This document shows, in pieces, positions 1 through 64,000 of a stretch of DNA of 64,000 bases. Each line of letters begins with the position of its first letter. Position 1 is the first letter of the stretch. The notes below the pieces were generated by a model. It was not told where the DNA came from. It saw nothing but the letters and a program-made list of their open reading frames with translations, and ran no database searches. Source of the stretch: Streptomyces sp. S3(2020) (GTDB lineage Bacteria; Actinomycetota; Actinomycetes; Streptomycetales; Streptomycetaceae); assembly GCF_013044505.1 (NCBI RefSeq), contig NZ_JABERD010000022.1, positions 1 to 64,000 on the forward strand, in the 5' to 3' direction. Position numbers and translations under genes: made by a program.

Positions 1-244
<244 letters not shown>

Positions 245-1165
245 TCACAGCTGCCTGGTGAGGTCTCCGCCCTGCTCCAGCAGGTGCCGGATGCGGGGCA
301 GCGCGGCCTCCGTCGGCGGGATCAGCGGGGCGCGGACGTGGGCGGAGGCGATGCGGCCCTGCTGGTGGAGCACCCACTTCGCGGGGGCGGGGTTGGTCTC
401 GACGAAGAGGAGGTCGACCAGGGGGTGCAGGCGGTAGTGCAGGTCGCGGGCGGTCTCGAAGTCGCCCGCCTCCCAGGCCTCGTACATGCGGGCCACGGCC
501 CGGGGCGCGATGTTGGCCACGGCGCTGACGAAGCCCGTGCCGCCGAGGGCGAGCAGCGGCAGACAGAGGAGTTCGATGCCGGACCAGACAAGCAGGGACC
601 GGCCGCACTCGTGGATGACCCGGGAGAAGTGCTCGAAGTCCTTGGTCGTCTCCTTGATCCCGACGAAGTTGTCGAAGTCGCGGAAGAGCCGGCCGACCGT
701 CTCGGGCGCGATGTCGACGGCCGTGCGGGACGGCACGTTGTAGGCGATCACCGGCAGGTCGGGGAACTCGCGGCAGACGGTCGCGTACCAGACGTACAGC
801 GCCTCCTGGGTGGGGCGGGCGTAGTACGGCGTGATGACCAGGGCCGCGTCCGCGCCCGCCTCCTGGGCGGCTGCCGTGATCTCCAGGGTCTCGGCGAGCT
901 TGTGGGAGCCGGTGCCGGGCAGGAAGGGAACCCGGTCCCCGATCTCCCGGGCGACCTCGTGGATGGCGCCGATCCGCTCGGCGGTGGACTGCGCGCTGGG
1001 CTCCCCCGTGGAGCCGCCGAGCGAGATGCCGTGCGAGCCCGACTCGATCTGGAAGCGGACGAGATCGAGCAGACCGTCGAGGTCGACGTCGCCGGAGTCG
1101 GTGAAGGGGGTGACGACGGGAGCGATCGATCCCCGGATCGTCGCGGGGTCACTGCGGAACTTCAT
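245..1165 (-). CDS. DHDPS/N-acetylneuraminate lyase-family aldolase
   Basis: The 306-aa protein has the length and motifs of class I aldolases of the dihydrodipicolinate synthase family. It has the N-terminal APVVTPF strand, the GSTGE loop that binds the keto acid, the Tyr in VIAYNVPSRT and the Schiff-base Lys in GIKETTKD. Members make or cleave 2-oxo acids using pyruvate, so it may be a pyruvate-releasing aldolase or hydratase-aldolase rather than a lysine-biosynthesis DapA. The ATG at 1165 overlaps the FAH-RraA gene by 17 nt, placing it last in the transporter operon. A longer in-frame ORF upstream encodes only shadow sequence. The exact substrate is unknown. Confidence 0.85.
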   Translation of the reverse strand: MKFRSDPATIRGSIAPVVTPFTDSGDVDLDGLLDLVRFQIESGSHGISLGGSTGEPSAQSTAERIGAIHEVAREIGDRVPFLPGTGSHKLAETLEITAAAQEAGADAALVITPYYARPTQEALYVWYATVCREFPDLPVIAYNVPSRTAVDIAPETVGRLFRDFDNFVGIKETTKDFEHFSRVIHECGRSLLVWSGIELLCLPLLALGGTGFVSAVANIAPRAVARMYEAWEAGDFETARDLHYRLHPLVDLLFVETNPAPAKWVLHQQGRIASAHVRAPLIPPTEAALPRIRHLLEQGGDLTRQL

Positions 1166-2624
1166 GCGGGTTCTCCGTAAGTTGGTAGGCGGCCCGGGTG
1201 GGCTGGTTGCCGAGCCATCGCCGGTAGCGGTCGGTCCACTGGTCCGACAGCGGGTACAGGCCGTCGACGGCCGCCCCGGCACGGACTTGCTCGGTGATGA
1301 ACCGCTCCTGGGTCTCCTGCTCGCGGCAGTCGGCGACCAGGTCGTGGGCCAGGTCCGGGGGAACGACGACGACGCCGTCCGCGTCGCCGACGAGGAAGTC
1401 CCCCGGGTGCACGAGGGCGCCGCCGCAGGCGACCGGGAGTCCGGTGTCCCAGGGGACGTGGCGGCGGCCCAGCACCGAGGGGTGCGCGCCCGCGTGGTAC
1501 ACGGGCAGGTCGAGCGCGGTGACGGTGGCGGAGTCACGGAGCCCGCCATCCGTGACGACGCCCGCCGCGCCCCGTTTCAGGGCCCGCAGCGCGAGGATGT
1601 CGCCGAGGGTGCCCGCGCTGTCGTCCCGGCGGGCGTCCATCACCAGGACGTGGCCGGGGCGCAGTTGCTCGATGGCGCGCTTCTGCGCGTTCATGCCGTT
1701 TCCGTAGCGGGAGAACAGGTCCTCGCGCAGCGGCAGGTAGCGCAGCGTGTGGGCCACCCCGACCATCGGCAGGTCCGGGCGGGTGGGACGGACCCCGTCG
1801 ACCGACATGTGCGGCAGGCCCCGCTTGCGCAGCTGGGCGCTGAGCGTGGCCACCGCGACGGAGCGCAGTCCCTTGTCGAGGTCCGGGTCGAGCAAGGGCG
1901 GCGGTGTGTACGAGGGTCCCCAGGCGGCCTCCGCCTCCTCGGCCGAGAAGCGGGGCATGGCGCCGAGGCGGGCCAGCGCCGGGCCTTCGGTGACCGTGTT
2001 GGACAGCCGGCCGGTGCTCGCGCCGTCCGCGCCGACCTCGACCTCGACGGTGTCGCCGGGGACGACGACGGAGGCGCCCGCCGGGGTGCCGGTGAGGATG
2101 ACGTCACCCGGTTCCAGGGTCATCAGCCGGGAGAGGTCGGCGACGAGGTCGGCGAAGGGGAAGAGCAGGGTGTCGGTGGTGTCGTCCTGGACCAGCTCGC
2201 CGTTGACCCAGGTCCGCAGCCTGAGCCGGGCCGGGTCGACGGTACGGGCGTCCAGCAGCCGGGGGCCGACGGGGGTGAAGCCGTCCCCGCCCTTGGAGCG
2301 GAGGTTCGAGCCGCGGTCGGCGTACCGCAGGTCGTAGACGCCCGCGTCGTTGGCGGCGGTGACGAAGTCGACGTGAGCCCAGGCGTCCTCGACGGCCACG
2401 TCACGCGTGTGCCGCCCGATGACCAGGGCTATCTCCCCTTCGAAGCCCATGAGTTCGCATCCGTCGGGACGGGGCAGCGGTTCTCCAGCGCCTGACAGCG
2501 ACGAGGCGGGCTTGAGGAAGTACGAAGGATAGGAGACCGTGCGTCCCCGTTCCGCCGCCCGGCTGGGGTAGTTGAGGTGGACGGCGATGACCTTCGAGGG
2601 CTTGATGCCGAGTGGGTGAGGCAT
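1149..2624 (-). CDS. FAH-family hydrolase/isomerase fused to RraA-like aldolase
   Basis: The 491-aa two-domain protein starts at an ATG preceded by AAGGAG. Residues ~1-250 are a fumarylacetoacetate-hydrolase fold. They show the acidic metal ligands in MGFEGEIALVIG, the ND of the next strand and the GDVILTGTPAG signature found in HpcE-type 2-hydroxyhepta-2,4-dienedioate isomerases. Residues ~280-475 are RraA/HMG-aldolase-like, with GDILALRALKRGAAG and the VTDGGLRD metal and pyruvate site; relatives cleave 4-carboxy-4-hydroxy-2-oxoadipate. Both domains act late in aromatic meta-cleavage pathways, so the fusion may channel one intermediate. It is downstream of the importer genes and overlaps the DHDPS-family aldolase gene. 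Confidence 0.85.
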   Translation of the reverse strand: MPHPLGIKPSKVIAVHLNYPSRAAERGRTVSYPSYFLKPASSLSGAGEPLPRPDGCELMGFEGEIALVIGRHTRDVAVEDAWAHVDFVTAANDAGVYDLRYADRGSNLRSKGGDGFTPVGPRLLDARTVDPARLRLRTWVNGELVQDDTTDTLLFPFADLVADLSRLMTLEPGDVILTGTPAGASVVVPGDTVEVEVGADGASTGRLSNTVTEGPALARLGAMPRFSAEEAEAAWGPSYTPPPLLDPDLDKGLRSVAVATLSAQLRKRGLPHMSVDGVRPTRPDLPMVGVAHTLRYLPLREDLFSRYGNGMNAQKRAIEQLRPGHVLVMDARRDDSAGTLGDILALRALKRGAAGVVTDGGLRDSATVTALDLPVYHAGAHPSVLGRRHVPWDTGLPVACGGALVHPGDFLVGDADGVVVVPPDLAHDLVADCREQETQERFITEQVRAGAAVDGLYPLSDQWTDRYRRWLGNQPTRAAYQLTENPHEVPQ

Positions 2625-2649
2625 GGGCCTTGTGCTCCTTGGGGCTCCA

Positions 2650-3447
2650 TCACGGGCCGGGGTGGGTGACGGGTGACCGGCTCGGGTCACCGAACTCGCC
2701 CGGGGTGGGCAGTGAGCCGATGAGTCGGCGCGTGTAGTCGTGGCGCGGTGCGGTGATCACGTCGTGGCTGGGTCCCTGTTCGACGATGCGGCCTCGGTAC
2801 ATCACGGCGGTGGCGTCGGCGAGGTAGCGGACCACGGCGAGGTTGTGCGAGATGAAGAGGATGGTGAGCCCGAGTTCCCGGTGGATGTCGCGGACGAGGT
2901 TGAGCACGGCGGACTGCACGGAGGCGTCGAGGGCGGAGGTGATCTCGTCGGCGATCAGGATCCGGGGGCGGGCGGCGAGCGCCCGGGCCACGGCCACCCG
3001 CTGGCGCATCCCGCCCGAGAGCTGCCCCGGGTACTTCGCCGCGGTCGCGGTGGACAGCCGTACGTTGTCCAGCAGCGCGGCGACCGCGTGGTCGACACCG
3101 GCGGGGCCGGCGGAACCGTTGGCGCGCACGACCTCGGCGAGGCTCGCACCGACGTTCATGCGCGGGTTGAGCGAGGTGTACGGGTCCTGGAAGACCATCT
3201 GCACCTTCCGGCCGTGCCGGTGGGCGCGGTCGCGGATGTCGATGCCGTCGACCAGGATCCGTCCCCCGGTGAGGGGCTGGAGTCCCGCCACCGCGCGGGC
3301 CAGCGTCGACTTGCCGGAGCCCGATTCGCCCACCAGTCCGAGCACCGTGCCCGAGGGCACGGAGAGGGAGACGTCGTCCACGGCGGTGACGGCGTCCCGG
3401 TTCCGGCCGAAGGCGACCGTGGCGGTTTCGATGTCGAGGGTGCTCAC
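2650..3447 (-). CDS. Peptide/nickel-type ABC transporter ATPase (DppF-like)
   Basis: A 265-aa single nucleotide-binding domain of the OppF/DppF group that energises a cytoplasmic-membrane importer. Walker A is GESGSGKST near residue 40, the Q-loop is FQDPYTSLNP, the signature is LSGGMRQR and Walker B is ILIADEITSALD, followed by the switch His in FISHN. The start ATG overlaps the upstream permease-ATPase fusion by 4 nt. The peptide-transporter C-terminal oligopeptide domain is short here (about 30 residues after the D-loop region). The substrate need not be a peptide, because Dpp-type systems in catabolic loci often import small acids. Confidence 0.9.
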   Translation of the reverse strand: MSTLDIETATVAFGRNRDAVTAVDDVSLSVPSGTVLGLVGESGSGKSTLARAVAGLQPLTGGRILVDGIDIRDRAHRHGRKVQMVFQDPYTSLNPRMNVGASLAEVVRANGSAGPAGVDHAVAALLDNVRLSTATAAKYPGQLSGGMRQRVAVARALAARPRILIADEITSALDASVQSAVLNLVRDIHRELGLTILFISHNLAVVRYLADATAVMYRGRIVEQGPSHDVITAPRHDYTRRLIGSLPTPGEFGDPSRSPVTHPGP

Positions 3448-5348
3448 GACGTGCTCCTCGTGGTGGCGGGGGCGGGTGCCGACGGGAACCAGCAGGCGAC
3501 GGCGCCCTCGGCGGAGACCTTTTCGAGGCGGGGCAGGTCGTTACGGCAGGTGTCCCGGGCACGTGGGCAACGGGCGGCGTAGGCGCATCCCGTGATGTCC
3601 TCGTCCGGGTGCGGCGGATGGCCGGGGATGGTCTCCAGCGGCTGATCGACGGGCGAGTCGAGGGTGGGCAGCGAGGCCAGCAGGGCCTGGCTGTACGGGT
3701 GGGCCGGGCCCTTGAGCAGCGTGTCGACGGACAGTTCCTCGACGACCCGGCCGGCGTACATGACGACGATGCGGCTGCACAGCGAGGTGAGCACGCCGAT
3801 GTCGTGGGAGACGACCAGCGCCGCGCTCCCGTCCTCCCGGCACCGCTTGCTCAGGGTCTCCAGCACGTGGTGCTGCACGGTCATGTCCAGGGCCGTGGTC
3901 GGTTCGTCGGCGATGATCAGGTCCGCCTCCGCCATCTGCGCGGTGGCGATGAGGACCCGCTGGCGCATTCCGCCCGACAGTTCGTTGGGGTACTGGGCGA
4001 GGCGGCTCGCGGCACCGGTGATGCGCAGTTGCCGCAGCAGGTGGACGGCCTTCTCCCGGGCCGTCGTGGCGTTCGTACGCCCCTGGTTGAGGAGCCCCTC
4101 GGTCAGCTGGACACCGATGCGCAGCGCCGGGTTGAGGAACGTGCCCGGATCCTGGAAGACAACCGCGACACGGGTGCCGAGCCGGGTGCGGAGTTCCTTG
4201 TCGGAGAGCGCCGCCAGGTCGATGCCGTCGAAGTCGAGGCGCCCGGCCCGGACGGCGCCCGGGGAGCTGATCAGGCGGGCGATGGCCATGGCGGTGACGG
4301 ACTTGCCCGAGCCGGACTCGCCCACCACTCCGACGATCTCCCCGGGACGGACGCGGAGGGAGACGTCGCGGACCGGAGTGGTCCAGCCCGAGCCGGTCGG
4401 GTAGTCGACGCGGAGGTTCTCCACCGTCAGCAGCGCGTCCGAGGTGTCCGGGACGGCGGGTGGCGTGGTCGTCGGTGCGGTGCCGGGTGCGGGGGTGCGG
4501 GCCGCCCGTACCGGGGTGTCCTGGCTGCGGGCGGCGCCGGCCATCGCCTCGCCCGCCAGGCCGAAGGCGACTCCGGCGACGACGATGGCGGCGCCGGGGG
4601 CGATCGTGGTCCAGGGGCTGGTGTACACGGCGGGCAGCGCGTCGCCGAGCATGCGTCCCCAGTCGAAGTCGGGTGCCTGGACGCCGAGGCCGAGGAAGCT
4701 GAGGCTGGAGAGGGCCAGGAGGGCGCCGCCGACGTTGAGGGTGACGTAGACGAGGACCGGTTCGGCGATGTTCGGCAGGACGTAGCGCAGGAACCGGCGC
4801 CGCCGGGAGATGCCGAGCATGCGGGCGGCGACCAGGTAGTCGCTGGTCTCGATGCCAGCGGTGAGCGTCTGCATGAGGCGGCCGAAGACGGGCGTCATGG
4901 TCAGCCCCATGGCGAGGACGGCGGTGCCCGCGCCCGCGCCCAGCAGGATCGTCGTGAACAGGGCGATGAGCAGGACCGGGAAGGCCATCCAGGTGGTCAG
5001 GACGGCGGCGAACACCCGCTGGACACGTCGGCCGAGGAGGACGGGCAGGGCACCGACGAGTGCGCCCAGCACGACCGCGATCAGGGTCGCGGTCAGCGCC
5101 ATGACCAGCGAGGGCCGGGTCGCGGTGAGCACCCGGGCCAGGACGTCCCGGCCGAGGTTGTCCGTACCGAGCGGATGCGCCGCCGACGGGGCCTCGTTCA
5201 GGTGGACGGGATCGGGGGTGCGGGCCTCGCCGCCCCAGAGCAGCGGGCCGAGGAGGGCCAGGGTCACGAGCAGGAGGACGAGACAGGTGGCGAGGGTCCG
5301 GGTGGGCGAGGACACCAGTGCCCGGAGCCGTTGCTTGAGCATGATCAT
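3444..5348 (-). CDS. ABC permease (DppC) fused to ATPase (DppD)
   Basis: The 634-aa fusion joins two normally separate subunits. Residues ~1-275 are a DppC-type permease with the GTDNLGRDVL N-terminal motif, about six hydrophobic helices and the EAA-like loop around YLVAARMLGISRRRRFLR. A Pro/Thr/Ala-rich linker (~280-305) leads to an ATPase with Walker A GESGSGKS near residue 340, LSGGMRQRVL and LIIADEPTTALD. The oligopeptide C-terminal motif with paired Cys (CAYAARCPRARDTC) is present. The ATG overlaps the DppB stop by 4 nt, and a second in-frame ATG lies two codons on. Permease-ATPase fusions of this kind occur in actinomycetes. Confidence 0.9.
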   Translation of the reverse strand: MIMLKQRLRALVSSPTRTLATCLVLLLVTLALLGPLLWGGEARTPDPVHLNEAPSAAHPLGTDNLGRDVLARVLTATRPSLVMALTATLIAVVLGALVGALPVLLGRRVQRVFAAVLTTWMAFPVLLIALFTTILLGAGAGTAVLAMGLTMTPVFGRLMQTLTAGIETSDYLVAARMLGISRRRRFLRYVLPNIAEPVLVYVTLNVGGALLALSSLSFLGLGVQAPDFDWGRMLGDALPAVYTSPWTTIAPGAAIVVAGVAFGLAGEAMAGAARSQDTPVRAARTPAPGTAPTTTPPAVPDTSDALLTVENLRVDYPTGSGWTTPVRDVSLRVRPGEIVGVVGESGSGKSVTAMAIARLISSPGAVRAGRLDFDGIDLAALSDKELRTRLGTRVAVVFQDPGTFLNPALRIGVQLTEGLLNQGRTNATTAREKAVHLLRQLRITGAASRLAQYPNELSGGMRQRVLIATAQMAEADLIIADEPTTALDMTVQHHVLETLSKRCREDGSAALVVSHDIGVLTSLCSRIVVMYAGRVVEELSVDTLLKGPAHPYSQALLASLPTLDSPVDQPLETIPGHPPHPDEDITGCAYAARCPRARDTCRNDLPRLEKVSAEGAVACWFPSAPAPATTRSTS

Positions 5349-6394
5349 CGCTCCAGGAGGGTCGTGCGCCGGTCGAGGAGCGCGAGCAGGACGTCGACGC
5401 AGAGGTTGATGACGATGATCAGAGCCGCGTAGACGAGGGCGATGCCGCCGACGATGTTGTAGTCACGGCCGCTGATGGCCTGGATGAGGGCGTAGCCGAG
5501 GCCGGGCCAGTTGAAGACCTGTTCGACCAGGGCGGTGGCGGCCACCATGCCCGCGGCCGTGGTGCCGGCCAGGGTCAGGACCGCCGTCAGCATGTTGGGC
5601 AGCGCGTGCCGCAGATGGAGCGTGGCGGTGGGCAGGCGCTTGGCACGCGCCGCGCGCATGTAGTCGCGGCCGAGGACCTTGAGCCCCTCGACCCGGGCGA
5701 CGCGGGCGATCAGGGCGGCCGAGGGCGCCGCGAGGGCGATGACGGGGAGCACGTAGGAGGCCGCGGTGTCGGCTCCGGCGACCGGGAGGACCGGCCACCA
5801 GATGCCGAGGGTGATGACGAGGGCGGCGCCCAGCAGGAACTCGGGTACGGCGGTGGCGAGGCCGGTGGCGCCGTTGAAGCCCAGTTCGAGCCCTCGGCGC
5901 CGGCCGTCACGGGTGAGGACGGCCGTGGCCAGCCCGAACGGCACGGCCACCAGGAGCGCGACGGCGACGGCCAGCGCGGCCAGCAGGAGGGACTTGGGCA
6001 GTCGGCTCGACACGACGTCGATGACCGGCTGTCCGGTGATGATCGAGGTCCCGAGGTCGCCGTGGAGGAGGCCCGAGAGGTAGTCGGTGTACTGCCGCCA
6101 CAGCGGGAGGTCGAGGCCGAGCTGCGCCCGGCGGGTCTCCACCAGGGAGGGCGGGGCCGTGGGGCCGAGCGCCTGCCGTACGGGATCACCGGCCGACAGG
6201 CGTACGACGACGAAGGCCACCGAGACGATGACGAACAGCGAGAACACCGTGCGCACGGTGCGCCGGAGGAGGAAGCGTCCCCACACAGCGCCGGGCCGCC
6301 GCCGCGCGGACGTGACGTCCTCGGGATCGCCGGACACCGCGACGGCGTCCCGGGCGGGGGCCGGCTCCCGATGCCAGTGCTGCATGACGGACAT
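5345..6394 (-). CDS. ABC transporter permease (DppB-like)
   Basis: A 349-aa integral membrane subunit of a peptide/nickel-type importer. An unusually long cytoplasmic N-terminus (~45 residues) precedes the first helix (RTVFSLFVIVSVAFVVVRLS). The family motif GDPVRQALGP follows, and the cytoplasmic coupling segment is near RDYMRAARAKRLP. The C-terminus has the usual VEQVFNWPGLG signature. The ATG start is preceded by GGAAGGA. It lies between the binding-protein gene (46-nt gap) and the permease-ATPase fusion (4-nt overlap). Confidence 0.9.
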   Translation of the reverse strand: MSVMQHWHREPAPARDAVAVSGDPEDVTSARRRPGAVWGRFLLRRTVRTVFSLFVIVSVAFVVVRLSAGDPVRQALGPTAPPSLVETRRAQLGLDLPLWRQYTDYLSGLLHGDLGTSIITGQPVIDVVSSRLPKSLLLAALAVAVALLVAVPFGLATAVLTRDGRRRGLELGFNGATGLATAVPEFLLGAALVITLGIWWPVLPVAGADTAASYVLPVIALAAPSAALIARVARVEGLKVLGRDYMRAARAKRLPTATLHLRHALPNMLTAVLTLAGTTAAGMVAATALVEQVFNWPGLGYALIQAISGRDYNIVGGIALVYAALIIVINLCVDVLLALLDRRTTLLER

Positions 6395-6439
6395 GTGCTG
6401 TCTTCCTTCCGTGCTGTTCGCGAAGGCTCGGGCGTCCCG

Positions 6440-8023
6440 CTACTTGGTCAGGCGGATGCTCGAGCCCTTGACGACGCCGAGCTGGCCGACCCGGAACTTC
6501 ACGTGGGAGCCGTAGACGGTCTTGGAGTTGGCCTCGATGGGCGTCACATCGGCGGCCTTGATCAGAGCGGCCTCGGCCTGGCCCCAGGTGGCGCAGGACG
6601 CGCTGCCGGAGATCTTCTGCGCCTTGGCCACCGCCTGGCGGTAGTCGGCGTTGTCGACGGCGGCGAAGTTGCGGCCCTTGGGCGGCGCCTGGCCGTCCAC
6701 CAGGATCTTCCAGACGCTGGGGTCCTCGGTGTTGAAGGGAGCCCATACGACGTCCCAGTCGCCGCCGGTGAAGAGCGTGGTGGCGTAGGTGTCGGAGCCG
6801 GTGAGTTCGACCTTCACCCCGAGCTTGGTCCACTGGGACTGGAGGAGTTCCACGGCGGAGACCAGGTCGGAGCCCCGGTTGCTGGGATACAGCACCTTGA
6901 GGCTCAGCTGCTTGCCGTCCTTGGCCCTGATCCCGCCGCTCCCGGCCTTCCAGCCCGCCTTGTCGAGCGCGGCCCCGGCCTGCTGGAGCGTGCCGCTGGG
7001 CAGGTTGCCGGTGATGGCGTCGTAGGAGCAGACCGCCGGCTCGCCGGTGACGATCGACTTCAGCTTGCTGCCCCGGCCGCCGGTGGCCACGGAGCCGAGG
7101 GCGTCCAGGTCGAGCGCCTGGGCCAGGGCCGTACGTACGGTCTGGTCGGCGGCGACGCGTCCGGCGGCCTGGTTGTAGAGGAGCAGGGCGGGGTCGGCCT
7201 TGACGGTCGTGCTGGTGAGTCCCGCCTTGTCGAGGCGGTCGCGGTCGGCGCCGCCCACGGTGGCCAGCGTCAGGCCGCCGGTGGTGAGCAGGTTGGCCCG
7301 GGTCGCCTCGCTGGGCACGACCTTGACGACGACCTTGGCCGGTACGCCCTTGTCCTCGGCCGAGGCCCCGTCCGCGCCCCAGGTGTAGTCCTCGCGGAGG
7401 GCGAAGGTGTAGCTCTGGCCGGAGACCGACGAGGTGAGGGCGTACATGCCGGACCCGGAGGTCTTCGCCGTCAGCTCGGCCGGGGCGTCCGCTCCCGCAC
7501 CGCACAGGATCGGCATGTAGCTCAGGTTCTGGAGCAGGAAGCTGCCCGCCCGGGGAGCGGTGATGGTGAGGGTGTTCGCCTCGTCGTCCGCGACCACCTT
7601 GGAGCCCGCCGGTATGTAGGCGTCGAGCCACGGGGAGGCGTTCTTGGCGTCGAGCACCCAGGCGAAGGTCTTCGCCACGACGCTCGGGGTGACGGCGGAG
7701 CCGTCGGCGCAGGTGACGTTCTTGCGGAGGGTGAAGGTCGCCGTCGTCGGCGTCACCTTCCAGGACTCGGCCAGTTCGCCGGAGTAGTCCTTGTCGCCGA
7801 CGGTGCGGGAGACCAGGTGGTCGTAGGCGAGGGAGCCGATGGCGGTGCCAGCGTTGGTGGCGTTGGTCAGCGGGTTGAGTGCTCCCGGGTCCGCGTCGAC
7901 GGCGATGGTGGCCGTGCCGTCGGTGACGTAGCCGGTGTCGCCGGTGCCGGATGTCGTCTGGGCGGTGCAGGCGGTCAGCAGCAGACCCGCGCACGCCGTG
8001 GTGGTGAAACCTCTGTGCCGCAT
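6440..8023 (-). CDS. Family 5 extracellular solute-binding lipoprotein
   Basis: The 527-aa precursor has a short basic N-terminus, a hydrophobic stretch and the lipobox LLTAC (Cys at about residue 18), so it is predicted to be anchored to the outer face of the membrane. The body is typical of DppA/NikA binding proteins, with DGTATIAVDADPGALNPLTN near the mature N-terminus. The start at 8023 was chosen because AAAGGAC precedes it and because the signal peptide would be buried from the longer ORF start at 8086. It is the first gene of the importer-FAH/RraA-aldolase operon and has an operator-like palindrome about 100 bp upstream. The ligand is unknown. Confidence 0.88.
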   Translation of the reverse strand: MRHRGFTTTACAGLLLTACTAQTTSGTGDTGYVTDGTATIAVDADPGALNPLTNATNAGTAIGSLAYDHLVSRTVGDKDYSGELAESWKVTPTTATFTLRKNVTCADGSAVTPSVVAKTFAWVLDAKNASPWLDAYIPAGSKVVADDEANTLTITAPRAGSFLLQNLSYMPILCGAGADAPAELTAKTSGSGMYALTSSVSGQSYTFALREDYTWGADGASAEDKGVPAKVVVKVVPSEATRANLLTTGGLTLATVGGADRDRLDKAGLTSTTVKADPALLLYNQAAGRVAADQTVRTALAQALDLDALGSVATGGRGSKLKSIVTGEPAVCSYDAITGNLPSGTLQQAGAALDKAGWKAGSGGIRAKDGKQLSLKVLYPSNRGSDLVSAVELLQSQWTKLGVKVELTGSDTYATTLFTGGDWDVVWAPFNTEDPSVWKILVDGQAPPKGRNFAAVDNADYRQAVAKAQKISGSASCATWGQAEAALIKAADVTPIEANSKTVYGSHVKFRVGQLGVVKGSSIRLTK

Positions 8024-8123
8024 TCGTATGTCCTTTGCTCGCGTGACGCCGCCCCGGCACCCAGGTGCCTCACCCGCCGCGTCCACTTGGGGAAGTAATG
8101 CCGCCTATGCCCCTTGCGGCCAC

Positions 8124-8146
8124 TGCAATGAATATAATCAATTGCA
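8124..8146 (-). promoter_or_regulatory. Palindromic operator over predicted -10 of importer operon
   Basis: The inverted repeat TGCAAT-N11-ATTGCA lies 101 bp before the binding-protein start. Its spacer contains a leftward -10-like TATATT (8131-8136). The spacer also holds TATAATCAAT, related to sequences at 11343-11352 and 14993-15002. A repressor bound here would block the -10. The assignment is by pattern only. The remaining bases of 8024-8180 show no gene. Confidence 0.55.
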
Positions 8147-8180
8147 TGCTTGGTGTGTGTTGCGAAACGGTCTCGATCGC

Positions 8181-9614
8181 CTACAGGTCCCGTGCGCCCA
8201 TGACGGTCTTGGACTCCAGGAACTCCGCCAGGCCGGCGGCACCGCATTCGCGGCCGATGCCGGACTGCCGGTAGCCGCCGAAGGGGGCGCCGACGTCGAG
8301 GCCCGCTCCGTTGATCCCGACCGTGCCCGTACGCAGCCGCTTCGCGACGCCCAGGGCTCGCTGGGGGTCCGCCGACCAGACGCCGCCGGACAGGCCGTAG
8401 TCGCTGTCGTTGGCGAGTTCCACGGCCTGGTCCTCGCTGTCGTAGCCGGTGACGGCCAGCACCGGACCGAAGACCTCCTCGCGGAAGATCCTCATCCCTG
8501 GGGTGACGCCGCCGAGCACGGTGGGCGCGATGTAGGCGCCGGGGCCGAGTTCGGGCAGGGCGTCCGGGCCGCCGGTCAGCAGCGTGGCGCCGTCCGCCAG
8601 TGCCCGTTCGATGTGCTCGCGGACCCGCTTCAACTGAACGGTCGAGGCCAGCGGGCCCATAACGGTGTCGTAGATGAGGGGGTCGGAGGGCTGCCACCTG
8701 GCTGTCGCCGCGACGACGGCCTTGTGCCACTCCTCCAGATCCGCCCTCGGCACCAGCAGCCGGGTCAGCGCGGCGCAGGTCTGGCCGGTGTTGGCGAAGC
8801 AGGACCGGACCACCTGTTCGGCGGTGGCCGGCACGTCGGCGTCGTCGAGGACGACGGCCGCGGACTTCCCGCCGAGTTCGAGGGCCACCTTCTTGATCGT
8901 GGCCGCCGCGCTCCTCGCGACCCGTTCGCCCACCGCCCGGGAACCCGTGAAGGTCACCATGTCGACGTCGGGATGGGCGCAGAGCGGCTCGCCGACGGAG
9001 GCGCCGTCGCCGAACACGACGTTGAACACCCCTGCGGGGAGCCCCAGTTCGTCGACGAGTTCGGTGAGCACGGCCGCGTTGAGCGGGGCGACCTCGCTCG
9101 GTTTCAGCACCACCGTGCAGCCCGCGAGAAGCGCGGCACCGGCCTTGAGCACAATCTGGTGCAGCGGGAAGTTCCAGGGGGTGATGGCGGCGACGACGCC
9201 CACCGGTTCGCTGACGACAAGCGAGTTGGACACGGGCCGGGGCCCGGGCAACTGCTTCGCGGCGTCGATCAGGGCTTCCAGGTCGGCGATGGCCACACCG
9301 ACCTGCGCCTGTCGGGCGAAGGTGAGGGGCGCCCCCATCTCGGTGGCCAGGGTGAGCGCCAGCCGTTCGCGGTTCGCCTCAAGGGCCACCGCCAGATCCG
9401 CGACCGCCTGGATGCGCCGGCTCAGCGGAGTGGCCGCCCACTCCGGGAAGGCCGCGCGCGCGGCCCGGACCGCGCGGTCCACGTCGTCACGGTCTCCGGC
9501 GGCCACGGAACCGGCCGTCCGGAGTGTCGCGGGGTTGAGTACGTCGATCACGGGCGCCGCCGGGGCGGGCCGGGTCCAGGAACCGTCTATGTAGTGTCCG
9601 AACGGACTGGTCAT
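8181..9614 (-). CDS. NAD(P)-dependent aldehyde dehydrogenase
   Basis: A 477-aa enzyme of the aldehyde dehydrogenase superfamily, which oxidises an aldehyde to its acid. It shows the TPWNFP cofactor motif, FTGSRAVG, the general-base Glu in ELGGKSA and the catalytic Cys in NTGQTCAALTR. The start ATG overlaps the stop of the ThDP enzyme by 4 nt, which implies translational coupling. The pair could therefore decarboxylate a 2-oxo acid to an aldehyde and oxidise it, as in benzoylformate/benzaldehyde or arylpyruvate routes. The substrate is inferred from context only. Confidence 0.9.
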   Translation of the reverse strand: MTSPFGHYIDGSWTRPAPAAPVIDVLNPATLRTAGSVAAGDRDDVDRAVRAARAAFPEWAATPLSRRIQAVADLAVALEANRERLALTLATEMGAPLTFARQAQVGVAIADLEALIDAAKQLPGPRPVSNSLVVSEPVGVVAAITPWNFPLHQIVLKAGAALLAGCTVVLKPSEVAPLNAAVLTELVDELGLPAGVFNVVFGDGASVGEPLCAHPDVDMVTFTGSRAVGERVARSAAATIKKVALELGGKSAAVVLDDADVPATAEQVVRSCFANTGQTCAALTRLLVPRADLEEWHKAVVAATARWQPSDPLIYDTVMGPLASTVQLKRVREHIERALADGATLLTGGPDALPELGPGAYIAPTVLGGVTPGMRIFREEVFGPVLAVTGYDSEDQAVELANDSDYGLSGGVWSADPQRALGVAKRLRTGTVGINGAGLDVGAPFGGYRQSGIGRECGAAGLAEFLESKTVMGARDL

Positions 9615-11299
9615 GAGGACTCCTCCCTGACGAGGTGGGCGTCCGGGGCCAGCGGTGCGGGCCTCGGGATTCCCTCGTGGATGAGGTGCCAGGGTGAGGG
9701 GAACTCACCGACCGGCACGTCGATCAGAACGGGTTCGTTGGCGCTCACCGCCTCGGCGAGGACGCCCTGGAGTTCCTTGGGCGTCCAGGCACGCGCGGAG
9801 GCGATGCCGAAGGCGGCGGCGAGCTGCGGGTAGTCGGGGTTGGTGAGGTCGGTGGCGAAGTAGCGGGCGCCGTACCGGTTCTTCTGGATGCGCCGCACGT
9901 TGCCGTAGAAGCCGTCGTGGAAGACGACGGTCACCAGCCCCAGGTCGTACTTGCGGGCGGTCGACAGTTCCTGCAACGTCCAGGAGAATCCGCCGTCGCC
10001 GTTGATCGACACGACGGGCCGGTGCGGATCGGCGGCCTTGACGCCGAGCGCGGTCGCGAAACCGTAGCCGAGGGTGCCCTGGTAGCCGGGGCCTATGTAG
10101 GTGCGGGGCCGGTGGGCCGGGTAGCAGGCGCTCGCCGCGTACCCGACCTGGGTGAACTCGCTCACCAGCACTCCGTCGCCGGGGAGGGCCTGCCGGATCG
10201 CGTCGAGGTACTCGCGCTGCGGGCCGATGTCCGCGAACTGCTCCTGGAGCCAGGCCCGGACGGCGGCGAACTCGCTGTCGCGCTTCGGCCGGGAGGGCTT
10301 GCCGACCTCCTCCACCAGGCCGCTCAGTCCGAGGGCCGCGTCGGCATGCAGGCGTAGGTCGGCCTCCCGGGGACCGTGGAGGTCGTCGTGCTCGGCGTTG
10401 AGGAGGATCACCTTGGCGCCGGCGGTGTCGATCCGGGTGCCGAACGTGGAGACGAAGCGGGTGCCCACGGCGAGCACGACATCGGCGTCGGGCCGGAAGG
10501 CACGCAGCGCCAGGGCGTCGAAGGCCAGCCGGTGCCGGGCGTCGATGGCGCCCCGCCCGTTCTCGCTGACCAGGACGGGCGCCTCCAGGGTCTCCGCGAG
10601 CGCGAGGAGCGCCGGGGACGCGTCGGCGGCGAGAACACCGCCGCCGACGTAGATCAGCGGGCGACGCGCTCCCCGCAGCAGCCGGGCGGCCTCCGCCAGT
10701 GTCTTCGGGTCGGGCTGTACGGGTCCCGCGGCGACGCGGCCGGGGATCGCGGCCTGCGCGGTCGCGGCCAGTACGTCCGGCGGCAGTTCGAGGGCCACCG
10801 GTCGTGGCCGCCCGCCGCGCAGTTGTCGGAAGGCCTCCGCCACCAGGCCGGGGATCTGCTCCGCCGAGCGGGCCGTACCGGTCCACTTCGTCAGCCGCTC
10901 CAGGATGCCCGTCTGGTCGGGGATCTCGTGCAGGGCGCCGAGGCCCTTGCCGATGGCCCGGGAGTCGATCTGCCCGGCGAGCAGCAGGACGGGCGAGTTG
11001 GCGGAGTAGGCGGTGGCCAGGCCGGAGAGCGCGTTGAGGACGCCGGGCCCCGGTACGACCATGGCGACGCCGACCTCGCCGGTGCTGCGGGCGTAGCCGT
11101 CGGCCATGTAGGTGGTGGCCTGTTCGTTGCGTGCGCAGAGGAAGTCGATCCGGTCGGCGCGCTGGTACAGCGCGTCCGCCGCCGCGTCGAGCTGCACACC
11201 GGGGATGCCGAAGACACGGGAGACCCCTTGGGCCGCCAGGGACTCGGCCAGCAGGTCGCCGCCGGTCGGCGTGTTCACAGGGTTCACGGTTCTTCCCAC
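9611..11299 (-). CDS. Thiamine-diphosphate-dependent 2-oxo acid enzyme
   Basis: The 562-aa protein has the three-domain layout of acetolactate synthase/benzoylformate decarboxylase relatives. The N-terminal pyrimidine-binding domain carries the activating Glu in ARNEQATTYMADGYAR, the middle domain is around residues 190-330, and the C-terminal domain has the Mg-ThDP motif beginning NGDGGFSW. It is coupled to an aldehyde dehydrogenase, which favours a decarboxylase over acetolactate formation. It leads a two-gene operon with a strong leftward promoter at 11351-11378. The substrate could be an aryl-2-oxo acid made by the nearby aminotransferase, but this is not shown by sequence. Confidence 0.85.
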   Translation of the reverse strand: MGRTVNPVNTPTGGDLLAESLAAQGVSRVFGIPGVQLDAAADALYQRADRIDFLCARNEQATTYMADGYARSTGEVGVAMVVPGPGVLNALSGLATAYSANSPVLLLAGQIDSRAIGKGLGALHEIPDQTGILERLTKWTGTARSAEQIPGLVAEAFRQLRGGRPRPVALELPPDVLAATAQAAIPGRVAAGPVQPDPKTLAEAARLLRGARRPLIYVGGGVLAADASPALLALAETLEAPVLVSENGRGAIDARHRLAFDALALRAFRPDADVVLAVGTRFVSTFGTRIDTAGAKVILLNAEHDDLHGPREADLRLHADAALGLSGLVEEVGKPSRPKRDSEFAAVRAWLQEQFADIGPQREYLDAIRQALPGDGVLVSEFTQVGYAASACYPAHRPRTYIGPGYQGTLGYGFATALGVKAADPHRPVVSINGDGGFSWTLQELSTARKYDLGLVTVVFHDGFYGNVRRIQKNRYGARYFATDLTNPDYPQLAAAFGIASARAWTPKELQGVLAEAVSANEPVLIDVPVGEFPSPWHLIHEGIPRPAPLAPDAHLVREESS

Positions 11300-11341
11300 T
11301 TCTCGGCTCTCTCACTTCTCGAAGCCAAATGATTTAATTCG

Positions 11342-11378
11342 TTATAGTTGATAATATCGAAACGTCGATTCACGTCAA
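11342..11378 (-). promoter_or_regulatory. Promoter and operator of the ThDP enzyme-aldehyde dehydrogenase operon
   Basis: Read leftward, a -35 TTGACG (11378-11373) and a -10 TATTAT (11356-11351) are separated by 16 bp. The inverted repeat TTAT-N5-ATAA (11342-11354) overlaps the -10 and expected start of transcription. This fits repression by the divergent GntR-family gene at 11451. On the leftward strand the site reads TATCAACTATAACGA, 12/15 identical to TATTGACTATAACCA at 14989-15003. Confidence 0.6.
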
Positions 11379-11450
11379 GACCGATGCGCTACGTAGGATC
11401 GACCGAAGCAGTCCGACGGCCCCCGCCGCCGGGCACGGTGAGGGAGTGTC

Positions 11451-12236
11451 ATGGCAGGAGCAGCGAAGGCCGCCCGTCCGGTGCCGCAGGACGGTTCCGT
11501 GACCTTCGGGCGCGCTCGCAGCACGGGGTCCGTCGTCGACGCGGTCGTGGAACAGGTGGAGCGGACCATCACCGAGCGGCAACTGCCCGCCGGTTTCCGC
11601 TTCGGCACGAAGCACGAACTCTGCGAGCAGTTCGACATCGCCCCGGCCACGCTCGGCGAGGCCCTGCGTGTCCTGCGCGGCCGTGGCGTGATCGAGGCGC
11701 GGCCCGGACCCGGAGGCGGCCTGTTCGTCACCGAACGCTCTCCCCTGCTGCGCCTGGCCCACAGCGTGATGCAACTGCGCGAGCAGGGCGCCACGGTCAA
11801 CCAGATGGTCGCCGTCCTGGACGCGCTGGACGAGTCCGTCGTCAGCGACGCCGCCGCGCACCGCACCGACGCGGATCTCCAGGACCTCGATGAGCTGATG
11901 GAGCAGGTCAGCAAGGTCTGGCACAAGCCCGTCGACGGACTCCGCGCGAACTGGCGACTGCACCGCCGTATCGCCGAGATCTCGCCCAACCCGGTGCTGC
12001 GCGCCTTCTACCTGAACCTGGTCGACTACATCGAGGGCGAACTCGCCGACGGCGGCCCCGGGCAGGCGTCCCTGGAGGTACCGGGGTTCGACGCCGGTTC
12101 GGCGGACCGCCTCGACATGCACCGGGCCCTCGTCGAGGCGATCCGCGACGGCGATCAGGACCAGGTGCGCTCGGCGGTACTGCGGCACCGTACGCTCGGG
12201 CGCCCGCTCACTCCAGGGCAGCGACCCTCCTGCTGA
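11451..12236 (+). CDS. GntR-family (FadR/FCD) transcriptional regulator
   Basis: The 261-aa protein has an N-terminal winged helix (~25-95) with the GntR-type sequence LCEQFDIAPATLGEALRVL and a wing ending GGGLFV. A C-terminal FCD ligand-binding domain follows. Candidate metal and ligand His residues are in NWRLHRRI, DMHRALVEAI and LRHRTLG. FCD regulators usually repress catabolic operons and release DNA on binding an organic acid. It is divergent from the ThDP-aldehyde dehydrogenase operon. Its 3' end overlaps the convergent HAD-like gene by 29 nt, so the two transcripts are antisense at their tails. Confidence 0.88.
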   Translation: MAGAAKAARPVPQDGSVTFGRARSTGSVVDAVVEQVERTITERQLPAGFRFGTKHELCEQFDIAPATLGEALRVLRGRGVIEARPGPGGGLFVTERSPLLRLAHSVMQLREQGATVNQMVAVLDALDESVVSDAAAHRTDADLQDLDELMEQVSKVWHKPVDGLRANWRLHRRIAEISPNPVLRAFYLNLVDYIEGELADGGPGQASLEVPGFDAGSADRLDMHRALVEAIRDGDQDQVRSAVLRHRTLGRPLTPGQRPSC

Positions 12237-12696
12237 GTTCGTCCGGGTCGACCTGGCTGATCCCGACAGCGGGGTCCACTCGTACGACAACCCCGGCGGC
12301 CGGGCGCGGTACCGCGCGGGTCAGATCGGCCGCGGGCTCGTCGACCCAGGCCCAGGGCCGCTCACCGGCGTAGGACAGGATCGCGGGCAGCTTGTCGAAC
12401 TGGACCGGCAGGAACGGCCACGGCTCACGCGGAAGCCGCAGGACGTCGCGGAGTGCCTCGTGAGCCACATGGCCCCATTCGGACGCCCAGACGATCTGGA
12501 ACCCGTCGGACAGCGTGGCCAGCCGGTCCGGGGCGTCGTCCGCGACGACGAGATCACGGCCCCACTTCGCCCAGGCCCTCAGCCGGACCCTGGCGGCCGG
12601 TACACGGGGAGGGTCCTCCAGGGTGATCACTCCGCTGACGCCCAGCACCAGCAGGGGCCGGTCCCGGCCCGGGGCCTGTGGCGTGTAGCCGCTCAC
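12208..12696 (-). CDS. HAD-like protein lacking motif I aspartates
   Basis: The 162-aa protein resembles the small HAD-domain proteins common in Streptomyces, with the middle block FQIVWASEWGH, the motif II/III area FDKLPAI and the late acidic WVDEP. The first strand should carry DxD but reads LLVLGVSGVI, so the nucleophile Asp and the acid/base Asp are replaced by Gly and Ser. Phosphatase activity is therefore unlikely. The start ATG overlaps the Rieske oxygenase stop by 4 nt. The role is unknown; a binding or regulatory function, or decay, are both possible. Confidence 0.7.
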   Translation of the reverse strand: MSGYTPQAPGRDRPLLVLGVSGVITLEDPPRVPAARVRLRAWAKWGRDLVVADDAPDRLATLSDGFQIVWASEWGHVAHEALRDVLRLPREPWPFLPVQFDKLPAILSYAGERPWAWVDEPAADLTRAVPRPAAGVVVRVDPAVGISQVDPDELSRRVAALE

Positions 12697-13913
12697 GCAC
12701 CCGCCGCTTCCGCCGACGTCCGCCGCTCGTCGGCGTGGTCACCGCCGTCGCCGCCCTCGATGTAGTTGCCGCCCTCGACGCGGATCGGGGAGGCCTCCTC
12801 GTCGAAGACGACCCCTGCCGGGTCCTGGCCCTGCGCCACGGCCCGTATCTGGCGGGCCATCATGCGCCGGAGCATCGCGACGCCCTGATCGGTGGTGGTC
12901 AGATGATCCTCGTGGTGGAGCGAGATGGCGCCCTGGCTCTTCTGCGCCTCGTAGTCGCCGGGCATCGCCTGGTGCTCGGCGTCGGTCAGCTCGGACCACG
13001 GCCGTCCCTGGTGCGTGGACCGGAGCTTGCGCAGGAAGTCGGGGTCGGTGTCGCGCGCCACGGTGAAGATCTTGAAGCTGGTGTCGTCCAGGGGAACCAC
13101 CCAGCCGATGATGCTGGTCTGCCCGGCGGTGAGGCGCGGGCTGGCGACGACCCGAAGGTTGGGGAACATGACCTCGGTGACCCGCCGCAGCCGCCGCCCG
13201 TCGGCCAGCTCGCGGACCTGCACGGAACGCACTCCGCGCTCGGTGTACTCGAAGGTGACCTCGGGCATCAGGGCCATCTCCGGGGTGAACTGGAACCCGC
13301 TGAACCGGGCGTGGAGGATCGGCACATGGAACGGGTCCAGCACGTTCTCCCAGTGCTGGAGCCAGTTGAAGTCCAGGAGCGCCGGCCCGCCCCCGCCGAC
13401 ACCGGAGTCGTCCACGATCAGCTGTTCGCCGTCGGCGAGGTTCTCCAGGGTGTCGTAGCGCGGCAGCACCGGCTTGCGCGCCGGATCACCGAGGTAGGCC
13501 CACACCAGACCGTACTGTTCGGCGACCGGGTACCAGGGCTGGCGGATACGGGCCCGATGCGGCCCGAGTTCCGGCTCGCACGGCTGCTCCAGACAGTGTC
13601 CTCGCGGGTCGAAGACCCAGCCGTGGTAGCAGCAGCGGATGCCGTCGTCCTCGACGCCTCCGTAGAAGAGGGAGGCACCCCGGTGCGCGCAGCGCGGGTG
13701 CAGCAGGCCGACGGCGCCCCGGCGGGTGCGGAAGAGGATCAGGTCCTCGCCGAGGATCCGTACGGCCCTGGGGGTGGTCGTCGCCTCCTCGGACCTGGCG
13801 ACGGGCTGCCAGTAGCGGCGCAGCACCTCGCCGTACGGGGTGCCCGCGCCGACCTGCGCGAGGTCGAGGTTGGGCTCACGCAGGCGCAGCCCGTATGCCG
13901 TCCCGGTGTCCAT
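12693..13913 (-). CDS. Rieske non-heme iron ring-hydroxylating oxygenase
   Basis: A 406-aa oxygenase component of the phthalate dioxygenase/vanillate demethylase type. The Rieske 2Fe-2S ligands fit C75-x-H77-x16-C94-x2-H97. The mononuclear iron site is in the helix WENVLDPFHVPILH, with two His four residues apart and the bridging Asp just before. The single-subunit alpha type needs an external reductase, encoded 66 bp upstream. The substrate is probably an aromatic acid or aryl ether, which cannot be read from sequence. The His- and Asp-rich C-terminal tail is unremarkable. It is translationally coupled to the HAD-like gene. Confidence 0.92.
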   Translation of the reverse strand: MDTGTAYGLRLREPNLDLAQVGAGTPYGEVLRRYWQPVARSEEATTTPRAVRILGEDLILFRTRRGAVGLLHPRCAHRGASLFYGGVEDDGIRCCYHGWVFDPRGHCLEQPCEPELGPHRARIRQPWYPVAEQYGLVWAYLGDPARKPVLPRYDTLENLADGEQLIVDDSGVGGGGPALLDFNWLQHWENVLDPFHVPILHARFSGFQFTPEMALMPEVTFEYTERGVRSVQVRELADGRRLRRVTEVMFPNLRVVASPRLTAGQTSIIGWVVPLDDTSFKIFTVARDTDPDFLRKLRSTHQGRPWSELTDAEHQAMPGDYEAQKSQGAISLHHEDHLTTTDQGVAMLRRMMARQIRAVAQGQDPAGVVFDEEASPIRVEGGNYIEGGDGGDHADERRTSAEAAGA

Positions 13914-13979
13914 GTGATCGCTCCGCTCGTCGGGGGTTCGTGGTGTTCGTGGCGCACCTGGGGTCTGTGGCGCGGCCGG

Positions 13980-14936
13980 TCAGAGGTCGAGTACGAGCCG
14001 TGGTGTGCGGGCGCGTGACACGCATATGAGGACGGTTTCGTTCGCCGCGCGCTCCTCGCGGCTCAGGACCGAGTCGCGGTGGTCCGGTTCGCCGTCGATC
14101 ACGGGTGTCTCGCAGCTGCCGCAGATCCCCTCCCGGCACGAGCTGGCGACGGCCACCCCGGCGGTCTCCAGTGCGGCGAGGACGCTGGTCTCCGGGTCCA
14201 CGGCCACTGTGACGCCGGAGCGCCGGCACTCCACCTCGAACGCCTCCGCCGACACCGGTCCGGTGGCGGCGCGGGCCTGGAACCGCTCCACGCGCAGGGT
14301 GCCCGGCGGCCATCCGAGGCTGGACTCGTCGAGTGCCGAGAGGAGTCCCTCGGGCCCGCAGGCGTAGACCCGGGTCGCCTCGGTCACCCGGCCCAGCCAC
14401 CGCGCCGGGTCGGCCCGGCCGTCGCGGTCCTCGGCCACGATGTCCACGGGCCCGGTCAGGAGCGGATCGCCGAGGAAGGCCATGCGGTCGAGCGAGCGGC
14501 CCAGATAGAGCAGCCGCCAGGGTCTGCCCGCGGCCCGGCACTCCCTGATCATCGGCAGCAGCGGAGTGATCCCGATGCCACCGGCGACGAACAGGGTCAG
14601 GTCGCGGCCGGGCGCGAAGGGGAAGTTGTTGGCGGGGGCGTCGACGGTCAGTACGTCGCCGGGTCTGAGGCGCTCGTGGATCCACCGGGAGCCGCCACGG
14701 CTCGACCGCTGACGGAGCACCGCGACCCGCCACTTCGAGGTGTCCGCGGGGTCCGAGCAGAGCGAGTACGTGCGCTCCATGCCGTTGCCGAGCCGGATGC
14801 CGATGTGCGCGCCGGCCTCCCAGACGGGCAGCGGGCCGCCTTCCGCCGGGCGCAGTTCGAGGGAGCAGACGCCCTCCGCCTCCCAGCGCAGACCGGTCAC
14901 CCTCATCCGCCGCGACTGGTCCGTCTGCGGACCCAT
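13980..14936 (-). CDS. Phthalate dioxygenase reductase/VanB-type electron-transfer protein
   Basis: The 318-aa reductase passes electrons from NAD(P)H through flavin to the Rieske oxygenase. The flavin domain has RTYSLCS, the nucleotide domain has GGIGITPLLPM and YACGPEGLL, and the C-terminal plant-type 2Fe-2S domain has CREGICGSC with the last ligand Cys in LICVSRA. This domain order (FMN-NAD-2Fe2S) is that of the PDR/VanB family. The start at 14936 has GGAGG eight bases upstream. The longer ORF start at 15026 would lie across the promoter shared with the divergent aminotransferase. Confidence 0.92.
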   Translation of the reverse strand: MGPQTDQSRRMRVTGLRWEAEGVCSLELRPAEGGPLPVWEAGAHIGIRLGNGMERTYSLCSDPADTSKWRVAVLRQRSSRGGSRWIHERLRPGDVLTVDAPANNFPFAPGRDLTLFVAGGIGITPLLPMIRECRAAGRPWRLLYLGRSLDRMAFLGDPLLTGPVDIVAEDRDGRADPARWLGRVTEATRVYACGPEGLLSALDESSLGWPPGTLRVERFQARAATGPVSAEAFEVECRRSGVTVAVDPETSVLAALETAGVAVASSCREGICGSCETPVIDGEPDHRDSVLSREERAANETVLICVSRARTPRLVLDL

Positions 14937-14960
14937 GACTGCCTCCGAAACTCCGACTGC

Positions 14961-15003
14961 TTGACCACACTCAATACAACAACATAAATGGTTATAGTCA
15001 ATA
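14961..15003. promoter_or_regulatory. Divergent promoters with shared AT-rich operator
   Basis: Leftward, -35 TTGACT (15001-14996) and -10 TGTATT (14978-14973) are 17 bp apart and serve the reductase. Rightward, a -35-like TTGACC (14961-14966) with a weak -10 near 14985 may serve the aminotransferase. The sequence TATTGACTATAACCA, read leftward over 15003-14989, matches 12/15 positions of the site before the ThDP operon. It would cover the leftward -35 and the rightward start. Confidence 0.5.
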
Positions 15004-15042
15004 GGTGCTGTCCCCCGTCCCTCCACCCCAAGGAACGATCAG

Positions 15043-16134
15043 GTGTCGAACCTTCGTCTGCGTGACCTCTCAGGCATCCCCGACTACAGGCCCGGCAAGG
15101 CGGCGTTGCCCTCGCCCATGGGCGCGTCCACCCACAAGCTCTCCTCGAACGAGAACCCCTACCCACCGCTGCCCTCGGTGGTGGAGGCCCTCCACTCCGC
15201 GGCACAGCTGATGAACCGCTATCCCGAGACGGCGGCGAGCGAGCTGACGGCGGAGCTGCGCTCCCGCTTCGCCGTCGACGCGGCCAACCTGGTGCTGGGC
15301 AGCGGCTCGGTCGAGATCGTCTCGCAGCTCATCAGGGCGACCGCCGGTGAGGGCGACGAGGTCGTCTTCGCCTGGCGCTCCTTCGAGGCCTACCCGATGC
15401 TGACGCTGGCGGCGGGCGCGGTCCCCGTCCCCGTACCGCTCACAGCGGACCACCGGCACGATCTCGACGCCATGCTGGCGGCCATCACCGAGCGCACCAG
15501 GCTGGTCCTCGTGTGCAACCCGAACAACCCCACGGGTACGACCGTCGGCCAGGCGGAACTGGACCGGTTCCTCAGCCGCGTCCCCGAGGACGTCACCGTC
15601 GTCATCGACGAGGCGTACGTCCAGTTCAACCGGCGTGCGGACAGCCCTCAGGGCATCGACTACTTCCGTCGCCACTCCAACGTGGCGGTGGCCCACACCT
15701 TCTCCAAGGCCTACGGCCTGGCCGGTCTGCGGGTGGGCTACGCCATCGCCCCGGCGCCCCTGGCCACGGCGATGCGCAAGGTGGCGCTGCCCTTCGGAGT
15801 CACCTCGCTCGCGCAGGCGGCGGCGGTCGCCTCACTGCGGGCCGAGGACGAACTCGCCGTGCGCGTGGACTATCTCGTGCGGGAGCGCACCAGGGTGGCG
15901 GAGGCGCTGCGGAAGCAGGGGTGGAAGCTCCCGGAGAGCGAGGCCAACTTCCTGTGGTTCCCGCTCGGCCCCGACACCACGGCGGCAGCCGCCGAATTCG
16001 AGGCCCGGGGGCTCATGGTCCGGCCCTTCGCGGGCGAGGGTTTCCGGGTCACCGTCGCGGAGACCGAGGCCAACGACAGGATCATCGAGGCGGCGGCTGC
16101 GGTGCTGAAGGGAGCACGGATCACTCAGCCGTGA
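15043..16134 (+). CDS. Histidinol-phosphate/aromatic aminotransferase (HisC family)
   Basis: A 363-aa fold-type I PLP aminotransferase. It has the substrate-binding N-terminus with LSSNENPYPP, the CNPNNPTGT motif, the Asp/Tyr pair in VIDEAYVQF, the PLP-linking Lys in TFSKAYGLAG and the C-terminal carboxylate-binding Arg in FRVTVA. HisC homologues outside his operons often transaminate Phe, Tyr or Trp. Placement beside the Rieske and ThDP enzymes favours aromatic amino acid to aryl-2-oxo acid conversion. The GTG start has AAGGAA upstream. Its 3' end overlaps kynU tail-to-tail by 14 nt. Confidence 0.88.
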   Translation: MSNLRLRDLSGIPDYRPGKAALPSPMGASTHKLSSNENPYPPLPSVVEALHSAAQLMNRYPETAASELTAELRSRFAVDAANLVLGSGSVEIVSQLIRATAGEGDEVVFAWRSFEAYPMLTLAAGAVPVPVPLTADHRHDLDAMLAAITERTRLVLVCNPNNPTGTTVGQAELDRFLSRVPEDVTVVIDEAYVQFNRRADSPQGIDYFRRHSNVAVAHTFSKAYGLAGLRVGYAIAPAPLATAMRKVALPFGVTSLAQAAAVASLRAEDELAVRVDYLVRERTRVAEALRKQGWKLPESEANFLWFPLGPDTTAAAAEFEARGLMVRPFAGEGFRVTVAETEANDRIIEAAAAVLKGARITQP

Positions 16135-17323
16135 GGATGTCCCGGAGCGTCCGTACGGCGTCGTGTACGTCGGTGTGCCGGACGTAGAGGGGGTTGAAAC
16201 CGAGCCGGATGATGTCCGGCCTGCGGAAGTCCCCGATGATGCCGTGCTTGTCGAGCGCCTCGGTGAGGTCGGCGGCCCTCGGGTGGCGCAGCGCGACATG
16301 GCCGCCACGTCGCTCCTCGGAACGCGGAGTCACCACGTCGACGCCGTGGACGGCCAGGAACGCATCGGCCAGGGTGATGGCCAGACCGGTGAGGGACAGG
16401 CTCTTGGCCCTCACCTCCGTCATGGTCACGCCCGCGTAGGCGCCGAGGGCGGCTTCGAGGGCGAGCAGGCTGAGAATCGCGGGGGTGCCCACGCGAGCCC
16501 TGTCGATGCCGGCCGCCGGTTCGTACGGGTCGTCCATGGCGAAGGGGCGGGCGTGCCCGTGCCAGCCGGTGAGCGGCTGGTCGAGGTGTGCGCGGTGGCG
16601 CTGGTTCACGTACAGGTAGGCGGGGGCGCCGGGGCCGCCGCTGAGGTACTTGTACCCGCAGCCGACGGCCAGGTCGACGTCCCAGGCGTCGAGTTCGACG
16701 GGCAGGACACCGGCGCTGTGGCAGAGGTCCCAGACGCTCAGGGCACCGACGCGATGCGCGGCGGCGGTGAGCGCGGGTGCGTCGAGGAGTTCGCCGGTGC
16801 GGTAGTCGACGTGGTTGAGGACGACGGCGGCCACGTCGTCGTCGAGTACGGCGTCGAGGTCACGCGGGCGGGCCCGGCGCACGGTGACGCCGAGCAGCCT
16901 GGCCACGGAGTCGGCGATGTAGAGGTCGGTGGGGAAGCTGTCCGGGTCGATGACGAGAACACCGCGACCGGGCCGCAACCGTACGGCGCAGACCATGGCC
17001 TTGAACAGGTTGACCGAGGTGGAGTCGCCCACGACGACCTGGCCGGACGCGGCGCCGATCAGTCGGCCGACCACCGCACCGACCCGGACCGGGGCGTCCC
17101 ACCAGCCGTTGGCGTCCCAGGAGCGGATCAGGTCCGTTCCCCACTGGCGGCGGACGACGTCGGCCACGGCGTCGGGGACGGCTGCCGGGAGTGCGCCGAG
17201 GGAGTTGCCGTCCAGGTAGACGACGCCGGGCGGCAACAGGAAGCGGTCGCGCACGGGGGCGAGCGGGTCGGCGGCGTCGAGTGCCTCCGCGTGGGCCCGG
17301 TCGGTCGGGGCGTAGTGGTTCAC
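16121..17323 (-). CDS. kynU: Kynureninase
   Basis: The 400-aa PLP enzyme hydrolyses L-kynurenine to anthranilate and alanine. Diagnostic features are VYLDGNSLGALP at the N-terminus, the WDLCHSAGVLPV segment with the PLP-pyridine Asp, the Schiff-base Lys in GCGYKYLSGGPGAP, and the C-terminal phosphate and carboxylate contacts around DIIRLGFNPLYVRH. The GTG at 17323 was chosen because GAAGGA precedes it and the length matches bacterial KynU. The longer ATG ORF (to 17491) adds 56 unrelated residues. It is divergent from the formamidase-TDO operon, so the full tryptophan to anthranilate route is encoded here. Confidence 0.93.
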   Translation of the reverse strand: MNHYAPTDRAHAEALDAADPLAPVRDRFLLPPGVVYLDGNSLGALPAAVPDAVADVVRRQWGTDLIRSWDANGWWDAPVRVGAVVGRLIGAASGQVVVGDSTSVNLFKAMVCAVRLRPGRGVLVIDPDSFPTDLYIADSVARLLGVTVRRARPRDLDAVLDDDVAAVVLNHVDYRTGELLDAPALTAAAHRVGALSVWDLCHSAGVLPVELDAWDVDLAVGCGYKYLSGGPGAPAYLYVNQRHRAHLDQPLTGWHGHARPFAMDDPYEPAAGIDRARVGTPAILSLLALEAALGAYAGVTMTEVRAKSLSLTGLAITLADAFLAVHGVDVVTPRSEERRGGHVALRHPRAADLTEALDKHGIIGDFRRPDIIRLGFNPLYVRHTDVHDAVRTLRDILTAE

Positions 17324-17514
17324 GGTGGTGTCCTTCGGTCGGGTCCAGGGGGCGGTCCGGGGTGCGGAATCCAGCCGGTACCCGGTATGCCGTATGTGCC
17401 TGAGCGTCCTGTCCGCCCGGCGCGTCCGGCAACTGATCGCCCGCATCGGAAATCGGCGGCCACGGACGGGGGCGGGCTCCACCGGCGGCACCGTGGTCGT
17501 ATCAGGTGAATCAG

Positions 17515-17543
17515 TTGGTGCTGGTCGGGCGCGTTCCTAGCGT
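17515..17543 (+). promoter_or_regulatory. Predicted promoter of the kynurenine operon
   Basis: A -35-like TTGGTG (17515-17520) and a -10 TAGCGT (17538-17543) have a 17-bp spacer, a common Streptomyces housekeeping-promoter form. Transcription would start near 17550 and leave a ~100-nt leader containing a 17-nt direct repeat. The rest of 17324-17650 holds no credible gene. Confidence 0.5.
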
Positions 17544-17561
17544 GGGGTCATGTCCCTCAGC

Positions 17562-17599
17562 GATGTCATGGATGCCGACAGAGATGTCATGGATGCCGA
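17562..17599. repeat. Two 17-nt direct repeats in kynurenine-operon leader
   Basis: The sequence GATGTCATGGATGCCGA occurs at 17562-17578 and identically at 17583-17599, a 21-nt period of about two helical turns. It lies between the predicted promoter and the formamidase GTG start. It could be a tandem operator for the ArsR-type regulator of the operon or a leader element. It could equally be a small chance duplication. Confidence 0.75.
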
Positions 17600-17650
17600 A
17601 GTCGTGCCTCGACGGGCCGGTGGTCTGCGTGGCGGGCCGGGGCGGTCGTC

Positions 17651-18517
17651 GTGAGCGGGGGTGTGCTCTACCGGGGCATGGACCGGGCCGCGCTGGACCG
17701 CGCGTACTCGCCCAGTTCGACGGCCCACGACATGTCCGGGGCGCTGCGCGAGTGGACGGTGCGCAGCGAGGCGGCGCGTGCGCTGCTCGGCCGTCCTCGG
17801 GAGCTGCGCTACGGCCCGGCGGGGCGGCAGGTCGTCGACTTCTTCCCGGCGGGCCGTCCGGGGCGGGGCGGGAAAGGGGCGCCGCTGCTGGTGTTCCTGC
17901 ACGGGGGCTACTGGATCGAGGGCTCCCGGCACGACTCGGCGTTCCTCGCCCCGTCGTTCGTACCGCGCGGTGTCGCCTACGCCGCTGTGGGCTATCCGCT
18001 CGCCCCGGCCGCCGGTCTGGACGAGATCGTCGCCTCGTGCGAGCAGGCCGTCGAGTTCCTCCACGCGCGGGCACGGGACCTGGGGGTGGACGCGGACCGG
18101 GTCCATCTGTGCGGCCTGTCGGCGGGCGCGCATCTGGCGGCGATGGTCGCGACCGGACGGACGGCACACCGCGTCCGCGGGCTCACCGCCGTCAGCGGCG
18201 TCTACGATCTCCGGCCCGTCGCGCTCAGCTATGTCGGCGAGCCGCTGCGGCTGGACGCCGTCTCCGCCACCCGCAACAGCCCGCTGCACCGGCTGCGCGC
18301 GGGCCTGCCCCCGCTGGTCACCGCCTACGCGGAGCACGACACGGGCGAGTTCGTCCGGCAGAGCGCCGAGTTCGCGGGCGCCTGGCAGAACGCCGGAAAC
18401 ACGGGCCTCCTGATCGAGGAGGCCGGCACCCACCACTTCGACGTCGTCCACCGGTGCGGCGATCCACGCTCCGCGCTCGGCGCGGCCATCCTCGAACAGA
18501 TCGGAGACACATCATGA
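17651..18517 (+). CDS. Kynurenine formamidase (alpha/beta-hydrolase type)
   Basis: The 288-aa alpha/beta hydrolase converts N-formylkynurenine to kynurenine and formate. It has the oxyanion-hole motif HGGYW, the nucleophile elbow GLSAGAH, an acid residue in YAEHDTGEF and the catalytic His in GTHHFDVVH. HGGYW plus GLSAGAH is characteristic of eukaryotic-type arylformamidases, as opposed to the metal-dependent bacterial KynB cyclase fold. The ATGA overlap with the next gene, a tryptophan 2,3-dioxygenase homologue, supports the function strongly. Confidence 0.88.
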   Translation: MSGGVLYRGMDRAALDRAYSPSSTAHDMSGALREWTVRSEAARALLGRPRELRYGPAGRQVVDFFPAGRPGRGGKGAPLLVFLHGGYWIEGSRHDSAFLAPSFVPRGVAYAAVGYPLAPAAGLDEIVASCEQAVEFLHARARDLGVDADRVHLCGLSAGAHLAAMVATGRTAHRVRGLTAVSGVYDLRPVALSYVGEPLRLDAVSATRNSPLHRLRAGLPPLVTAYAEHDTGEFVRQSAEFAGAWQNAGNTGLLIEEAGTHHFDVVHRCGDPRSALGAAILEQIGDTS

Positions 18518-19458
18518 CGTCCGCACAGCAGGCGGTCCCGGAAAGCCCCGAACCTCCGGCCGGCTGCCCGGTCACCGGGGGCGGGCCGAGCCGGGTCGGC
18601 ACCCTGAGCGAGGAGCAGCGGCGCGAGCGGGCGGTGGCCACCGGCGGCCGGCCGATCCTCGACTTCGACGGCGAGCGCTCCCCCTATGTCGCCTACGGCG
18701 AGATCGACGTACTGCTCAGCCTTCAGAAACCGCCGAGCGGAACGCACGACGAAATGCTCTTCCTGATGTCGGGCCAGCTGATGGAGCTGATGTTCAAACT
18801 GATGACGCACGAGCTGACCGAGGCCAAGCGGCGGATCGCCGACGACGAGATCCCCGCCGCCCTGCTCACCTTCCAGCGCGTCACCCGGGTGCAGGAACTC
18901 CTGGTGAAGGGCTGGGACGTGGTCAGCACGCTGAGCCCGGCCCAGTTCCTGGGCTTCCGGGACCACCTCGGTGAGGCCTCCGGATTCCAGTCCGCCGGCT
19001 ACCGGCACCTGGAACTCCTCCTCGGCAACAAGCAGCCCGGCATGCTCGGCCCGCACCGCGGCAGCCCGCACACCCACACCGCCCTCAGCGCCGCACTGGC
19101 CGCGCCGAGTCTCTACGACGAGACGATCGCGCTCCTGCACCGCCGCGGTCACCCGGTGGCCGCCGAACACCTCGACCGCGACCTCACCCGCCCCTACGAG
19201 CCCCACTCCACCGTCGAACAGGCCTGGCTGGAGGTGTACGCCGACCAGAGCCCCGGCAACGACCTCTTCCTCCTCGGCGAGGCACTGATCAACCTGGCCG
19301 ATCTGTACCGGCAGTGGCGGTACCGTCACCTGATCGCCGTCGAACGCGTCATGGGCTGCAAGCCCGGCACCGGCGGCACCAGCGGCGTCGAGTGGTTGCG
19401 CCGGATCTGCGAGCACCTCTTCTTCCCCGAGCTGTGGAGCGTCAGGACCCAACTGTGA
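18514..19458 (+). CDS. kynA: Tryptophan 2,3-dioxygenase family heme protein
   Basis: A 314-aa TDO homologue. Shared features with characterised TDOs are HDEMLF near residue 78, GFRDHLGEASGFQS, the substrate-carboxylate Arg in GFQSAGYR, GNKQPGML, the heme-ligand His in QWRYRHL and the GTGGTSGVEWL loop, ending FFPELWSVRTQ. The distal-pocket segment, IIQHQxxELW in Xanthomonas TDO, reads LMSGQLMELM. The His that contacts the indole nitrogen (His55 there) is Gly87 here, and the following Trp is Met. Formation of N-formylkynurenine is likely from the operon, but altered substrate or oxidation chemistry is possible because the superfamily also contains oxindole-forming enzymes. Confidence 0.88.
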   Translation: MTSAQQAVPESPEPPAGCPVTGGGPSRVGTLSEEQRRERAVATGGRPILDFDGERSPYVAYGEIDVLLSLQKPPSGTHDEMLFLMSGQLMELMFKLMTHELTEAKRRIADDEIPAALLTFQRVTRVQELLVKGWDVVSTLSPAQFLGFRDHLGEASGFQSAGYRHLELLLGNKQPGMLGPHRGSPHTHTALSAALAAPSLYDETIALLHRRGHPVAAEHLDRDLTRPYEPHSTVEQAWLEVYADQSPGNDLFLLGEALINLADLYRQWRYRHLIAVERVMGCKPGTGGTSGVEWLRRICEHLFFPELWSVRTQL

Positions 19459-20546
19459 CGATCACCTTCCGCGTCCCCCCAGGAGCTGACGACCGTATCG
19501 GCTTCACCTACTCCCCGCTGCTGGAAACCGTGCTCAGTCTCCATGTCCTGGCCGAGCCCAAGCACCATCCCCTGCAGCATGCCTGGGTACGTCGGATGCG
19601 CCGGCTCCCGGTGGGACTGCGGCGGGAGATCACCACCCTCTCCTTCACCTTCCGCGAGTACTTCCCCGCGTTCTGCTTCCCCTCGGCGCACGGCCCGCAG
19701 GCGTCCTTCGCCCAGGAGATCGAACGGCTGCGGGCACTCCCCCACGACCAGGTGCGCGAGGAGTTCGCGGTGGCGCTGGTCGGTGATGTGGCCCGGGGCC
19801 AGGGCGGTGTGCCGCCCGACTCCGCGAGCGGACCGGAGGCGGACGACGCCGTGCGCAGGACGCTGGCCGAGGACCCCGGAGCACTGCTGGAGCGGTTCGT
19901 CTCCCTGCTCGGCGACTACTGGGAGGCGGCGTTCGCCGAGGAATGGGAACGGCTCTCCTCCCAGCTGGCCGACACGATGACGGAGATCGGTGAGGAACTC
20001 GCCGTCCGTGGTCTGTTCGGGCCGCTGCGCCGGCTCGCCCCGGAGGTCGGATCCGATCCCGTGGACCGCCGGTTCTGGCTCGACCGCCCGCACGACCACG
20101 AGGTCACGCTCTCGGCCGAGGACCGCCTCACCCTCGTCCCCAGCGTCTACGTATGGCCCCACGTACGCGTCAACTGCGACCCGCCCTGGCCGCTCGGCGT
20201 GGTCTTCCCGGTGAGCCATCTCCAGCGTGCGGCCCATGTGTCGATGGCTCCCCCGGAGCTGATCGCCACCCTGCGCGCGGTGGCCGAGGAGACCCGGCTG
20301 CGGCTGCTGCGGCTGCTCGCCCAGCGTCCCCGCAGCACGGAGGAACTCGCCCCGCTGCTGCACCTGACCCCGGCGGCGCTCTCCAAGCACCTGCGCGTGC
20401 TGGCGAGGGCCGGTCTCGTCACCACCCGCCGTGACGGCTACTACGTGCTGTACAGCGCCGACCGCGACCGCCTCGCCGCACTCGCCCCCAGCCTGCACAC
20501 CTACGTCCTGGGGACGGGCGGCGGCCGCGACGGGCGGCCTTTCTGA
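19455..20546 (+). CDS. DUF5937-ArsR family transcriptional regulator
   Basis: The 363-aa protein starts at a GTG overlapping the dioxygenase stop by 4 nt. The N-terminal ~255 residues form a DUF5937-like domain, beginning ITFRVPPGADDRIGFTYSPL. The C-terminal ArsR-type winged helix (~265-345) has ELAPLLHLTPAALSKHLRVL and a wing with RRDGYYVLY. There is no metal-binding Cys pair in the helix, so an organic ligand is more likely than a metal. Translational coupling suggests autoregulation of the kynurenine operon in response to tryptophan or a catabolite. A hairpin terminator follows 40 bp downstream. Confidence 0.85.
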   Translation: MTITFRVPPGADDRIGFTYSPLLETVLSLHVLAEPKHHPLQHAWVRRMRRLPVGLRREITTLSFTFREYFPAFCFPSAHGPQASFAQEIERLRALPHDQVREEFAVALVGDVARGQGGVPPDSASGPEADDAVRRTLAEDPGALLERFVSLLGDYWEAAFAEEWERLSSQLADTMTEIGEELAVRGLFGPLRRLAPEVGSDPVDRRFWLDRPHDHEVTLSAEDRLTLVPSVYVWPHVRVNCDPPWPLGVVFPVSHLQRAAHVSMAPPELIATLRAVAEETRLRLLRLLAQRPRSTEELAPLLHLTPAALSKHLRVLARAGLVTTRRDGYYVLYSADRDRLAALAPSLHTYVLGTGGGRDGRPF

Positions 20547-20586
20547 CGCTGCCTCTACGACACCCCGTTCCGTTCGCCGCGCGTCA

Positions 20587-20612
20587 GGCGGTCGGCCCGA
20601 GAGCCGACCGCC
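20587..20612. terminator. Bidirectional hairpin between convergent genes
   Basis: GGCGGTCGGC (20587-20596) pairs perfectly with GCCGACCGCC (20603-20612) around a 6-nt loop. It lies between the convergent ArsR and DNase I-fold genes. There is no U-tract, which is usual for Streptomyces terminators. Confidence 0.75.
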
Positions 20613-20662
20613 CGGTCACGGCCCGTGGGTCCCGGGCCGCGGCGCTCCGTACCGGAGTCCGG

Positions 20663-22429
20663 TCAGGCCTGGGTCTGCCACTGCTGGCAGTAGTTGTTCA
20701 ACCACGTCCACAGGCGGACGTCGGTGCCGTCGGCGCTGCCGCAGTTGGCGACATCGGCGACCTTGCCGCTGTTGGGGTTGAGCAGTCGGACCCAGCCGCT
20801 GTCAGTACTGGTGAGGGACCAGCGCTCGCAGGCGTTGTTCACCAACGTCCACTGCTGGATGTTGGTGCCGTCGGCGGTGCCGCAGCCGGTGACGTCGATC
20901 GCCTTGTCGCTGTGGGTGTTGATGATCCGGCTGGTGCCGTCGGGGAGTTCCTCGATCCGCCACCTCTGGTTGGCACCGCCGTGGCAGGTCCAGAGCTGGA
21001 TGTTCGCCCCGTCCGCGGTGGACCAGCCGTTCACGTCGAGGCACTTGCCGGTGGCCCGGTTGACCAACATGAAGTCGTTGGGGGTGTAGATGAAGCCGAT
21101 CTTGTCGACCTCGTCGCCGGTGCGGCCGTGGAATCCGGAGATCTGCCAGCCCGTGGGCGCGGTGACGGTGGTGCAGTCGGACGTGGTGGCGCCACCGGCC
21201 AGGGTGTTGCCGAGGTTGGTGGTGAACTTGGCGTAGAAGACGCGGGTATGGCCGTCGTGCTTGGCCCGGCACAGGTAGGCACTGGTCACGTACTCGGTGC
21301 TGCCCAGGGTCAACGAGCGGTACGTGCCGCCCGTGCCGCCGTGGGTCAGCGTGGTCCCGTTGCTCAGGGTCACTCCGACCTGGTCGACCCGGGATCCGGC
21401 GCGCAGCGAGATCGCGGTCGCCTGCGCACCCGAGGGCACGGCGGCGATGTCGGTGAAGTAGTCGCCGTGCGGGCCGCCGAACTGGTCGCTGAACTCGAAG
21501 GCGGGGTTGGTGCTCCAGCTGAAGGACGCGGTGATGGGGTCGTGGTCGGAGAGCATGAGTCCGGTGCCGTCCTCAAGGAACTTGGCATGCTCGTTGTTGT
21601 AGTTGGTTGCGTTGAGGGTGACGAACTTGCTGCCGCGGTAGAGGATCTTGTCGACGACCTCGCAGGTGTTGGGCACGGTGGCGCCGGTCTGGTCGCAGAC
21701 GAGCGCGTCGCTGCCCTTGGCGGGGGCCACGCCGCCTCGGATGAGCTGGACCCAGGTGTCGGTGAGGTTGTTGGTGGTGGCGAACTCGGCGATGGTGTCG
21801 CCGGAGCGCGTGTAGCGGGTGTTGGTGTCGCCCATGACCACGACGGCGTTGCCCGCGGAGTGGGATTGGATGAACTCGGTCAGCTGGTTGAGGTTGTCGG
21901 CCCGCGACTCCAGGTCGCCGTCGCTGGTGCCGGCGTTGGTGTGCAGGTTGTAGAAGTCGACGTAGACGCCCTCCGCGAGGCGCTCCCGCATGAAGGTGAA
22001 GCCCTTGGGGGTCAGGCAGTCACCGGAGTCCCACTGGCAGGAGTCCCAGCCGACCCGTTCGAAGTCGTCCTCGTCGTAGGAGATCTTGGAGAGGGTGTTG
22101 AGGCCGCTGCCGATGCCGGCGCCGCCGCTGGTGGGGGTGCGGTAGGCGTGGTTGGTGTCGCCGGCGTAGAGGTAGGCGTGGTAGTTGAAGTCCTCCTGGA
22201 CCTGGACGATGTCGTACGGCGCGATCCGCTGCCCGATCGCCGTCGTGGACGTCTTGCGGTCGGTGGACGCGCTGGAGAGGATCTCCGGGAGCCCGGCGAC
22301 GTTGTAGGACAGCACGTTGAAGGTGCCGGAGTCCACCGCCGCGGCAGGGGTCGCCGTGGCCATGGTCATGCCGACCACGCCGGTGAGCAGGAGAGCTCCG
22401 GTCGCCAGACCGGAGAGCAGTCTTCGCAT
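20663..22429 (-). CDS. Secreted DNase I-fold hydrolase with ricin-type lectin domain
   Basis: The 588-aa precursor has a Sec signal peptide ending ATPAAA. Residues ~35-325 are an endonuclease/exonuclease/phosphatase fold like bacterial sphingomyelinase C, with NVLSYNVAGLPE, the metal Glu in QVQEDF, YNLHTNAG, VMGDTNTRY and the catalytic LSDHDP. A beta-rich jacalin-like segment (FGGPHGDYFTDI, ~335-445) follows. The C-terminal ~130 residues form a ricin B trefoil with repeats such as NIQLWTCHGGANQRW and NIQQWTLVNNACERW. It probably acts outside the cell on phospholipid or nucleic acid while bound to glycans. AAGAGG precedes the ATG. Confidence 0.85.
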   Translation of the reverse strand: MRRLLSGLATGALLLTGVVGMTMATATPAAAVDSGTFNVLSYNVAGLPEILSSASTDRKTSTTAIGQRIAPYDIVQVQEDFNYHAYLYAGDTNHAYRTPTSGGAGIGSGLNTLSKISYDEDDFERVGWDSCQWDSGDCLTPKGFTFMRERLAEGVYVDFYNLHTNAGTSDGDLESRADNLNQLTEFIQSHSAGNAVVVMGDTNTRYTRSGDTIAEFATTNNLTDTWVQLIRGGVAPAKGSDALVCDQTGATVPNTCEVVDKILYRGSKFVTLNATNYNNEHAKFLEDGTGLMLSDHDPITASFSWSTNPAFEFSDQFGGPHGDYFTDIAAVPSGAQATAISLRAGSRVDQVGVTLSNGTTLTHGGTGGTYRSLTLGSTEYVTSAYLCRAKHDGHTRVFYAKFTTNLGNTLAGGATTSDCTTVTAPTGWQISGFHGRTGDEVDKIGFIYTPNDFMLVNRATGKCLDVNGWSTADGANIQLWTCHGGANQRWRIEELPDGTSRIINTHSDKAIDVTGCGTADGTNIQQWTLVNNACERWSLTSTDSGWVRLLNPNSGKVADVANCGSADGTDVRLWTWLNNYCQQWQTQA

Positions 22430-22589
22430 CGTTGCCTCTTGTGTGGGGTCGTGCAGGCGCCGACGCCAATGAACGGTCCATGCCAAGTAGGGGCGGGCAT
22501 GCACCGGTCGCGACGAAGTCGGCTCCGCCGAACGGGATGAGAGGGGTCCGCACACCCCGCGAGAGAGCGTGGGGTGGCGTCAAGTCGGC

Positions 22590-22619
22590 ACTGTACCCAT
22601 CAGTAGCCATCCCATGTAA
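22590..22619 (-). promoter_or_regulatory. Predicted promoter of the secreted hydrolase
   Basis: Reading leftward, -35-like TTACAT (22619-22614) and -10 TACAGT (22595-22590) are 18 bp apart, placing the start about 170 bp before the ATG at 22429. The remaining part of the 22430-22774 gap shows no gene and no strong hairpin. Confidence 0.45.
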
Positions 22620-22774
22620 GCACCCGAACGGAACCGATTCGGACTCATGGCTTCCTCAGCGATCGGGCCTAACTCCCCCGGCGGGAAAGGGAATACACAG
22701 CCTTCTCTCCACAGGCGGGAATCGGATTCGTCCCATGACGTCAGCGGCACGAGCGTGTGCGCGGGCGTCGCGGA

Positions 22775-23602
22775 TCAGCCCGCGTGGGTCTTCCCCAGTC
22801 CGAAGATCCGCTGGGCGTGCCCGTGCAGGAACAGGTCCCGGGAGACGTCGTCGAGTTCGAGCCCGTCCAGGTCGGCCAGCGCCCGATCGGCCGTGATCAT
22901 GGGGTAGTTGGTGCCGAAGAGCACCTTGTGCCGGCCGTCGCGAAGATAGCGGACGAGTTCCGGCGGAAAGCGTCGGCACGTGTACGCCGAGGTGTCGATG
23001 TACACGTTCTCGTGCTTGCGGGCCACCGCGATCATCTCCTCCGTCCACGGATACCCGATGTGCCCGGCGACGACGGTGAGTTCCGGGAAGTCCAGGGCCA
23101 CGTCGTCGAGGTAGGGAATGGGCCGTCCGGTCTCCGAGGTGCGCAGCGGACCGGTGTGCCCGACCTGGGTGCAGAACGGGATGCCCAGTTCGACGCACTC
23201 GGCGTACAGGGGGTAGTAGTGGCGGTCGTTGGGCGGCCAGCCCCACAGCCAGGGCACGACACGCAAGGCCTTGAACCCGAGTTCGTGCACACAGCGCCGC
23301 AACTCCCGTACGGCGGCGACGGGTCGGCGCAGATCGACCGATGCCACGCCGTACAGCCGCTCGGGGGCACGGGCGACGAAAGCCGCGACCTCGTCGTTGG
23401 AGATCAGCGCGCCCTCGGGGCCGCACCAGGCGCTGAGCAGCGCGCTGTCGACCCCGCCCGCGTCCATCGCCGCCAGCGTGAGGTCGACGGGCGGCTCCTC
23501 GGTGAGCGCCTCGGCGCCGGTCCAGCGGCGCAGCGAGGCGAACATCTCGTGCTGGATGAAACGCAGGGTGGGGTGCTGGGCCCAGACATCGATGACGGGC
23601 AT
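22775..23602 (-). CDS. Amidohydrolase-fold protein with altered metal site
   Basis: The 275-aa TIM-barrel protein of the amidohydrolase-2 family (ACMSD/LigI relatives) begins PVIDVWAQHP and has QVGHTG and VAGHIGYPWTEEM. The usual first-strand HxH is WxQ here, and the late SD of GSDYP is TN in LFGTNYPM. Several ligands of the ordinary Zn site are therefore missing and the chemistry is uncertain; it may be a metal-independent lactonase or decarboxylase, or non-catalytic. It is divergent from the second importer operon across a 376-bp gap. No operon partner is seen. Confidence 0.75.
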   Translation of the reverse strand: MPVIDVWAQHPTLRFIQHEMFASLRRWTGAEALTEEPPVDLTLAAMDAGGVDSALLSAWCGPEGALISNDEVAAFVARAPERLYGVASVDLRRPVAAVRELRRCVHELGFKALRVVPWLWGWPPNDRHYYPLYAECVELGIPFCTQVGHTGPLRTSETGRPIPYLDDVALDFPELTVVAGHIGYPWTEEMIAVARKHENVYIDTSAYTCRRFPPELVRYLRDGRHKVLFGTNYPMITADRALADLDGLELDDVSRDLFLHGHAQRIFGLGKTHAG

Positions 23603-23859
23603 CGCGGCATCGCCCCTTCGCGACTGGTGAGGCCACTTCGTGCTTCTCCGCGCTGATCCTGCCAGACAAGGCCGAGGCCAGTCTCCCCTCCTTCATGTCC
23701 ACGGAGCCCGAGACCGACCGCCGCACCTCGGCGGCATCCGACCAACGGGACGGGCCACTGCCGTATGCGTGCCATCGGCCGCGACGATACGACGCCCATG
23801 ACTTCGCGGACAGAGCCGAACATGCCTGGTCACGACGTTGTCGCGCGGGCTGTCCGGAG

Positions 23860-23899
23860 TATCAGAACGGTTGATAACTCGCATGGTCAGCCCTTATTT
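23860..23899 (+). promoter_or_regulatory. Importer-operon promoter with LysR-type box
   Basis: -35 TTGATA (23871-23876) and -10 TTATTT (23894-23899) are 17 bp apart, 80 bp before the binding-protein GTG. The inverted repeat TATCA-N7-TGATA (23860-23876) overlaps the -35 and contains ATC-N9-GAT, the half-box known for NodD-type LysR regulators. Two NodD-like LysR genes follow the operon at 31.7-33.7 kb. The rest of 23603-23978 has no gene. Confidence 0.55.
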
Positions 23900-23978
23900 C
23901 AGCGGCGTTAACGGAAGTGCTTCACTCGCATCACGTTCAGAGCGGGCGGAGGCGAGATCCCGCCACAAGGAGGTCGCG

Positions 23979-25544
23979 GTGACAGTCGTGCAGAGGCTCA
24001 GCGGGGCACACGGGACGAGAGACAGGCGCATTCGCGCGACCGGGGCTCTGGCGCTGTCGGCACTGGTGCTGGGCACCGCCACAGCATGTGCCGGTTCGCC
24101 GGCGAACGAGTCGGGGAACAGCACGGACGCCGGCACCCTCAACCTTCAGTACTCGGCCCCGCCGGGAACCCTCGACCCCTGGGCCCAGGGCCCGGCGATG
24201 CTCCAGCAGGCGATGTACGACACGCTGACCCACGTCGACAAGTCGGGCGACGCGGTCCCGTGGCTGGCCACCTCGTGGAAGTTCACCGACGCGAAGACGC
24301 TGGAGATCCGCCTGCGCACCGGGGTGAAGTTCACCGACGGGACCGTGTTCGACGCCGCCGCGGTCGTGACGAACCTGGAGTACGGCAAGAAGAACGCCAG
24401 CAACGGCTCCAAGTCCGTGCTCGCTCAGGTCAAGTCGGTGACCGCCGTGAACAGTTCCACGGTGCGCATCACCCTGGCCTCGCCCAACCCCGACCTGCCG
24501 GTGGCCTTCGCCACGGGGTCCGCCGGCTACATGGTCAGCCCCAAGTCGCTCGCGAACCCCGGCTCGCTGCGGCTCGCCTCTAACGGAACCGGTCCGTATC
24601 AGCTGGACACCAGCCGGACCGTGGCCGGCCAGAAGTACGTGCTCAAGCAGAACACGAACTACTGGTCGCCCAAGACGTACCCCTTCTCACAAGTCACGAT
24701 GAAGATCGTCACCGACCGTACCGCCCAGGTCAACGCGGTGCGGAGCGGCTCCCTCGACGTGCTCGCGATCAGTCCCGGCACGAGCACCTCCGGCCTGACC
24801 ATCCAGAAGGGCGCCGCCGCCCTCGGTCAGGGCATCGCCCTCCTGGATGTCGAAGGGAAGATCAACAAGGCGCTGGGCGACGTCAGGGTGCGCCGGGCCC
24901 TCAACTACGCGATCGACCGGGAGGCCCTGATCGAGACCGTGCTGGACGGCGATGCCGAGGCGAACCCCTCGGTGCCGGCCAACTCCTCCAGCGCCGGCTG
25001 GAGCGAGAAGCTCGCGGGCATGTACACCTACGACCCGGACAAGGCCAGGCAACTCCTCAAGGAGGCGGGCTACGGCTCCGGCTTCGATCTGAAGGTGCTC
25101 AGCACGCCGGCGGCGGACGGGCTCGTGCAGGCCATCGCCGGTTACCTGCGCAAGGTCGGGGTGAACGTGACGATCGAGGACCACACCAGCGACCTGCTTC
25201 AGCAGGCGATGAGCGGCAAGTGGGCCGCGGGCAACACCAACCTGTCCGTCACGGGCCGGACGTTCACCGACATCACCCTGTCGATGACCCCTGGCGCGTT
25301 CTTCAACTTCCAGCACGTGGACGACCCGAAGATCACCGAACTGCTGGCCGAGGCGGGCGGGGCAACCGGTGAGGCCGCCAGGAACAAGATCTACGGCGAG
25401 CTCCTCGATTACGCCGCCGGGCAGGCGTGGTACATCATCCCCGGTCTGATCAACACGCGCACCGCCTACGACGCGAAAAAGGTCCGGCTCACCAACGGCA
25501 GCACGCAGGCCGTAGCTCTCTACAACATCCAACCGGCCGACTGA
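23979..25544 (+). CDS. Family 5 extracellular solute-binding lipoprotein
   Basis: The 521-aa precursor of a peptide/nickel-type binding protein has an Arg-rich N-terminus and a hydrophobic segment. The lipobox-like ATAC places the lipid Cys at residue 37. The mature N-terminus contains QYSAPPGTLDPW, and the fold motif RVRRALNYAIDREALI near residue 305 is typical of the family. The GTG start was chosen for the near-perfect AAGGAGGT five bases upstream; the in-frame ATG at 23838 would lie before the promoter. A long hairpin separates it from the permease genes, so it may be expressed at a higher level. Confidence 0.9.
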   Translation: MTVVQRLSGAHGTRDRRIRATGALALSALVLGTATACAGSPANESGNSTDAGTLNLQYSAPPGTLDPWAQGPAMLQQAMYDTLTHVDKSGDAVPWLATSWKFTDAKTLEIRLRTGVKFTDGTVFDAAAVVTNLEYGKKNASNGSKSVLAQVKSVTAVNSSTVRITLASPNPDLPVAFATGSAGYMVSPKSLANPGSLRLASNGTGPYQLDTSRTVAGQKYVLKQNTNYWSPKTYPFSQVTMKIVTDRTAQVNAVRSGSLDVLAISPGTSTSGLTIQKGAAALGQGIALLDVEGKINKALGDVRVRRALNYAIDREALIETVLDGDAEANPSVPANSSSAGWSEKLAGMYTYDPDKARQLLKEAGYGSGFDLKVLSTPAADGLVQAIAGYLRKVGVNVTIEDHTSDLLQQAMSGKWAAGNTNLSVTGRTFTDITLSMTPGAFFNFQHVDDPKITELLAEAGGATGEAARNKIYGELLDYAAGQAWYIIPGLINTRTAYDAKKVRLTNGSTQAVALYNIQPAD

Positions 25545-25546
25545 GC

Positions 25547-25607
25547 GGTATGCCGTGGGGACGGACGACTCAGCCCTGAGCCCCTCCCCCCGTCCCCACG
25601 GCATGCC
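25547..25607 (+). terminator. Long intra-operon hairpin after the binding-protein gene
   Basis: An 18-nt arm (25547-25564) pairs with 25590-25607 with a single G-T mismatch. The loop contains a small CTCAG/CTGAG hairpin. It begins 2 nt after the binding-protein stop and ends 42 nt before the permease ATG. Such elements act as partial terminators or 3' stabilisers, raising binding-protein mRNA relative to the membrane subunits. Confidence 0.8.
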
Positions 25608-25649
25608 TTCCCTCTCCTTCCAGCGCCGTCGGACCATGGAGCCGCCACC

Positions 25650-26594
25650 ATGTGGACATTCATCGCCAAACGTCTCGGGATCGCTCTCCCGACCGTCCTC
25701 GTCGTCGCCACCGTCAGCTTCTTCCTCGTCCAGCTGGTGCCGGGTGATCCGGCGGCTTTGATCCTCGGGGACCAGGCCGGCGGCGCGCAGCGTGCCGCTC
25801 TGAACCACGAGCTCGGACTGGACCAGCCCCTGTTCACCCAGTACACGTCCTGGCTGGGGCAAGCCGTGCAGGGCGACTTCGGCGATTCCTTCCTCACCGG
25901 GCAGCCGGTCTCCCAGGCCCTGGCCCAGGCCGTCCCGGTCACTGTTTCGCTGGCTGTGCTGGCCACCCTCCTCTCGGTGGTCGTGGGCAGCGGCCTGGGC
26001 CTGCTCTCAGCGGTGCGACGAGGCGGGACCGCGGACCGGGCCGTCTACGCCGTCTGCACGGTGATCATGGCGATCCCCGGCTACTGGCTGGCCGCGGTAC
26101 TGGTCCTGCTGCTCGCCGTGCGGGTGCGCCTGTTCCCGACCGGTGACTACGTCGAGCTCTCACAGTCCCCGGGCCAGTGGCTCGGTCACCTGGTACTCCC
26201 GGTGCTGGCGCTCGGCGTTCCCTCCGTGGCACGGATCGCCTTCCAGTCCCGGGCCGCCGTCATCGACGTACTCGGACAGCCGTTCGTACGAACGCTGCAG
26301 GCCGCGGGCGTGCCACGCCGACGCATCCTGGTGCGGCACGTGCTCCGCAACGCCGCCGTGCCGGTGGTGACGGTGGCCGGGCTGACCTTCCTGTTCCTGC
26401 TGGGCGGTGTCGTGATCATCGAGGCGGTGTTCAACCTGCCCGGACTGGGCACGGTGATGCTCCAGGCCGTCAACAACCATGACCTCACCGTGGTCCAGGG
26501 CGCCGTCGTGTACTTCAGCGTCCTCGTGACCATGGTGAACCTGGCCGCCGATCTCGCGGTGGGTGCCATCAACCCCAGGGTGCGTGCCGCATGA
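25650..26594 (+). CDS. ABC transporter permease (DppB-like)
   Basis: A 314-aa membrane subunit with about six helices. The N-terminal helix is followed by the family LVPGDPAALILG, the cytoplasmic coupling loop lies near FVRTLQAAGVPRRRILVRH, and the C-terminal VEAVFNLPGLG-like motif reads IIEAVFNLPGLG. It starts 105 bp after the binding-protein gene, behind a hairpin, and its stop overlaps the next gene by 4 nt. Confidence 0.9.
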   Translation: MWTFIAKRLGIALPTVLVVATVSFFLVQLVPGDPAALILGDQAGGAQRAALNHELGLDQPLFTQYTSWLGQAVQGDFGDSFLTGQPVSQALAQAVPVTVSLAVLATLLSVVVGSGLGLLSAVRRGGTADRAVYAVCTVIMAIPGYWLAAVLVLLLAVRVRLFPTGDYVELSQSPGQWLGHLVLPVLALGVPSVARIAFQSRAAVIDVLGQPFVRTLQAAGVPRRRILVRHVLRNAAVPVVTVAGLTFLFLLGGVVIIEAVFNLPGLGTVMLQAVNNHDLTVVQGAVVYFSVLVTMVNLAADLAVGAINPRVRAA

Positions 26595-28564
26595 GCCGCC
26601 GCACACCCGGCCCGACCAGGGCCGCGCTCACCAAGGCCGCCCGCCGTCCTCTGGTGCTGGCCGCCGTCACCTGGATGGTCCTCGTCGTCGCAGCCAGCTG
26701 CCTCGCGTCCGTCCTGGCGCCCTACGACCCACTGGCACAGGACCTGTCCGCCGCCGCCCAGGGTCCCTCCGGCGCGCACCTCCTCGGCACCGACGAGCTC
26801 GGCCGCGACCTGCTCTCCCGGCTGCTGCACGGCGGAGGCACCCTGCTGGCCGCCGCGCTGCTGCCGATCACCGTGGCCTGTGTGCTCGGCGTGGTCTTCG
26901 GGCTGCTGGCCGGCTACCTCTCCGGGCTGCCCGACCTGCTGATCACCTTCGTCACGAACATCCTCTTCTCGGTACCCGCCCTGGTCGTGATCCTCGCCGT
27001 CGCCATCGTCTCGGGCAACAGTCTGTGGGCCCTGACCCTCACCCTTGGCGTGCTGCTCAGCGGCGGTCTCGTGCGCCTGGTGCGAGCCGGCACCCAGGCC
27101 ACCCGTGACCTGCTCTACGTGGACGCCGCCCGGATCGCCTCGCTGCCCCGCCGGCGGATCCTGGCCCGGCACATCCTGCCGAGCGTGCTCGCCACACTGA
27201 TCGTCGAGGCCTTCCTGCTGTACGGCGGCGCCTTCCTCTTTCTGACCTCACTGTCCTTCCTGGGCATCGGCTACTCCCCCGAGTCGCCCAGCTGGGGCCA
27301 GATGATCAACGACGCGACCCGGCATCTTCAGGACGCCCCGTGGATGATGGTGCCGTCCGGCCTGGCGGTCGTATGCACTCTCCTCGCCCTCAACTTCATC
27401 GGCTCGACGCTGGTCGACGCACTGCCGCGCGCCCAACGGGGAAGTCTTCTGGCCCCTCGCGGCACTCGCCGTGGGCGAAACCGTTCGGGCAGGGACGAGG
27501 CCCTCGTCCGGGACAGTGCCGGGGCGGTCGAAGCGGCCCCGGCAGATGTGCCCGAAGACAGCACCGTAGTGCTGCGCACCCGCGGTCTGACCGTGTCGTT
27601 CCCCGCTCAGGGCGCGCCCGAGGGTGATCTCGTGACCGTCGTGGACGCCGTCGACCTGACCGTGCGTCGCGGCGAGATCGTGGCCCTGGTCGGTGAGTCC
27701 GGCTGCGGCAAGACGATGACGGCACTCGCCCTGCTGCGGCTCACCCCGCCCCCGTGCCGGATCACCGCGGGCAGCGTCGTGCTCGACGGCCGGGATCTGG
27801 TCGGGATGGACGAGCAGAAGCTGGAACGACTACGGGGCAGCAGGATCGGCTACATCTCCCAGGAACCCATGGCGGCCCTCGACCCCTGTCTCACCGTGGG
27901 CGCCCTGTTGTCCGAGCCCCTGCGGCTGCACAGAGGGCTGTCGAAGGCCGATGCCCGGGTCCGCGCGGCGGAACTGCTGCGCCTGGTCGGCATCCACGAA
28001 CCCGCCGCGGTGCTCAGACACCGTCCGCACGAACTGTCGGGCGGCATGGCCCAGCGCGTGTGCATCGCGCTCGCCCTCGCCGGCGAGCCGGATCTGCTGA
28101 TCGCCGACGAACCGACGACCGCCCTCGACGTCACCGTCCAGGCCGAGATCCTCGACCTGCTGCGGTCCCTGCGCGACCGGCTCGGCATGGCCGTCGTTCT
28201 CGTCACCCACGACCTGGGCGTGGTGGCCGACCTGTGCGACCGGGCGGTGGTGATGTACGCCGGCCAGATCGTCGAGCGGGGTGCGGTGGAACAGGTACTC
28301 ACCTCCCCGGCCCACCCCTACACACGCGCGCTGCGCGCCGCTTCTCCCGAGCACGCGGTCCCCGGTACGCCCCTGGTCACGGTCCCGGGAACCGTTCCGT
28401 CGCCCGGTGAGTGGCCTGCGGGATGCCGCTTCGCCGACCGCTGTCCGTACGCCACGGAGGCCTGCGTGCCGCGCACTCCTCCGCTCCTCGACCAGCCGGA
28501 CGAGCGCCAGGTGCGTTGCGTCCGCGTAGCCCAACTGCCCCTGCCGGAAAGGGCCCACCAGTGA
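26591..28564 (+). CDS. ABC permease (DppC) fused to ATPase (DppD)
   Basis: The 657-aa fusion has the same design as the one at 3.4-5.3 kb. Residues ~1-280 are a DppC permease with LGTDELGRDLLSRLL, the LVRAGTQATRDLLYVDAARI coupling segment and five to six helices. After an Arg-rich linker (~285-325) comes the ATPase, with Walker A GESGCGKT near residue 370, LSGGMAQRVC and LLIADEPTTALD. The C-terminal paired-Cys oligopeptide motif CRFADRCPYATEAC is present. The linker sequence differs from the other fusion, so a recent local duplication is unlikely. Confidence 0.9.
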   Translation: MSRRTPGPTRAALTKAARRPLVLAAVTWMVLVVAASCLASVLAPYDPLAQDLSAAAQGPSGAHLLGTDELGRDLLSRLLHGGGTLLAAALLPITVACVLGVVFGLLAGYLSGLPDLLITFVTNILFSVPALVVILAVAIVSGNSLWALTLTLGVLLSGGLVRLVRAGTQATRDLLYVDAARIASLPRRRILARHILPSVLATLIVEAFLLYGGAFLFLTSLSFLGIGYSPESPSWGQMINDATRHLQDAPWMMVPSGLAVVCTLLALNFIGSTLVDALPRAQRGSLLAPRGTRRGRNRSGRDEALVRDSAGAVEAAPADVPEDSTVVLRTRGLTVSFPAQGAPEGDLVTVVDAVDLTVRRGEIVALVGESGCGKTMTALALLRLTPPPCRITAGSVVLDGRDLVGMDEQKLERLRGSRIGYISQEPMAALDPCLTVGALLSEPLRLHRGLSKADARVRAAELLRLVGIHEPAAVLRHRPHELSGGMAQRVCIALALAGEPDLLIADEPTTALDVTVQAEILDLLRSLRDRLGMAVVLVTHDLGVVADLCDRAVVMYAGQIVERGAVEQVLTSPAHPYTRALRAASPEHAVPGTPLVTVPGTVPSPGEWPAGCRFADRCPYATEACVPRTPPLLDQPDERQVRCVRVAQLPLPERAHQ

Positions 28565-29574
28565 CCAGTCTGCTGAGCCTCGACGCGCTCGAGGTGACCT
28601 TCACCCGACGCGGCCTGCGTCGGACGCCCGTGCGAGCCGTCGACAACGTGACCTTCGACGTGGCTGAAGGCGAGACTGTCGGCCTCATCGGCGAGTCCGG
28701 TTCCGGCAAGACCACCATCGGCCGTGCCGTACTGGGGCTGACACCGGCCACCGGCGGACATGTCACGTTCCGGGACGAGGACATCACCCGGCTGCGGGCC
28801 GAGGACCGCGCCCGCTTCGCGGGCTCCCTGCAGGCCGTCTTCCAGGATCCCTACAGTTCCCTCAACCCCGCACGCACCGTGGGCCGCAGTGTCGCCGAAC
28901 CGCTTCAGGCACTCGGCACCCCCGGTGAGCCGGAGCTGACGGCTCGGGTCACCGGCATGCTCAAGCAGGTCTCCCTGCCCTCCGACGCGGTGGACCGCTA
29001 CCCCCACGTGTTCTCCGGGGGCCAGCGTCAGCGTGTCGGCATCGCCCGCGCCTTCTCCACCAGGCCCGACCTCGTGGTGTGCGACGAGGCGATCAGCGCC
29101 CTGGACGTCGTGACCCAGGCCCAGGTGCTCACCCTGCTGCAACGGCTGCGCGCCGACACCGGCGTGGCGCTGCTGTTCATCGCCCACAACCTGCCGCTCG
29201 TCGCCTACCTCGCCCAGCGGGTCGTCGTCCTGTACCGCGGCCGGGTCATGGAACGCGGGCCGGCCCAGGACATCCACGAACACCCTCTGCATCCCTACAC
29301 CAAGGCCCTGACGCTCGCCGTGCCCGGCACCGATCCGGCCGCGCAGCGCGCCCGGCGGGCCGCCCGAGCCGCGACGGTGCGGGAGAACAGTGCCAACGCG
29401 GCCCCGCCCCCGTCACAAGGCTGCCCGTTCGCGCCGCGCTGTCCGAACGTCGCCGACGTCTGCCTCAGCCGCCGCCCGGCCGACACCCCGGTCGGAGACC
29501 GGGTCCTCGCATGCCACATGTACGACCCGTACTCCGGTCACCCCGAGACGGCCGTCACGAAGGAACCCGCATGA
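28561..29574 (+). CDS. Peptide/nickel-type ABC transporter ATPase (DppF-like)
   Basis: The 337-aa ATPase starts at a GTG overlapping the fusion gene stop by 4 nt. An upstream in-frame ATG at 28411 would add 50 residues from the other gene's frame. It has Walker A GESGSGKTT near residue 45, Q-loop FQDPYSSLNP, signature FSGGQRQR and Walker B LVVCDEAISALD (Ala where most relatives have Pro). A full oligopeptide C-terminal domain ends CPFAPRCPNVADVC. It is the second energy subunit, pairing with the fused ATPase half. Confidence 0.9.
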   Translation: MTSLLSLDALEVTFTRRGLRRTPVRAVDNVTFDVAEGETVGLIGESGSGKTTIGRAVLGLTPATGGHVTFRDEDITRLRAEDRARFAGSLQAVFQDPYSSLNPARTVGRSVAEPLQALGTPGEPELTARVTGMLKQVSLPSDAVDRYPHVFSGGQRQRVGIARAFSTRPDLVVCDEAISALDVVTQAQVLTLLQRLRADTGVALLFIAHNLPLVAYLAQRVVVLYRGRVMERGPAQDIHEHPLHPYTKALTLAVPGTDPAAQRARRAARAATVRENSANAAPPPSQGCPFAPRCPNVADVCLSRRPADTPVGDRVLACHMYDPYSGHPETAVTKEPA

Positions 29575-30467
29575 ACGCCACCCCCCACGCCCCGCACATC
29601 GAGCAGACCGGGCGCATCGGCCACACCGTCTTCAGCATCTGGGAACCGCGGCAGAGGCGGGCCGGCGCGTCCGACGTGCCTGTGGTGCTGCTGCACGGCG
29701 CGTCGTCGTCCCGTCGCACATGGTCCCCGCTGCTGCCCGCACTCGCCGGCCGTGACGTCATCGCCGTCGACATCCGCGGGCACGGCGACTCCGGATTCCC
29801 CGACGGCCGACGCAACAGGGCAGAGGTGTCGCTCGACGTCGCCGCGGTCCTGGACACCCTGGAGATCGGGCGGGCCGCCTTCCTCGGCGCCTCACTCGGG
29901 GCGGCGCTCTCGATCAACCTCGCCGAACAGCGTCCGGACCTGGCGGCCGGGCTGGTCCTGGAGGACCCGCCCCTGCGCGCCGGCACCGAGCCCGCCTCAT
30001 TCGTCGAGGAGATGCGCGAGCACCTGGCACGCGCGGCCGCGCTCTCGCCGGCCGAGGTCATCGATGACGTCCGCAAGGCGATGCCGCTGGCCAGTGACGA
30101 CGAGGTACGGATCGTGGCCGAGGACCGGCAGAGGTTCGATGTCCGCTTCACCGAGTACGGCCTCGACTGGTTCCTGCGGCCCTGGCGGGAAGTCTTCGCC
30201 GAAGTGGCCTGTCCCATCACCGTGCTGGCCGGCGAACCGGCCCTCGGATCGGTCGTCACGGCGGTGGAGGAGGCGGACTGCCTGCGGCTGCTGAACGCCC
30301 CCAGCCGTTTCCTGCGTCTCCCAGGCGCGGGCCACAGCATCCGCCGGGACGTTCCGGCGGCGTACCACGAGGCCGTGCTCGCCGCCCTGGACGACATCGA
30401 CCGCGCGGAACGCGGCGGTCCGGACGGCTGGCCGGAGGCGGGCTCCGCGGTGCCGGGAAAGGACTGA
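29571..30467 (+). CDS. Alpha/beta-fold hydrolase
   Basis: A 298-aa alpha/beta hydrolase with the oxyanion sequence LLHGASSSRRTW, DIRGHGDS, the nucleophile elbow GASLGAA and the catalytic His in GAGHSIRRD. This is the layout of small esterases, C-C bond hydrolases and lactonases. It is coupled by ATGA to the importer ATPase, so it probably acts on the imported compound. The substrate cannot be assigned. The MarR gene follows 3 nt later. Confidence 0.85.
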   Translation: MNATPHAPHIEQTGRIGHTVFSIWEPRQRRAGASDVPVVLLHGASSSRRTWSPLLPALAGRDVIAVDIRGHGDSGFPDGRRNRAEVSLDVAAVLDTLEIGRAAFLGASLGAALSINLAEQRPDLAAGLVLEDPPLRAGTEPASFVEEMREHLARAAALSPAEVIDDVRKAMPLASDDEVRIVAEDRQRFDVRFTEYGLDWFLRPWREVFAEVACPITVLAGEPALGSVVTAVEEADCLRLLNAPSRFLRLPGAGHSIRRDVPAAYHEAVLAALDDIDRAERGGPDGWPEAGSAVPGKD

Positions 30468-30470
30468 CCG

Positions 30471-31664
30471 GTGCCCGCTCCTCGTCCCCTTGGTCTGCTC
30501 TACCTCATCAAACGAATCGAACTCGGCGTACGGCAAAGGCTGGACAGACTGCTGCGGGAGCGGGACATCACCGTCCCTCAGTACACCGTGCTCAGTGTCC
30601 TGCGGGCGGACCCCGGGCTCTCCTCCGCGCAGCTGGCCCGGCGTTCGTTCGTGACCGCGCAGTCCGCGCACTCGCTCGTGCAGTCGCTCGAACGGCGCGG
30701 TCTGATCACCCGGTCCCGGCACCCCGACAACCGGCGCGTGCTGCGCATGTATCTGACGGCCGCCGGGACCGACCTGCTCGCCCTCTGCGACGAGCGGGCC
30801 ACCGCGGTGGAGACCGAACTGCTCACATCGCTGTCCCAGGAGCAGACGAACACGCTGCGAGCGACCCTCCGCCACTGCCTCGGCACCCTGGCCGACCACA
30901 CCTCCGTCTCCCGGAAAACCCGGAAGACCCGCAGGACACCGACAGAACAGGAACGTGCCATGACCGAGATCCTCGACACCGAACGCGTCGGAACACCCGA
31001 TCGACAGGAGTCGGCGGCCCTGAAGGCGTTCGCCGCCCGTGAGGTCGAGAACGTCATGAACAAGTACGAGTACATGATGTCCCACGACCAGTTCGCATAC
31101 GCGTACGAGAACCTCTTCGCCACAAAGGCGGCGGACGTACGGGTCGAGCTGCCGTTCGGCCGCTGGGAGGGCCCGGAGTCCGTACGCCGCTGCATAGTCG
31201 GCTATCACTCGTACCTGTGCCTGGACAACGAGGGACGCCCCCGCCCCGGCGTCCTGTTCTACAACGCCAACACCCAGCCGATCATCGAGATCGCCGACGA
31301 TCTCAAGTCCGCCAAGGGACTGTGGATCTGCCCCGGGTTCAGCGCCAAGGACCAGCCGGACGGCACCTTCACCGCCGGTGCCGGAACCGCCGTGCGCGCC
31401 TGCGACTTCCTCTACGACGAAGAGGAGGGCCGCTGGAAGATGTGGCACTACGTCGTCATCGGGCTGACCTCACACCCGTACGACGTGAGTTTCGTCGACA
31501 ACAAGGTGAACGTACAGAGTTCCGCCGCCCGCCTCTTTCCGGAGGGCACGGAGCCGGACGGCGAACCAGGTCACTCGTGGATGTACTCCACCGAGACGCG
31601 GATGGAGTACTTCCCGCTGCTGCCCGAGCCGTACCGCACCTTCACGGAGACCCACAGCTACTGA
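30471..31664 (+). CDS. MarR regulator fused to SnoaL-like (NTF2-fold) domain
   Basis: One uninterrupted 397-aa frame starts at a GTG with AAGGAC upstream. Residues ~10-145 are a MarR winged helix (SAQLARRSFVTAQSAHSLVQ recognition region; wing RHPDNRRVLRMYLT). After a basic linker (~146-165), residues ~170-397 form a SnoaL/NTF2-like domain with EVENVMNKYEYMMSHDQF. An internal ATG at 30960, preceded by AGGAAC, could start a separate 234-aa SnoaL-like protein. A one-base shift upstream would let the MarR part end at an ATGA overlap, as elsewhere in this operon. It may be a true ligand-sensing fusion or a frameshift. Confidence 0.8.
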   Translation: MPAPRPLGLLYLIKRIELGVRQRLDRLLRERDITVPQYTVLSVLRADPGLSSAQLARRSFVTAQSAHSLVQSLERRGLITRSRHPDNRRVLRMYLTAAGTDLLALCDERATAVETELLTSLSQEQTNTLRATLRHCLGTLADHTSVSRKTRKTRRTPTEQERAMTEILDTERVGTPDRQESAALKAFAAREVENVMNKYEYMMSHDQFAYAYENLFATKAADVRVELPFGRWEGPESVRRCIVGYHSYLCLDNEGRPRPGVLFYNANTQPIIEIADDLKSAKGLWICPGFSAKDQPDGTFTAGAGTAVRACDFLYDEEEGRWKMWHYVVIGLTSHPYDVSFVDNKVNVQSSAARLFPEGTEPDGEPGHSWMYSTETRMEYFPLLPEPYRTFTETHSY

Positions 31665-31665
31665 A

Positions 31666-31687
31666 CCCGCCGCACCCGGGCGGCGGG
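31666..31687. terminator. Bidirectional terminator hairpin
   Basis: CCCGCCGC (31666-31673) pairs with GCGGCGGG (31680-31687) across a 6-nt loop. It fills the short gap between the MarR-SnoaL stop and the convergent LysR stop. Confidence 0.75.
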
Positions 31688-31688
31688 C

Positions 31689-32606
31689 TCACCCGGAGTC
31701 CTGCTCCGCGAGGCCTTCACCGACATCGCGGAGCACTCCGGTCAGCCACGCGTGCCCCCCGTCCCCCTCGCGTTCGGGGTGCCACCACATGGCCTCGATG
31801 AGTTCCGTCGCAGGAAAGGGCGGCTCGTGAACCGCCACCCCGGCGGTGGCCGCCACACGGCGGGCCAGCCGCTCCGGCACCACCGCGACCATCCGTGTGC
31901 CGGGCAGGGTGAAGAGCACCGGCAGCCAGCCCGAAACGGTCACCTGCGCCCGGCGCCGGATGCCCAGCTGGTCCAGGAGACGGTCGGCGGGTGTGCCCTG
32001 GTCCGAATGACCGACGACCGCCACGGCGTGCGGCAGTTCGGCCAGATCACCGAGGGTCGGGGCACGCCCCGCCAACTCCGGGTTCGCCGGGTCCGTGACA
32101 CACACCAACCGGTCGCGGAACAGCTCCGCCGACGCACCGGGGAAACCGAAGCCGCGCGGGCCGACCAGCAGGTCCGTGTCCAGCAGTGCCTGGTCCGAGG
32201 CGGCATGGGGAGGCATCGGCCCGAACTCCACCCGTACCCGTGGCGCCAGCTCGCGCACGCGGCACAGCAGCGGTCGCTGCAGAACCGTGAGCGCGTAGTC
32301 GGACAGAGCGATGTGAAACACCCGGCCGCTCCGCTCGGGGACGAACTCCCCGGACTGCGAGAGCGCCTGTTCGAGCATGCCGACGGTGCCGCGCAGGCCC
32401 GGCAGCAGAGTACGGGCGAAGGGGGTCAACCGGTACTCGCGCCCCACCCGCACCAGGAGTTCGTCCTGGTAGTGCCTGCGCAGTCGGCCGAGGGCCGCGC
32501 TCATCGCCGGCTGTCCCATGCCCATCCGGGCAGCCGCCCGGGTCACGTTGCTCTCTTCCAGCAACGCCTGGAGCGCTGCCAACAGGTTCAGGTCGAGGTT
32601 GGCCAC
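31689..32606 (-). CDS. LysR-family regulator (NodD-like) 1
   Basis: The 305-aa regulator has an N-terminal winged helix (~1-65) beginning LDLNLLAALQALLEESNVTRA and containing GQPAMSAALGRLR. A type 2 periplasmic-binding co-inducer domain follows. The DLNLL start and PAMSAALGRLR recognition helix are those of the NodD/NahR-like branch. It is divergent from a second LysR gene and convergent with the MarR-SnoaL gene. It may bind the ATC-N9-GAT box at 23860-23876, which is inference. Confidence 0.88.
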   Translation of the reverse strand: MANLDLNLLAALQALLEESNVTRAAARMGMGQPAMSAALGRLRRHYQDELLVRVGREYRLTPFARTLLPGLRGTVGMLEQALSQSGEFVPERSGRVFHIALSDYALTVLQRPLLCRVRELAPRVRVEFGPMPPHAASDQALLDTDLLVGPRGFGFPGASAELFRDRLVCVTDPANPELAGRAPTLGDLAELPHAVAVVGHSDQGTPADRLLDQLGIRRRAQVTVSGWLPVLFTLPGTRMVAVVPERLARRVAATAGVAVHEPPFPATELIEAMWWHPEREGDGGHAWLTGVLRDVGEGLAEQDSG

Positions 32607-32813
32607 GGTGGGACACGATCACTTTCCGGCTGGTCCCGAAGCCGGGCCGAACGGCCCAGCACAGGACGGAACAGCATGTACGGCCCGCTTCCGGGCAACA
32701 CGGCATTCTACGGAGGGGCAGGCCGCATGCAATCATCACCTTCCGGGACGCGCAACACTCGGTACGACCCCCGCGCCGACCAGCACTGTTGATCCGGATC
32801 GGAGGGGACGCGT

Positions 32814-33725
32814 GTGACCCGCTCGGGTGGCCCCGACCTGAACCTGCTGGTTCCGCTGCAGGCCATGCTGGAGGAACGCAACCTGACCCGGGCCGGACTC
32901 AGGCTCAACACGAGCCAGCCGGCGATGAGCGACATCCTCGCCAAGTTGCGCAGACACTACGGCGACGAACTGCTCCACCGGGTGGGCAGGACCTACGAAC
33001 TCACCCCGTTCGCCCGGCTCCTGCTCCCACAGGTCAGTGCCGCTCTGGAACGGGCCGGGCGGTTCGCCGCGACCGCGATCGACTTCGATCCGGCGGACAG
33101 CAGCCGCACCTTCTCCATCGTGGCCTCCGACTACGCGCTGACCGTCCTGGTCCAGCGGATCCTCCAGCGGCTGGAGGAGGTGGCTCCGGGCGTCCGGGTC
33201 GACTTCGAGCCGCTGCCCCACCAGTTCACCGACACCAGCCACCGTGTCCGCGAACGGGACCTGATGGTCGCTCCGCTGGACGCGGGAGTGCCGGGGCGTC
33301 ACCGGGCCCTGTTCTCCGACCACTTCGTCTGCCTCGCCGACCGCTCCAATCCTCGGCTGCGCGACGGCAGGCTCACGCGTGAGGACCTCGAGGAACTGCC
33401 GCACGCCGTGGCGAACATCAGGCAGCAGCCCGAGGAACCCCGCAGCCGGGTCATGGCGGAGCTCGGCCTCGACTGCACTGTGGACGTCGTGTGCCACAGC
33501 CATCTTCCGCTGCCCTTCGTGGTCAGTGGCACGGATCTGCTCGCCTTCGTGCCGGAGCGGCTCGCCCGGCGCTGCGATCCGGAGCTGAACCTGGTCGTCG
33601 CCGAGGTGCCACTGCCTCCGGTCACCTTCACCGAGGCCGCGCACTGGCATCCGCACCACGTCAACGATCCGGGCCTGCGCTGGCTGATCGGGATCCTCAT
33701 GGACGCCGGCCGGGCGGTGGGCTGA
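32814..33725 (+). CDS. LysR-family regulator (NodD-like) 2
   Basis: The 303-aa regulator is the same subtype as its divergent neighbour, with LNLLVPLQAMLEERNLTRA, TSQPAMSDILAKLRRHYGDELL and the LTPFARLLLPQ linker helix. The pair share the DYALTVL segment at the start of the effector domain, suggesting an old duplication. The GTG start has GGAGGGG upstream. The 207-bp divergent gap (32607-32813) holds no gene and no clear ATC-N9-GAT repeat. Targets may include the importer operon upstream or the aminotransferase 126 bp downstream. Confidence 0.88.
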   Translation: MTRSGGPDLNLLVPLQAMLEERNLTRAGLRLNTSQPAMSDILAKLRRHYGDELLHRVGRTYELTPFARLLLPQVSAALERAGRFAATAIDFDPADSSRTFSIVASDYALTVLVQRILQRLEEVAPGVRVDFEPLPHQFTDTSHRVRERDLMVAPLDAGVPGRHRALFSDHFVCLADRSNPRLRDGRLTREDLEELPHAVANIRQQPEEPRSRVMAELGLDCTVDVVCHSHLPLPFVVSGTDLLAFVPERLARRCDPELNLVVAEVPLPPVTFTEAAHWHPHHVNDPGLRWLIGILMDAGRAVG

Positions 33726-33769
33726 CCCGCCACCGCCAGGGAGGTTCGTGGCGACCCACCGCACAGTGA

Positions 33770-33815
33770 TGCAATTACTATTGCACGCATAACATGCTAT
33801 GCAATTATTGTTGCT
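33770..33815 (+). promoter_or_regulatory. Tandem palindromic operators over aminotransferase promoter
   Basis: TGCAAT-TACT-ATTGCA (33770-33785) and TGCAAT-TATT-GTTGCT (33800-33815) repeat with a 30-bp period, about three helical turns. A -35 TTGCAC (33781-33786) lies in the first copy and a -10 ATTATT (33804-33809) in the second, 17 bp apart. The region between is itself palindromic (GCATA-N6-TATGC). This is a strong repressor-operator layout in an AT-rich patch. Confidence 0.7.
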
Positions 33816-33851
33816 ACAGCTGCCGACAGCTCTAGAGGAGAGTGGATCCCG

Positions 33852-35105
33852 GTGACCATGCACTCGGCGACCCTGGCCATCAACGAGACCGTCCAGGCAC
33901 GCAGAGCGGCGGGCGAGAAGGTGCTGCACCTCGGCTTCGGCGAGGCCGGACTGCCGGTTCCCGACCACGTCGCCGACGTCCTGGCGAGGGCGGCGGGGCA
34001 CAACAGCTACGGCTCCGTCGTGGGCTCGTACGAGGTGCGCGAGGCCGCGGCGGGCTGGTTCGGCCGCAGGGGCCTGCCGACCGACGCCGGCCAGGTGCTG
34101 TTCGCCCCCGGCAGCAAGGCGCTGCTGTTCGCGCTGCTGGCGGCGCTGCCCGGCGATCTGGTGCTGCCCTGCCCGGCCTGGGTGAGCTACGCCGCCCAGG
34201 CGGCGATCGTGAACAAGCACGTCATCGACGTGCCCATCCCGGCCGAGTCCGGCGGCATTCCCGACCCCGCGCTCCTCGAACAGGCCCTCGTCCGCGCCCG
34301 GTCCGAAGGGGCGACTCCCGGGGTGCTCCTGCTGACGGTGCCGGACAACCCCACCGGCACCGTCGCCCGCGCGGAACACCTCCGCGAGGTCTGCGCCATC
34401 GCGGAGCGGCACGGCCTCACGGTCGTTTCCGACGAGATCTACGCCGAGCTGTGCCACGACGGCCGAGCCGCACCGAGCGCGACCTCGTACCTGCCCGAGC
34501 ACACCGTGGTCACCAGCGGCCTGAGCAAGTCGATGGCCCTGGGCGGCTGGCGGATCGGCTTCGCTCGGGTGCCGGACAACCCCTGGGGCGCCGCGCTGAT
34601 GCGCGACCTGACCGGGATCGCCAGCGAGGTGTGGTCGAGTCTGGCCGCCCCGATGCAGGTGGCGGCCGCGTATGTGCTCGGCGACCCCGTGGAGGTGACG
34701 GACCATGTCAGCGCCGCGCGCCGTCTCCATTCGGCAGTGGCCCACGCCGTGCACGGCGAGTTCGTCCAGGCCGGCGCTGTCTGCCGTGTCCCCCAGGCCG
34801 GCTTCTATCTCTACCCCGACTTCGAGCCGGTGCGCGCCGAGCTGAGCCGCCAGGGCATCACCTCTGGCGCGCAGTTGGCCTCCGCCCTTCTGGCGCGGCA
34901 CGGCGTGGGCGTACTGGCCGGCGAGGCCTTCGGCGACGAGGTCAGCGGTCTGCGTGCGCGCGTCGCCACCAGCCTGCTGTACGGCGAGTCGACCGAGGAG
35001 CGCTGGACGGCCCTGCACAGCGAGGACCCGGCGTCCCTGCCGTGGATCTCCGCGTCTTTGGACCATCTGCGCGAAGCCCTGACCGGCCTCACCCTCCGGG
35101 GCTGA
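33852..35105 (+). CDS. Class I/II PLP-dependent aminotransferase
   Basis: A 417-aa fold-type I aminotransferase with LHLGFGEAGLPVP, the pyridine-Tyr region NSYGSVVGSYEVREA, VPDNPTGTV, VVSDEIYAEL, the PLP Lys in SGLSKSMALGGWRIGF and the carboxylate Arg region near RARVATSLLYG. It resembles aspartate/aromatic aminotransferases of the AAT_I group. The GTG start is used because GAGGAGAG lies ~11 bases upstream; an ATG two codons later is an alternative. It is a monocistronic gene behind a heavily palindromic promoter, and 35106-35207 separates it from the convergent PucR-like gene. The substrate is unknown. Confidence 0.85.
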   Translation: MTMHSATLAINETVQARRAAGEKVLHLGFGEAGLPVPDHVADVLARAAGHNSYGSVVGSYEVREAAAGWFGRRGLPTDAGQVLFAPGSKALLFALLAALPGDLVLPCPAWVSYAAQAAIVNKHVIDVPIPAESGGIPDPALLEQALVRARSEGATPGVLLLTVPDNPTGTVARAEHLREVCAIAERHGLTVVSDEIYAELCHDGRAAPSATSYLPEHTVVTSGLSKSMALGGWRIGFARVPDNPWGAALMRDLTGIASEVWSSLAAPMQVAAAYVLGDPVEVTDHVSAARRLHSAVAHAVHGEFVQAGAVCRVPQAGFYLYPDFEPVRAELSRQGITSGAQLASALLARHGVGVLAGEAFGDEVSGLRARVATSLLYGESTEERWTALHSEDPASLPWISASLDHLREALTGLTLRG

Positions 35106-35207
35106 CGGCAGGAACACCGGCGACGGACGGGACAGCGATCAGGCTGCCGCGCTTCCCCTCGCCTGCGCCGCACACGGAATCGCGTCCGCCACCCGACATC
35201 CGGGCGC

Positions 35208-36332
35208 TCAGCACTCACCGGCCCCAAGGCCGCACAGCGCGTGAGCCGCCAGAGCGCTGCTCAGCGCGGTGAGCCCGAGGGAACCGTTCACCAGTTCCTG
35301 ACCCGTGAGTACCTCGATGCGGAGGCATCGCTGGTCGACGACGCCGGGGCGGAGGTTGAGGCGGTGCCCCGCCTTCACGCGGTCGCCGTGCGCGGCGATC
35401 ACCGCCGTGAGTGTCTGGAGCAGCGCCGGCCGGGACAGAACCGGTCCGATCATGCCGAGGAGGCGGGTCGCGACCGACGGCGTCGTCACCGCCGTGTACT
35501 CGACCAGCATGTCGCGCAACCGGTACACGCCCGGGTCGTAGAGGGCGGCGGCGAGGTCGAGGAGGACGTCGGCCCGCTCCCGGCACGCCGTCATCTCGGA
35601 CACGTCCCCCTGCTCCACCACCAGCCACCCGCCACCGAGTTCGGCATGCACCCGCTCCGCGATCGCCGAAGCGGCCGACGGCTCGCATCCCGGAATGATC
35701 ACATAGCCGCCGCCTCGGCCCAGCAGGCACAGAGTCCTCAGGCCGCCGTGCCGGTAGAAGGCCTCCTCCGCGCTCGCCGCCCCGACCCCGGACAGACGTA
35801 CCGCGACCAGCACGTGCGCCTCGGCGACGACATGCACCAACGACCCGTCCGAACGACCGCTGCCGAGCAGCGTCTTCATCACCTCGTGCTCCGCACGCGG
35901 TTGCGGCCCAGCAGCCGTCGCGCTGTCCCGGGCCCGCTCGTACTCGAACACGACCGCGGCAATGATCATCGACCCCAGGACCGCCGCACGCCGGGCGCAG
36001 TCGTCGACCGCCGCGCTGCCGAGCCGGGCGCCCTTCAGCACTTCGCTGAGGACGTCGTCCGTCGCCTCGTACAGCGAGTCGAGGAGGGGAGCGAGATCGG
36101 ACTCGCGGCGGGCCCACTGGCGTGCCACCCACTGCGATGTGCGCAACGCTCTGAACTCCCAGTCGTTCCCGTCCTCGAACGCGTCGAAGTACACGGGAAG
36201 GAACTCTGTGCTGAGCACCCGCCGCAGTCCCTCCCGCTGCGTCGGCAGCCCCCCGGCAGGCATCCGGATCGAGTTGAGCCGAGCGGCCGCACGTCTCGGC
36301 CCGAACTGGTCGCGAGGCGGCTGAGTCGGCAT
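35208..36332 (-). CDS. PucR/CdaR-like helix-turn-helix regulator
   Basis: The 374-aa protein has a C-terminal HTH of the PucR type, with LLQTLTAVIAAHGDRVKAGH followed by VVDQRCLRIEVLTG, and a long upstream GGDEF-like/ligand region. The start at 36332 is set by GGAGGAGA immediately upstream; the longer frame adds 44 residues with no family match. In the HTH the usual HRNTxxYRLxRIE becomes RPGVVDQRCLRIE, so the recognition helix is diverged. The N-terminal part (SEVLKGARLGSAAVDDCARR) resembles other Streptomyces PucR regulators. Its target is unknown; the gene is divergent from the LAL regulator across a 534-bp gap. Confidence 0.75.
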   Translation of the reverse strand: MPTQPPRDQFGPRRAAARLNSIRMPAGGLPTQREGLRRVLSTEFLPVYFDAFEDGNDWEFRALRTSQWVARQWARRESDLAPLLDSLYEATDDVLSEVLKGARLGSAAVDDCARRAAVLGSMIIAAVVFEYERARDSATAAGPQPRAEHEVMKTLLGSGRSDGSLVHVVAEAHVLVAVRLSGVGAASAEEAFYRHGGLRTLCLLGRGGGYVIIPGCEPSAASAIAERVHAELGGGWLVVEQGDVSEMTACRERADVLLDLAAALYDPGVYRLRDMLVEYTAVTTPSVATRLLGMIGPVLSRPALLQTLTAVIAAHGDRVKAGHRLNLRPGVVDQRCLRIEVLTGQELVNGSLGLTALSSALAAHALCGLGAGEC

Positions 36333-36578
36333 GTCTCCTCCAACGGTTACCGGACCGTGCAAACAACCGTCGCGTGGAGTACGGGAGTTGCTGGGCGACG
36401 GACGGTACGGCCCCCACTCCGGACGGCCAACCGCCCGGCCGTGCAGCACGGGCGCCGAAAGCATGACACCGGCGTCCCGGGTCCCGCGTCACGGCAAACC
36501 CTCAACTGTTCGGGCGTTCGTGGGTAAAGACATCGCTACGGCTCCGTCGTGGAGCGAACCGCGTCCCACACCTCGTGA

Positions 36579-36610
36579 GCCGGTCGTAAGGGATTCCCCT
36601 CATGACCGGC
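36579..36610. promoter_or_regulatory. Nested palindrome in PucR-LuxR divergent gap
   Basis: GCCGGTC (36579-36585) and GACCGGC (36604-36610) flank an inner GGGATTCCC palindrome. It sits mid-way in the 534-bp region 36333-36866, where no credible gene is seen. It could be a two-sided operator for one of the flanking regulators, or a transcription-stopping hairpin. Confidence 0.5.
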
Positions 36611-36866
36611 AGCGCCCGGCAGGCGCGTGAGCCGCGGGCGCGACAACGGTGTCCCGTGTCACATCAGCGGATGTATCGCCCGGGACCTGACCGGACAGCG
36701 GAGCTGATCGGATATGTTTGCGACGCGGCCAGTGCCGTAATCCGGCCGCCGGGAACAGACAGCGGTGGACCGAATCGGTCTGGTTGCGCCATCACAGCGA
36801 CAACGCTGAGCGGGTGGCCCCCCTCAGCACCCGTTCCCTCACCGGCACGACAGGCAGAGATACGGC

Positions 36867-39821
36867 ATGCGAAGCGTCCCGGACCCTCGCGACGAATCCG
36901 CAATCGTCGACAAGGCTTTCGCCCTCCTGCGGGCAGGTCGTGGGACCGGGCTGCTGATCACGGGTGCTCCGGGAGCCGGGCGTTCGACGTTCGTCGCGAA
37001 CCTCAGAGACCGCGCCCGTGGCATAGCGGCCTGCGCCTGGATAGCCCCCGTCGACGGTGCCTTCCCCACCTGGCTCCAAGGATGGCGGAGCGTGGCCTCG
37101 CAGTTGGCCGCGGAAAGGCCCGCGGGTCCCGCGGGCGAGCTCGCCGCATGGATGGCGGCGCAGCACACGGTGGCCGACCGTCAGCTCGTCGAACGAGTCG
37201 CCACCGCCTTGGAGATGGAGGCCGCGGCAGGGCCCATCGCCCTGTTCCTCGATGACGCCCACCGGGCCGAGGCCGTGTCCGCGTGCCTCGTGGACCGGCT
37301 GCTGGACGCCGCCGAGCGCTCCCCCGTACTGGTGGGCATCTCCGTGGAGATGCCCACCGAGGACACCGGGACGCCCGCGTGGTACCGGTGGCGCGGCCAC
37401 CCGCAGACCTCTGTGGTCGAGTTGAGCCCCCTCGGGGACTCCGACATCCAGACGCTCGTCCGGCGGACCGCGCCCACGGCGCTGTCGCCGGACACCGAAC
37501 GTGAGATCGTCCGAGTGGCTCGGGGCAATCCCCGGCTGGCCCGTGAACTGGCCGCGCGCGAAGCACTGGCGCAGAACTCGACACGGGCCCCTGCCACCGG
37601 GCATCCGCCGACGGACGGCCTGGCGCGCCGGATGGTCATCGCATGCGAGCACGGAGGTGTTCTCGCCACACTCGCCGCCGCCGGGCGCGACATCTCACGG
37701 TCATTGCTGGCCCGGGCCGTGGTGCACTCGGCGGAGACCGTGTCCGAGGTGCTCGACCGAGCGGTCGCAGCCGGGATCGTCACTGTCCGGGGCGGTCCGG
37801 ACCGGCCTTCGGCGCGGTTCAGTCACTCCATGTTCGCTGAAGTGGCCCTGGCGCTGCCCAGCCCAGAGCGCCTGGTGCGGGTACGTGCCTCTCTGGTCCA
37901 GGCCCTGACCGAGGCGGATCCGAACGACCTGGCGGACTGGACACCACCGGAAATCGCCTCCCACTTCATCGGCGTCCGGGATCTCTCGGCAACCGCGGTC
38001 TCCTGGTCTCTGCGGGCCGCGCTGTGGTGCGAGTCCGAGAGGCGCCCTCAGGAGGCGGTCGACTTCGCCGCGTACGGCCTTCTGTGCGGGCCCGGCCACA
38101 TCGAACGGTACTGGCTGCTCAGGGTGCTCGGCCGGTGCGCGGACCGCACCGGGGATCACCTGACAGCCACCCGGACCCTCTCCGAAGCCGTGGGCACGGC
38201 GCGGGCCATGGCCAACGACGACCTGTTCGCCGAGGCCGTGGCGGACCTCGCCGCCGCCACCCGGGTTCCGGAACTGGCGGACCGGTCCTTCACGGACCTG
38301 GTCCCCCTGCTCCGCGCGGCGATGAACGCCTGTTCCACGGAGAGTCCGGCGACAGCGGCTCGCCTGCGAGCCCTGACGGCGGAAACATCCCATTTCGACG
38401 ACTTCCCGTCCGCCCTCGCGCTCGCCGACGATGCGGCCCGCACGGTACTGGAACACCAGGAGGTATCCCGCCCCGTGGCGGCGCATGTCCTGGCGACCGG
38501 CGCGATGATCCACAGCCGTCCGCAGGGATGGGACCGAGCGCTGCTGCTCGCGGGCGAGGCACCGGATGCCGACTCGGCACCGGCGCTCAGGCGGATGATC
38601 CCCGCCTCGACCGCCCTCTGCCTCGCCCGCGGTGACGCCGACGAGCTGGCGGCTCTGGAAGCCAAGTTCGCGGCCCTGCTCGAGTCGGTCCCCGACGTCC
38701 GGGCCGGTGGCGAGCTGGAACTGTTGCGGGCCACCCGTGCCCTGCTGTCCGGCAAGCAGGACGCGTTGGTGCGGGCGCTGCGCGCGCTGCCCCCGGCCCT
38801 CTCCGAGCAGGAGCGCATCATGCCCGCGGCCATGGTGATGACCTGGACCGCCCACACCGGCCGCCCTCTGGACATCGACCCGTCGTCCGTCCGCGCTCCC
38901 GAGGACCTGGCCACGCCGCTCGCGACATTGTGGGCGAGTACCGAAGCGGTGCTGGCGGCGTCGGCGGGTGACCCGGACGCGATGCGCGGGATGAGCGCCC
39001 TCTGCGCGGCCTTCCGTCGAGCCGGGCCGCCCGGGCAGGGCCCCACGTGGTCCCACGAGATGGCGGTACGTGCCCAGGCCGCCTCCTTGGCCGGCGACAC
39101 GGCACTGTGCCGAAGCGTGTGCGACGCCCTGAGCGCCTACAACGACGAGTTCGCCGTGTTCTCCTCGTACCTCCCTATCGCCCCGGTCGGCTGGCTCGTC
39201 GCCGAACCGCTGCGGCATCTCGGGGATTTCCCGGCTGCCTACGACGCCAACGTGAAGGCTGAGCAGGTGAGTCGCAGGCTCGGTGCCCGCTGGTGGATCG
39301 CCCGGTGCCTCCTCCAGCGGGCCCGTCTGTTCGTCGGCCACGAACCGGACGTCTTGGACGGCAAGGGCTCGGCCGTCGTGCACGGCGCGCTCGACGAGGC
39401 GCTTCAGATCGCGCGCGATCTCGACTCCGCCCGGCTGTTCGAGGAGGCCACACGGCTGCGGTCGCGCATCGGCATGGCCGGCGAGAGCGAGGGACTCCTC
39501 ACCCTGGCGGCGCACGGACAGCGGTACCGAACGGTCGACGTCCCGGCCACCACGTCGACGTCCCAGGCATCCGACCCGGATCGCCTGACCACCCGCGAAC
39601 TGGACGTGTTCCGCCTCGCTGCGACCGGCATGCGGAACCGGGACATCGCCGCGACTCTGCATCTCAGTGTGTCGACCGTCGAGCGCCACTGCACGAGCGT
39701 CTACCGGAAGCTGGACGTGCGGAACAGGGCTCAGGCGCTCGGAATCCTGGTGGGTTGGGGGGACCTACCCGGGACACCCGAGAGGAGTGCGGGGGCCGGT
39801 CACCGGCGGCCGCCTCCGTGA
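36867..39821 (+). CDS. LuxR-family ATP-binding regulator (LAL type)
   Basis: The 984-aa regulator has an N-terminal AAA-like NTPase (~1-300), a long alpha-helical middle of TPR-like character, and a C-terminal LuxR HTH (~905-965) with LTTRELDVFRLAATGMRNRD and LHLSVSTVERHCTSVYRKL. Walker A reads GAPGAGRST, with Arg in place of the usual Lys, while Walker B (LFLDDAH) is intact. LAL proteins usually activate sugar or antibiotic genes in response to nucleotide and ligand. It lies in a regulator-rich block and its end overlaps the sigma/lectin gene by 22 nt, tail-to-tail. Confidence 0.85.
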   Translation: MRSVPDPRDESAIVDKAFALLRAGRGTGLLITGAPGAGRSTFVANLRDRARGIAACAWIAPVDGAFPTWLQGWRSVASQLAAERPAGPAGELAAWMAAQHTVADRQLVERVATALEMEAAAGPIALFLDDAHRAEAVSACLVDRLLDAAERSPVLVGISVEMPTEDTGTPAWYRWRGHPQTSVVELSPLGDSDIQTLVRRTAPTALSPDTEREIVRVARGNPRLARELAAREALAQNSTRAPATGHPPTDGLARRMVIACEHGGVLATLAAAGRDISRSLLARAVVHSAETVSEVLDRAVAAGIVTVRGGPDRPSARFSHSMFAEVALALPSPERLVRVRASLVQALTEADPNDLADWTPPEIASHFIGVRDLSATAVSWSLRAALWCESERRPQEAVDFAAYGLLCGPGHIERYWLLRVLGRCADRTGDHLTATRTLSEAVGTARAMANDDLFAEAVADLAAATRVPELADRSFTDLVPLLRAAMNACSTESPATAARLRALTAETSHFDDFPSALALADDAARTVLEHQEVSRPVAAHVLATGAMIHSRPQGWDRALLLAGEAPDADSAPALRRMIPASTALCLARGDADELAALEAKFAALLESVPDVRAGGELELLRATRALLSGKQDALVRALRALPPALSEQERIMPAAMVMTWTAHTGRPLDIDPSSVRAPEDLATPLATLWASTEAVLAASAGDPDAMRGMSALCAAFRRAGPPGQGPTWSHEMAVRAQAASLAGDTALCRSVCDALSAYNDEFAVFSSYLPIAPVGWLVAEPLRHLGDFPAAYDANVKAEQVSRRLGARWWIARCLLQRARLFVGHEPDVLDGKGSAVVHGALDEALQIARDLDSARLFEEATRLRSRIGMAGESEGLLTLAAHGQRYRTVDVPATTSTSQASDPDRLTTRELDVFRLAATGMRNRDIAATLHLSVSTVERHCTSVYRKLDVRNRAQALGILVGWGDLPGTPERSAGAGHRRPPP

Positions 39822-41614
39822 TGGCCTCCGCGTCCGTCTCCGTCGCCGTACCCTCCGTCGCTGTCGCATTCGTAGTACGACGAGCAGACGGTTGCCGCAG
39901 GGGCCGATGCGGAGTTGCTTGGCGCCGGAGAGGTCGGGGTCACGGAGACCGTGGGTTCCGGAGACGTTGTCGGTGACGGCGTCTTGGACGGACTCAGGGA
40001 AGCTCGGGCTTCGCCGTCAGCGCCCCAGCTGAGAGATCTCAGCTCCAGGGAGGGCTGAGACGCGTCGAGGGTCCAGCGCTGCGTGTCACCACCGTCCCTC
40101 GTCTTGAGGACCAGATCCGACTTGCCCTCGGCGGCGACGGGCGCGAGAGCCAGTTTCGAGTTCCAGCGGGGCAGCACTGTGCCTTCAAGGGTGAAGTCGT
40201 AGCGCACCGCCTTGGCCTTGCGATCGGTGACGCCCGTGCAGGGTGCCAGTCGGATCGAGTACTTGAGGCTGGAGTCGAGGCAGAGGTCGGGATCGGCCAG
40301 GTTGCGCATCAACCCGTCGAACTCGTACGACCATTGCTGGCTCGCCTCGGAAGAGCAGTCGGTCAACCCGACCTCGGTGCCCGCCACCGGCTCCTTGCCC
40401 TTGATGCCGACACAGAGCCCGCTCTCCATGTTGCGCAACCTGCCCACGAGGGCGCCCGAAGAATCGCCACCACCGATCCCGGACGGTTGCTCTCCCGGTC
40501 CCGGGCTTGAGTCGATCGCGGACTCGTCAGAGGGCTCCGTACCGCTCTCGACCGTCCGGTCGGTGTCGGACAGGACCGACCACAGGACGACGGTGCTCAG
40601 CGTGAGAGCACTCACCATCAACACCCCCAGGGCCAGATTCCGGCGCCGTCGACGGTCCCGTTGGGCCTGACGTGTCACTGCCCGCGAGGTCGTGTTCCGG
40701 TCGTCGGTCGGCGCCGGGTCCGGAGCCCGCTCGGCGGGGTATGTGACGGCCGTTGCGGCCGGCTCCTGCTCGACGACGTCCCCGCGCCGTCTCGGCCGGC
40801 CCTCCAGATACTCGCGTGCGCCCCACCCGAGTACCGCTTCGGCCAGAGGAAGCCCGAGGGAACCGTTGAACCGCTCCAGTTCGTGGGCTGCGAGGCGGCA
40901 GTACGCACAGCGTGCCAAGTGAGACCGCAGATCGGGATCGATGTCGACTCCGCCGCGCCGGAAGGTGACGTCGAGCATTCGGTTGTAGCGTCGGCACTCC
41001 TCCGCGGAAGCGGACTCACGGTGTGCCGTGACACAGCCGCCCCGCAGCTGCTCCCGAGCCCGGTCAAGCTCGACACGCGCCTCTTCCATGTCCATGCCGA
41101 GCAGTTCGGCAGGTATCTCCAGCGGCTCGGCATCGACCTCCGTGTGCCACAGCAGACAGCGGCCAGGTTCTGGTAGCTGCCGGAACGCCCGTGCCAGCAA
41201 ACGCCGTTGGTCCAGGGGAAGCAGCCGCGCCGCGGCACGACTGCGGCCGTCGCTATGCGAGAGCAAGTCTGGGTGGAGCATCTTCCGCCTGTGATCGCCA
41301 TCCCATTCGGCGGCGATCCGGCGTACCGCGACGAGAAGTTGCGGCCTCCAGGCCTCAGTGGGACCGGCCTGCCGCAACGATTCCCCGAACAGCCTCGTAA
41401 AGGCTGCCGAGGTGAGTATTCCTGCCGCCCGTGTGCCACTGGCACACAGGCACGCATAGGCGAACACCGCTTCCCAGTGCCGATCCAACAGTTCACCAAC
41501 GGGATAGTGGCCGGGCCTCTTTGTCGAGCACTTCTTCAGTTCGGCTGCGAGTTGCTCATCTGCGACACCGAACAAGTGCACGAGAGTGGGGGGTGACAGG
41601 GCCGCGTCATCCAC
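39800..41614 (-). CDS. Sigma-like protein fused to zinc-finger, membrane helix and ricin lectin
   Basis: The 604-aa protein has four parts. Residues ~40-195 resemble ECF sigma regions 2 and 4 (LLDRHWEAVFAYA, AFTRLFGESL; LPEPGRCLLWHTEV, LDRAREQLR). Residues 207-239 have an anti-sigma-like zinc pattern, C207-x24-H232-x3-C236-x2-C239. A helix at ~326-348 (NLALGVLMVSALTLSTVVLW) crosses the membrane. Outside it, ~390-520 is a ricin-type lectin (SQQWSYE, TQRWTLD), then a Ser/Pro/Thr tail and a Gly/His-rich end. It may be a tethered carbohydrate-sensing regulator. The GTG at 41614 has GAGAGG upstream; the in-frame ATG at 41815 adds 67 residues unlike the family. Confidence 0.75.
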   Translation of the reverse strand: MDDAALSPPTLVHLFGVADEQLAAELKKCSTKRPGHYPVGELLDRHWEAVFAYACLCASGTRAAGILTSAAFTRLFGESLRQAGPTEAWRPQLLVAVRRIAAEWDGDHRRKMLHPDLLSHSDGRSRAAARLLPLDQRRLLARAFRQLPEPGRCLLWHTEVDAEPLEIPAELLGMDMEEARVELDRAREQLRGGCVTAHRESASAEECRRYNRMLDVTFRRGGVDIDPDLRSHLARCAYCRLAAHELERFNGSLGLPLAEAVLGWGAREYLEGRPRRRGDVVEQEPAATAVTYPAERAPDPAPTDDRNTTSRAVTRQAQRDRRRRRNLALGVLMVSALTLSTVVLWSVLSDTDRTVESGTEPSDESAIDSSPGPGEQPSGIGGGDSSGALVGRLRNMESGLCVGIKGKEPVAGTEVGLTDCSSEASQQWSYEFDGLMRNLADPDLCLDSSLKYSIRLAPCTGVTDRKAKAVRYDFTLEGTVLPRWNSKLALAPVAAEGKSDLVLKTRDGGDTQRWTLDASQPSLELRSLSWGADGEARASLSPSKTPSPTTSPEPTVSVTPTSPAPSNSASAPAATVCSSYYECDSDGGYGDGDGRGGHHGGGRR

Positions 41615-41940
41615 GTTCGAATTCCTCTCACGACAACGCAGTAATTGGTCCACACCAAGCGGCATGCAACTCCCGCAGGCTCGCCGAGGTGGCCGCGAGC
41701 TGCGGATCCCTCGACCGCTCTTTCGGAACGCGGCGGCCGACCGGCTCGCCGGCACGCACAGTAGAGGGACAGGAGTTTGATTGCAGGCCAACAGGCACAC
41801 CTTTACACGTGCCATCGAACCCGAACAAGCAGTATTGGCATCTTGCTCGTTCCGTTATCACCACGGAGATTGACGACGTATCAGGGAAACTGACAACCCG
41901 GATTCCTGGTTCTCGAGACAAGGATTCCACAACGACTTCA

Positions 41941-41961
41941 AACGTGAACTCGGCTCACGTT
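41941..41961. promoter_or_regulatory. 21-bp palindrome upstream of sigma/lectin gene
   Basis: AACGTGA-N7-TCACGTT is a perfect inverted repeat in a comparatively AT-rich part of the 514-bp gap 41615-42128. It lies 327 bp before the sigma/lectin start. No gene is credible in the gap. It has the size of a dimeric repressor site, but the matching regulator is unknown. Confidence 0.5.
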
Positions 41962-42090
41962 AGCGGCGATTGACACCCGCATTTCAGAGCAGTAGGTGCC
42001 GCAATCCACGCGCCAAACGGTGCCGCGGCACCCCTTTCAGTCCCGTCGGCACCTTGGCATATCCAGGCTCCCCGCAAAGCTGAGCGCTCT

Positions 42091-42112
42091 CGCGCCTCTC
42101 CGCCGAGGCGCG
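42091..42112 (-). terminator. Terminator after the MFS gene
   Basis: CGCGCCTC (42091-42098) pairs perfectly with GAGGCGCG (42105-42112) around a 6-nt loop. It begins 17 bp past the MFS stop on the leftward strand. Confidence 0.75.
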
Positions 42113-42128
42113 GGGAAGCCTCACAGGA

Positions 42129-43487
42129 TCACCCTCGTGAGGCGCGCGCCGCCCTCGCCAGGTCCATGTCCGTCGTCTCCGGTGCGAGCCACTGCGACAC
42201 CAGGCCGCCCAGGGCTAGCACACCGGCACCGATCAGGAGCACGAACTCCGCGCCGAAACGGTCCAGGCCCATCGGCAGCAGGAAGGTGCCGATCGCCGCT
42301 CCGATCCGGCTCATCGCCGTCGCGAAGCCGACGCCGGTGGTGCGCAGGGAGGTGGGGAAGACCTCCAGCGGGTAGATCGCGGTCAGGGCGCTGGAGGCCG
42401 CGTTCAGGAAGATGAAGAACAGGAAGCCGCCCACGATGACGGGCGTGGAGGACGGCCACGCCGCGACCAGGGCGAGACAGCCCGCCGTGATCCAGAAGGG
42501 CGGGATCAGCAGTTTGCGGCGTCCGATGCGGTCCACGACCAGGCAGCCCACGGTCACGCCCGCCACCGCGGTGAAGGAGTAGACGAGGAGGGCCGCGACC
42601 GCGTTGTCGCCCATGTTCAGCGCCTCGAACACCTGGGTCCAGAAGGTGCCGATCGCGAAGTACGGCAGCACCAGCGCGGCCCAGAAGACACTGGCGAACA
42701 CAGTGCTGCGCAGATGCTTACGGCTGAACAGGGCACGGAAGCCCTCACGGTGGCTCTCCCGGCGCTCGTCCAGCTCGGCGTCGATGTCGACCTCGATGCC
42801 GTACTTGGCGATCAGCGCCTCCGCCTCCTCCCGGCGGCCACGGCTCAGCAGCCAGCGCGCCGACTCCGGAACCCCGCCGCGCAGGGCCACACAGACCACG
42901 GCGATCACGGCACTGCTGGCCAGCGACCAGCGCCAGCCGCCGTCGACGTCCGCGAACAGGGCGCCGACCACGGTGGCGACCGCGTAGCCGACGTACCAGC
43001 TGATCTCCAGGCTGGCCAGCAGACGGCCACGGCCCTTGCGGGGCGCGTACTCGGACAGCAGCGGGGCGCCGATCGCGTACTCGCCGCCGATGGCCACGCC
43101 CATCACCAGGCGGATGAGGAAGAGTTGCAGGCCGTCCGCGACGAAGAACTGGAGCACCGAGCCGATCAGGAAGATCAGCATGTCGAGGAGGAAGACCGGG
43201 CGCCGCCCGTAGCGGTCGGCGAGGCGTCCGAAGATCGGGCCTCCGAAGAAGATGCCGATCAACGGTGAGGCGCCGACGAGTCCCTCCATGAGGGTGGAGA
43301 GGTGCAGGTCGGTGGTGAGCGCGGCCATGGCCATGCCGATGCCGCCGATGATGTAGCCGTCGATGCCCTGGCCTATCTGAGTGGCCAGCTTCAGTTTGGT
43401 GTGCAGTCGGCGGCGATCACGCTCGCGGGCCGCGTCGGCGGTGGGTGAAGTGCCGGTCGGATCCTGGGTCGCAGGCGTCGTTGCCAT
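42129..43487 (-). CDS. MFS sugar/acid porter
   Basis: A 452-aa major-facilitator protein with about 12 membrane helices. Sugar-porter signatures are GRLADRYGRRP between helices 2 and 3, PESARWLLSRGR in the central loop and the second VDRIGRRKLL motif between helices 8 and 9. An acidic-basic hydrophilic N-terminus of ~35 residues precedes helix 1. It is the last gene of a leftward aldehyde dehydrogenase-MFS unit and probably imports the sugar acid or related solute degraded by the divergent genes. The ATG has AAGGA upstream. Confidence 0.88.
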   Translation of the reverse strand: MATTPATQDPTGTSPTADAARERDRRRLHTKLKLATQIGQGIDGYIIGGIGMAMAALTTDLHLSTLMEGLVGASPLIGIFFGGPIFGRLADRYGRRPVFLLDMLIFLIGSVLQFFVADGLQLFLIRLVMGVAIGGEYAIGAPLLSEYAPRKGRGRLLASLEISWYVGYAVATVVGALFADVDGGWRWSLASSAVIAVVCVALRGGVPESARWLLSRGRREEAEALIAKYGIEVDIDAELDERRESHREGFRALFSRKHLRSTVFASVFWAALVLPYFAIGTFWTQVFEALNMGDNAVAALLVYSFTAVAGVTVGCLVVDRIGRRKLLIPPFWITAGCLALVAAWPSSTPVIVGGFLFFIFLNAASSALTAIYPLEVFPTSLRTTGVGFATAMSRIGAAIGTFLLPMGLDRFGAEFVLLIGAGVLALGGLVSQWLAPETTDMDLARAARASRG

Positions 43488-43614
43488 GTGCGGTCCTTGT
43501 CTTTCGGTGTCCGGACAGGGCGGGGCGGTGCCCCGGCCCGCGTCGGAACAGAGCGGGGAAAGAGCTCAAGGGGAGAGGAGGGGACGGGGTGATGGGGACG
43601 GGGACGGGTCGTGC

Positions 43615-45096
43615 TCAGAGCGCCGTCGGCCAGTCCAGGGCGATGTACTGCGTCTCCAGGAAGGCCTCGATGCCTTCGCGACCGCCCTCCCGGCCGAGGC
43701 CGGACTGCTTGACGCCGCCGAACGGCGCGGCCGGGTCGGACAGCAGGCCGCGGTTGAGGCCGACCATGCCCGCCTCCAGCCGTTCGGCGATGCGCAGGGC
43801 ACGGGCCACGTCGCGGGAGTAGACGTACGAGGCGAGGCCGTGGCTGGTCGCGTTGGCGCGGGTCAGCATCTCGTCCTCGTCGGTGAAGGTGGTCAGCGGC
43901 GCCACCGGGCCGAAGACCTCCTCGTGCAGGATGCGGGCGTCGTCGGGTACGCCGGTGAGGACGGTCGCGGGGTGGTAGTACCCCGGTCCGTCGGGCACCG
44001 TGCCGCGAGCCGCGATGCTCGCACCGCGTGCCACGGCGTCGTCGACGAGGGAGCGGATCTTGTCGACGGCGGCCCGGTTGATCATCGGCCCGAGGGTGAC
44101 GCCCTCCTCCAGGCCCGGGCCGGTACGTACGGCGGCCATCGCGGCGCCCAGTTTCGCGGTGAACTCCGCGGCGACGGAGGTGTGGACGTAGAAGCGGTTG
44201 GCGGCGATGCACACCTCGCCGCCGCCGCGCATCTTGGCGTCCATCGCGCCGTGCACGGCGGCGTCGACGTCGGCGTCCTCGCACACGACGAAGGGGGCGT
44301 TGCCGCCGAGTTCCATGGTCACGTTGACGACGTTGGCGGCGGCCTGGGCGAGCAGGATCCTGCCGGTGGCGGTGGAGCCGGTGAAGGAGAACTTGCGGAC
44401 CCGCTCGTCGCCGAGCCAGACGCCGACGACCTCCGGGGCGCGGTCGGTCGGCAGGACGTTCAGCAGTCCGTCCGGCAGGCCCGCCCTGGTGAGCAGCGCG
44501 GCGACCGCGAGGGCGGTGAGCGGGGTTTCCGGCGCGGGCTTGAGAAGGACGGGGCACCCGGCGGCGAGTGCCGGCGCGATCTTCCGCGCGGCCATGGCGG
44601 CCGGGAAGTTCCACGGCGTGACGAAGGCGGTGACGCCGACCGGGTGCTTGCGTACGACATGGCGATAGCCGCCGGCCGGGGCGTCGCCGAAGGAGGAGCC
44701 GACGCGTACGGCCTCCTCGGCGAACCAGCGGAAGAACTCGGCGGCGTAGCCGACCTCGGCCGCCGCGTCCCGGTAGGCCTTGCCGTTCTCCAGGACGATG
44801 AGGCGGGCAAGGGTGTCGGTGTGCTCCCGCATCAGGGTGAAGGCGCCGTGCAGGATCTCCGAGCGGCGCCGGGTCGGCGTCGCACGCCACTCCTCGGCCG
44901 CCGCCCGGGCGGCCTCGATCGCGGCGAGCGCGTCGCGCGGGCCGGCCGCGGACACCTCGCGGACCAGTTCGCCGGTGGCCGGGTCGTGCACCGGGTACGT
45001 CCGGCGGTCCGTGGCCGCCTGCCAGCGGCCACCCACGAACACATCACCGTCGGCGAGCGGGGCCTTGGCGAGCGTGTCGATGCCGACGAAGGTCAT
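43615..45096 (-). CDS. NAD(P)-dependent aldehyde dehydrogenase (SSADH-like)
   Basis: A 493-aa aldehyde dehydrogenase close to the succinate-semialdehyde/glycolaldehyde branch. It has TPWNFPAAM, the KPAPETPLTA segment, FTGSTATG, the Glu in MELGGNAP and the catalytic Cys in GGGEVCIAANRF. In SSADHs the Cys block is usually GQVCVCANR-like, so the substrate may differ. It has its own promoter at 45146-45174 with an IclR-type repeat upstream, and is followed by the MFS gene. It is likely to oxidise a semialdehyde such as 2-oxoglutarate, glycol- or lactaldehyde. Confidence 0.88.
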   Translation of the reverse strand: MTFVGIDTLAKAPLADGDVFVGGRWQAATDRRTYPVHDPATGELVREVSAAGPRDALAAIEAARAAAEEWRATPTRRRSEILHGAFTLMREHTDTLARLIVLENGKAYRDAAAEVGYAAEFFRWFAEEAVRVGSSFGDAPAGGYRHVVRKHPVGVTAFVTPWNFPAAMAARKIAPALAAGCPVLLKPAPETPLTALAVAALLTRAGLPDGLLNVLPTDRAPEVVGVWLGDERVRKFSFTGSTATGRILLAQAAANVVNVTMELGGNAPFVVCEDADVDAAVHGAMDAKMRGGGEVCIAANRFYVHTSVAAEFTAKLGAAMAAVRTGPGLEEGVTLGPMINRAAVDKIRSLVDDAVARGASIAARGTVPDGPGYYHPATVLTGVPDDARILHEEVFGPVAPLTTFTDEDEMLTRANATSHGLASYVYSRDVARALRIAERLEAGMVGLNRGLLSDPAAPFGGVKQSGLGREGGREGIEAFLETQYIALDWPTAL

Positions 45097-45145
45097 GGGC
45101 TGCTCTTTTCTCCGTTCCGGACGGGGACTCGTCCGATGCGCGGTG

Positions 45146-45174
45146 AATTTACGAGCGGCTCACACCGTCGACAA
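45146..45174 (-). promoter_or_regulatory. Promoter of aldehyde dehydrogenase-MFS unit
   Basis: Read leftward, -35 TTGTCG (45174-45169) and -10 TAAATT (45151-45146) are 17 bp apart, with the expected start near 45139. The IclR-type inverted repeat ends 26 bp upstream of the -35. Confidence 0.6.
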
Positions 45175-45200
45175 GAGCACTCCGGCGGATCGCAATGGTG

Positions 45201-45217
45201 GTTGCTGTCAGGGCAAC
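45201..45217. promoter_or_regulatory. IclR-type operator A
   Basis: GTTGC-N7-GCAAC, a perfect 5-bp-arm inverted repeat, is centred about 70 bp upstream of the predicted leftward start. It matches operator B (46109-46125) in both arms except one base and in spacing. Confidence 0.65.
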
Positions 45218-45258
45218 TCGGCGATCATGCGCGGAGGTGTCGGCGACTGCCCCGGTCG

Positions 45259-46065
45259 TCAGGTGAGGCGTGTTCTGGGCCAGGCCGTGCGCCGTGGCTC
45301 CCAGCCGAGGAGCGCCGAGACCCGTGCCGCGGCGACGGCTGTGGTGCGGCCCGCCCGGTCGAGGCGCTCGCCGAGCCGCTCCTTCGGCGCCGAGATGTTG
45401 ATCGCGGCGACCACCCGGCCGCGGAAGTCGCGGATCGGCGCCGACACACCGACCAGGTCGGGTTCGAACTCCTCGGTCACGCGCGCGTAGCCGGCCTTCC
45501 CTGCCGTCTGGATCAGCGCCCAGAGTTCGGGGACCGGCATCTCGCCGGTGGTGCCGAAGCGGACGTACAGCTCGTCGGGTGTGGCGTCGGACAGCAGTAC
45601 CCGGCCGGCCGAGGTCTGCCAGGCGGGCACGCCTCGTCCCTCCCAGCCGTGCACACGGAAGGAGTGTCCGGACACCGACAGCAGCGTCAGTACCTCACGG
45701 TCGCTGAGCACGCACAGGTGGCTGGTCTCCTCCAGTTCCGCCGACAGGGCGTGCATGACCGGCTCGGCCATGCGCACGAGGCGGTTCTCCGAGGTGCGGG
45801 CCACCAGGGAGAAGAGGCGCCAGCCCAGCCGGTACTCCAGCGTGTCCGGATCGCGTTCGACGATGCCCTCGGCGGCCAGGGCCTTCAGCGCCCGCGAGAT
45901 CTGGGTCTTCTCCCGTCCGACGAGCTGCGCGAGGCGTACGACGCCCAGTCCGCCGGCGTTCTGCGCCTCGTCCGAGGCGAGGGCCTCCAGCAGATCGATG
46001 TCACGCCGCAGACCGTGGCCGCGCGGAGCGGCGGAAGGGTTGGGGGTGTCCGTCACAGGCGTCAT
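45259..46065 (-). CDS. IclR-family transcriptional regulator
   Basis: The 268-aa regulator has an N-terminal winged helix (~15-80) with LVGREKTQISRALKALAAEG and a C-terminal IclR effector domain with GVPAWQTSAGRVLLSD, GTTGEMPV and GVSAPIRDFRGRVVAAINISAP. IclR proteins act as repressors or activators of sugar-acid and aromatic pathways. It lies centrally between the leftward aldehyde dehydrogenase-MFS unit and the rightward Fae operon, with similar inverted repeats on both sides, so it probably controls both units and itself. Confidence 0.9.
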   Translation of the reverse strand: MTPVTDTPNPSAAPRGHGLRRDIDLLEALASDEAQNAGGLGVVRLAQLVGREKTQISRALKALAAEGIVERDPDTLEYRLGWRLFSLVARTSENRLVRMAEPVMHALSAELEETSHLCVLSDREVLTLLSVSGHSFRVHGWEGRGVPAWQTSAGRVLLSDATPDELYVRFGTTGEMPVPELWALIQTAGKAGYARVTEEFEPDLVGVSAPIRDFRGRVVAAINISAPKERLGERLDRAGRTTAVAAARVSALLGWEPRRTAWPRTRLT

Positions 46066-46108
46066 CCTAGGCCCGTCCCCAACGAAGGAACCCCAGGTCA
46101 GCGTGGGA

Positions 46109-46125
46109 GTTGTCAGCAGAGCAAC
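46109..46125. promoter_or_regulatory. IclR-type operator B
   Basis: GTTGT-N7-GCAAC is the counterpart of operator A, with a single arm mismatch. It lies 44 bp before the iclR start and 25 bp upstream of the Fae-operon -35, so it could serve both activation of the operon and autoregulation. Confidence 0.65.
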
Positions 46126-46150
46126 CGACGTTTCGATTCACGTCATCGCC

Positions 46151-46179
46151 TTGCGACGGCGTGGCGACAGACCTAGATT
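46151..46179 (+). promoter_or_regulatory. Promoter of the Fae-enolase operon
   Basis: -35 TTGCGA (46151-46156) and -10 TAGATT (46174-46179) have a 17-bp spacer, giving a start near 46186, 83 bp before the Fae ATG. Confidence 0.6.
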
Positions 46180-46268
46180 CGCCGCATCGGGCCGGATGAA
46201 CTGCGCCGAATGCGAGGTTCGTCCCGCTCTCTCGATGGATCCCCGCTTCCAGAGGTTCAGGAGCTCCG

Positions 46269-46808
46269 ATGCCCTCCCGTTTTGCCCCGGCCGCTCTGAT
46301 CGGCGAGTCCTTCGTCGGTGACGGCGCCAATGCCGCGCACACCAACATCGTGATCGGCCGCAAGGGCGGCCCGGTCGAAACGGCGTGGACGACGGCGCTG
46401 GCCACGCCGAGCACCGGGCACGTCCCGTTCATGACGGTCGTCCGGCCGTCGCTCCCGGTCAAACCGCTGACCCTGTTCGTCAACAAGGCCGCCGCCGAGG
46501 GCGAGTTGCACCAGCGGGCGACCTGGGGGTCGGCGCAGGCGGGCCTGGCCCAGGGGATCGTGGACGCGGTCGACGAGGGCCTGATCCCGGCCGCGGAGGC
46601 CGACGACCTGCTCATCGTCGCGGCGGTGTGGGTGAACCCCGAGGTCGACGACCTGGACCTCTCCTTCCGCAACCAGCGCGCCGCCGCGTACGGCGCGGTG
46701 CGGGCCGCGGTCGGCGGGACCCCGACCATCGACGACGTGTTGGCCGCCGCGAAGGAAGGCCCGGCCAATCCGTTCTACACACCGAGTGCGGAGGCGGTCG
46801 CCCGATGA
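46269..46808 (+). CDS. fae: Formaldehyde-activating enzyme (Fae) homologue
   Basis: The 179-aa protein aligns over its whole length with Fae, the small enzyme that condenses formaldehyde with tetrahydromethanopterin in methylotrophs and methanogens. It has IGESFVGDGANAAHTNIVIG with the conserved catalytic His, GPVETAW, LPVKPLTLFVNKA, GSAQAGLAQGI and EGLIPAAEADDLLIV. Streptomycetes are not known to make tetrahydromethanopterin, so the natural partner may be another aldehyde or cofactor. The stop overlaps the enolase-superfamily start by 4 nt, tying it to sugar-acid dehydration rather than C1 metabolism. It is the first gene of the IclR-linked rightward operon. Confidence 0.85.
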   Translation: MPSRFAPAALIGESFVGDGANAAHTNIVIGRKGGPVETAWTTALATPSTGHVPFMTVVRPSLPVKPLTLFVNKAAAEGELHQRATWGSAQAGLAQGIVDAVDEGLIPAAEADDLLIVAAVWVNPEVDDLDLSFRNQRAAAYGAVRAAVGGTPTIDDVLAAAKEGPANPFYTPSAEAVAR

Positions 46809-47917
46809 AGATCACCGACATCACGCTGGACCGCCTGCGGCTGGAGCTGGACCCGCCCTTCCACGCGGCCTGGGACCCCGAGCCGCGGCGCCACTTCGAC
46901 GCCACCATCGTCCGCGTCCACACCGACGAGGGCATCACCGGCATCGGCTCCGGCGACCTGATGGACGGCTTCGAGACGTACAAGCACCTGTTCGTCGGCG
47001 AGGACCCGCTGGACATCACCCGGCACGTCAGGGCGATCGAGACGGCGAACTTCCACGGCGCCCACTACTGGCCGCTGGAAGCGGCGCTGTGGGACATCGT
47101 CGGCAAGGTGCACGGCCGGCCCGTGTCCGAGCTGTTCGGCAACACGGCGAAGAAGCTGCCCGCGTACGCGTCCTCCGGCGAACTCAAGTCTCCGCGGGAG
47201 CGGGTCGAGACGGCACTCATGGTGCGCGAGGCGGGCTTTCGCGCGTTGAAGATCCGGATCGACCGGGGCCACGTCGACGAGGGCATCGCCGCCGTGCGCG
47301 CCGTGCGCGAGGAACTGGGCGACGACTTCGAGATCATGGTGGACCTGAACCAGTCCTGGCGGATGGCCGGTGACACGGCGAACGCCTCCGACCTGGCCAG
47401 GACCCGCAAGATCATCGCGCGCCTCGCCGAACTCGACGTGTTCTGGGTCGAGGAGCCGCTGCCCTACGCGGACCTGTACGGATTCAAGCGGCTGCGCGCC
47501 GAGAACCCCGGCGTCCGCATCGCCGCGGGCGAGATGCACCACTCCCCCACCGAACTCCTGCGCTACCTCGAAGAGGACGCCCTCGACATCTACCAGATGG
47601 ACGTGGTCCTCGCGGTCGGTATGCAGCGCGCCCGCACGCTGGCCGAACTCGCCCACCTCAAGCACCGTCAGTTCACCCCGCACAGCTGGACCAACGGCAT
47701 CGGGGTGCTCGCCAACCTGCACGTGTCCGCGGGCGTCGGCGGCGGCCCCTACTTCGAGTTCCCCTACGACCCGCCCGGATGGACCCCCGAACGCCGCGAC
47801 TTCATGCTCGCCGAGCCGATCCGCGTCAACCCGGAGGGCGAGCTGGAGGTGCCGGACAAGCCCGGACTCGGGATCGAGCTGGACGAGGACGCGATCGACC
47901 GCTGGAGGATCAAGTGA
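46805..47917 (+). CDS. Mandelate racemase/enolase-superfamily acid-sugar dehydratase
   Basis: A 370-aa enolase-superfamily enzyme of the mandelate racemase subgroup. The catalytic Lys is in the KxR motif ALKIRIDRG. Metal ligands are D in IMVDLNQSW, E in WVEEPLPY and E in IAAGEMHH. The His-Asp dyad is D in IYQMDVVLAVG and H in FTPHSWTNGIG. Members dehydrate aldonates or aldarates to 2-oxo-3-deoxy acids, or racemise. Its substrate is not identifiable. It is flanked by Fae and an aldehyde dehydrogenase through 4-nt overlaps on both sides, so the three proteins are translated together. Confidence 0.9.
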   Translation: MKITDITLDRLRLELDPPFHAAWDPEPRRHFDATIVRVHTDEGITGIGSGDLMDGFETYKHLFVGEDPLDITRHVRAIETANFHGAHYWPLEAALWDIVGKVHGRPVSELFGNTAKKLPAYASSGELKSPRERVETALMVREAGFRALKIRIDRGHVDEGIAAVRAVREELGDDFEIMVDLNQSWRMAGDTANASDLARTRKIIARLAELDVFWVEEPLPYADLYGFKRLRAENPGVRIAAGEMHHSPTELLRYLEEDALDIYQMDVVLAVGMQRARTLAELAHLKHRQFTPHSWTNGIGVLANLHVSAGVGGGPYFEFPYDPPGWTPERRDFMLAEPIRVNPEGELEVPDKPGLGIELDEDAIDRWRIK

Positions 47918-49434
47918 CCTACTCCATTGACGAGTTGCTGCACCGGTCCCACGACGAGTGGCTGGCCGCCGCGGGCAAACTCACCTTCGAGACCCGGCTG
48001 TTCCTCGACGGGTCCTTCACCGACGCCACCTCGGGCGACACCTTCCCGACCGTCTCCCCGCGCGACGGCGCCGTACTCGCCGACGTACAGGCCGCGAGCG
48101 CCGAGGACGTCGACCGGGCGGTACGTTCCGCGCGCACCGCCTTCGAGGACGGGCGCTGGCGTGACCTCGCCCCCAGGGAACGCAAGCGCGTCCTGCTGCG
48201 CTGGGCCGACCTCATCCTCGCGAACGCCGAGGAACTGGCCCTCCTGGACACCCTGGAGATGGGCAAGCCCATCACCGAATCGGTGCGCGTCGACGTGGCC
48301 AAGACCGCCGAGACCATCGCCTGGTACGCCGAGGCCATCGACAAGACCTACGGCGAGGTCGCCCCCACACCGGGCGACGCCCTCGCCCTGATCACCCGGG
48401 AGCCGCTGGGTGTCGTCGCCGCGGTCGTGCCCTGGAACTACGCGCTGCTGATCGCCAGTTGGAAGCTGGGACCCGCCCTGGCCACCGGCAACAGCGTGGT
48501 GCTCAAGCCCGCCGAGCAGACCTCGCTGGCCACCCTGCGCCTGGCCGCGCTCGCCACCGAGGCCGGACTGCCCGACGGTGTGCTCAACGTCGTACCCGGG
48601 CGTGGCGAGGTCGCGGGGCAGGCCCTGGGCCGTCATTCCGAGGTCGACAAGATCGCCTTCACGGGCTCGGCGGAGGTCGCCCGGCTTTTCCAGGTGTACG
48701 CGGGCGAGTCCAACGGCAAGCAGGTCGCCGTCGAGGCGGGCGGCAAGTCGCCCCAACTGGTGCTGGCCGACGCCGACATCGAGGCCGCCGCGTCCGCCGT
48801 GGCCTGGGGCGTCTTCTACAACGCGGGCCAGACCTGCAACGCCGGTTCACGCGTCGTCGTCCACGCGTCGGTCAAGGACCGACTCCTGGACACGGTACGC
48901 CGGATCACCGCCGACACCTTCCGTGTCGGCGATCCGCTCGACCCGGCCACGGTGCTGGGTCCCGTCGTCGACAGGCGGCAACTCGGCAGGATCCTCGGCT
49001 ACATCGAGCGGGGCAAGGACGACGGCGCGACGGTGCTGTTCGGCGGCGGCCGCGCTCTCGCCGGGTCCGGCGGCAGTTTCGTGGAGCCGACAGTGCTCGA
49101 CGGCGTGCGGAACACGTCCGTCGTCGGCCAGGAGGAGATCTTCGGACCGGTCCTCGCCGTGATCTCGTACGACGGGGACGTCGACGAGGGCGTACGCCTC
49201 GCCAACGAGAGCGAATTCGGCCTCGTCGCCTCGGTGTGGACACAGGACGTGTCGGTCGCCCACCGCACCGCACGCCGACTGCGGGCCGGCACGGTCTGGA
49301 TCAACACCTTCGACGCCAGTGACGTCATCACCCCCTTCGGCGGCTTCAAGGCCACCGGCGCCGGACGCGACAAGTCGCTGCACGCGCTCGACGCCTACAC
49401 GGCGCTCAAGACCACCTGGATCAACCTGGCCTGA
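47914..49434 (+). CDS. NAD(P)-dependent aldehyde dehydrogenase
   Basis: A 506-aa aldehyde dehydrogenase with VPWNYALLIASWK, KPAEQTSLATLRLA, FTGSAEVAR, the Glu in EAGGKSPQ and the catalytic Cys in NAGQTCNAGSR. It is closest in pattern to the gamma-glutamyl-aminobutyraldehyde/betaine-type branch. The GTG start overlaps the enolase-superfamily stop by 4 nt; the longer in-frame ORF from 47779 lies inside that gene. It probably oxidises the semialdehyde formed after sugar-acid dehydration or cleavage. This is the second aldehyde dehydrogenase of the locus and its sequence is clearly unlike the first. Confidence 0.9.
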   Translation: MTYSIDELLHRSHDEWLAAAGKLTFETRLFLDGSFTDATSGDTFPTVSPRDGAVLADVQAASAEDVDRAVRSARTAFEDGRWRDLAPRERKRVLLRWADLILANAEELALLDTLEMGKPITESVRVDVAKTAETIAWYAEAIDKTYGEVAPTPGDALALITREPLGVVAAVVPWNYALLIASWKLGPALATGNSVVLKPAEQTSLATLRLAALATEAGLPDGVLNVVPGRGEVAGQALGRHSEVDKIAFTGSAEVARLFQVYAGESNGKQVAVEAGGKSPQLVLADADIEAAASAVAWGVFYNAGQTCNAGSRVVVHASVKDRLLDTVRRITADTFRVGDPLDPATVLGPVVDRRQLGRILGYIERGKDDGATVLFGGGRALAGSGGSFVEPTVLDGVRNTSVVGQEEIFGPVLAVISYDGDVDEGVRLANESEFGLVASVWTQDVSVAHRTARRLRAGTVWINTFDASDVITPFGGFKATGAGRDKSLHALDAYTALKTTWINLA

Positions 49435-49488
49435 ACGGCCACCACTTCACCCCCGCCTTACTTCTACAGAGCCGTAGCGAGGACAACG

Positions 49489-50427
49489 ATGAGGATCGGA
49501 TTCATCGGCCTGGGCAACATGGGACGCCACATGGCCCGCCACCTGATCCACGCGGGACACCTGGTCACCGTGTACGACACCCGCCCCGAGGCCGCCGCCG
49601 AGCACCTGGCGCTCGGCGCCCGCTGGGCCGACACCCCCGCGCAGTGCGCCACCGACGCCGAACTGCTGATCACGATGCTGCCCAATCCGCGCGTCGTCGA
49701 GGACGTGCTCCTGCGCGGCGGGGCCGCCGAGGCGCTCCCCGAGGGCTCCCTGTGGATCGACATGTCCACCTCCACACCGGCCGCCGCCGACCGGATCGCC
49801 GCCGAGGTGCTGGACCGGCGCGGTGTGCGCCGGCTGGACGCACCGGTCAGCGGTATGGCACGCGGCGCCGAGGCGGGCGCGCTGCAGATATTCGTCGGCG
49901 GGGCGGCGGACGACTTCCGGATGTGTCTGCCCGTGTTCGAGGTCATGGGCGACCCCGACAAGGTGCTGCACGTCGGCCCGCTCGGCACCGGCTACACCGT
50001 GAAGCTGATGATCAACCTGCTGTGGTTCAGCCACCTCGTCGCCACCTCCGAGGTGCTCGCCATGGGTGTCAAGGCGGGCGTGGACCTCGGGGTCATGCGC
50101 GGTGCGCTGCTCGCCAGTCCGGCGGCCTCCCACTTCCTGGAGAACGACATCCTCTGCGTGCTCGCCGACGGCGACTACGACGACTCCTTCGCCATGGCCC
50201 TGGCCTGCAAGGACCTGGGGCTGGCCGTCGACCTGGGCCGTGACCTGGGCGTGTCCACGGAACTGTCCGCGCTCGTCGAGCAGATCTACCGCCGCTCCAA
50301 GGCACAACACGGCGATCTGGCGGGCGAGATGAGCCCCGTACGGCTGTACGAGGCCCTGGCCGGACGGGAGTTCCGGCTGCCGCATCCCGCCGAGGCGCCG
50401 GACGGCGCGGCCCTCACCGCCGTCTGA
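49489..50427 (+). CDS. Beta-hydroxyacid dehydrogenase (3-hydroxyisobutyrate dehydrogenase family)
   Basis: A 312-aa NAD(P) dehydrogenase with the Rossmann start MRIGFIGLGNMG, the substrate-binding APVSGMARGAEAGAL (Met in place of the second Gly of the family SGG), and the catalytic Lys in GYTVKLMINLLW. The family reduces tartronate semialdehyde or oxidises 3-hydroxyisobutyrate and similar beta-hydroxy acids. It is 54 bp after the aldehyde dehydrogenase, in the same direction and probably the same transcript. In context, tartronate-semialdehyde-like chemistry is plausible but not proven. Confidence 0.87.
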   Translation: MRIGFIGLGNMGRHMARHLIHAGHLVTVYDTRPEAAAEHLALGARWADTPAQCATDAELLITMLPNPRVVEDVLLRGGAAEALPEGSLWIDMSTSTPAAADRIAAEVLDRRGVRRLDAPVSGMARGAEAGALQIFVGGAADDFRMCLPVFEVMGDPDKVLHVGPLGTGYTVKLMINLLWFSHLVATSEVLAMGVKAGVDLGVMRGALLASPAASHFLENDILCVLADGDYDDSFAMALACKDLGLAVDLGRDLGVSTELSALVEQIYRRSKAQHGDLAGEMSPVRLYEALAGREFRLPHPAEAPDGAALTAV

Positions 50428-50486
50428 TCCGGCCGTCCCGGCCCGCCACCCCCGCACGACCCGCCGCGATCCAGGAGCCGTACACC

Positions 50487-51647
50487 ATGGGCGAGTTCAC
50501 CACCGGCCAACTGACCATCGACCCCACCTGCCGCATCGAGTTCGGACCCGGCCGCATCGCGCACCTGCCCGAGCTGATCGCGTCGCTCGGCATGAGCCGG
50601 GCCTTCCTGGTCACGGACCGCGGGCTGCGCGCGGCCGGGGTCGTCGACCAGGTACTGAAGGTCCTCGACGCCGCGGGCCTGGAGTACGGGGTGTACGACG
50701 GTGTCGGCGCCAACCCCTCCACCGGCAACGTCGACGAGGGCGCGGCCCGGGCCCGGGCCTTCGGACGCGCCGTCGTCGTCGCGCTCGGTGGTGGCTCCGT
50801 GCTCGACGCCGCCAAGGGCATCTCGCTGCTGGTCGGCAACGCGGACGCGGCGGCCGCTGACGCGGACAGTCTGTGGGAGGCCCTCGACGGTCTGCCGTTG
50901 ATCGCCGTCCCCACCACCTCGGGCACGGGTGCCGAGACCAACGGTTTCGGGGTCATCGAGGACACCGCCGCCTGCCGCAAGGTCTATCTGGGGCATCCGT
51001 CGGTCAAGCCCCGTATCGCCCTCCTGGACCCGGAGCTGACGCTCGGGCTGCCGCCCCGGATCACCGCGGCCACCGGTATCGACGCCCTGGTGCACGGCAT
51101 CGAGTCGCTGGCCTCCCGGGGCGCCAACCCGGTGTCCGTGGCCTTCGCGACCCAGGCCGTCGCCATGGTCGGCCGCTGGCTGCCCGCCGCCCACCGTGAC
51201 GGAGCCGATCTGGAGGCCAGGTCTCAGCTGATGCTCGGCGCGCATCTGGCCGGTCAGGCCCTCACCGTCTCCGGTCTCGGACTCGTCCACGGCATCGGCC
51301 ACGCGCTCACGGCCCACACCGGCACACCGCACGGCGTCGCCCTGGCCGCCGTACTGGACGAGGTCCTGGAGTTCAGTGCCCCGGCCGCGCGGGAGGCCTA
51401 CGAGCAGACGGCCCGCGCTCTCCGGCTCCCCGAACCGGCGGACGGCGACTGGACGGGAGCCGCCATCGCCGCAGTGCGGGAGATCTCCGGCGAACTCAAT
51501 GTCAAGCAGCCGCTGCGTGAACTGGGCGTGGACCGAGGGATGTTGGGCTCCATCGCGCGGGGCGCTCTCGCGGACGCCGTCACCCGCAACGCGCCGCTCC
51601 AGCCCACGGAAGCGGACGTGCTCGGGATTCTCGATTCTGCGTTCTGA
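50487..51647 (+). CDS. Iron-containing alcohol dehydrogenase
   Basis: A 386-aa group III metal-dependent dehydrogenase. The nucleotide motif is ALGGGSVLDAAKG, followed by PTTSGTGAE, and the Fe ligands are D and H in GIDALVHGIE plus the His pair in LGLVHGIGHALTAHTGTPHG. Relatives include lactaldehyde reductase, 1,3-propanediol dehydrogenase and methanol dehydrogenase. With the adjacent fucose locus, a lactaldehyde reductase role is a possibility; it may equally belong with the Fae/aldehyde genes. AGGAG precedes the ATG. A strong bidirectional terminator follows. Confidence 0.9.
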   Translation: MGEFTTGQLTIDPTCRIEFGPGRIAHLPELIASLGMSRAFLVTDRGLRAAGVVDQVLKVLDAAGLEYGVYDGVGANPSTGNVDEGAARARAFGRAVVVALGGGSVLDAAKGISLLVGNADAAAADADSLWEALDGLPLIAVPTTSGTGAETNGFGVIEDTAACRKVYLGHPSVKPRIALLDPELTLGLPPRITAATGIDALVHGIESLASRGANPVSVAFATQAVAMVGRWLPAAHRDGADLEARSQLMLGAHLAGQALTVSGLGLVHGIGHALTAHTGTPHGVALAAVLDEVLEFSAPAAREAYEQTARALRLPEPADGDWTGAAIAAVREISGELNVKQPLRELGVDRGMLGSIARGALADAVTRNAPLQPTEADVLGILDSAF

Positions 51648-51661
51648 CGGTGTCGACCGGA

Positions 51662-51701
51662 CGGTGCCCCGGATGCCACGTTCGGCGCATCCGGGGCACC
51701 G
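51662..51701. terminator. Bidirectional terminator, 15-bp perfect stem
   Basis: The arms 51662-51676 and 51687-51701 are exact reverse complements around a 10-nt loop. The hairpin separates the Fe-alcohol dehydrogenase from the convergent fucosidase gene and marks the border between the IclR locus and the fucose locus. Confidence 0.85.
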
Positions 51702-51711
51702 CCCAGGGCGG

Positions 51712-53670
51712 TCAGAGGGCGATGATCTGCCACTGCTGCTGGACGGCGCGGGTGTAGGTGTACTGGTCGACGTTGGCTCCGTCGGCGGTGGAGCCGCCGG
51801 CGACGTTGAGGGCGAGTCCGCTGAGCCGGTTGGTGAGGTAGTAGTAGCCGTCGCCGGTCGGGGTGACGGCCCAGTGCTGCTGGGGCACGTTGGCGTCGGA
51901 CCAGATGCTGACGTCGCCGCTGTCCGCCCGGGAGAGACCGGCCACTTCCATCAGCTTGCCGCTGTTGACGTTCTTGATCTTGTAGTAGCCGTCGCCGGTG
52001 GAGGTGAAGGTCCACTTCTGGGCGGTGTTGTTCAGCCAGGGCCACTGCTGGATGTTGGTGCCGTTGGCGGTGCCGAAGTTGTACACGTCGGCCACCTCGC
52101 CGCTGCCCCGGTTCACTATGCGGTAGACGGTGCTGTTGCCGGGCAGGACCGTGGAGACCAGGGCGGGCTTGGCGGTGCGGCCTCCGATGTGCAGTCCGCC
52201 GACGTTGGCGTAGTTCCCGGTGGCCGCGTTGACCTGGAGGCGGACGTAGCCCACGTTGCGCGCCGTCCACTCCGCCACCTTGGTGGCCCGGGTGCCCGCC
52301 CACGTCCCGCTCGCGACCTGGGTGAAGGTGACCCCGTCGGTGCTGGTGGAGATCGTGTACGAGGTGATGTCACCGTCGGTGGACTCGCTGCGGCTCCACT
52401 GCTTGGGCAGGTATTCCAGGGTGGAGACGTTGCTCCACACCCCGCCCAGGTCGACGGTGATCGACTGCGGCAGCGCCAGCGTGCCGCTGGTCGGCGTGGT
52501 GCTCCAGGTCGACCAGCACGTCTCGTAGCCCTTGTCGCTGAGGCCGTCGATCGCGTTCATCGGGCCCTCACCGGTGTGGAACCCGGTCGCGTACGCGCTG
52601 ACCGGCGTCACGGGATGCTCGGCGCGGAGCATCTGCGTCGGCAGCGGCGCCCGCGAGGTGTTCGGGCTCCAGGCTGCGCCGACCTCGGCCAGCCGGGTCA
52701 CGATGTTGGTGTCCAGCACGCCGTTGCGGTTGGGCGGGCAGTTCAGGATGAACGAGGTGTACTTCGGCTCCAGGTCCGCCAGATGCGACAGGATCGACGC
52801 CTTGCTCAACGGGTCGGTGGTGGGCGTGGAGGGGTGCCAGAACCAGCCGTTGCTGATCGTCTGCCCCTGGAGCGCCGCGTACGTGTTCCCCGTCGGCGCC
52901 GTGATGCCCAGCGGCTCCTCGAAGTAGATCGCGTCGCCGAGGAACGGCACGGAGAGCCCACCGTGGTCGATCATGACGGTGTCGGGCTGGAGGGACTTCA
53001 CATGCTCCCGGATGCGCTGGTACGACACCGCCTGCTGGCCCATCTGCCAGGCGTAGCCGTCGGTGACGAACATGTCGATCGTCCCGTAGTTCGTCAGCAG
53101 CTCGGTGATCTGGTTCAGGATGAACGTGAGGTCGCCGGGCACGATCGTCTGGTCGGCGGCCACCCCGTGGCGGGTGTCGTACGCCTGCACGTCGTAGGTA
53201 CGATCCCAGATCGAGAAGTACAGGCCGATCTTCAGTCCTTGCGCGCGGAACGCGTCCACGTACTGGCGGACCACGTCATGCGGGTAGGAGCTGTTGGCGA
53301 CGTTCTGGGTGCCGTAGGCGCTGGGCCACAGTGCGAACCCGTCGTGGTGCTTGGTCGTCAGGACCCCGTAGCTCATCCCCGCGGCCTTGGCAGCCGCCGC
53401 CCACTGCGCGCAGTCCACCGCCGTCGGGGCGAACAGGGTCGGGCTCTGGTTCGGCGCGGCCCACTCCTCGTTCGTGAACGTCCCCAGGTTGAAGTGGTTG
53501 AACATGCCGAACCGCAGGTCCACCAGATTGCTCAGGTTGGTCTGCGCGTCGGCGGCCATCGCCTCCCCCAACAGGCCCGAGAACGCGGGCACTACGGGCA
53601 GCGCGGTCGCGGCCACGGCCGCACCCGCCGCGCCCAGCAACGTACGACGGGACAGTCTCTCTGACGACAT
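51712..53670 (-). CDS. Secreted GH29 alpha-L-fucosidase with F5/8C and ricin-lectin domains
   Basis: The 652-aa precursor has a Tat signal (SRRTLLGAAGAAVAATA). Residues ~45-345 are a GH29 barrel, with FGMFNHFNLGTFTNEEW, LTTKHHDGFALW and the nucleophile Asp in DMFVTDGYAW. A discoidin-type carbohydrate-binding domain (~365-500; HTGEGPMNAIDG, WSTWSTTPTSG) follows. A C-terminal ricin B trefoil (~515-652) has the QxW repeats NIQQWPWLNNTAQKW and VPQQHWAV. It releases L-fucose from glycans outside the cell to feed the divergent importer and catabolic operon. The catalytic acid is not obvious by eye. Confidence 0.92.
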   Translation of the reverse strand: MSSERLSRRTLLGAAGAAVAATALPVVPAFSGLLGEAMAADAQTNLSNLVDLRFGMFNHFNLGTFTNEEWAAPNQSPTLFAPTAVDCAQWAAAAKAAGMSYGVLTTKHHDGFALWPSAYGTQNVANSSYPHDVVRQYVDAFRAQGLKIGLYFSIWDRTYDVQAYDTRHGVAADQTIVPGDLTFILNQITELLTNYGTIDMFVTDGYAWQMGQQAVSYQRIREHVKSLQPDTVMIDHGGLSVPFLGDAIYFEEPLGITAPTGNTYAALQGQTISNGWFWHPSTPTTDPLSKASILSHLADLEPKYTSFILNCPPNRNGVLDTNIVTRLAEVGAAWSPNTSRAPLPTQMLRAEHPVTPVSAYATGFHTGEGPMNAIDGLSDKGYETCWSTWSTTPTSGTLALPQSITVDLGGVWSNVSTLEYLPKQWSRSESTDGDITSYTISTSTDGVTFTQVASGTWAGTRATKVAEWTARNVGYVRLQVNAATGNYANVGGLHIGGRTAKPALVSTVLPGNSTVYRIVNRGSGEVADVYNFGTANGTNIQQWPWLNNTAQKWTFTSTGDGYYKIKNVNSGKLMEVAGLSRADSGDVSIWSDANVPQQHWAVTPTGDGYYYLTNRLSGLALNVAGGSTADGANVDQYTYTRAVQQQWQIIAL

Positions 53671-53736
53671 GGGCTACTCCCGGATTCGGTGGGGGCTCGG
53701 GCGCACTGCTCTTGGGCCGCAAGTGCCGGATGTTAC

Positions 53737-53751
53737 GCACGAAGTTCGTGC
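53737..53751. promoter_or_regulatory. 15-bp palindrome in fucosidase leader
   Basis: GCACGAA-G-TTCGTGC is a perfect palindrome 67 bp before the fucosidase start, in the -10 area expected from a leftward TTGACA (53771-53766). It resembles LacI/GntR operators in size and could give the fucosidase a separate control. Confidence 0.5.
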
Positions 53752-53880
53752 ACATGACCAGCCAGTGTCAACCTTCGCGCAGGGATGAATGTCCACCAAC
53801 TGGCGGCCGTTATGTGCTTTCTATCCCTTATTTGAGGATGTGCACCTACCAAGACATAGCATGTATCGGCTTCCGACCCC

Positions 53881-53919
53881 TGGACAGAACCGAACCCGCC
53901 CCTATACAAACATCCCATC
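53881..53919 (+). promoter_or_regulatory. Fucose-importer promoter with operator-like motif
   Basis: -35 TGGACA (53881-53886) and -10 TATACA (53903-53908) are 16 bp apart. The motif ACATCCCATC (53910-53919) follows at once, over the expected start, a repressor position. The same 10-mer occurs twice before the catabolic operon. Confidence 0.6.
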
Positions 53920-53964
53920 TCTACAAGGGATCGTCGTCCATCGGACCAGCGCGAGGAAGTAGCA

Positions 53965-55029
53965 ATGAGGCTCAGATCCGCTCTCTCCACCACCGTCTCC
54001 GTCCTGTCGGCCCTGGCGCTGCTCAGCGCCTGCGGCAGCGGCGGCGACTCCGCCACCACGTCCGACGGCAAGCCCCTGGTGGGCGTCGACTACCCGCGTT
54101 CCGACACCGACTTCTGGAACTCGTACATCAAGTACACGCCGGACTACGCCAAGCAGCTCGGGCTGTCCCTCAAGACGACCAACTCGCAGAACGACGTCGC
54201 CAAGCTGACGGCCAACGTGCAGACGTTCATCAGCCAGGGCGTCAAGGGTGTCGCGATGGCCCCGCAGGACACCGCCGCGATCGCGCCCACCCTGGCGCAG
54301 CTGGAGGCGAAGAAGATCCCGGTCGTCACCGTGGACACCCGCCCCGACAGCGGCAAGGTGTTCATGGTGGTGCGGGCCGACAACCGGGCGTACGGCGAGA
54401 AGGCGTGCCAGTACCTCGGCACCAAGTTGGGCGGCAAGGGCAAGGTCGTCATGCTCCAGGGCGGCCTCGACTCCATCAACGGCCGGGACCGCACCGAGGC
54501 GTTCAACGAGTGCATGAAGGCGAACTACCCGGACATCAAGGTGTTCGGCGAGGCCACCAACTGGGACGGTGCCGTCGCCGCGCAGAAGCTCCAGACGGAC
54601 CTGACCGCCAACCCGGACATCAAGGGCGTCTACATGCAGTCCAGCTTCGCCCTGGCCGGCACCCTCCAGGTCCTCAAGCAGAAGGGTCTGCTGGTCGACC
54701 CGTCCGACAAGAAGCACGTCTTCGTCGTCTCCAACGACGGCATACCCGAGGAACTCAAGTCGATCGCCGAGGGCAAGATCGACGCCACCGTCTCGCAGCC
54801 GGCCGACCTCTACGCCAAGTACGCCCTCTACTACCTGAAGGCCGCCATCGCGGGCAAGACGTTCAAGCCCGGCAAGACCGACCACGACAGCACCATCATC
54901 CAGGTCCGCGACGGACTGCTGGAGGACCAGCTCTCCGCCCCGCTCGTCACCGCCGACGGCGGCACCTACGGCGGCGTGGCCAGCCTGAAGAGCGACGACA
55001 AGTCCCTGTGGGGCAACAACCTCGGCTGA
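53965..55029 (+). CDS. Sugar-binding lipoprotein of a ribose-type ABC importer
   Basis: The 354-aa precursor has the lipobox LLSAC (Cys at residue 23) and a periplasmic-binding protein type 1 fold. Motifs include VGVDYPRSDTDFWNSYIKY at the mature N-terminus, GVKGVAMAPQDTAAIAPTL and KVVMLQGGLDSINGRDR. It belongs to the CUT2 (RbsB-like) group that binds monosaccharides. The position between a fucosidase and fucose enzymes points to L-fucose. A -35/-10 promoter and repressor-like motif lie 45-85 bp upstream, and the ATPase gene follows 44 bp later. Confidence 0.9.
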   Translation: MRLRSALSTTVSVLSALALLSACGSGGDSATTSDGKPLVGVDYPRSDTDFWNSYIKYTPDYAKQLGLSLKTTNSQNDVAKLTANVQTFISQGVKGVAMAPQDTAAIAPTLAQLEAKKIPVVTVDTRPDSGKVFMVVRADNRAYGEKACQYLGTKLGGKGKVVMLQGGLDSINGRDRTEAFNECMKANYPDIKVFGEATNWDGAVAAQKLQTDLTANPDIKGVYMQSSFALAGTLQVLKQKGLLVDPSDKKHVFVVSNDGIPEELKSIAEGKIDATVSQPADLYAKYALYYLKAAIAGKTFKPGKTDHDSTIIQVRDGLLEDQLSAPLVTADGGTYGGVASLKSDDKSLWGNNLG

Positions 55030-55073
55030 CGGCCGCCACCCATGCAACGGCTCACGAACACAAGGTGGTTGAG

Positions 55074-56636
55074 ATGAGCGACGGGGAGCGAGCAGTCACC
55101 CCCGTGCCCACCCCGGCGGCGTGCGGACGGGTCCCGGCGGACCCGCCCGTCGTCGAGGCGACGGGCATCACGAAACGGTACGGCCCGACGGTGGCCCTCG
55201 ACGACGCGCGGCTCACCGTCCGGCCGGGCGAGACGCACGCGCTCGTCGGGCGCAACGGGGCGGGCAAGTCGACCCTGGTGTCCGTCCTCACCGGGCTGCA
55301 GACACCGGACGCCGGAACGGTGACGTTCGGCGGCATGCCCGCACCGCGGGTAGCGGACCGCGACGCCTGGCGCGAACGCGTGGCGTGCGTCTACCAGAAG
55401 TCGACGATCATCCCCACGCTGACCGTGGCGGAGAACCTCTTCCTCAACCGCCACGGCCGCGGCCGCGCGGGGCTGATCGGCTGGTCGGCCCTGCGCCGCC
55501 GGGCGACGGAACTGCTCACGACCTGGTCGGTCGACGTGGACCCGCAGACACCCGCCGCCGAACTCTCCGTCGAGCAGCGGCAGTTCGTGGAGATCGCGCG
55601 GGCGCTGTCCTTCGGGGCACGCTTCATCGTCCTCGACGAGCCCACCGCACAGCTCGACGCGGCGGCCATCAGCCGCCTCTTCGACCGGATCCGGGACCTG
55701 CAACGGCAGGGCGTCACCTTCCTGTTCATCAGCCACCACCTCCAGGAGGTCTACGAGATCTGCGACACGGTGACGGTCTTCCGGGACGCCCGGCACATCC
55801 TGACCGCCCCGGTCGCCGACCTCCCGCGCACCGAACTGGTCGCCGCGATGACCGGCGAGGCGGCGGCCGACCGCGCCGGGGAACGCGCGAGCAGCGTCGA
55901 CACCTCCGGCGCGCCCGCGCTGAGCGTGACCGGTCTGGCCGGTGAGACCTATGCCGACGTCACCTTCCGGGTGCGCGCCGGGGAGATCGTCGGCCTGGCC
56001 GGGGCCGCCGGCAGCGGACGTACGGAGATCGCCGAGACCGTCGTAGGACTGCGGGCCGCCGCGACCGGGGGCGTGGAGATCGCCGGGCGGCGGCCCCGGC
56101 CGGGCAGTGTGCCCGCCGCACTGGCGGCCGGTGCCGGTTTCGTGCCGCAGGACCGGCACCACGAGGGCTTCGTACCGGACATGTCCATCGCGGACAACGG
56201 CACCCTGTCGGTGCCGGGCAGGCTCGGCCGGCACGGGTTCATCAGCGCCGGCCGCCGTGACCGTCTCGCGCGGGAGATGATCGCGAACCTGGCGATCAAG
56301 ACCCCGGGCCCGGAGCTGCCGGTCTCCGGACTGTCCGGCGGCAACCAGCAGAAGGTGGTCATGGCACGCGCCCTCGCCGACCACCCCCGACTGCTCGTCC
56401 TCATCAACCCGACCGCGGGCGTGGATGTGCGGTCCAAGGAGTTCCTCCTCGGCAAGGTCGAGGAGACCGCCGGGTCCGGCACCGGAGTGCTCATCGCCTC
56501 CGACGAACTCGACGACCTGCGCATGTGCGACCGGGTCCTGGTGATGTTCCAGGGCCGCGTCACGACCGAGATCAACCGCGGCTGGCACGACCACGACCTC
56601 GTGGCCGCGATGGAAGGAGTGGACCTGAATGCCTGA
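55074..56636 (+). CDS. Sugar ABC importer ATPase (RbsA-like, double NBD)
   Basis: The 520-aa ATPase has two nucleotide-binding halves. The first has Walker A GRNGAGKST (~63-71), a signature reading LSVEQRQF and Walker B RFIVLDEPTAQLD. The second has the degenerate Walker A GAAGSGRTE and signature LSGGNQQKV, and its Walker B reads LVLINPTAGVDV, lacking the Asp-Glu pair. One ATP site is therefore probably inactive, as is usual for CUT2 systems. The ATG at 55074 replaces a longer frame that runs through the binding-protein gene. It overlaps the permease start by 8 nt. Confidence 0.9.
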   Translation: MSDGERAVTPVPTPAACGRVPADPPVVEATGITKRYGPTVALDDARLTVRPGETHALVGRNGAGKSTLVSVLTGLQTPDAGTVTFGGMPAPRVADRDAWRERVACVYQKSTIIPTLTVAENLFLNRHGRGRAGLIGWSALRRRATELLTTWSVDVDPQTPAAELSVEQRQFVEIARALSFGARFIVLDEPTAQLDAAAISRLFDRIRDLQRQGVTFLFISHHLQEVYEICDTVTVFRDARHILTAPVADLPRTELVAAMTGEAAADRAGERASSVDTSGAPALSVTGLAGETYADVTFRVRAGEIVGLAGAAGSGRTEIAETVVGLRAAATGGVEIAGRRPRPGSVPAALAAGAGFVPQDRHHEGFVPDMSIADNGTLSVPGRLGRHGFISAGRRDRLAREMIANLAIKTPGPELPVSGLSGGNQQKVVMARALADHPRLLVLINPTAGVDVRSKEFLLGKVEETAGSGTGVLIASDELDDLRMCDRVLVMFQGRVTTEINRGWHDHDLVAAMEGVDLNA

Positions 56637-57672
56637 GACCGCCCTCGCCGACACCCCGACGCCGGACGCCGCCACGGCCGGACGCAAGCGGACCGCACTG
56701 CTCGGCGGCCGGATACCCCTGGCCCGGCTGCGCGACCTCGCGCTCGTCCCGGCCGTCGTGGTCATCGCGATCGTCGGCCAGATCGTCAACCCGGTGTTCC
56801 TGCAGACGGACAACCTCATCAACGTCCTGCAGACCATGTCCGAGATGGCCCTGCTCGTGCTGGCCCAGACGATGATCCTGATCGTCAAGAAGATGGACCT
56901 GTCCCTGGAGTCCACCATGGGCCTCGCGCCGGGCATCGCGGCCTGGCTGGTCGTCCCGGCCGGCGCGGGGCACGGACTCGGCCTGCTGCCCGGGGGCTGG
57001 GCGGTCCCCGTCACCCTCGCCGTGGGCGTGCTCGTCGGGGTCGTCAACGCGCTGCTGATCATCCGGTTCGGCCTGAACGGCTTCATCGTGACCCTCGGCA
57101 TGCTGATCGTGCTGCGCGGCATCCTCACGGGCGTCTCCGGCGGCCAGACCTTCTTCCAGCTCCCCCCGTCGATGCTCTACCTCGGCACCGCCCAGTGGTT
57201 CGGGGTGCCCGCCTCCATCTGGATCTGCCTGATCCTCTTCGCCATCGGCATCGTCGTCCTCGGCTGGACCAGCTTCGGCCGCGCGCTCTACGCCATCGGC
57301 GGCAACGTCGACGCGGCCAGGGCCGGCGGCATCCGCACCGACCGGGTGCTGTGGATCGTCATCGTCACCGGCAGCCTGCTCGCCGCCCTCGCCGGGCTGC
57401 TGCTGTCCGGACGGCTGGCCTCCGTCGCCTCCGCACAGGGCAACGGCTACATCTTCACCGTCTTCGCCGCGGCCGTCATCGGCGGCATCAGCCTCAACGG
57501 CGGCAAGGGCACCATGTTCGGGGCCTTCACCGGCATCCTCCTGCTCTACATGATCCAGAACGTCCTCACCCTGGGCGGCGTCCCCGCCCAGTGGATCGGC
57601 GCGCTGAACGGCCTGATCATCCTGGTCGCCCTGATCATCTCGCGCATCACCGGCGGCAAGGTCCAGGACTGA
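56629..57672 (+). CDS. Sugar ABC importer permease (RbsC-like)
   Basis: A 347-aa integral membrane protein of the BPD_transp_2 family with about ten hydrophobic segments. Signatures are LIVKKMDLSLESTMG near residue 82, ALLIIRFGLNGFIVTLGML in the middle and the GGNVDAARAGGIRTDRV coupling loop. It completes the importer. The 231-bp gap to the next gene (57673-57903) carries its own operator-like motifs, so the catabolic genes may be transcribed separately as well as by read-through. Confidence 0.9.
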   Translation: MPETALADTPTPDAATAGRKRTALLGGRIPLARLRDLALVPAVVVIAIVGQIVNPVFLQTDNLINVLQTMSEMALLVLAQTMILIVKKMDLSLESTMGLAPGIAAWLVVPAGAGHGLGLLPGGWAVPVTLAVGVLVGVVNALLIIRFGLNGFIVTLGMLIVLRGILTGVSGGQTFFQLPPSMLYLGTAQWFGVPASIWICLILFAIGIVVLGWTSFGRALYAIGGNVDAARAGGIRTDRVLWIVIVTGSLLAALAGLLLSGRLASVASAQGNGYIFTVFAAAVIGGISLNGGKGTMFGAFTGILLLYMIQNVLTLGGVPAQWIGALNGLIILVALIISRITGGKVQD

Positions 57673-57703
57673 ACCTCGGCGCCAGTGATCCCAACAGGCC
57701 AAT

Positions 57704-57820
57704 ACATCCCATCGATGGGCCGTCACACCCTCAAATCAATTGGATTATTTCGACTTCACCTTGCACGCGATGCACCAAGCACCACTAGACATCCCATCAA
57801 TCGCTAGACATTGGATGTCT
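57704..57820. promoter_or_regulatory. Operator cluster before the L-fuconate operon
   Basis: ACATCCCATC occurs at 57704-57713 and 57789-57798, the first extended to CCCATCGATGGG. A related palindrome, AGACAT-TGG-ATGTCT, lies at 57806-57820, and CTAGACAT repeats at 57785 and 57804 with a 19-bp period. A -35-like TTGCAC (57761-57766) and TAGACA (57786-57791) make a weak promoter candidate. The patch is AT-rich. The likely regulator is not in this window. Confidence 0.6.
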
Positions 57821-57903
57821 GTCGGTCTAAGTTTCGAACACCGAGAGCGCGCTCGACCACCGAACGCCCTGCGCGCCACCGCACTTCACAGGAGCCGATT
57901 CCC

Positions 57904-59229
57904 ATGCCCTCTGTCGTGTCCGCATCCGCCCGCATCACCGCCCTGGACGTTCTCGACGTACGGTTCCCGACGTCCGAGCACCTGGACGGGTCCGACGCGA
58001 TGAACCCCGAACCCGACTACTCCGCCGCCTACGTGGTCCTGCGCACGGACGCCTCCGACGGGCTGGAGGGCCACGCCCTGGCCTTCACCACAGGCCGCGG
58101 CAACGACGTGCAGGCCGCCGCCATCGCGGCCCTCGCCCCGCACGTGGTCGGCCTGTCCGTCGACGAGGTCTGCGCCGACCTCGGCGCCTTCTCCCGCAGC
58201 CTCGTCCACGACCCCCAACTGCGCTGGCTGGGCCCGGAGAAGGGCGCCATCCACATGGCGACCGGCGCGGTCGTCAACGCCGCCTGGGACCTCGCCGCCA
58301 AGCGGGCCGGCAAGCCCGTGTGGCGGTTCCTCGGGGAGATGTCCCCGGCGGAGCTGGTCGCCCAGGTCGACTTCCGCTGGCTGTCCGACGCGCTCACCCC
58401 CGAGGAGGCGCTGGAGATCCTCACCCGCGCCGAACCCGGCCGCGCAGAGCGCACCGCACGCCTACTGGAGCGCGGCTACCCCGCCTACACCACCACCCCC
58501 GGCTGGCTCGGCTACTCCGACGAGAAACTCGCCCGGCTCGCCCGTGAGGCGGTCGCCGACGGTTTCACGCAGATCAAGCTGAAGGTCGGCGCGGATCTGG
58601 AGGACGACATACGGCGGATGCGCACCGCCCGCGAGACCGTCGGCCCGGACATCCGCATCGCCGTGGACGCCAACCAGCGCTGGGACGTCCAGCCCGCCGT
58701 CGACTGGATGCGCGCCCTGGCCCCGTACGACCCGTACTGGATCGAGGAGCCCACCTCCCCCGACGACATCCTCGGCCACGCCGCCGTCCGCGACGCCCTC
58801 ACCCCCATCAAGGTGGCCACCGGCGAACACATCGCCAACCGCGTCGTCTTCAAACAGCTCCTCCAGGCAGGCGCGGTGGACATCGTCCAGATCGACTCCG
58901 CGCGCGTCGGCGGCGTCAACGAGAACATCGCGATCCTGCTGCTCGCCGCGAAGTTCGGGGTGCCGGTCTGCCCGCACGCAGGCGGCGTCGGCCTGTGCGA
59001 GATGGTGCAGCACCTGTCGATGTTCGACTACATCGCCGTCTCCGGCACGGTCGAGGACCGGGTCATCGAGTACGTCGACCACCTGCACGAGCACTTCACC
59101 GACCCGGTCCGCGTCACCGACGGCCACTACGCGGCACCGACCCTGCCCGGCCTGAGCGCGCAGATGCACCAGGACTCCCTCAAGGAGTACACGTACCCCG
59201 ACGGGCCGGTCTGGGCAGCCCGTGTCTGA
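57904..59229 (+). CDS. L-fuconate dehydratase (enolase superfamily)
   Basis: The 441-aa protein has the length and landmarks of L-fuconate dehydratase, which forms 2-keto-3-deoxy-L-fuconate. These are [22 protein letters not shown] near the start, [14 protein letters not shown], the KxK-type catalytic Lys in QIKLKVGAD, metal ligands in [20 protein letters not shown] and ATGEHIANR, and the catalytic His in [11 protein letters not shown]. The ATG at 57904 follows GAGCC; an in-frame start 93 bp upstream lies over the operator cluster. It leads a chain of seven genes with overlaps at every junction. Confidence 0.93.
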
Positions 59230-60127
59230 CACCGCGCGGGCGGAACTCGTCGACGCGCACCACCACGTGTGGGACCTCGACCGCCGCCCCCAGCCCTGGC
59301 TCGACGAGCCCGCCCACGCCCCGATCCGCCGTACGTTCGGCCCCGGCGACCTCCGGTCGGACGCGACCCGCGCGATCGACGGACGCCGGCTGTCGTCCAC
59401 GGTGGTCGTGCAGTGCGTGGCCTCCGTGCCCGAGACGGAGGAGCTGCTGGCACTGGCGGCAAGCGAGCCACTGATCGGCGCCGTGGTCGGCTGGGCCGAC
59501 CTCACCTCCCCGGCGATCGGCGACGTCCTCGACGCGCTGCGCGCGGGTCCCGGGGGCGGGTACCTGCGCGCGCTGCGCCATGTCGTCCAGGGTGAGATCG
59601 ACCCGCAGTGGCTGCAACTCCCGGCGGTCGAGCGAGGGTTGAGGGCCGTGTCCGAACGCGGCCTGGGCTACGACGTGCTGATCCGCTCCCACCAGTTCGC
59701 CCAGGCGATCCGGCTCGCCGGGCGGCTGCCGGACCTGCCCCTGGTGCTCGACCACGCGGGAAAGCCGCCGATCGCGAAGCACGAACTCACCGACTGGGAG
59801 CAGCAGATGCGGCTGCTGTCCGGGCACCCGGACGTGAGGTGCAAGGTGTCGGGACTGGTCACCGAGGCCGACCACGACACCTGGACGACCTCCGACATCC
59901 GGCCCGTCTGGGAGATCCTGCTGACCTCCTTCGGCCCCGACCGGCTCATGTTCGGCTCGGACTGGCCCGTCTGTGTCCTCGGCGGCGGCTGGAACCGCTG
60001 GGCGGAGACCGTCGAGGAGCTTCTGGACGACTGCTCCGACAGCGAGCGCCAGGCGATTCTCGCCGACAACGCGTCGCGGTTCTACGGACTGCCACCCACC
60101 CAGGAGAGGACCGACCCGTGCTCCTGA
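59222..60127 (+). CDS. L-fuconolactone hydrolase-type amidohydrolase
   Basis: The 301-aa TIM-barrel amidohydrolase has the metal motif [21 protein letters not shown] and the late Asp in MFGSDWPV. This is the pattern of L-fucono- and L-rhamnono-lactonases. It would open L-fuconolactone, made by fucose dehydrogenase, to L-fuconate for the dehydratase encoded just upstream. The GTG start overlaps the dehydratase stop by 8 nt, and the stop overlaps the mutarotase by 10 nt. Confidence 0.9.
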
Positions 60128-60555
60128 CCGAACTACTGCACCCCGGCATCCTGGAAGCCCTCGCCGGGGCCGGCCACGGCGCCCGCGTGCTGCTCGCCGA
60201 CGGCCACTACCCCGCCAGCACGGCCACCGGCGAGCGGGCCCGCACGGTCCATCTCAATCTGGCCCCCGGCCTGTTGGACGTCTCCACGGTGCTCGACGTA
60301 CTGCTGAGGTCGCTTCCCGTGGAGTCGGCCCAGGTGATGGTCCCGCCTCAGGGCGAACCCGAACCGCTTGCCATCGCCGCCCATCGCGCCCGCCTGAACC
60401 CCGTCCCGGTGGAGGCACTCGGGCGCTTCGAGTTCTACGACGCCGCGCGCTCCCCCGACCTGGCACTCGCCATCGTCACCGCCGACATCCGCACCTACGC
60501 GAACCTGCTGCTGACCATCGGTGTCCGCACTGAAGGGACCCTGACACCACGATGA
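60118..60555 (+). CDS. fucU: L-fucose mutarotase (RbsD/FucU family)
   Basis: The 145-aa protein of the RbsD/FucU fold interconverts alpha and beta sugar anomers. It shows LLHPGILEALAGAGHG, LADGHYPAST with the active-site His/Asp, and the C-terminal TADIRTYANLLLTIGV with the conserved Tyr. The position in a fucose operon makes L-fucose the probable sugar. The GTG at 60118 was chosen because it matches the family N-terminus; the longer frame runs in the preceding gene. Confidence 0.9.
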   Translation: MLLTELLHPGILEALAGAGHGARVLLADGHYPASTATGERARTVHLNLAPGLLDVSTVLDVLLRSLPVESAQVMVPPQGEPEPLAIAAHRARLNPVPVEALGRFEFYDAARSPDLALAIVTADIRTYANLLLTIGVRTEGTLTPR

Positions 60556-61598
60556 CGACACTCTCCGTGCGTTACACCGCTCCCCGCACCCTCGACACGG
60601 CACCGGCCGCCGACGCGCCGCCCGGACCCGGCGAAGTGGAGATCGCCCCGGCCTTCGTCGGGATCTGCGGTACCGACCTGCACATCTTCCACGGTGACAT
60701 GGACGCCCGGGTCACCACCCCCGCGGTCCTGGGCCACGAGATGGCGGGCACCGTCGTACGCGTCGGGTCGGGGGTGGCGGGCTGGCGTCCCGGTGACACC
60801 GTGACCGTGATGCCGCTGGACTGGGACGACACCTGCCCGGCCTGTCTGGCCGGCCACCGGCACGTCTGCCAGCACCTGGACTTCATCGGCATCGACTCGC
60901 CGGGCGCGATGCAGCAGCGTTGGACCGTGCCCGCCGCCACCCTGGTCCGTCTCCCGGCGGAACTCCCCCTCGCCTGGGGGGCGTTGGTGGAGCCCACCGC
61001 GGTGGCCGTACACGACGTCGGCCGCGCCGCCGTCCAGCCGGGCGAGAAGACCGTCGTGGTCGGCGGCGGTCCCGTGGGCATCCTGATCGCACTCGTCGCC
61101 AGGGCGGCGGGTGCCGAGGTCCGTGTCGTCGAGCTGAGCGGCTACCGCCGTTCCCTGGCGGCCGAACTCGGTCTGACCGCCTGGGATCCGGCCGCGCAGG
61201 ATGTGCCGAAGCTGGTCGAGGAATGGACCGGCGGCGCGGGTGCCGCGGTCGCCTTCGAGGTGTCCGGCGCGGCGGCCGGTGTGGAGACCGCGGTCGAAGT
61301 GCTGGGCGTGCGGGGAAGGTTGTGCCTGGTGGCGATCCATCCCCGGCCCCGCGAGATCAACCTGCACCGCTTCTTCTGGCGCGAACTCACCCTGGTCGGC
61401 GCCCGGTTGTACGACCGCTCCGACTTCGAGCGTGCCGTCGCCCTGGTCGCCGACGGCACCGTCCCCGCCGACCGGCTGATCAGCAGGACGGTGCCGCTGG
61501 CCGACGCCGCCTCGGCGTTCGAGGCGTTGGAAGCGGGCGGGGACGTCATGAAGATCCTCGTGGACTGCACCGACGACGCCCTGGGAGCCACCGCATGA
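60552..61598 (+). CDS. Zinc-dependent alcohol/sugar dehydrogenase
   Basis: A 348-aa medium-chain dehydrogenase with catalytic-zinc motifs GICGTDLHIFHGD and LGHEMAGTV and the Rossmann sequence VVGGGPVG. In the structural-zinc lobe, three Cys (CPACLAGHRHVC) remain but the first is Asp (D-x2-C-x2-C-x7-C), so that site is altered. It is the best candidate in the operon for oxidising L-fucose to the lactone, or alternatively 2-keto-3-deoxy-L-fuconate. It is linked by a 4-nt overlap to both neighbours. Confidence 0.87.
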   Translation: MTTLSVRYTAPRTLDTAPAADAPPGPGEVEIAPAFVGICGTDLHIFHGDMDARVTTPAVLGHEMAGTVVRVGSGVAGWRPGDTVTVMPLDWDDTCPACLAGHRHVCQHLDFIGIDSPGAMQQRWTVPAATLVRLPAELPLAWGALVEPTAVAVHDVGRAAVQPGEKTVVVGGGPVGILIALVARAAGAEVRVVELSGYRRSLAAELGLTAWDPAAQDVPKLVEEWTGGAGAAVAFEVSGAAAGVETAVEVLGVRGRLCLVAIHPRPREINLHRFFWRELTLVGARLYDRSDFERAVALVADGTVPADRLISRTVPLADAASAFEALEAGGDVMKILVDCTDDALGATA

Positions 61599-62356
61599 GC
61601 CTCTTCGACCTCACCGGCAAACTGGCCGTCGTCACCGGAGCCCGGCGCGGCATCGGACGGGCCATGGCCCGCGCGCTCGCCGAGGCGGGCGCCGACATCA
61701 TCGGTGTCAGCGCCCAGTTGGAGGAGTCCGGCAGTGACGTGGAGAAGGATGTCACCGCCGCGGGCCGCTCCTTCGAGGCCGTCCGCTGCGACTTCGCCGA
61801 CTCCGGTGCGGTCCGGGCCCTGAGCGCCGACCTGGCCGGACGGGAACGTCCGGTGGACATCCTGGTCAACAACGCCGGCACCATCCGCCGCACACCGGCG
61901 GCCCACCACCGCGACGCGGACTGGGACCTGGTCCTCCAGGTCAACCTCAGCGCACAGTTCACCCTCACCCGCGCGATCGGCGCCGGCATGATGACCCGCG
62001 GCCACGGAAAGATCATCTTCACGGCGTCGCTGCTCAGCTTCCAGGGCGGCATCACCGTCCCCGGCTACACCGCCTCCAAGCACGGCATCACCGGGCTCAC
62101 CAAGGCCCTCTCCAACGAGTGGGCCGCGCACGGGGTCAACGTCAACGCCATCGCGCCCGGCTACATCGCCACCGACAACACCCAGGCCCTCCAGGACGAC
62201 CCGGTCCGCAGCGCCTCCATCCTGGACCGCATCCCCGCCGCCCGCTGGGGCCGCGCCGACGACCTCGCCGGCGCCACCGTCTTCCTCGCCTCCGACGCCG
62301 CCGCCTACATCCACGGCACCGTCCTGCCCGTCGACGGCGGATGGCTCGGCAGATGA
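61595..62356 (+). CDS. KduD-like short-chain dehydrogenase
   Basis: A 253-aa SDR with the cofactor motif TGARRGIGRA, NNAGTIRR, the Ser of SLLSFQGG and the Tyr-x3-Lys pair in YTASKHG. The sequence from LSFQGG through APGYIATDNTQAL to the C-terminal VDGGWLGR is that of KduD/2-deoxy-D-gluconate 3-dehydrogenases and of 2-keto-3-deoxy-L-fuconate dehydrogenase. It could oxidise 2-keto-3-deoxy-L-fuconate at C4, giving a diketo acid. ATGA overlaps join it to the dehydrogenase and to the aldolase. Confidence 0.9.
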   Translation: MSLFDLTGKLAVVTGARRGIGRAMARALAEAGADIIGVSAQLEESGSDVEKDVTAAGRSFEAVRCDFADSGAVRALSADLAGRERPVDILVNNAGTIRRTPAAHHRDADWDLVLQVNLSAQFTLTRAIGAGMMTRGHGKIIFTASLLSFQGGITVPGYTASKHGITGLTKALSNEWAAHGVNVNAIAPGYIATDNTQALQDDPVRSASILDRIPAARWGRADDLAGATVFLASDAAAYIHGTVLPVDGGWLGR

Positions 62357-62982
62357 CCACCGATCTGACGTCCGTGCTGGGCGGCACCCGCCTCGTGCCG
62401 GTGCTCAGCGTGCCCGACCCGGCGTCGGCCGCCCGGCTGGCCGACGCGCTCGCCGAGGGCGGCGCCCGCTGCGCCGAGGTCACCTTCCGCACCCCGGCCG
62501 CCGAGGAGGTACTGAAAACCATGGCGACACACGGCGGCCTGACCGTCGGCGCCGGCACGGTCCTCACCCCGGAGCGGGCGGAGCGGGCCGTGGCGGCCGG
62601 GGCCCGCTTCGTGGTCTCCCCCGGCTTCGACGCGGACGTCGTCGCCCGGTGCCGGGCACTGGACGTCCCGGTCGTCCCCGGGGTGGCGACCGCCACCGAG
62701 CTGATGGCCGCCCTGCGGAGCGGGATCGACACCGTCAAGCTGTTCCCGGCCGAGGCGTTGGGCGGCCCCCGGATGCTCGCGGCGCTGGCCGCGCCGTTCC
62801 CCCGCGCGCGGTTCGTACCGACCGGCGGCATCGGCTTCGCTCAGCTGCCGGACTACCTCACCCGGCCGGAGGTCGTCGCCGTGGGCGGCAGCTGGATGGC
62901 GACCCCGGACCTGCTGGCGCGCGGTGACTTCACCACGATCCGACGGCTGACCACCGAGGCCGTGGAAAGGAGCAGGGTGTGA
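62353..62982 (+). CDS. eda: KDPG/KHG-type 2-keto-3-deoxy acid aldolase
   Basis: A 209-aa class I aldolase of the Eda family with LVPVLSVPD, the catalytic Glu in EVTFRTPAAEEVL, TVGAGTVLTPERAE, FVVSPGF and the Schiff-base Lys in DTVKLFPAEALGGP, followed by VPTGGIG. It cleaves 2-keto-3-deoxy acids or their 6-phosphates to pyruvate plus an aldehyde. With the kinase that follows it suggests phosphorylative Entner-Doudoroff-like cleavage; with L-fuconate derivatives it would yield L-lactaldehyde. Confidence 0.9.
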   Translation: MTTDLTSVLGGTRLVPVLSVPDPASAARLADALAEGGARCAEVTFRTPAAEEVLKTMATHGGLTVGAGTVLTPERAERAVAAGARFVVSPGFDADVVARCRALDVPVVPGVATATELMAALRSGIDTVKLFPAEALGGPRMLAALAAPFPRARFVPTGGIGFAQLPDYLTRPEVVAVGGSWMATPDLLARGDFTTIRRLTTEAVERSRV

Positions 62983-64000
62983 CCGGGTACGGCCACGGCA
63001 CCCAGGTGATCGCGCTGGGTGAGGTGATGCTGCGTCTCGACCCCGGTGAGGGACGTATCCGTACCACCCGCTCGTTCCAGGTGTGGGAGGGCGGCGGCGA
63101 GTACAACGTCGTACGCGGTCTGCGCCGCTGTTTCGGACTGCGCACCGCTGTGGTGACCGCCCTGGTCGACAACGCCGTGGGACGGCTCGCCGAGGACCTG
63201 ATCCTCCAGGGCGGGGTCGACACCTCGCTGATCCGCTGGGTACCGGGAGACGGCGTGGGCCGCTCGGCACGCAACGGACTGAACTTCGTCGAGCGCGGCT
63301 TCGGCGTCCGAGGCGCACTCGGCGTCAGCGACCGCGCGAACACCGCCGTCTCACAGCTGCGCCCCGGCGACATCGACTGGGACACGGTGTTCGCCGCCGG
63401 GGTGCGCTGGTTCCACACCGGCGGCATCCTCGCCGGGCTCTCCGACACCACCGCCGACGTGGCGGAGGAGGCCATGACCGCGGCACGACGGCACAGCGTC
63501 ACGGTCTCCTACGACCCCAACTACCGCCCCAGCCTGTGGGCCGACCGGGGCGGGGCCGACCGCGCCCGGGAGACCGACCTACGACTCGCCCAACACGCCG
63601 ACGTCCTGGTGGGCGCCCTGGGCATGGCCGGAAACCGACCCGGCGCCGTACGCGTCGACGCCCACGAGCTGCCGGACACCCTCGCCGACATCGCCTCCCG
63701 GCTGCCCGCGGCACTGGTACTCGCGACGACCCTGCGTGAGGTGCCCTCGGCGGGCGTCAACGACTGGTCGGCGGCTGCCTGGTCACGGGAGACGGGCTTC
63801 GTCCCGGGCCCCCGCATGCCCGGCCTGCACGTCCTGGACCGCATCGGTTCCGGCGACGGGTTCGCCGCCGGGCTGATCTACGGCCTGCTCACCGGCGCCG
63901 ACCTCGAACGCGCCCTCGCCTACGGCACCGCGCACGGCGCCCTCACCATGACCACCCCCGGCGACGTCTCGATGGCCTCACTCGCCGAGGTCGAGGCACT
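62979..64000 (+). CDS. PfkB-family 2-keto-3-deoxy acid kinase (3' truncated)
   Basis: The first 340 codons are present; the window ends before the stop. The GTG start overlaps the aldolase stop by 4 nt. Ribokinase-fold signatures are IALGEVMLRLDPGEGRI at the N-terminus, EGGGEYNVVRGL for sugar binding, SYDPNYRPSLW, and the ATP/catalytic-base motif LDRIGSGDGFAAGL with Asp as the base. This is the KdgK group, which phosphorylates 2-keto-3-deoxygluconate or related acids. No phosphorylation step is needed in the simple oxidative L-fucose route, so a second substrate such as a galactonate-derived acid is possible. Confidence 0.88.
   Translation, partial: MTGYGHGTQVIALGEVMLRLDPGEGRIRTTRSFQVWEGGGEYNVVRGLRRCFGLRTAVVTALVDNAVGRLAEDLILQGGVDTSLIRWVPGDGVGRSARNGLNFVERGFGVRGALGVSDRANTAVSQLRPGDIDWDTVFAAGVRWFHTGGILAGLSDTTADVAEEAMTAARRHSVTVSYDPNYRPSLWADRGGADRARETDLRLAQHADVLVGALGMAGNRPGAVRVDAHELPDTLADIASRLPAALVLATTLREVPSAGVNDWSAAAWSRETGFVPGPRMPGLHVLDRIGSGDGFAAGLIYGLLTGADLERALAYGTAHGALTMTTPGDVSMASLAEVEA

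Follow-up and report, generated by a model that had tools for sequence, protein, structure and literature searches.

A putative 15-bp operator and a candidate GntR/FadR regulator at a probable L-fucose locus of Streptomyces

Organization of the locus

The window, the whole 64,000-nucleotide stretch of DNA analysed here, comprises bases 1-64000 of contig C22 (74,007 bases) in a genome of 10.99 Mb (10,986,598 bases). The fucose locus starts at 51.7 kb and consists of a divergent fucosidase gene, the genes of an ABC importer and, on the importer strand, a second series of genes. The alpha-L-fucosidase gene (51712-53670, minus strand), divergent from the importer, is of the secreted type, with Pfam Alpha_L_fucos, ricin-type lectin and F5/8 C domains and a secretion signal recognized by eye. 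On the plus strand the sugar ABC importer is encoded by genes for a Peripla_BP_4 substrate-binding protein (53965-55029), an ATPase (55074-56636) and a permease (56629-57672), the latter two assigned by eye from sequence.

An enolase-superfamily gene resembling L-fuconate dehydratase (57904-59229, plus strand) opens the catabolic run. It is followed on the same strand by genes for an amidohydrolase (59222-60127), whose best NCBIfam match is L-fucono-1,5-lactonase at 198.5 bits, below the cut-off of 400, a FucU/RbsD-like mutarotase (about 60120-60555, assigned by eye), a member of the zinc-type alcohol dehydrogenase family (60552-61598) that reaches no equivalog cut-off, a short-chain dehydrogenase (61595-62356, by eye from sequence), a KDPG/KHG-type aldolase (62353-62982, by family search and sequence) and a PfkB sugar kinase (62979-64000, continuing to contig position 64034; family search, L013:2980-5873). 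Beyond the window the same run contains an aldo/keto reductase gene (contig 64038-65135), overlapped by a GntR/FadR regulator gene (contig 65126-65872) that is predicted to be the last of the run.

The gene families expected of an oxidative L-fucose pathway, namely lactonase, fuconate dehydratase, dehydrogenase/aldolase, importer and fucosidase, occur together, all with scores below the NCBIfam equivalog cut-offs. As no such cut-off is reached by the dehydratase, the lactonase or the regulator, L-fucose is proposed as the substrate on the strength of gene content and the fucosidase. From this arrangement we infer that the pathway substrate is L-fucose and that the genes are transcribed as operons.

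Promoters and operator-like sites

Promoter-like hexamers TGGACA-N16-TATACA precede the importer operon at 53881-53908 on the plus strand, where an earlier note, made from the letters of the window, had placed them ahead of a repeated 10-mer. Both hexamers are kept in 14 aligned orthologous promoters, in the forms CT(A/G)GACA and CTATA or close to them, and the operator follows immediately. Locus L035, in which the importer is on the opposite strand, is left out of this alignment and included in the count of 15 loci given below. In neither the importer nor the dehydratase promoter region did a basic scan for sigma-70 promoters give a call, so the promoter assignment is based on conservation only. 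An RNA leader was set aside, there being no Rfam match at the gathering threshold between 53000 and 58500.

The 10-mer, ACATCCCATC, is indeed found exactly at 53910-53919, 57704-57713 and 57789-57798. Counted on both strands of all 10,986,598 bases, a check that had been proposed, it is rare, with six exact copies, three of which are those of the window fucose promoters. The other three are on contigs C5, C65 and C72, where their surroundings were checked for reading frames only, and none is directly before a recognized fucose gene; the C72 copy shares its contig with a second fucose-like operon, at a distance of 3.4 kb from the FadR gene and some 8 kb from the dehydratase gene of that operon.

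A further palindrome, AGACAT-TGG-ATGTCT, had been noted at 57806. It is present at 57806-57820 and is perfect (AGACATTGGATGTCT, no strand assigned). The two elements are both real; rather than as separate motifs, they are best taken as versions of one site, the 15-bp palindrome AGACAT-NNN-ATGTCT, with the 10-mer belonging to its degenerate copies. The 10-mer copies share the register A-N-ACAT-NNN-AT-NNN-T, of which this palindrome is the full form. On the importer side the candidate operator copies are AAACATCCCATCTCT (53908-53922, plus strand), which contains the 10-mer and overlaps the -10-like hexamer at the final base of the latter, and a stronger site missed at the earlier reading, AGACATAGCATGTAT (53852-53866, no strand assigned), which differs by one mismatch from AGACATNNNATGTCT and lies in the region from which the fucosidase and importer genes diverge. 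On the dehydratase side, in addition to the perfect palindrome, there are two copies on the plus strand that contain the 10-mer, the weak ATACATCCCATCGAT (57702-57716) and AGACATCCCATCAAT (57787-57801). Comparison thus supports the earlier suggestion of an operator shared by the importer and catabolic promoter regions, with five sites across both. In its 10-mer form the site is a poor palindrome, the right half being ATCTCT, ATCAAT or ATCGAT, and for that reason another factor might read the 10-mer.

At one mismatch or fewer the full palindrome occurs in only four places genome-wide: two in the fucose promoters of the window, one upstream of the FadR paralogue of contig C75 and one, with one mismatch, on contig C59. 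The last is beside ketosynthase-like genes (assigned by eye) and is probably due to chance.

Conservation in related loci

Using the dehydratase as bait, the best 80 loci were taken from named genomes. Nineteen of these, with a dehydratase at least 84% identical, form clade A; loci of one clade are related and the counts that follow are not independent. The importer gene was found in 15 clade-A loci, and upstream of it ACATCCCATCTCT is present in 12 and the 10-mer in 13. In most of these it is about 85 bases before the importer start codon. The remaining two of the 15, L035 and L036, carry AGACATCCCATGTC(C/T) upstream of the importer gene, the site being AGACATCCCATGTCC, a near-perfect palindrome, in L035 and AGACATCCCATGTCT, a perfect one, in L036. 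This replacement of the 10-mer by the palindrome in just those two loci is the strongest evidence that both are one operator. A further palindrome (up to two mismatches) lies within 330 bp in ten of the 15 importer upstream regions, as at 53852 here. In 11 of the 15 orthologues a ATGGGATG element, which has the same core on the other strand, precedes the importer gene at a greater distance; the window has no such element.

The dehydratase side is different. Within 300 bp upstream of the dehydratase gene, three of the 19 clade-A loci (L031, L034 and L035) have a palindrome (up to two mismatches) or the 10-mer. Neither occurs there when the permease gene is the immediate upstream neighbour, which is the case in 15 clade-A loci. 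The gap between permease and dehydratase genes is 10-141 bp in those 15 loci as opposed to 231 bp in the window. The cluster at 57702-57820 is so rarely shared that, on this comparison, the second promoter region appears to have been added in the lineage to which the window belongs. Neither outcome that the earlier note had named as refuting its motif was found: the 10-mer is rare in the genome, and on the importer side it is conserved in orthologous loci, with the limit that the dehydratase-side sites are not general.

How far do the sites stand out from their background? A scoring matrix was built from 16 sites of other species, and when the 74,007-base contig was scanned the five fucose sites ranked highest, at 25.3, 25.3, 22.4, 18.6 and 16.8, with the next score 16.2. 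The copies at 53852 and 57806 share the top score. In 40 Markov replicates the maximum was 19.2, so that the top three sites exceed all 40 whereas the copies at 57787 (18.6) and 57702 (16.8) are inside the null range; the test is partly circular because resemblance to the palindrome had guided the selection of the 16 sites. In the best 80 loci the palindrome with its 3-bp gap gives 4, 31 and 96 matches at zero, up to one and up to two mismatches, compared with 0, 0-1 and 6-18 for eight other gaps. For 60 permuted half-sites the means are 0.02, 0.37 and 8.75 and the maxima 1, 11 and 78. Two permuted half-sites reach 72 and 78 matches at up to two mismatches, against 96 for the real one, and the genome count at two mismatches, 43, is similarly near the 31 of the reversed pattern. 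With two-mismatch counts this close to the controls, only the counts at zero and one mismatch, together with position, carry weight.

A candidate regulator

Which protein might read these sites? The earlier note expected a regulator gene just beyond the window and recommended a search past position 64000 for a gene of the LacI, GntR or DeoR family. Genes of two of these families are there, GntR/FadR and LacI, and the former, the GntR-type gene at the end of the catabolic run, begins 1,126 bases beyond the end of the window. The encoded protein has an N-terminal GntR winged helix (PF00392, 61.7 bits, cut-off 27) and a C-terminal FCD domain (PF07729, 85.7 bits, cut-off 24.3), the domain pair of the FadR subfamily, and a short palindrome near the promoter of linked genes is present as well. 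Models of the named equivalogs LldR, PdhR, GlcC, UxuR, ExuR and FadR, and of the NanR subfamily, were compared with the protein and no NCBIfam cut-off was reached, the best being LldR at 97.8 bits against 311.

Asp143, His147, His192 and His214 are invariant in 69 of 69 FadR sequences, the set that was left when three of 72 FadR records had been put aside. We take these four residues of the FCD domain to be the metal-binding set. FCD domains of this kind bind carboxylate via the metal, and from the sequence both a metal and a sugar acid would be expected as ligands of the Asp/His/His/His set. In 17 of the 19 clade-A loci there is a FadR homologue with 73-91% identity; none is seen in L023, where the contig ends early, or in L034. 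The GntR/FadR gene at the end of the catabolic run is the likely regulator of the sites.

FadR paralogues

The FadR group of this genome has three members, named here after their contigs: C22, the protein just described, C75 (50% identical) and C72 (49%). The next match is at 36%. The C75 regulator gene has a perfect palindrome, AGACATCCGATGTCT, 34 bp before its start and just downstream of CATAATG, and the aligned site is present upstream of eight of 11 regulators of the C75 group, its own included. In seven loci of named species (L038, L048, L059, L062, L077, L082 and L091) a C75 orthologue, 89-91% identical, and a PAC2 gene flank an 8-9-kb stretch that holds a fucose operon. In the present genome the PAC2 gene and the C75 regulator gene are 711 bp apart with no fucose operon between them, and a search of this gap for remnants of a lost operon gave only 15-25-base matches (best E 0.002), none of them recognized as such.

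A C75-type regulator was found in 90 of 150 sampled genomes of the genus (E <=1e-95), without an internal stop in any of the 90. In 26 of these a dehydratase gene (E <=1e-180) lies no more than 15 kb away; in 64 none was seen at that distance. Nine of the 64 genomes have no such dehydratase, and a few of the assemblies are too fragmented to show linkage.

The C72 FadR gene is near a second dehydratase gene (75% identical). Upstream of this gene and its relatives (14 aligned) there is a different conserved element, TGGTNNGACCA, and the AGACAT palindrome (up to two mismatches) is absent from the 18.5 kb around the C72 gene. The recognition-helix and wing sequences also differ, ISRSSMREAI and RHGSGIY in the C72 type as against LSRNLAREAV and RRGDGTY in the C22 and C75 type. 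Site and reading head thus change together, which supports the pairing of the window palindrome with the C22/C75 type. In terms of sequence comparison the predicted link from site to FadR protein is well supported.

The unlinked C75 paralogue might be the main regulator of the window sites or share them with the operon's own gene; its promoter bears the same type of palindrome, its orthologues flank fucose operons in the seven loci listed above and the identical outer half-sites make cross-binding plausible. We nevertheless regard this as unlikely, since the C22 type is the regulator present in 17 of 19 window-type loci and the central three bases of the sites differ, CCG/CGG being found at C75-type sites and in none of the 36 palindromes (up to two mismatches) of the 19 clade-A loci.

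Proposed mechanism and alternatives

Our preferred reading, to which we assign a probability of about 0.8, is that the 10-mer belongs to a 15-bp operator for a FadR dimer, which represses the importer and dehydratase operons and is relieved by a sugar acid. The AGACAT-NNN-ATGTCT operator would be bound by a dimer of the GntR/FadR protein from the catabolic operon. When L-fucose is lacking, the dimer would occupy the 53908 site, abutting the -10 hexamer of the importer promoter, and the 53852 site 56 bp upstream, together with the three sites at 57702, 57787 and 57806 in the dehydratase-operon promoter, and initiation would be blocked. Uptake and oxidation of L-fucose would then generate a sugar acid, most likely L-fuconate (that is, 6-deoxy-L-galactonate) or its dehydration product, and binding of this acid to the metal-dependent FCD domain would release the DNA. 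Since the regulator gene would lie inside an operon under its control, the protein would limit its own supply. Binding, repression rather than activation, and the nature of the effector are all inferred from the features described.

Activators exist among FadR-family proteins, and the 53852 site and the further upstream palindromes of ten of the 15 orthologues occupy positions that would suit one. Activation of the fucose promoters by the FadR protein, or action in both directions, is nonetheless improbable: the conserved site abuts a -10-like hexamer and a protein bound there would cover the start point, the C75 paralogue has its own site just downstream of CATAATG, and characterized relatives that respond to sugar acids usually repress, by the account in PMC12288454.

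Regulation of the fucose genes through the 10-mer by the LacI-family protein appears very unlikely. The LacI gene (contig 69940-70974) begins 5.9 kb past the window end, is on the same strand and encodes both LacI and sugar-binding domains; a homologue is found, however, in only four of the 19 clade-A loci, at 31-50% identity. The protein is set aside because its gene is so rarely found with the locus and is not conserved with it. The gene also adjoins a large glycoside-hydrolase-like gene (assigned by eye). LacI operators usually have a central CG, and the fucose site has a 3-bp gap with no central CG. That the repeats are due to chance or have no regulatory role is scarcely credible, as the importer-side conservation (13 of 15) already speaks against it, half of the exact 10-mers in 11 Mb are here and the five sites lead the scan of 74 kb, even though the 10-mer at one mismatch is not unusual in the window (four matches, 2.6 expected) and the dehydratase-side copies are kept in few loci.

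Comparison with known systems

Repression of the FadR type with release by a sugar acid is an ordinary form of control, and by analogy with DgoR it is most likely the form used at this locus. DgoR, a GntR/FadR protein of Escherichia coli, represses the use of D-galactonate; as presented in PMC12288454, it binds two inverted repeats overlapping its own promoter and is released by D-galactonate. On that description the likeness extends to the FadR subfamily, a sugar-acid pathway, inverted repeats over the promoter and the release by a pathway sugar acid that we propose here. The DgoR structure 7C7E is the best solved-structure match of the C22 regulator (E 2e-21), but the proteins are distant in sequence, and in the alignment 7C7E has no histidine opposite His214, the fourth metal-ligand position.

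SCO1678 (GntR) of Streptomyces coelicolor is a FadR-subfamily regulator of the gluconate operon (PMC5425828). As described there, it resembles the C22 regulator in genus, subfamily, association with a sugar-acid operon and the treatment of autoregulation; it differs in being divergent from its operon rather than at the end, and in gluconate rather than fucose being the subject. FucR has been predicted to regulate L-fucose/L-fuconate loci in bacteria of microbial mats, Halomonas among them (PMC5507952). By its description the sites likewise come from comparative-genomic prediction and belong to an oxidative L-fucose locus, although in another phylum. Among the matches listed from openly licensed full texts there was neither a Streptomyces fucose regulator of the FadR type nor a paper on this operator. 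The present predictions name an operator and a regulator of L-fucose use in Streptomyces that are concrete enough to test, and they bring uptake, breakdown and unlinked secreted fucosidases together in one predicted regulon.

Dispersed sites and unlinked fucosidase genes

The sequence ACATCSGATGT was searched for in 30 of the 64 genomes in which no dehydratase was seen near the C75-type regulator (our own included, with closeness as the main ground of choice), and also in 20 of 60 regulator-free genomes. It is present in 25 of the 30 with the regulator and nine of the 20 without, the genomes of the second set being somewhat smaller, and the reversed sequence gave no match in any of the 50. The 30 genomes contain 54 sites, of which 19 are within 200 bp of the end of the regulator's own gene. 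Eleven of the other 35, at ten loci, are no more than about 500 bp from the probable start of alpha-L-fucosidase-like genes, which were called by Pfam at L217, L226, L228, L236 and L237 and by similarity to the window fucosidase at L229, L230, L235, L244 and contig C223 of our own genome. The unlinked C223 fucosidase is 76% identical to that of the window and has a related site 92 bp before its likely start.

These observations allow a tentative proposal, possible rather than probable, in which the C22 and C75 FadR proteins, having the same palindrome, share one fucose regulon. The C75 protein would be an orphan that outlived an operon or never had one, kept in many relatives free of internal stops and often with an autoregulatory site, which commands dispersed secreted fucosidases and engages in cross-talk with the repressor of the window locus. 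The more curious part is the orphan itself, a natural example of a regulator that persists with no operon beside it.

For the remaining 24 sites no adjoining fucose gene was detectable with nine probe proteins; three neighbours examined by family search are GH95, GH97 and alpha-galactosidase genes. Sites of this kind are also near dehydratase genes in genomes without the C75 type (G004 and G015), so in some genomes there may be further FadR types with similar sites.

A second alpha-L-fucosidase gene, 76% identical to that of the window, is present on contig C223 of the same genome (L121, the stretch fetched from that contig, 5203-7259). ATACATCCGATGTCC occurs 92 bp upstream of its likely start and the gene is probably a trans member of the predicted regulon. 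In two site neighbourhoods from the sampled genomes (L228 at about 3040, L229 at about 3357) the site separates a GH43/ricin-lectin gene from a fucosidase-type gene that is transcribed divergently, so that GH43 enzymes may be further members. Within the window, the matrix runners-up outside the fucose locus are at 17580-17594 and 22605-22619, with scores of 16.2 and 16.1 respectively.

The orphan FadR regulator gene on contig C75 (32232-32973; L014:8254-8974) carries a perfect palindrome at its promoter. Locus comparison places a fucose operon between the orphan-type FadR and a PAC2 gene in seven other species; the FadR-to-PAC2 spacing on C75 is only 711 bp. In six of the 26 genomes with an orphan-type regulator within 15 kb of the dehydratase (G147, G052, G029, G072, G057 and G129) the two matches are just 1.5-2.4 kb apart, which suggests shortened operons.

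At the fucose loci of two named species, FadR genes are duplicated in tandem at the operon end (L026:17199 and 18124; L029:17180 and 18104). At another such locus, L022, the dehydratase at 10001 is preceded by an importer-promoter-like stretch with a ATACATCCCACCTCT site, seemingly joined to the permease end, as if importer genes had been lost by internal deletion.

A second fucose-like operon, on contig C72 (33966-39775; L120), has a third FadR paralogue, and its conserved upstream element, TGGTNNGACCA, differs from the window type.
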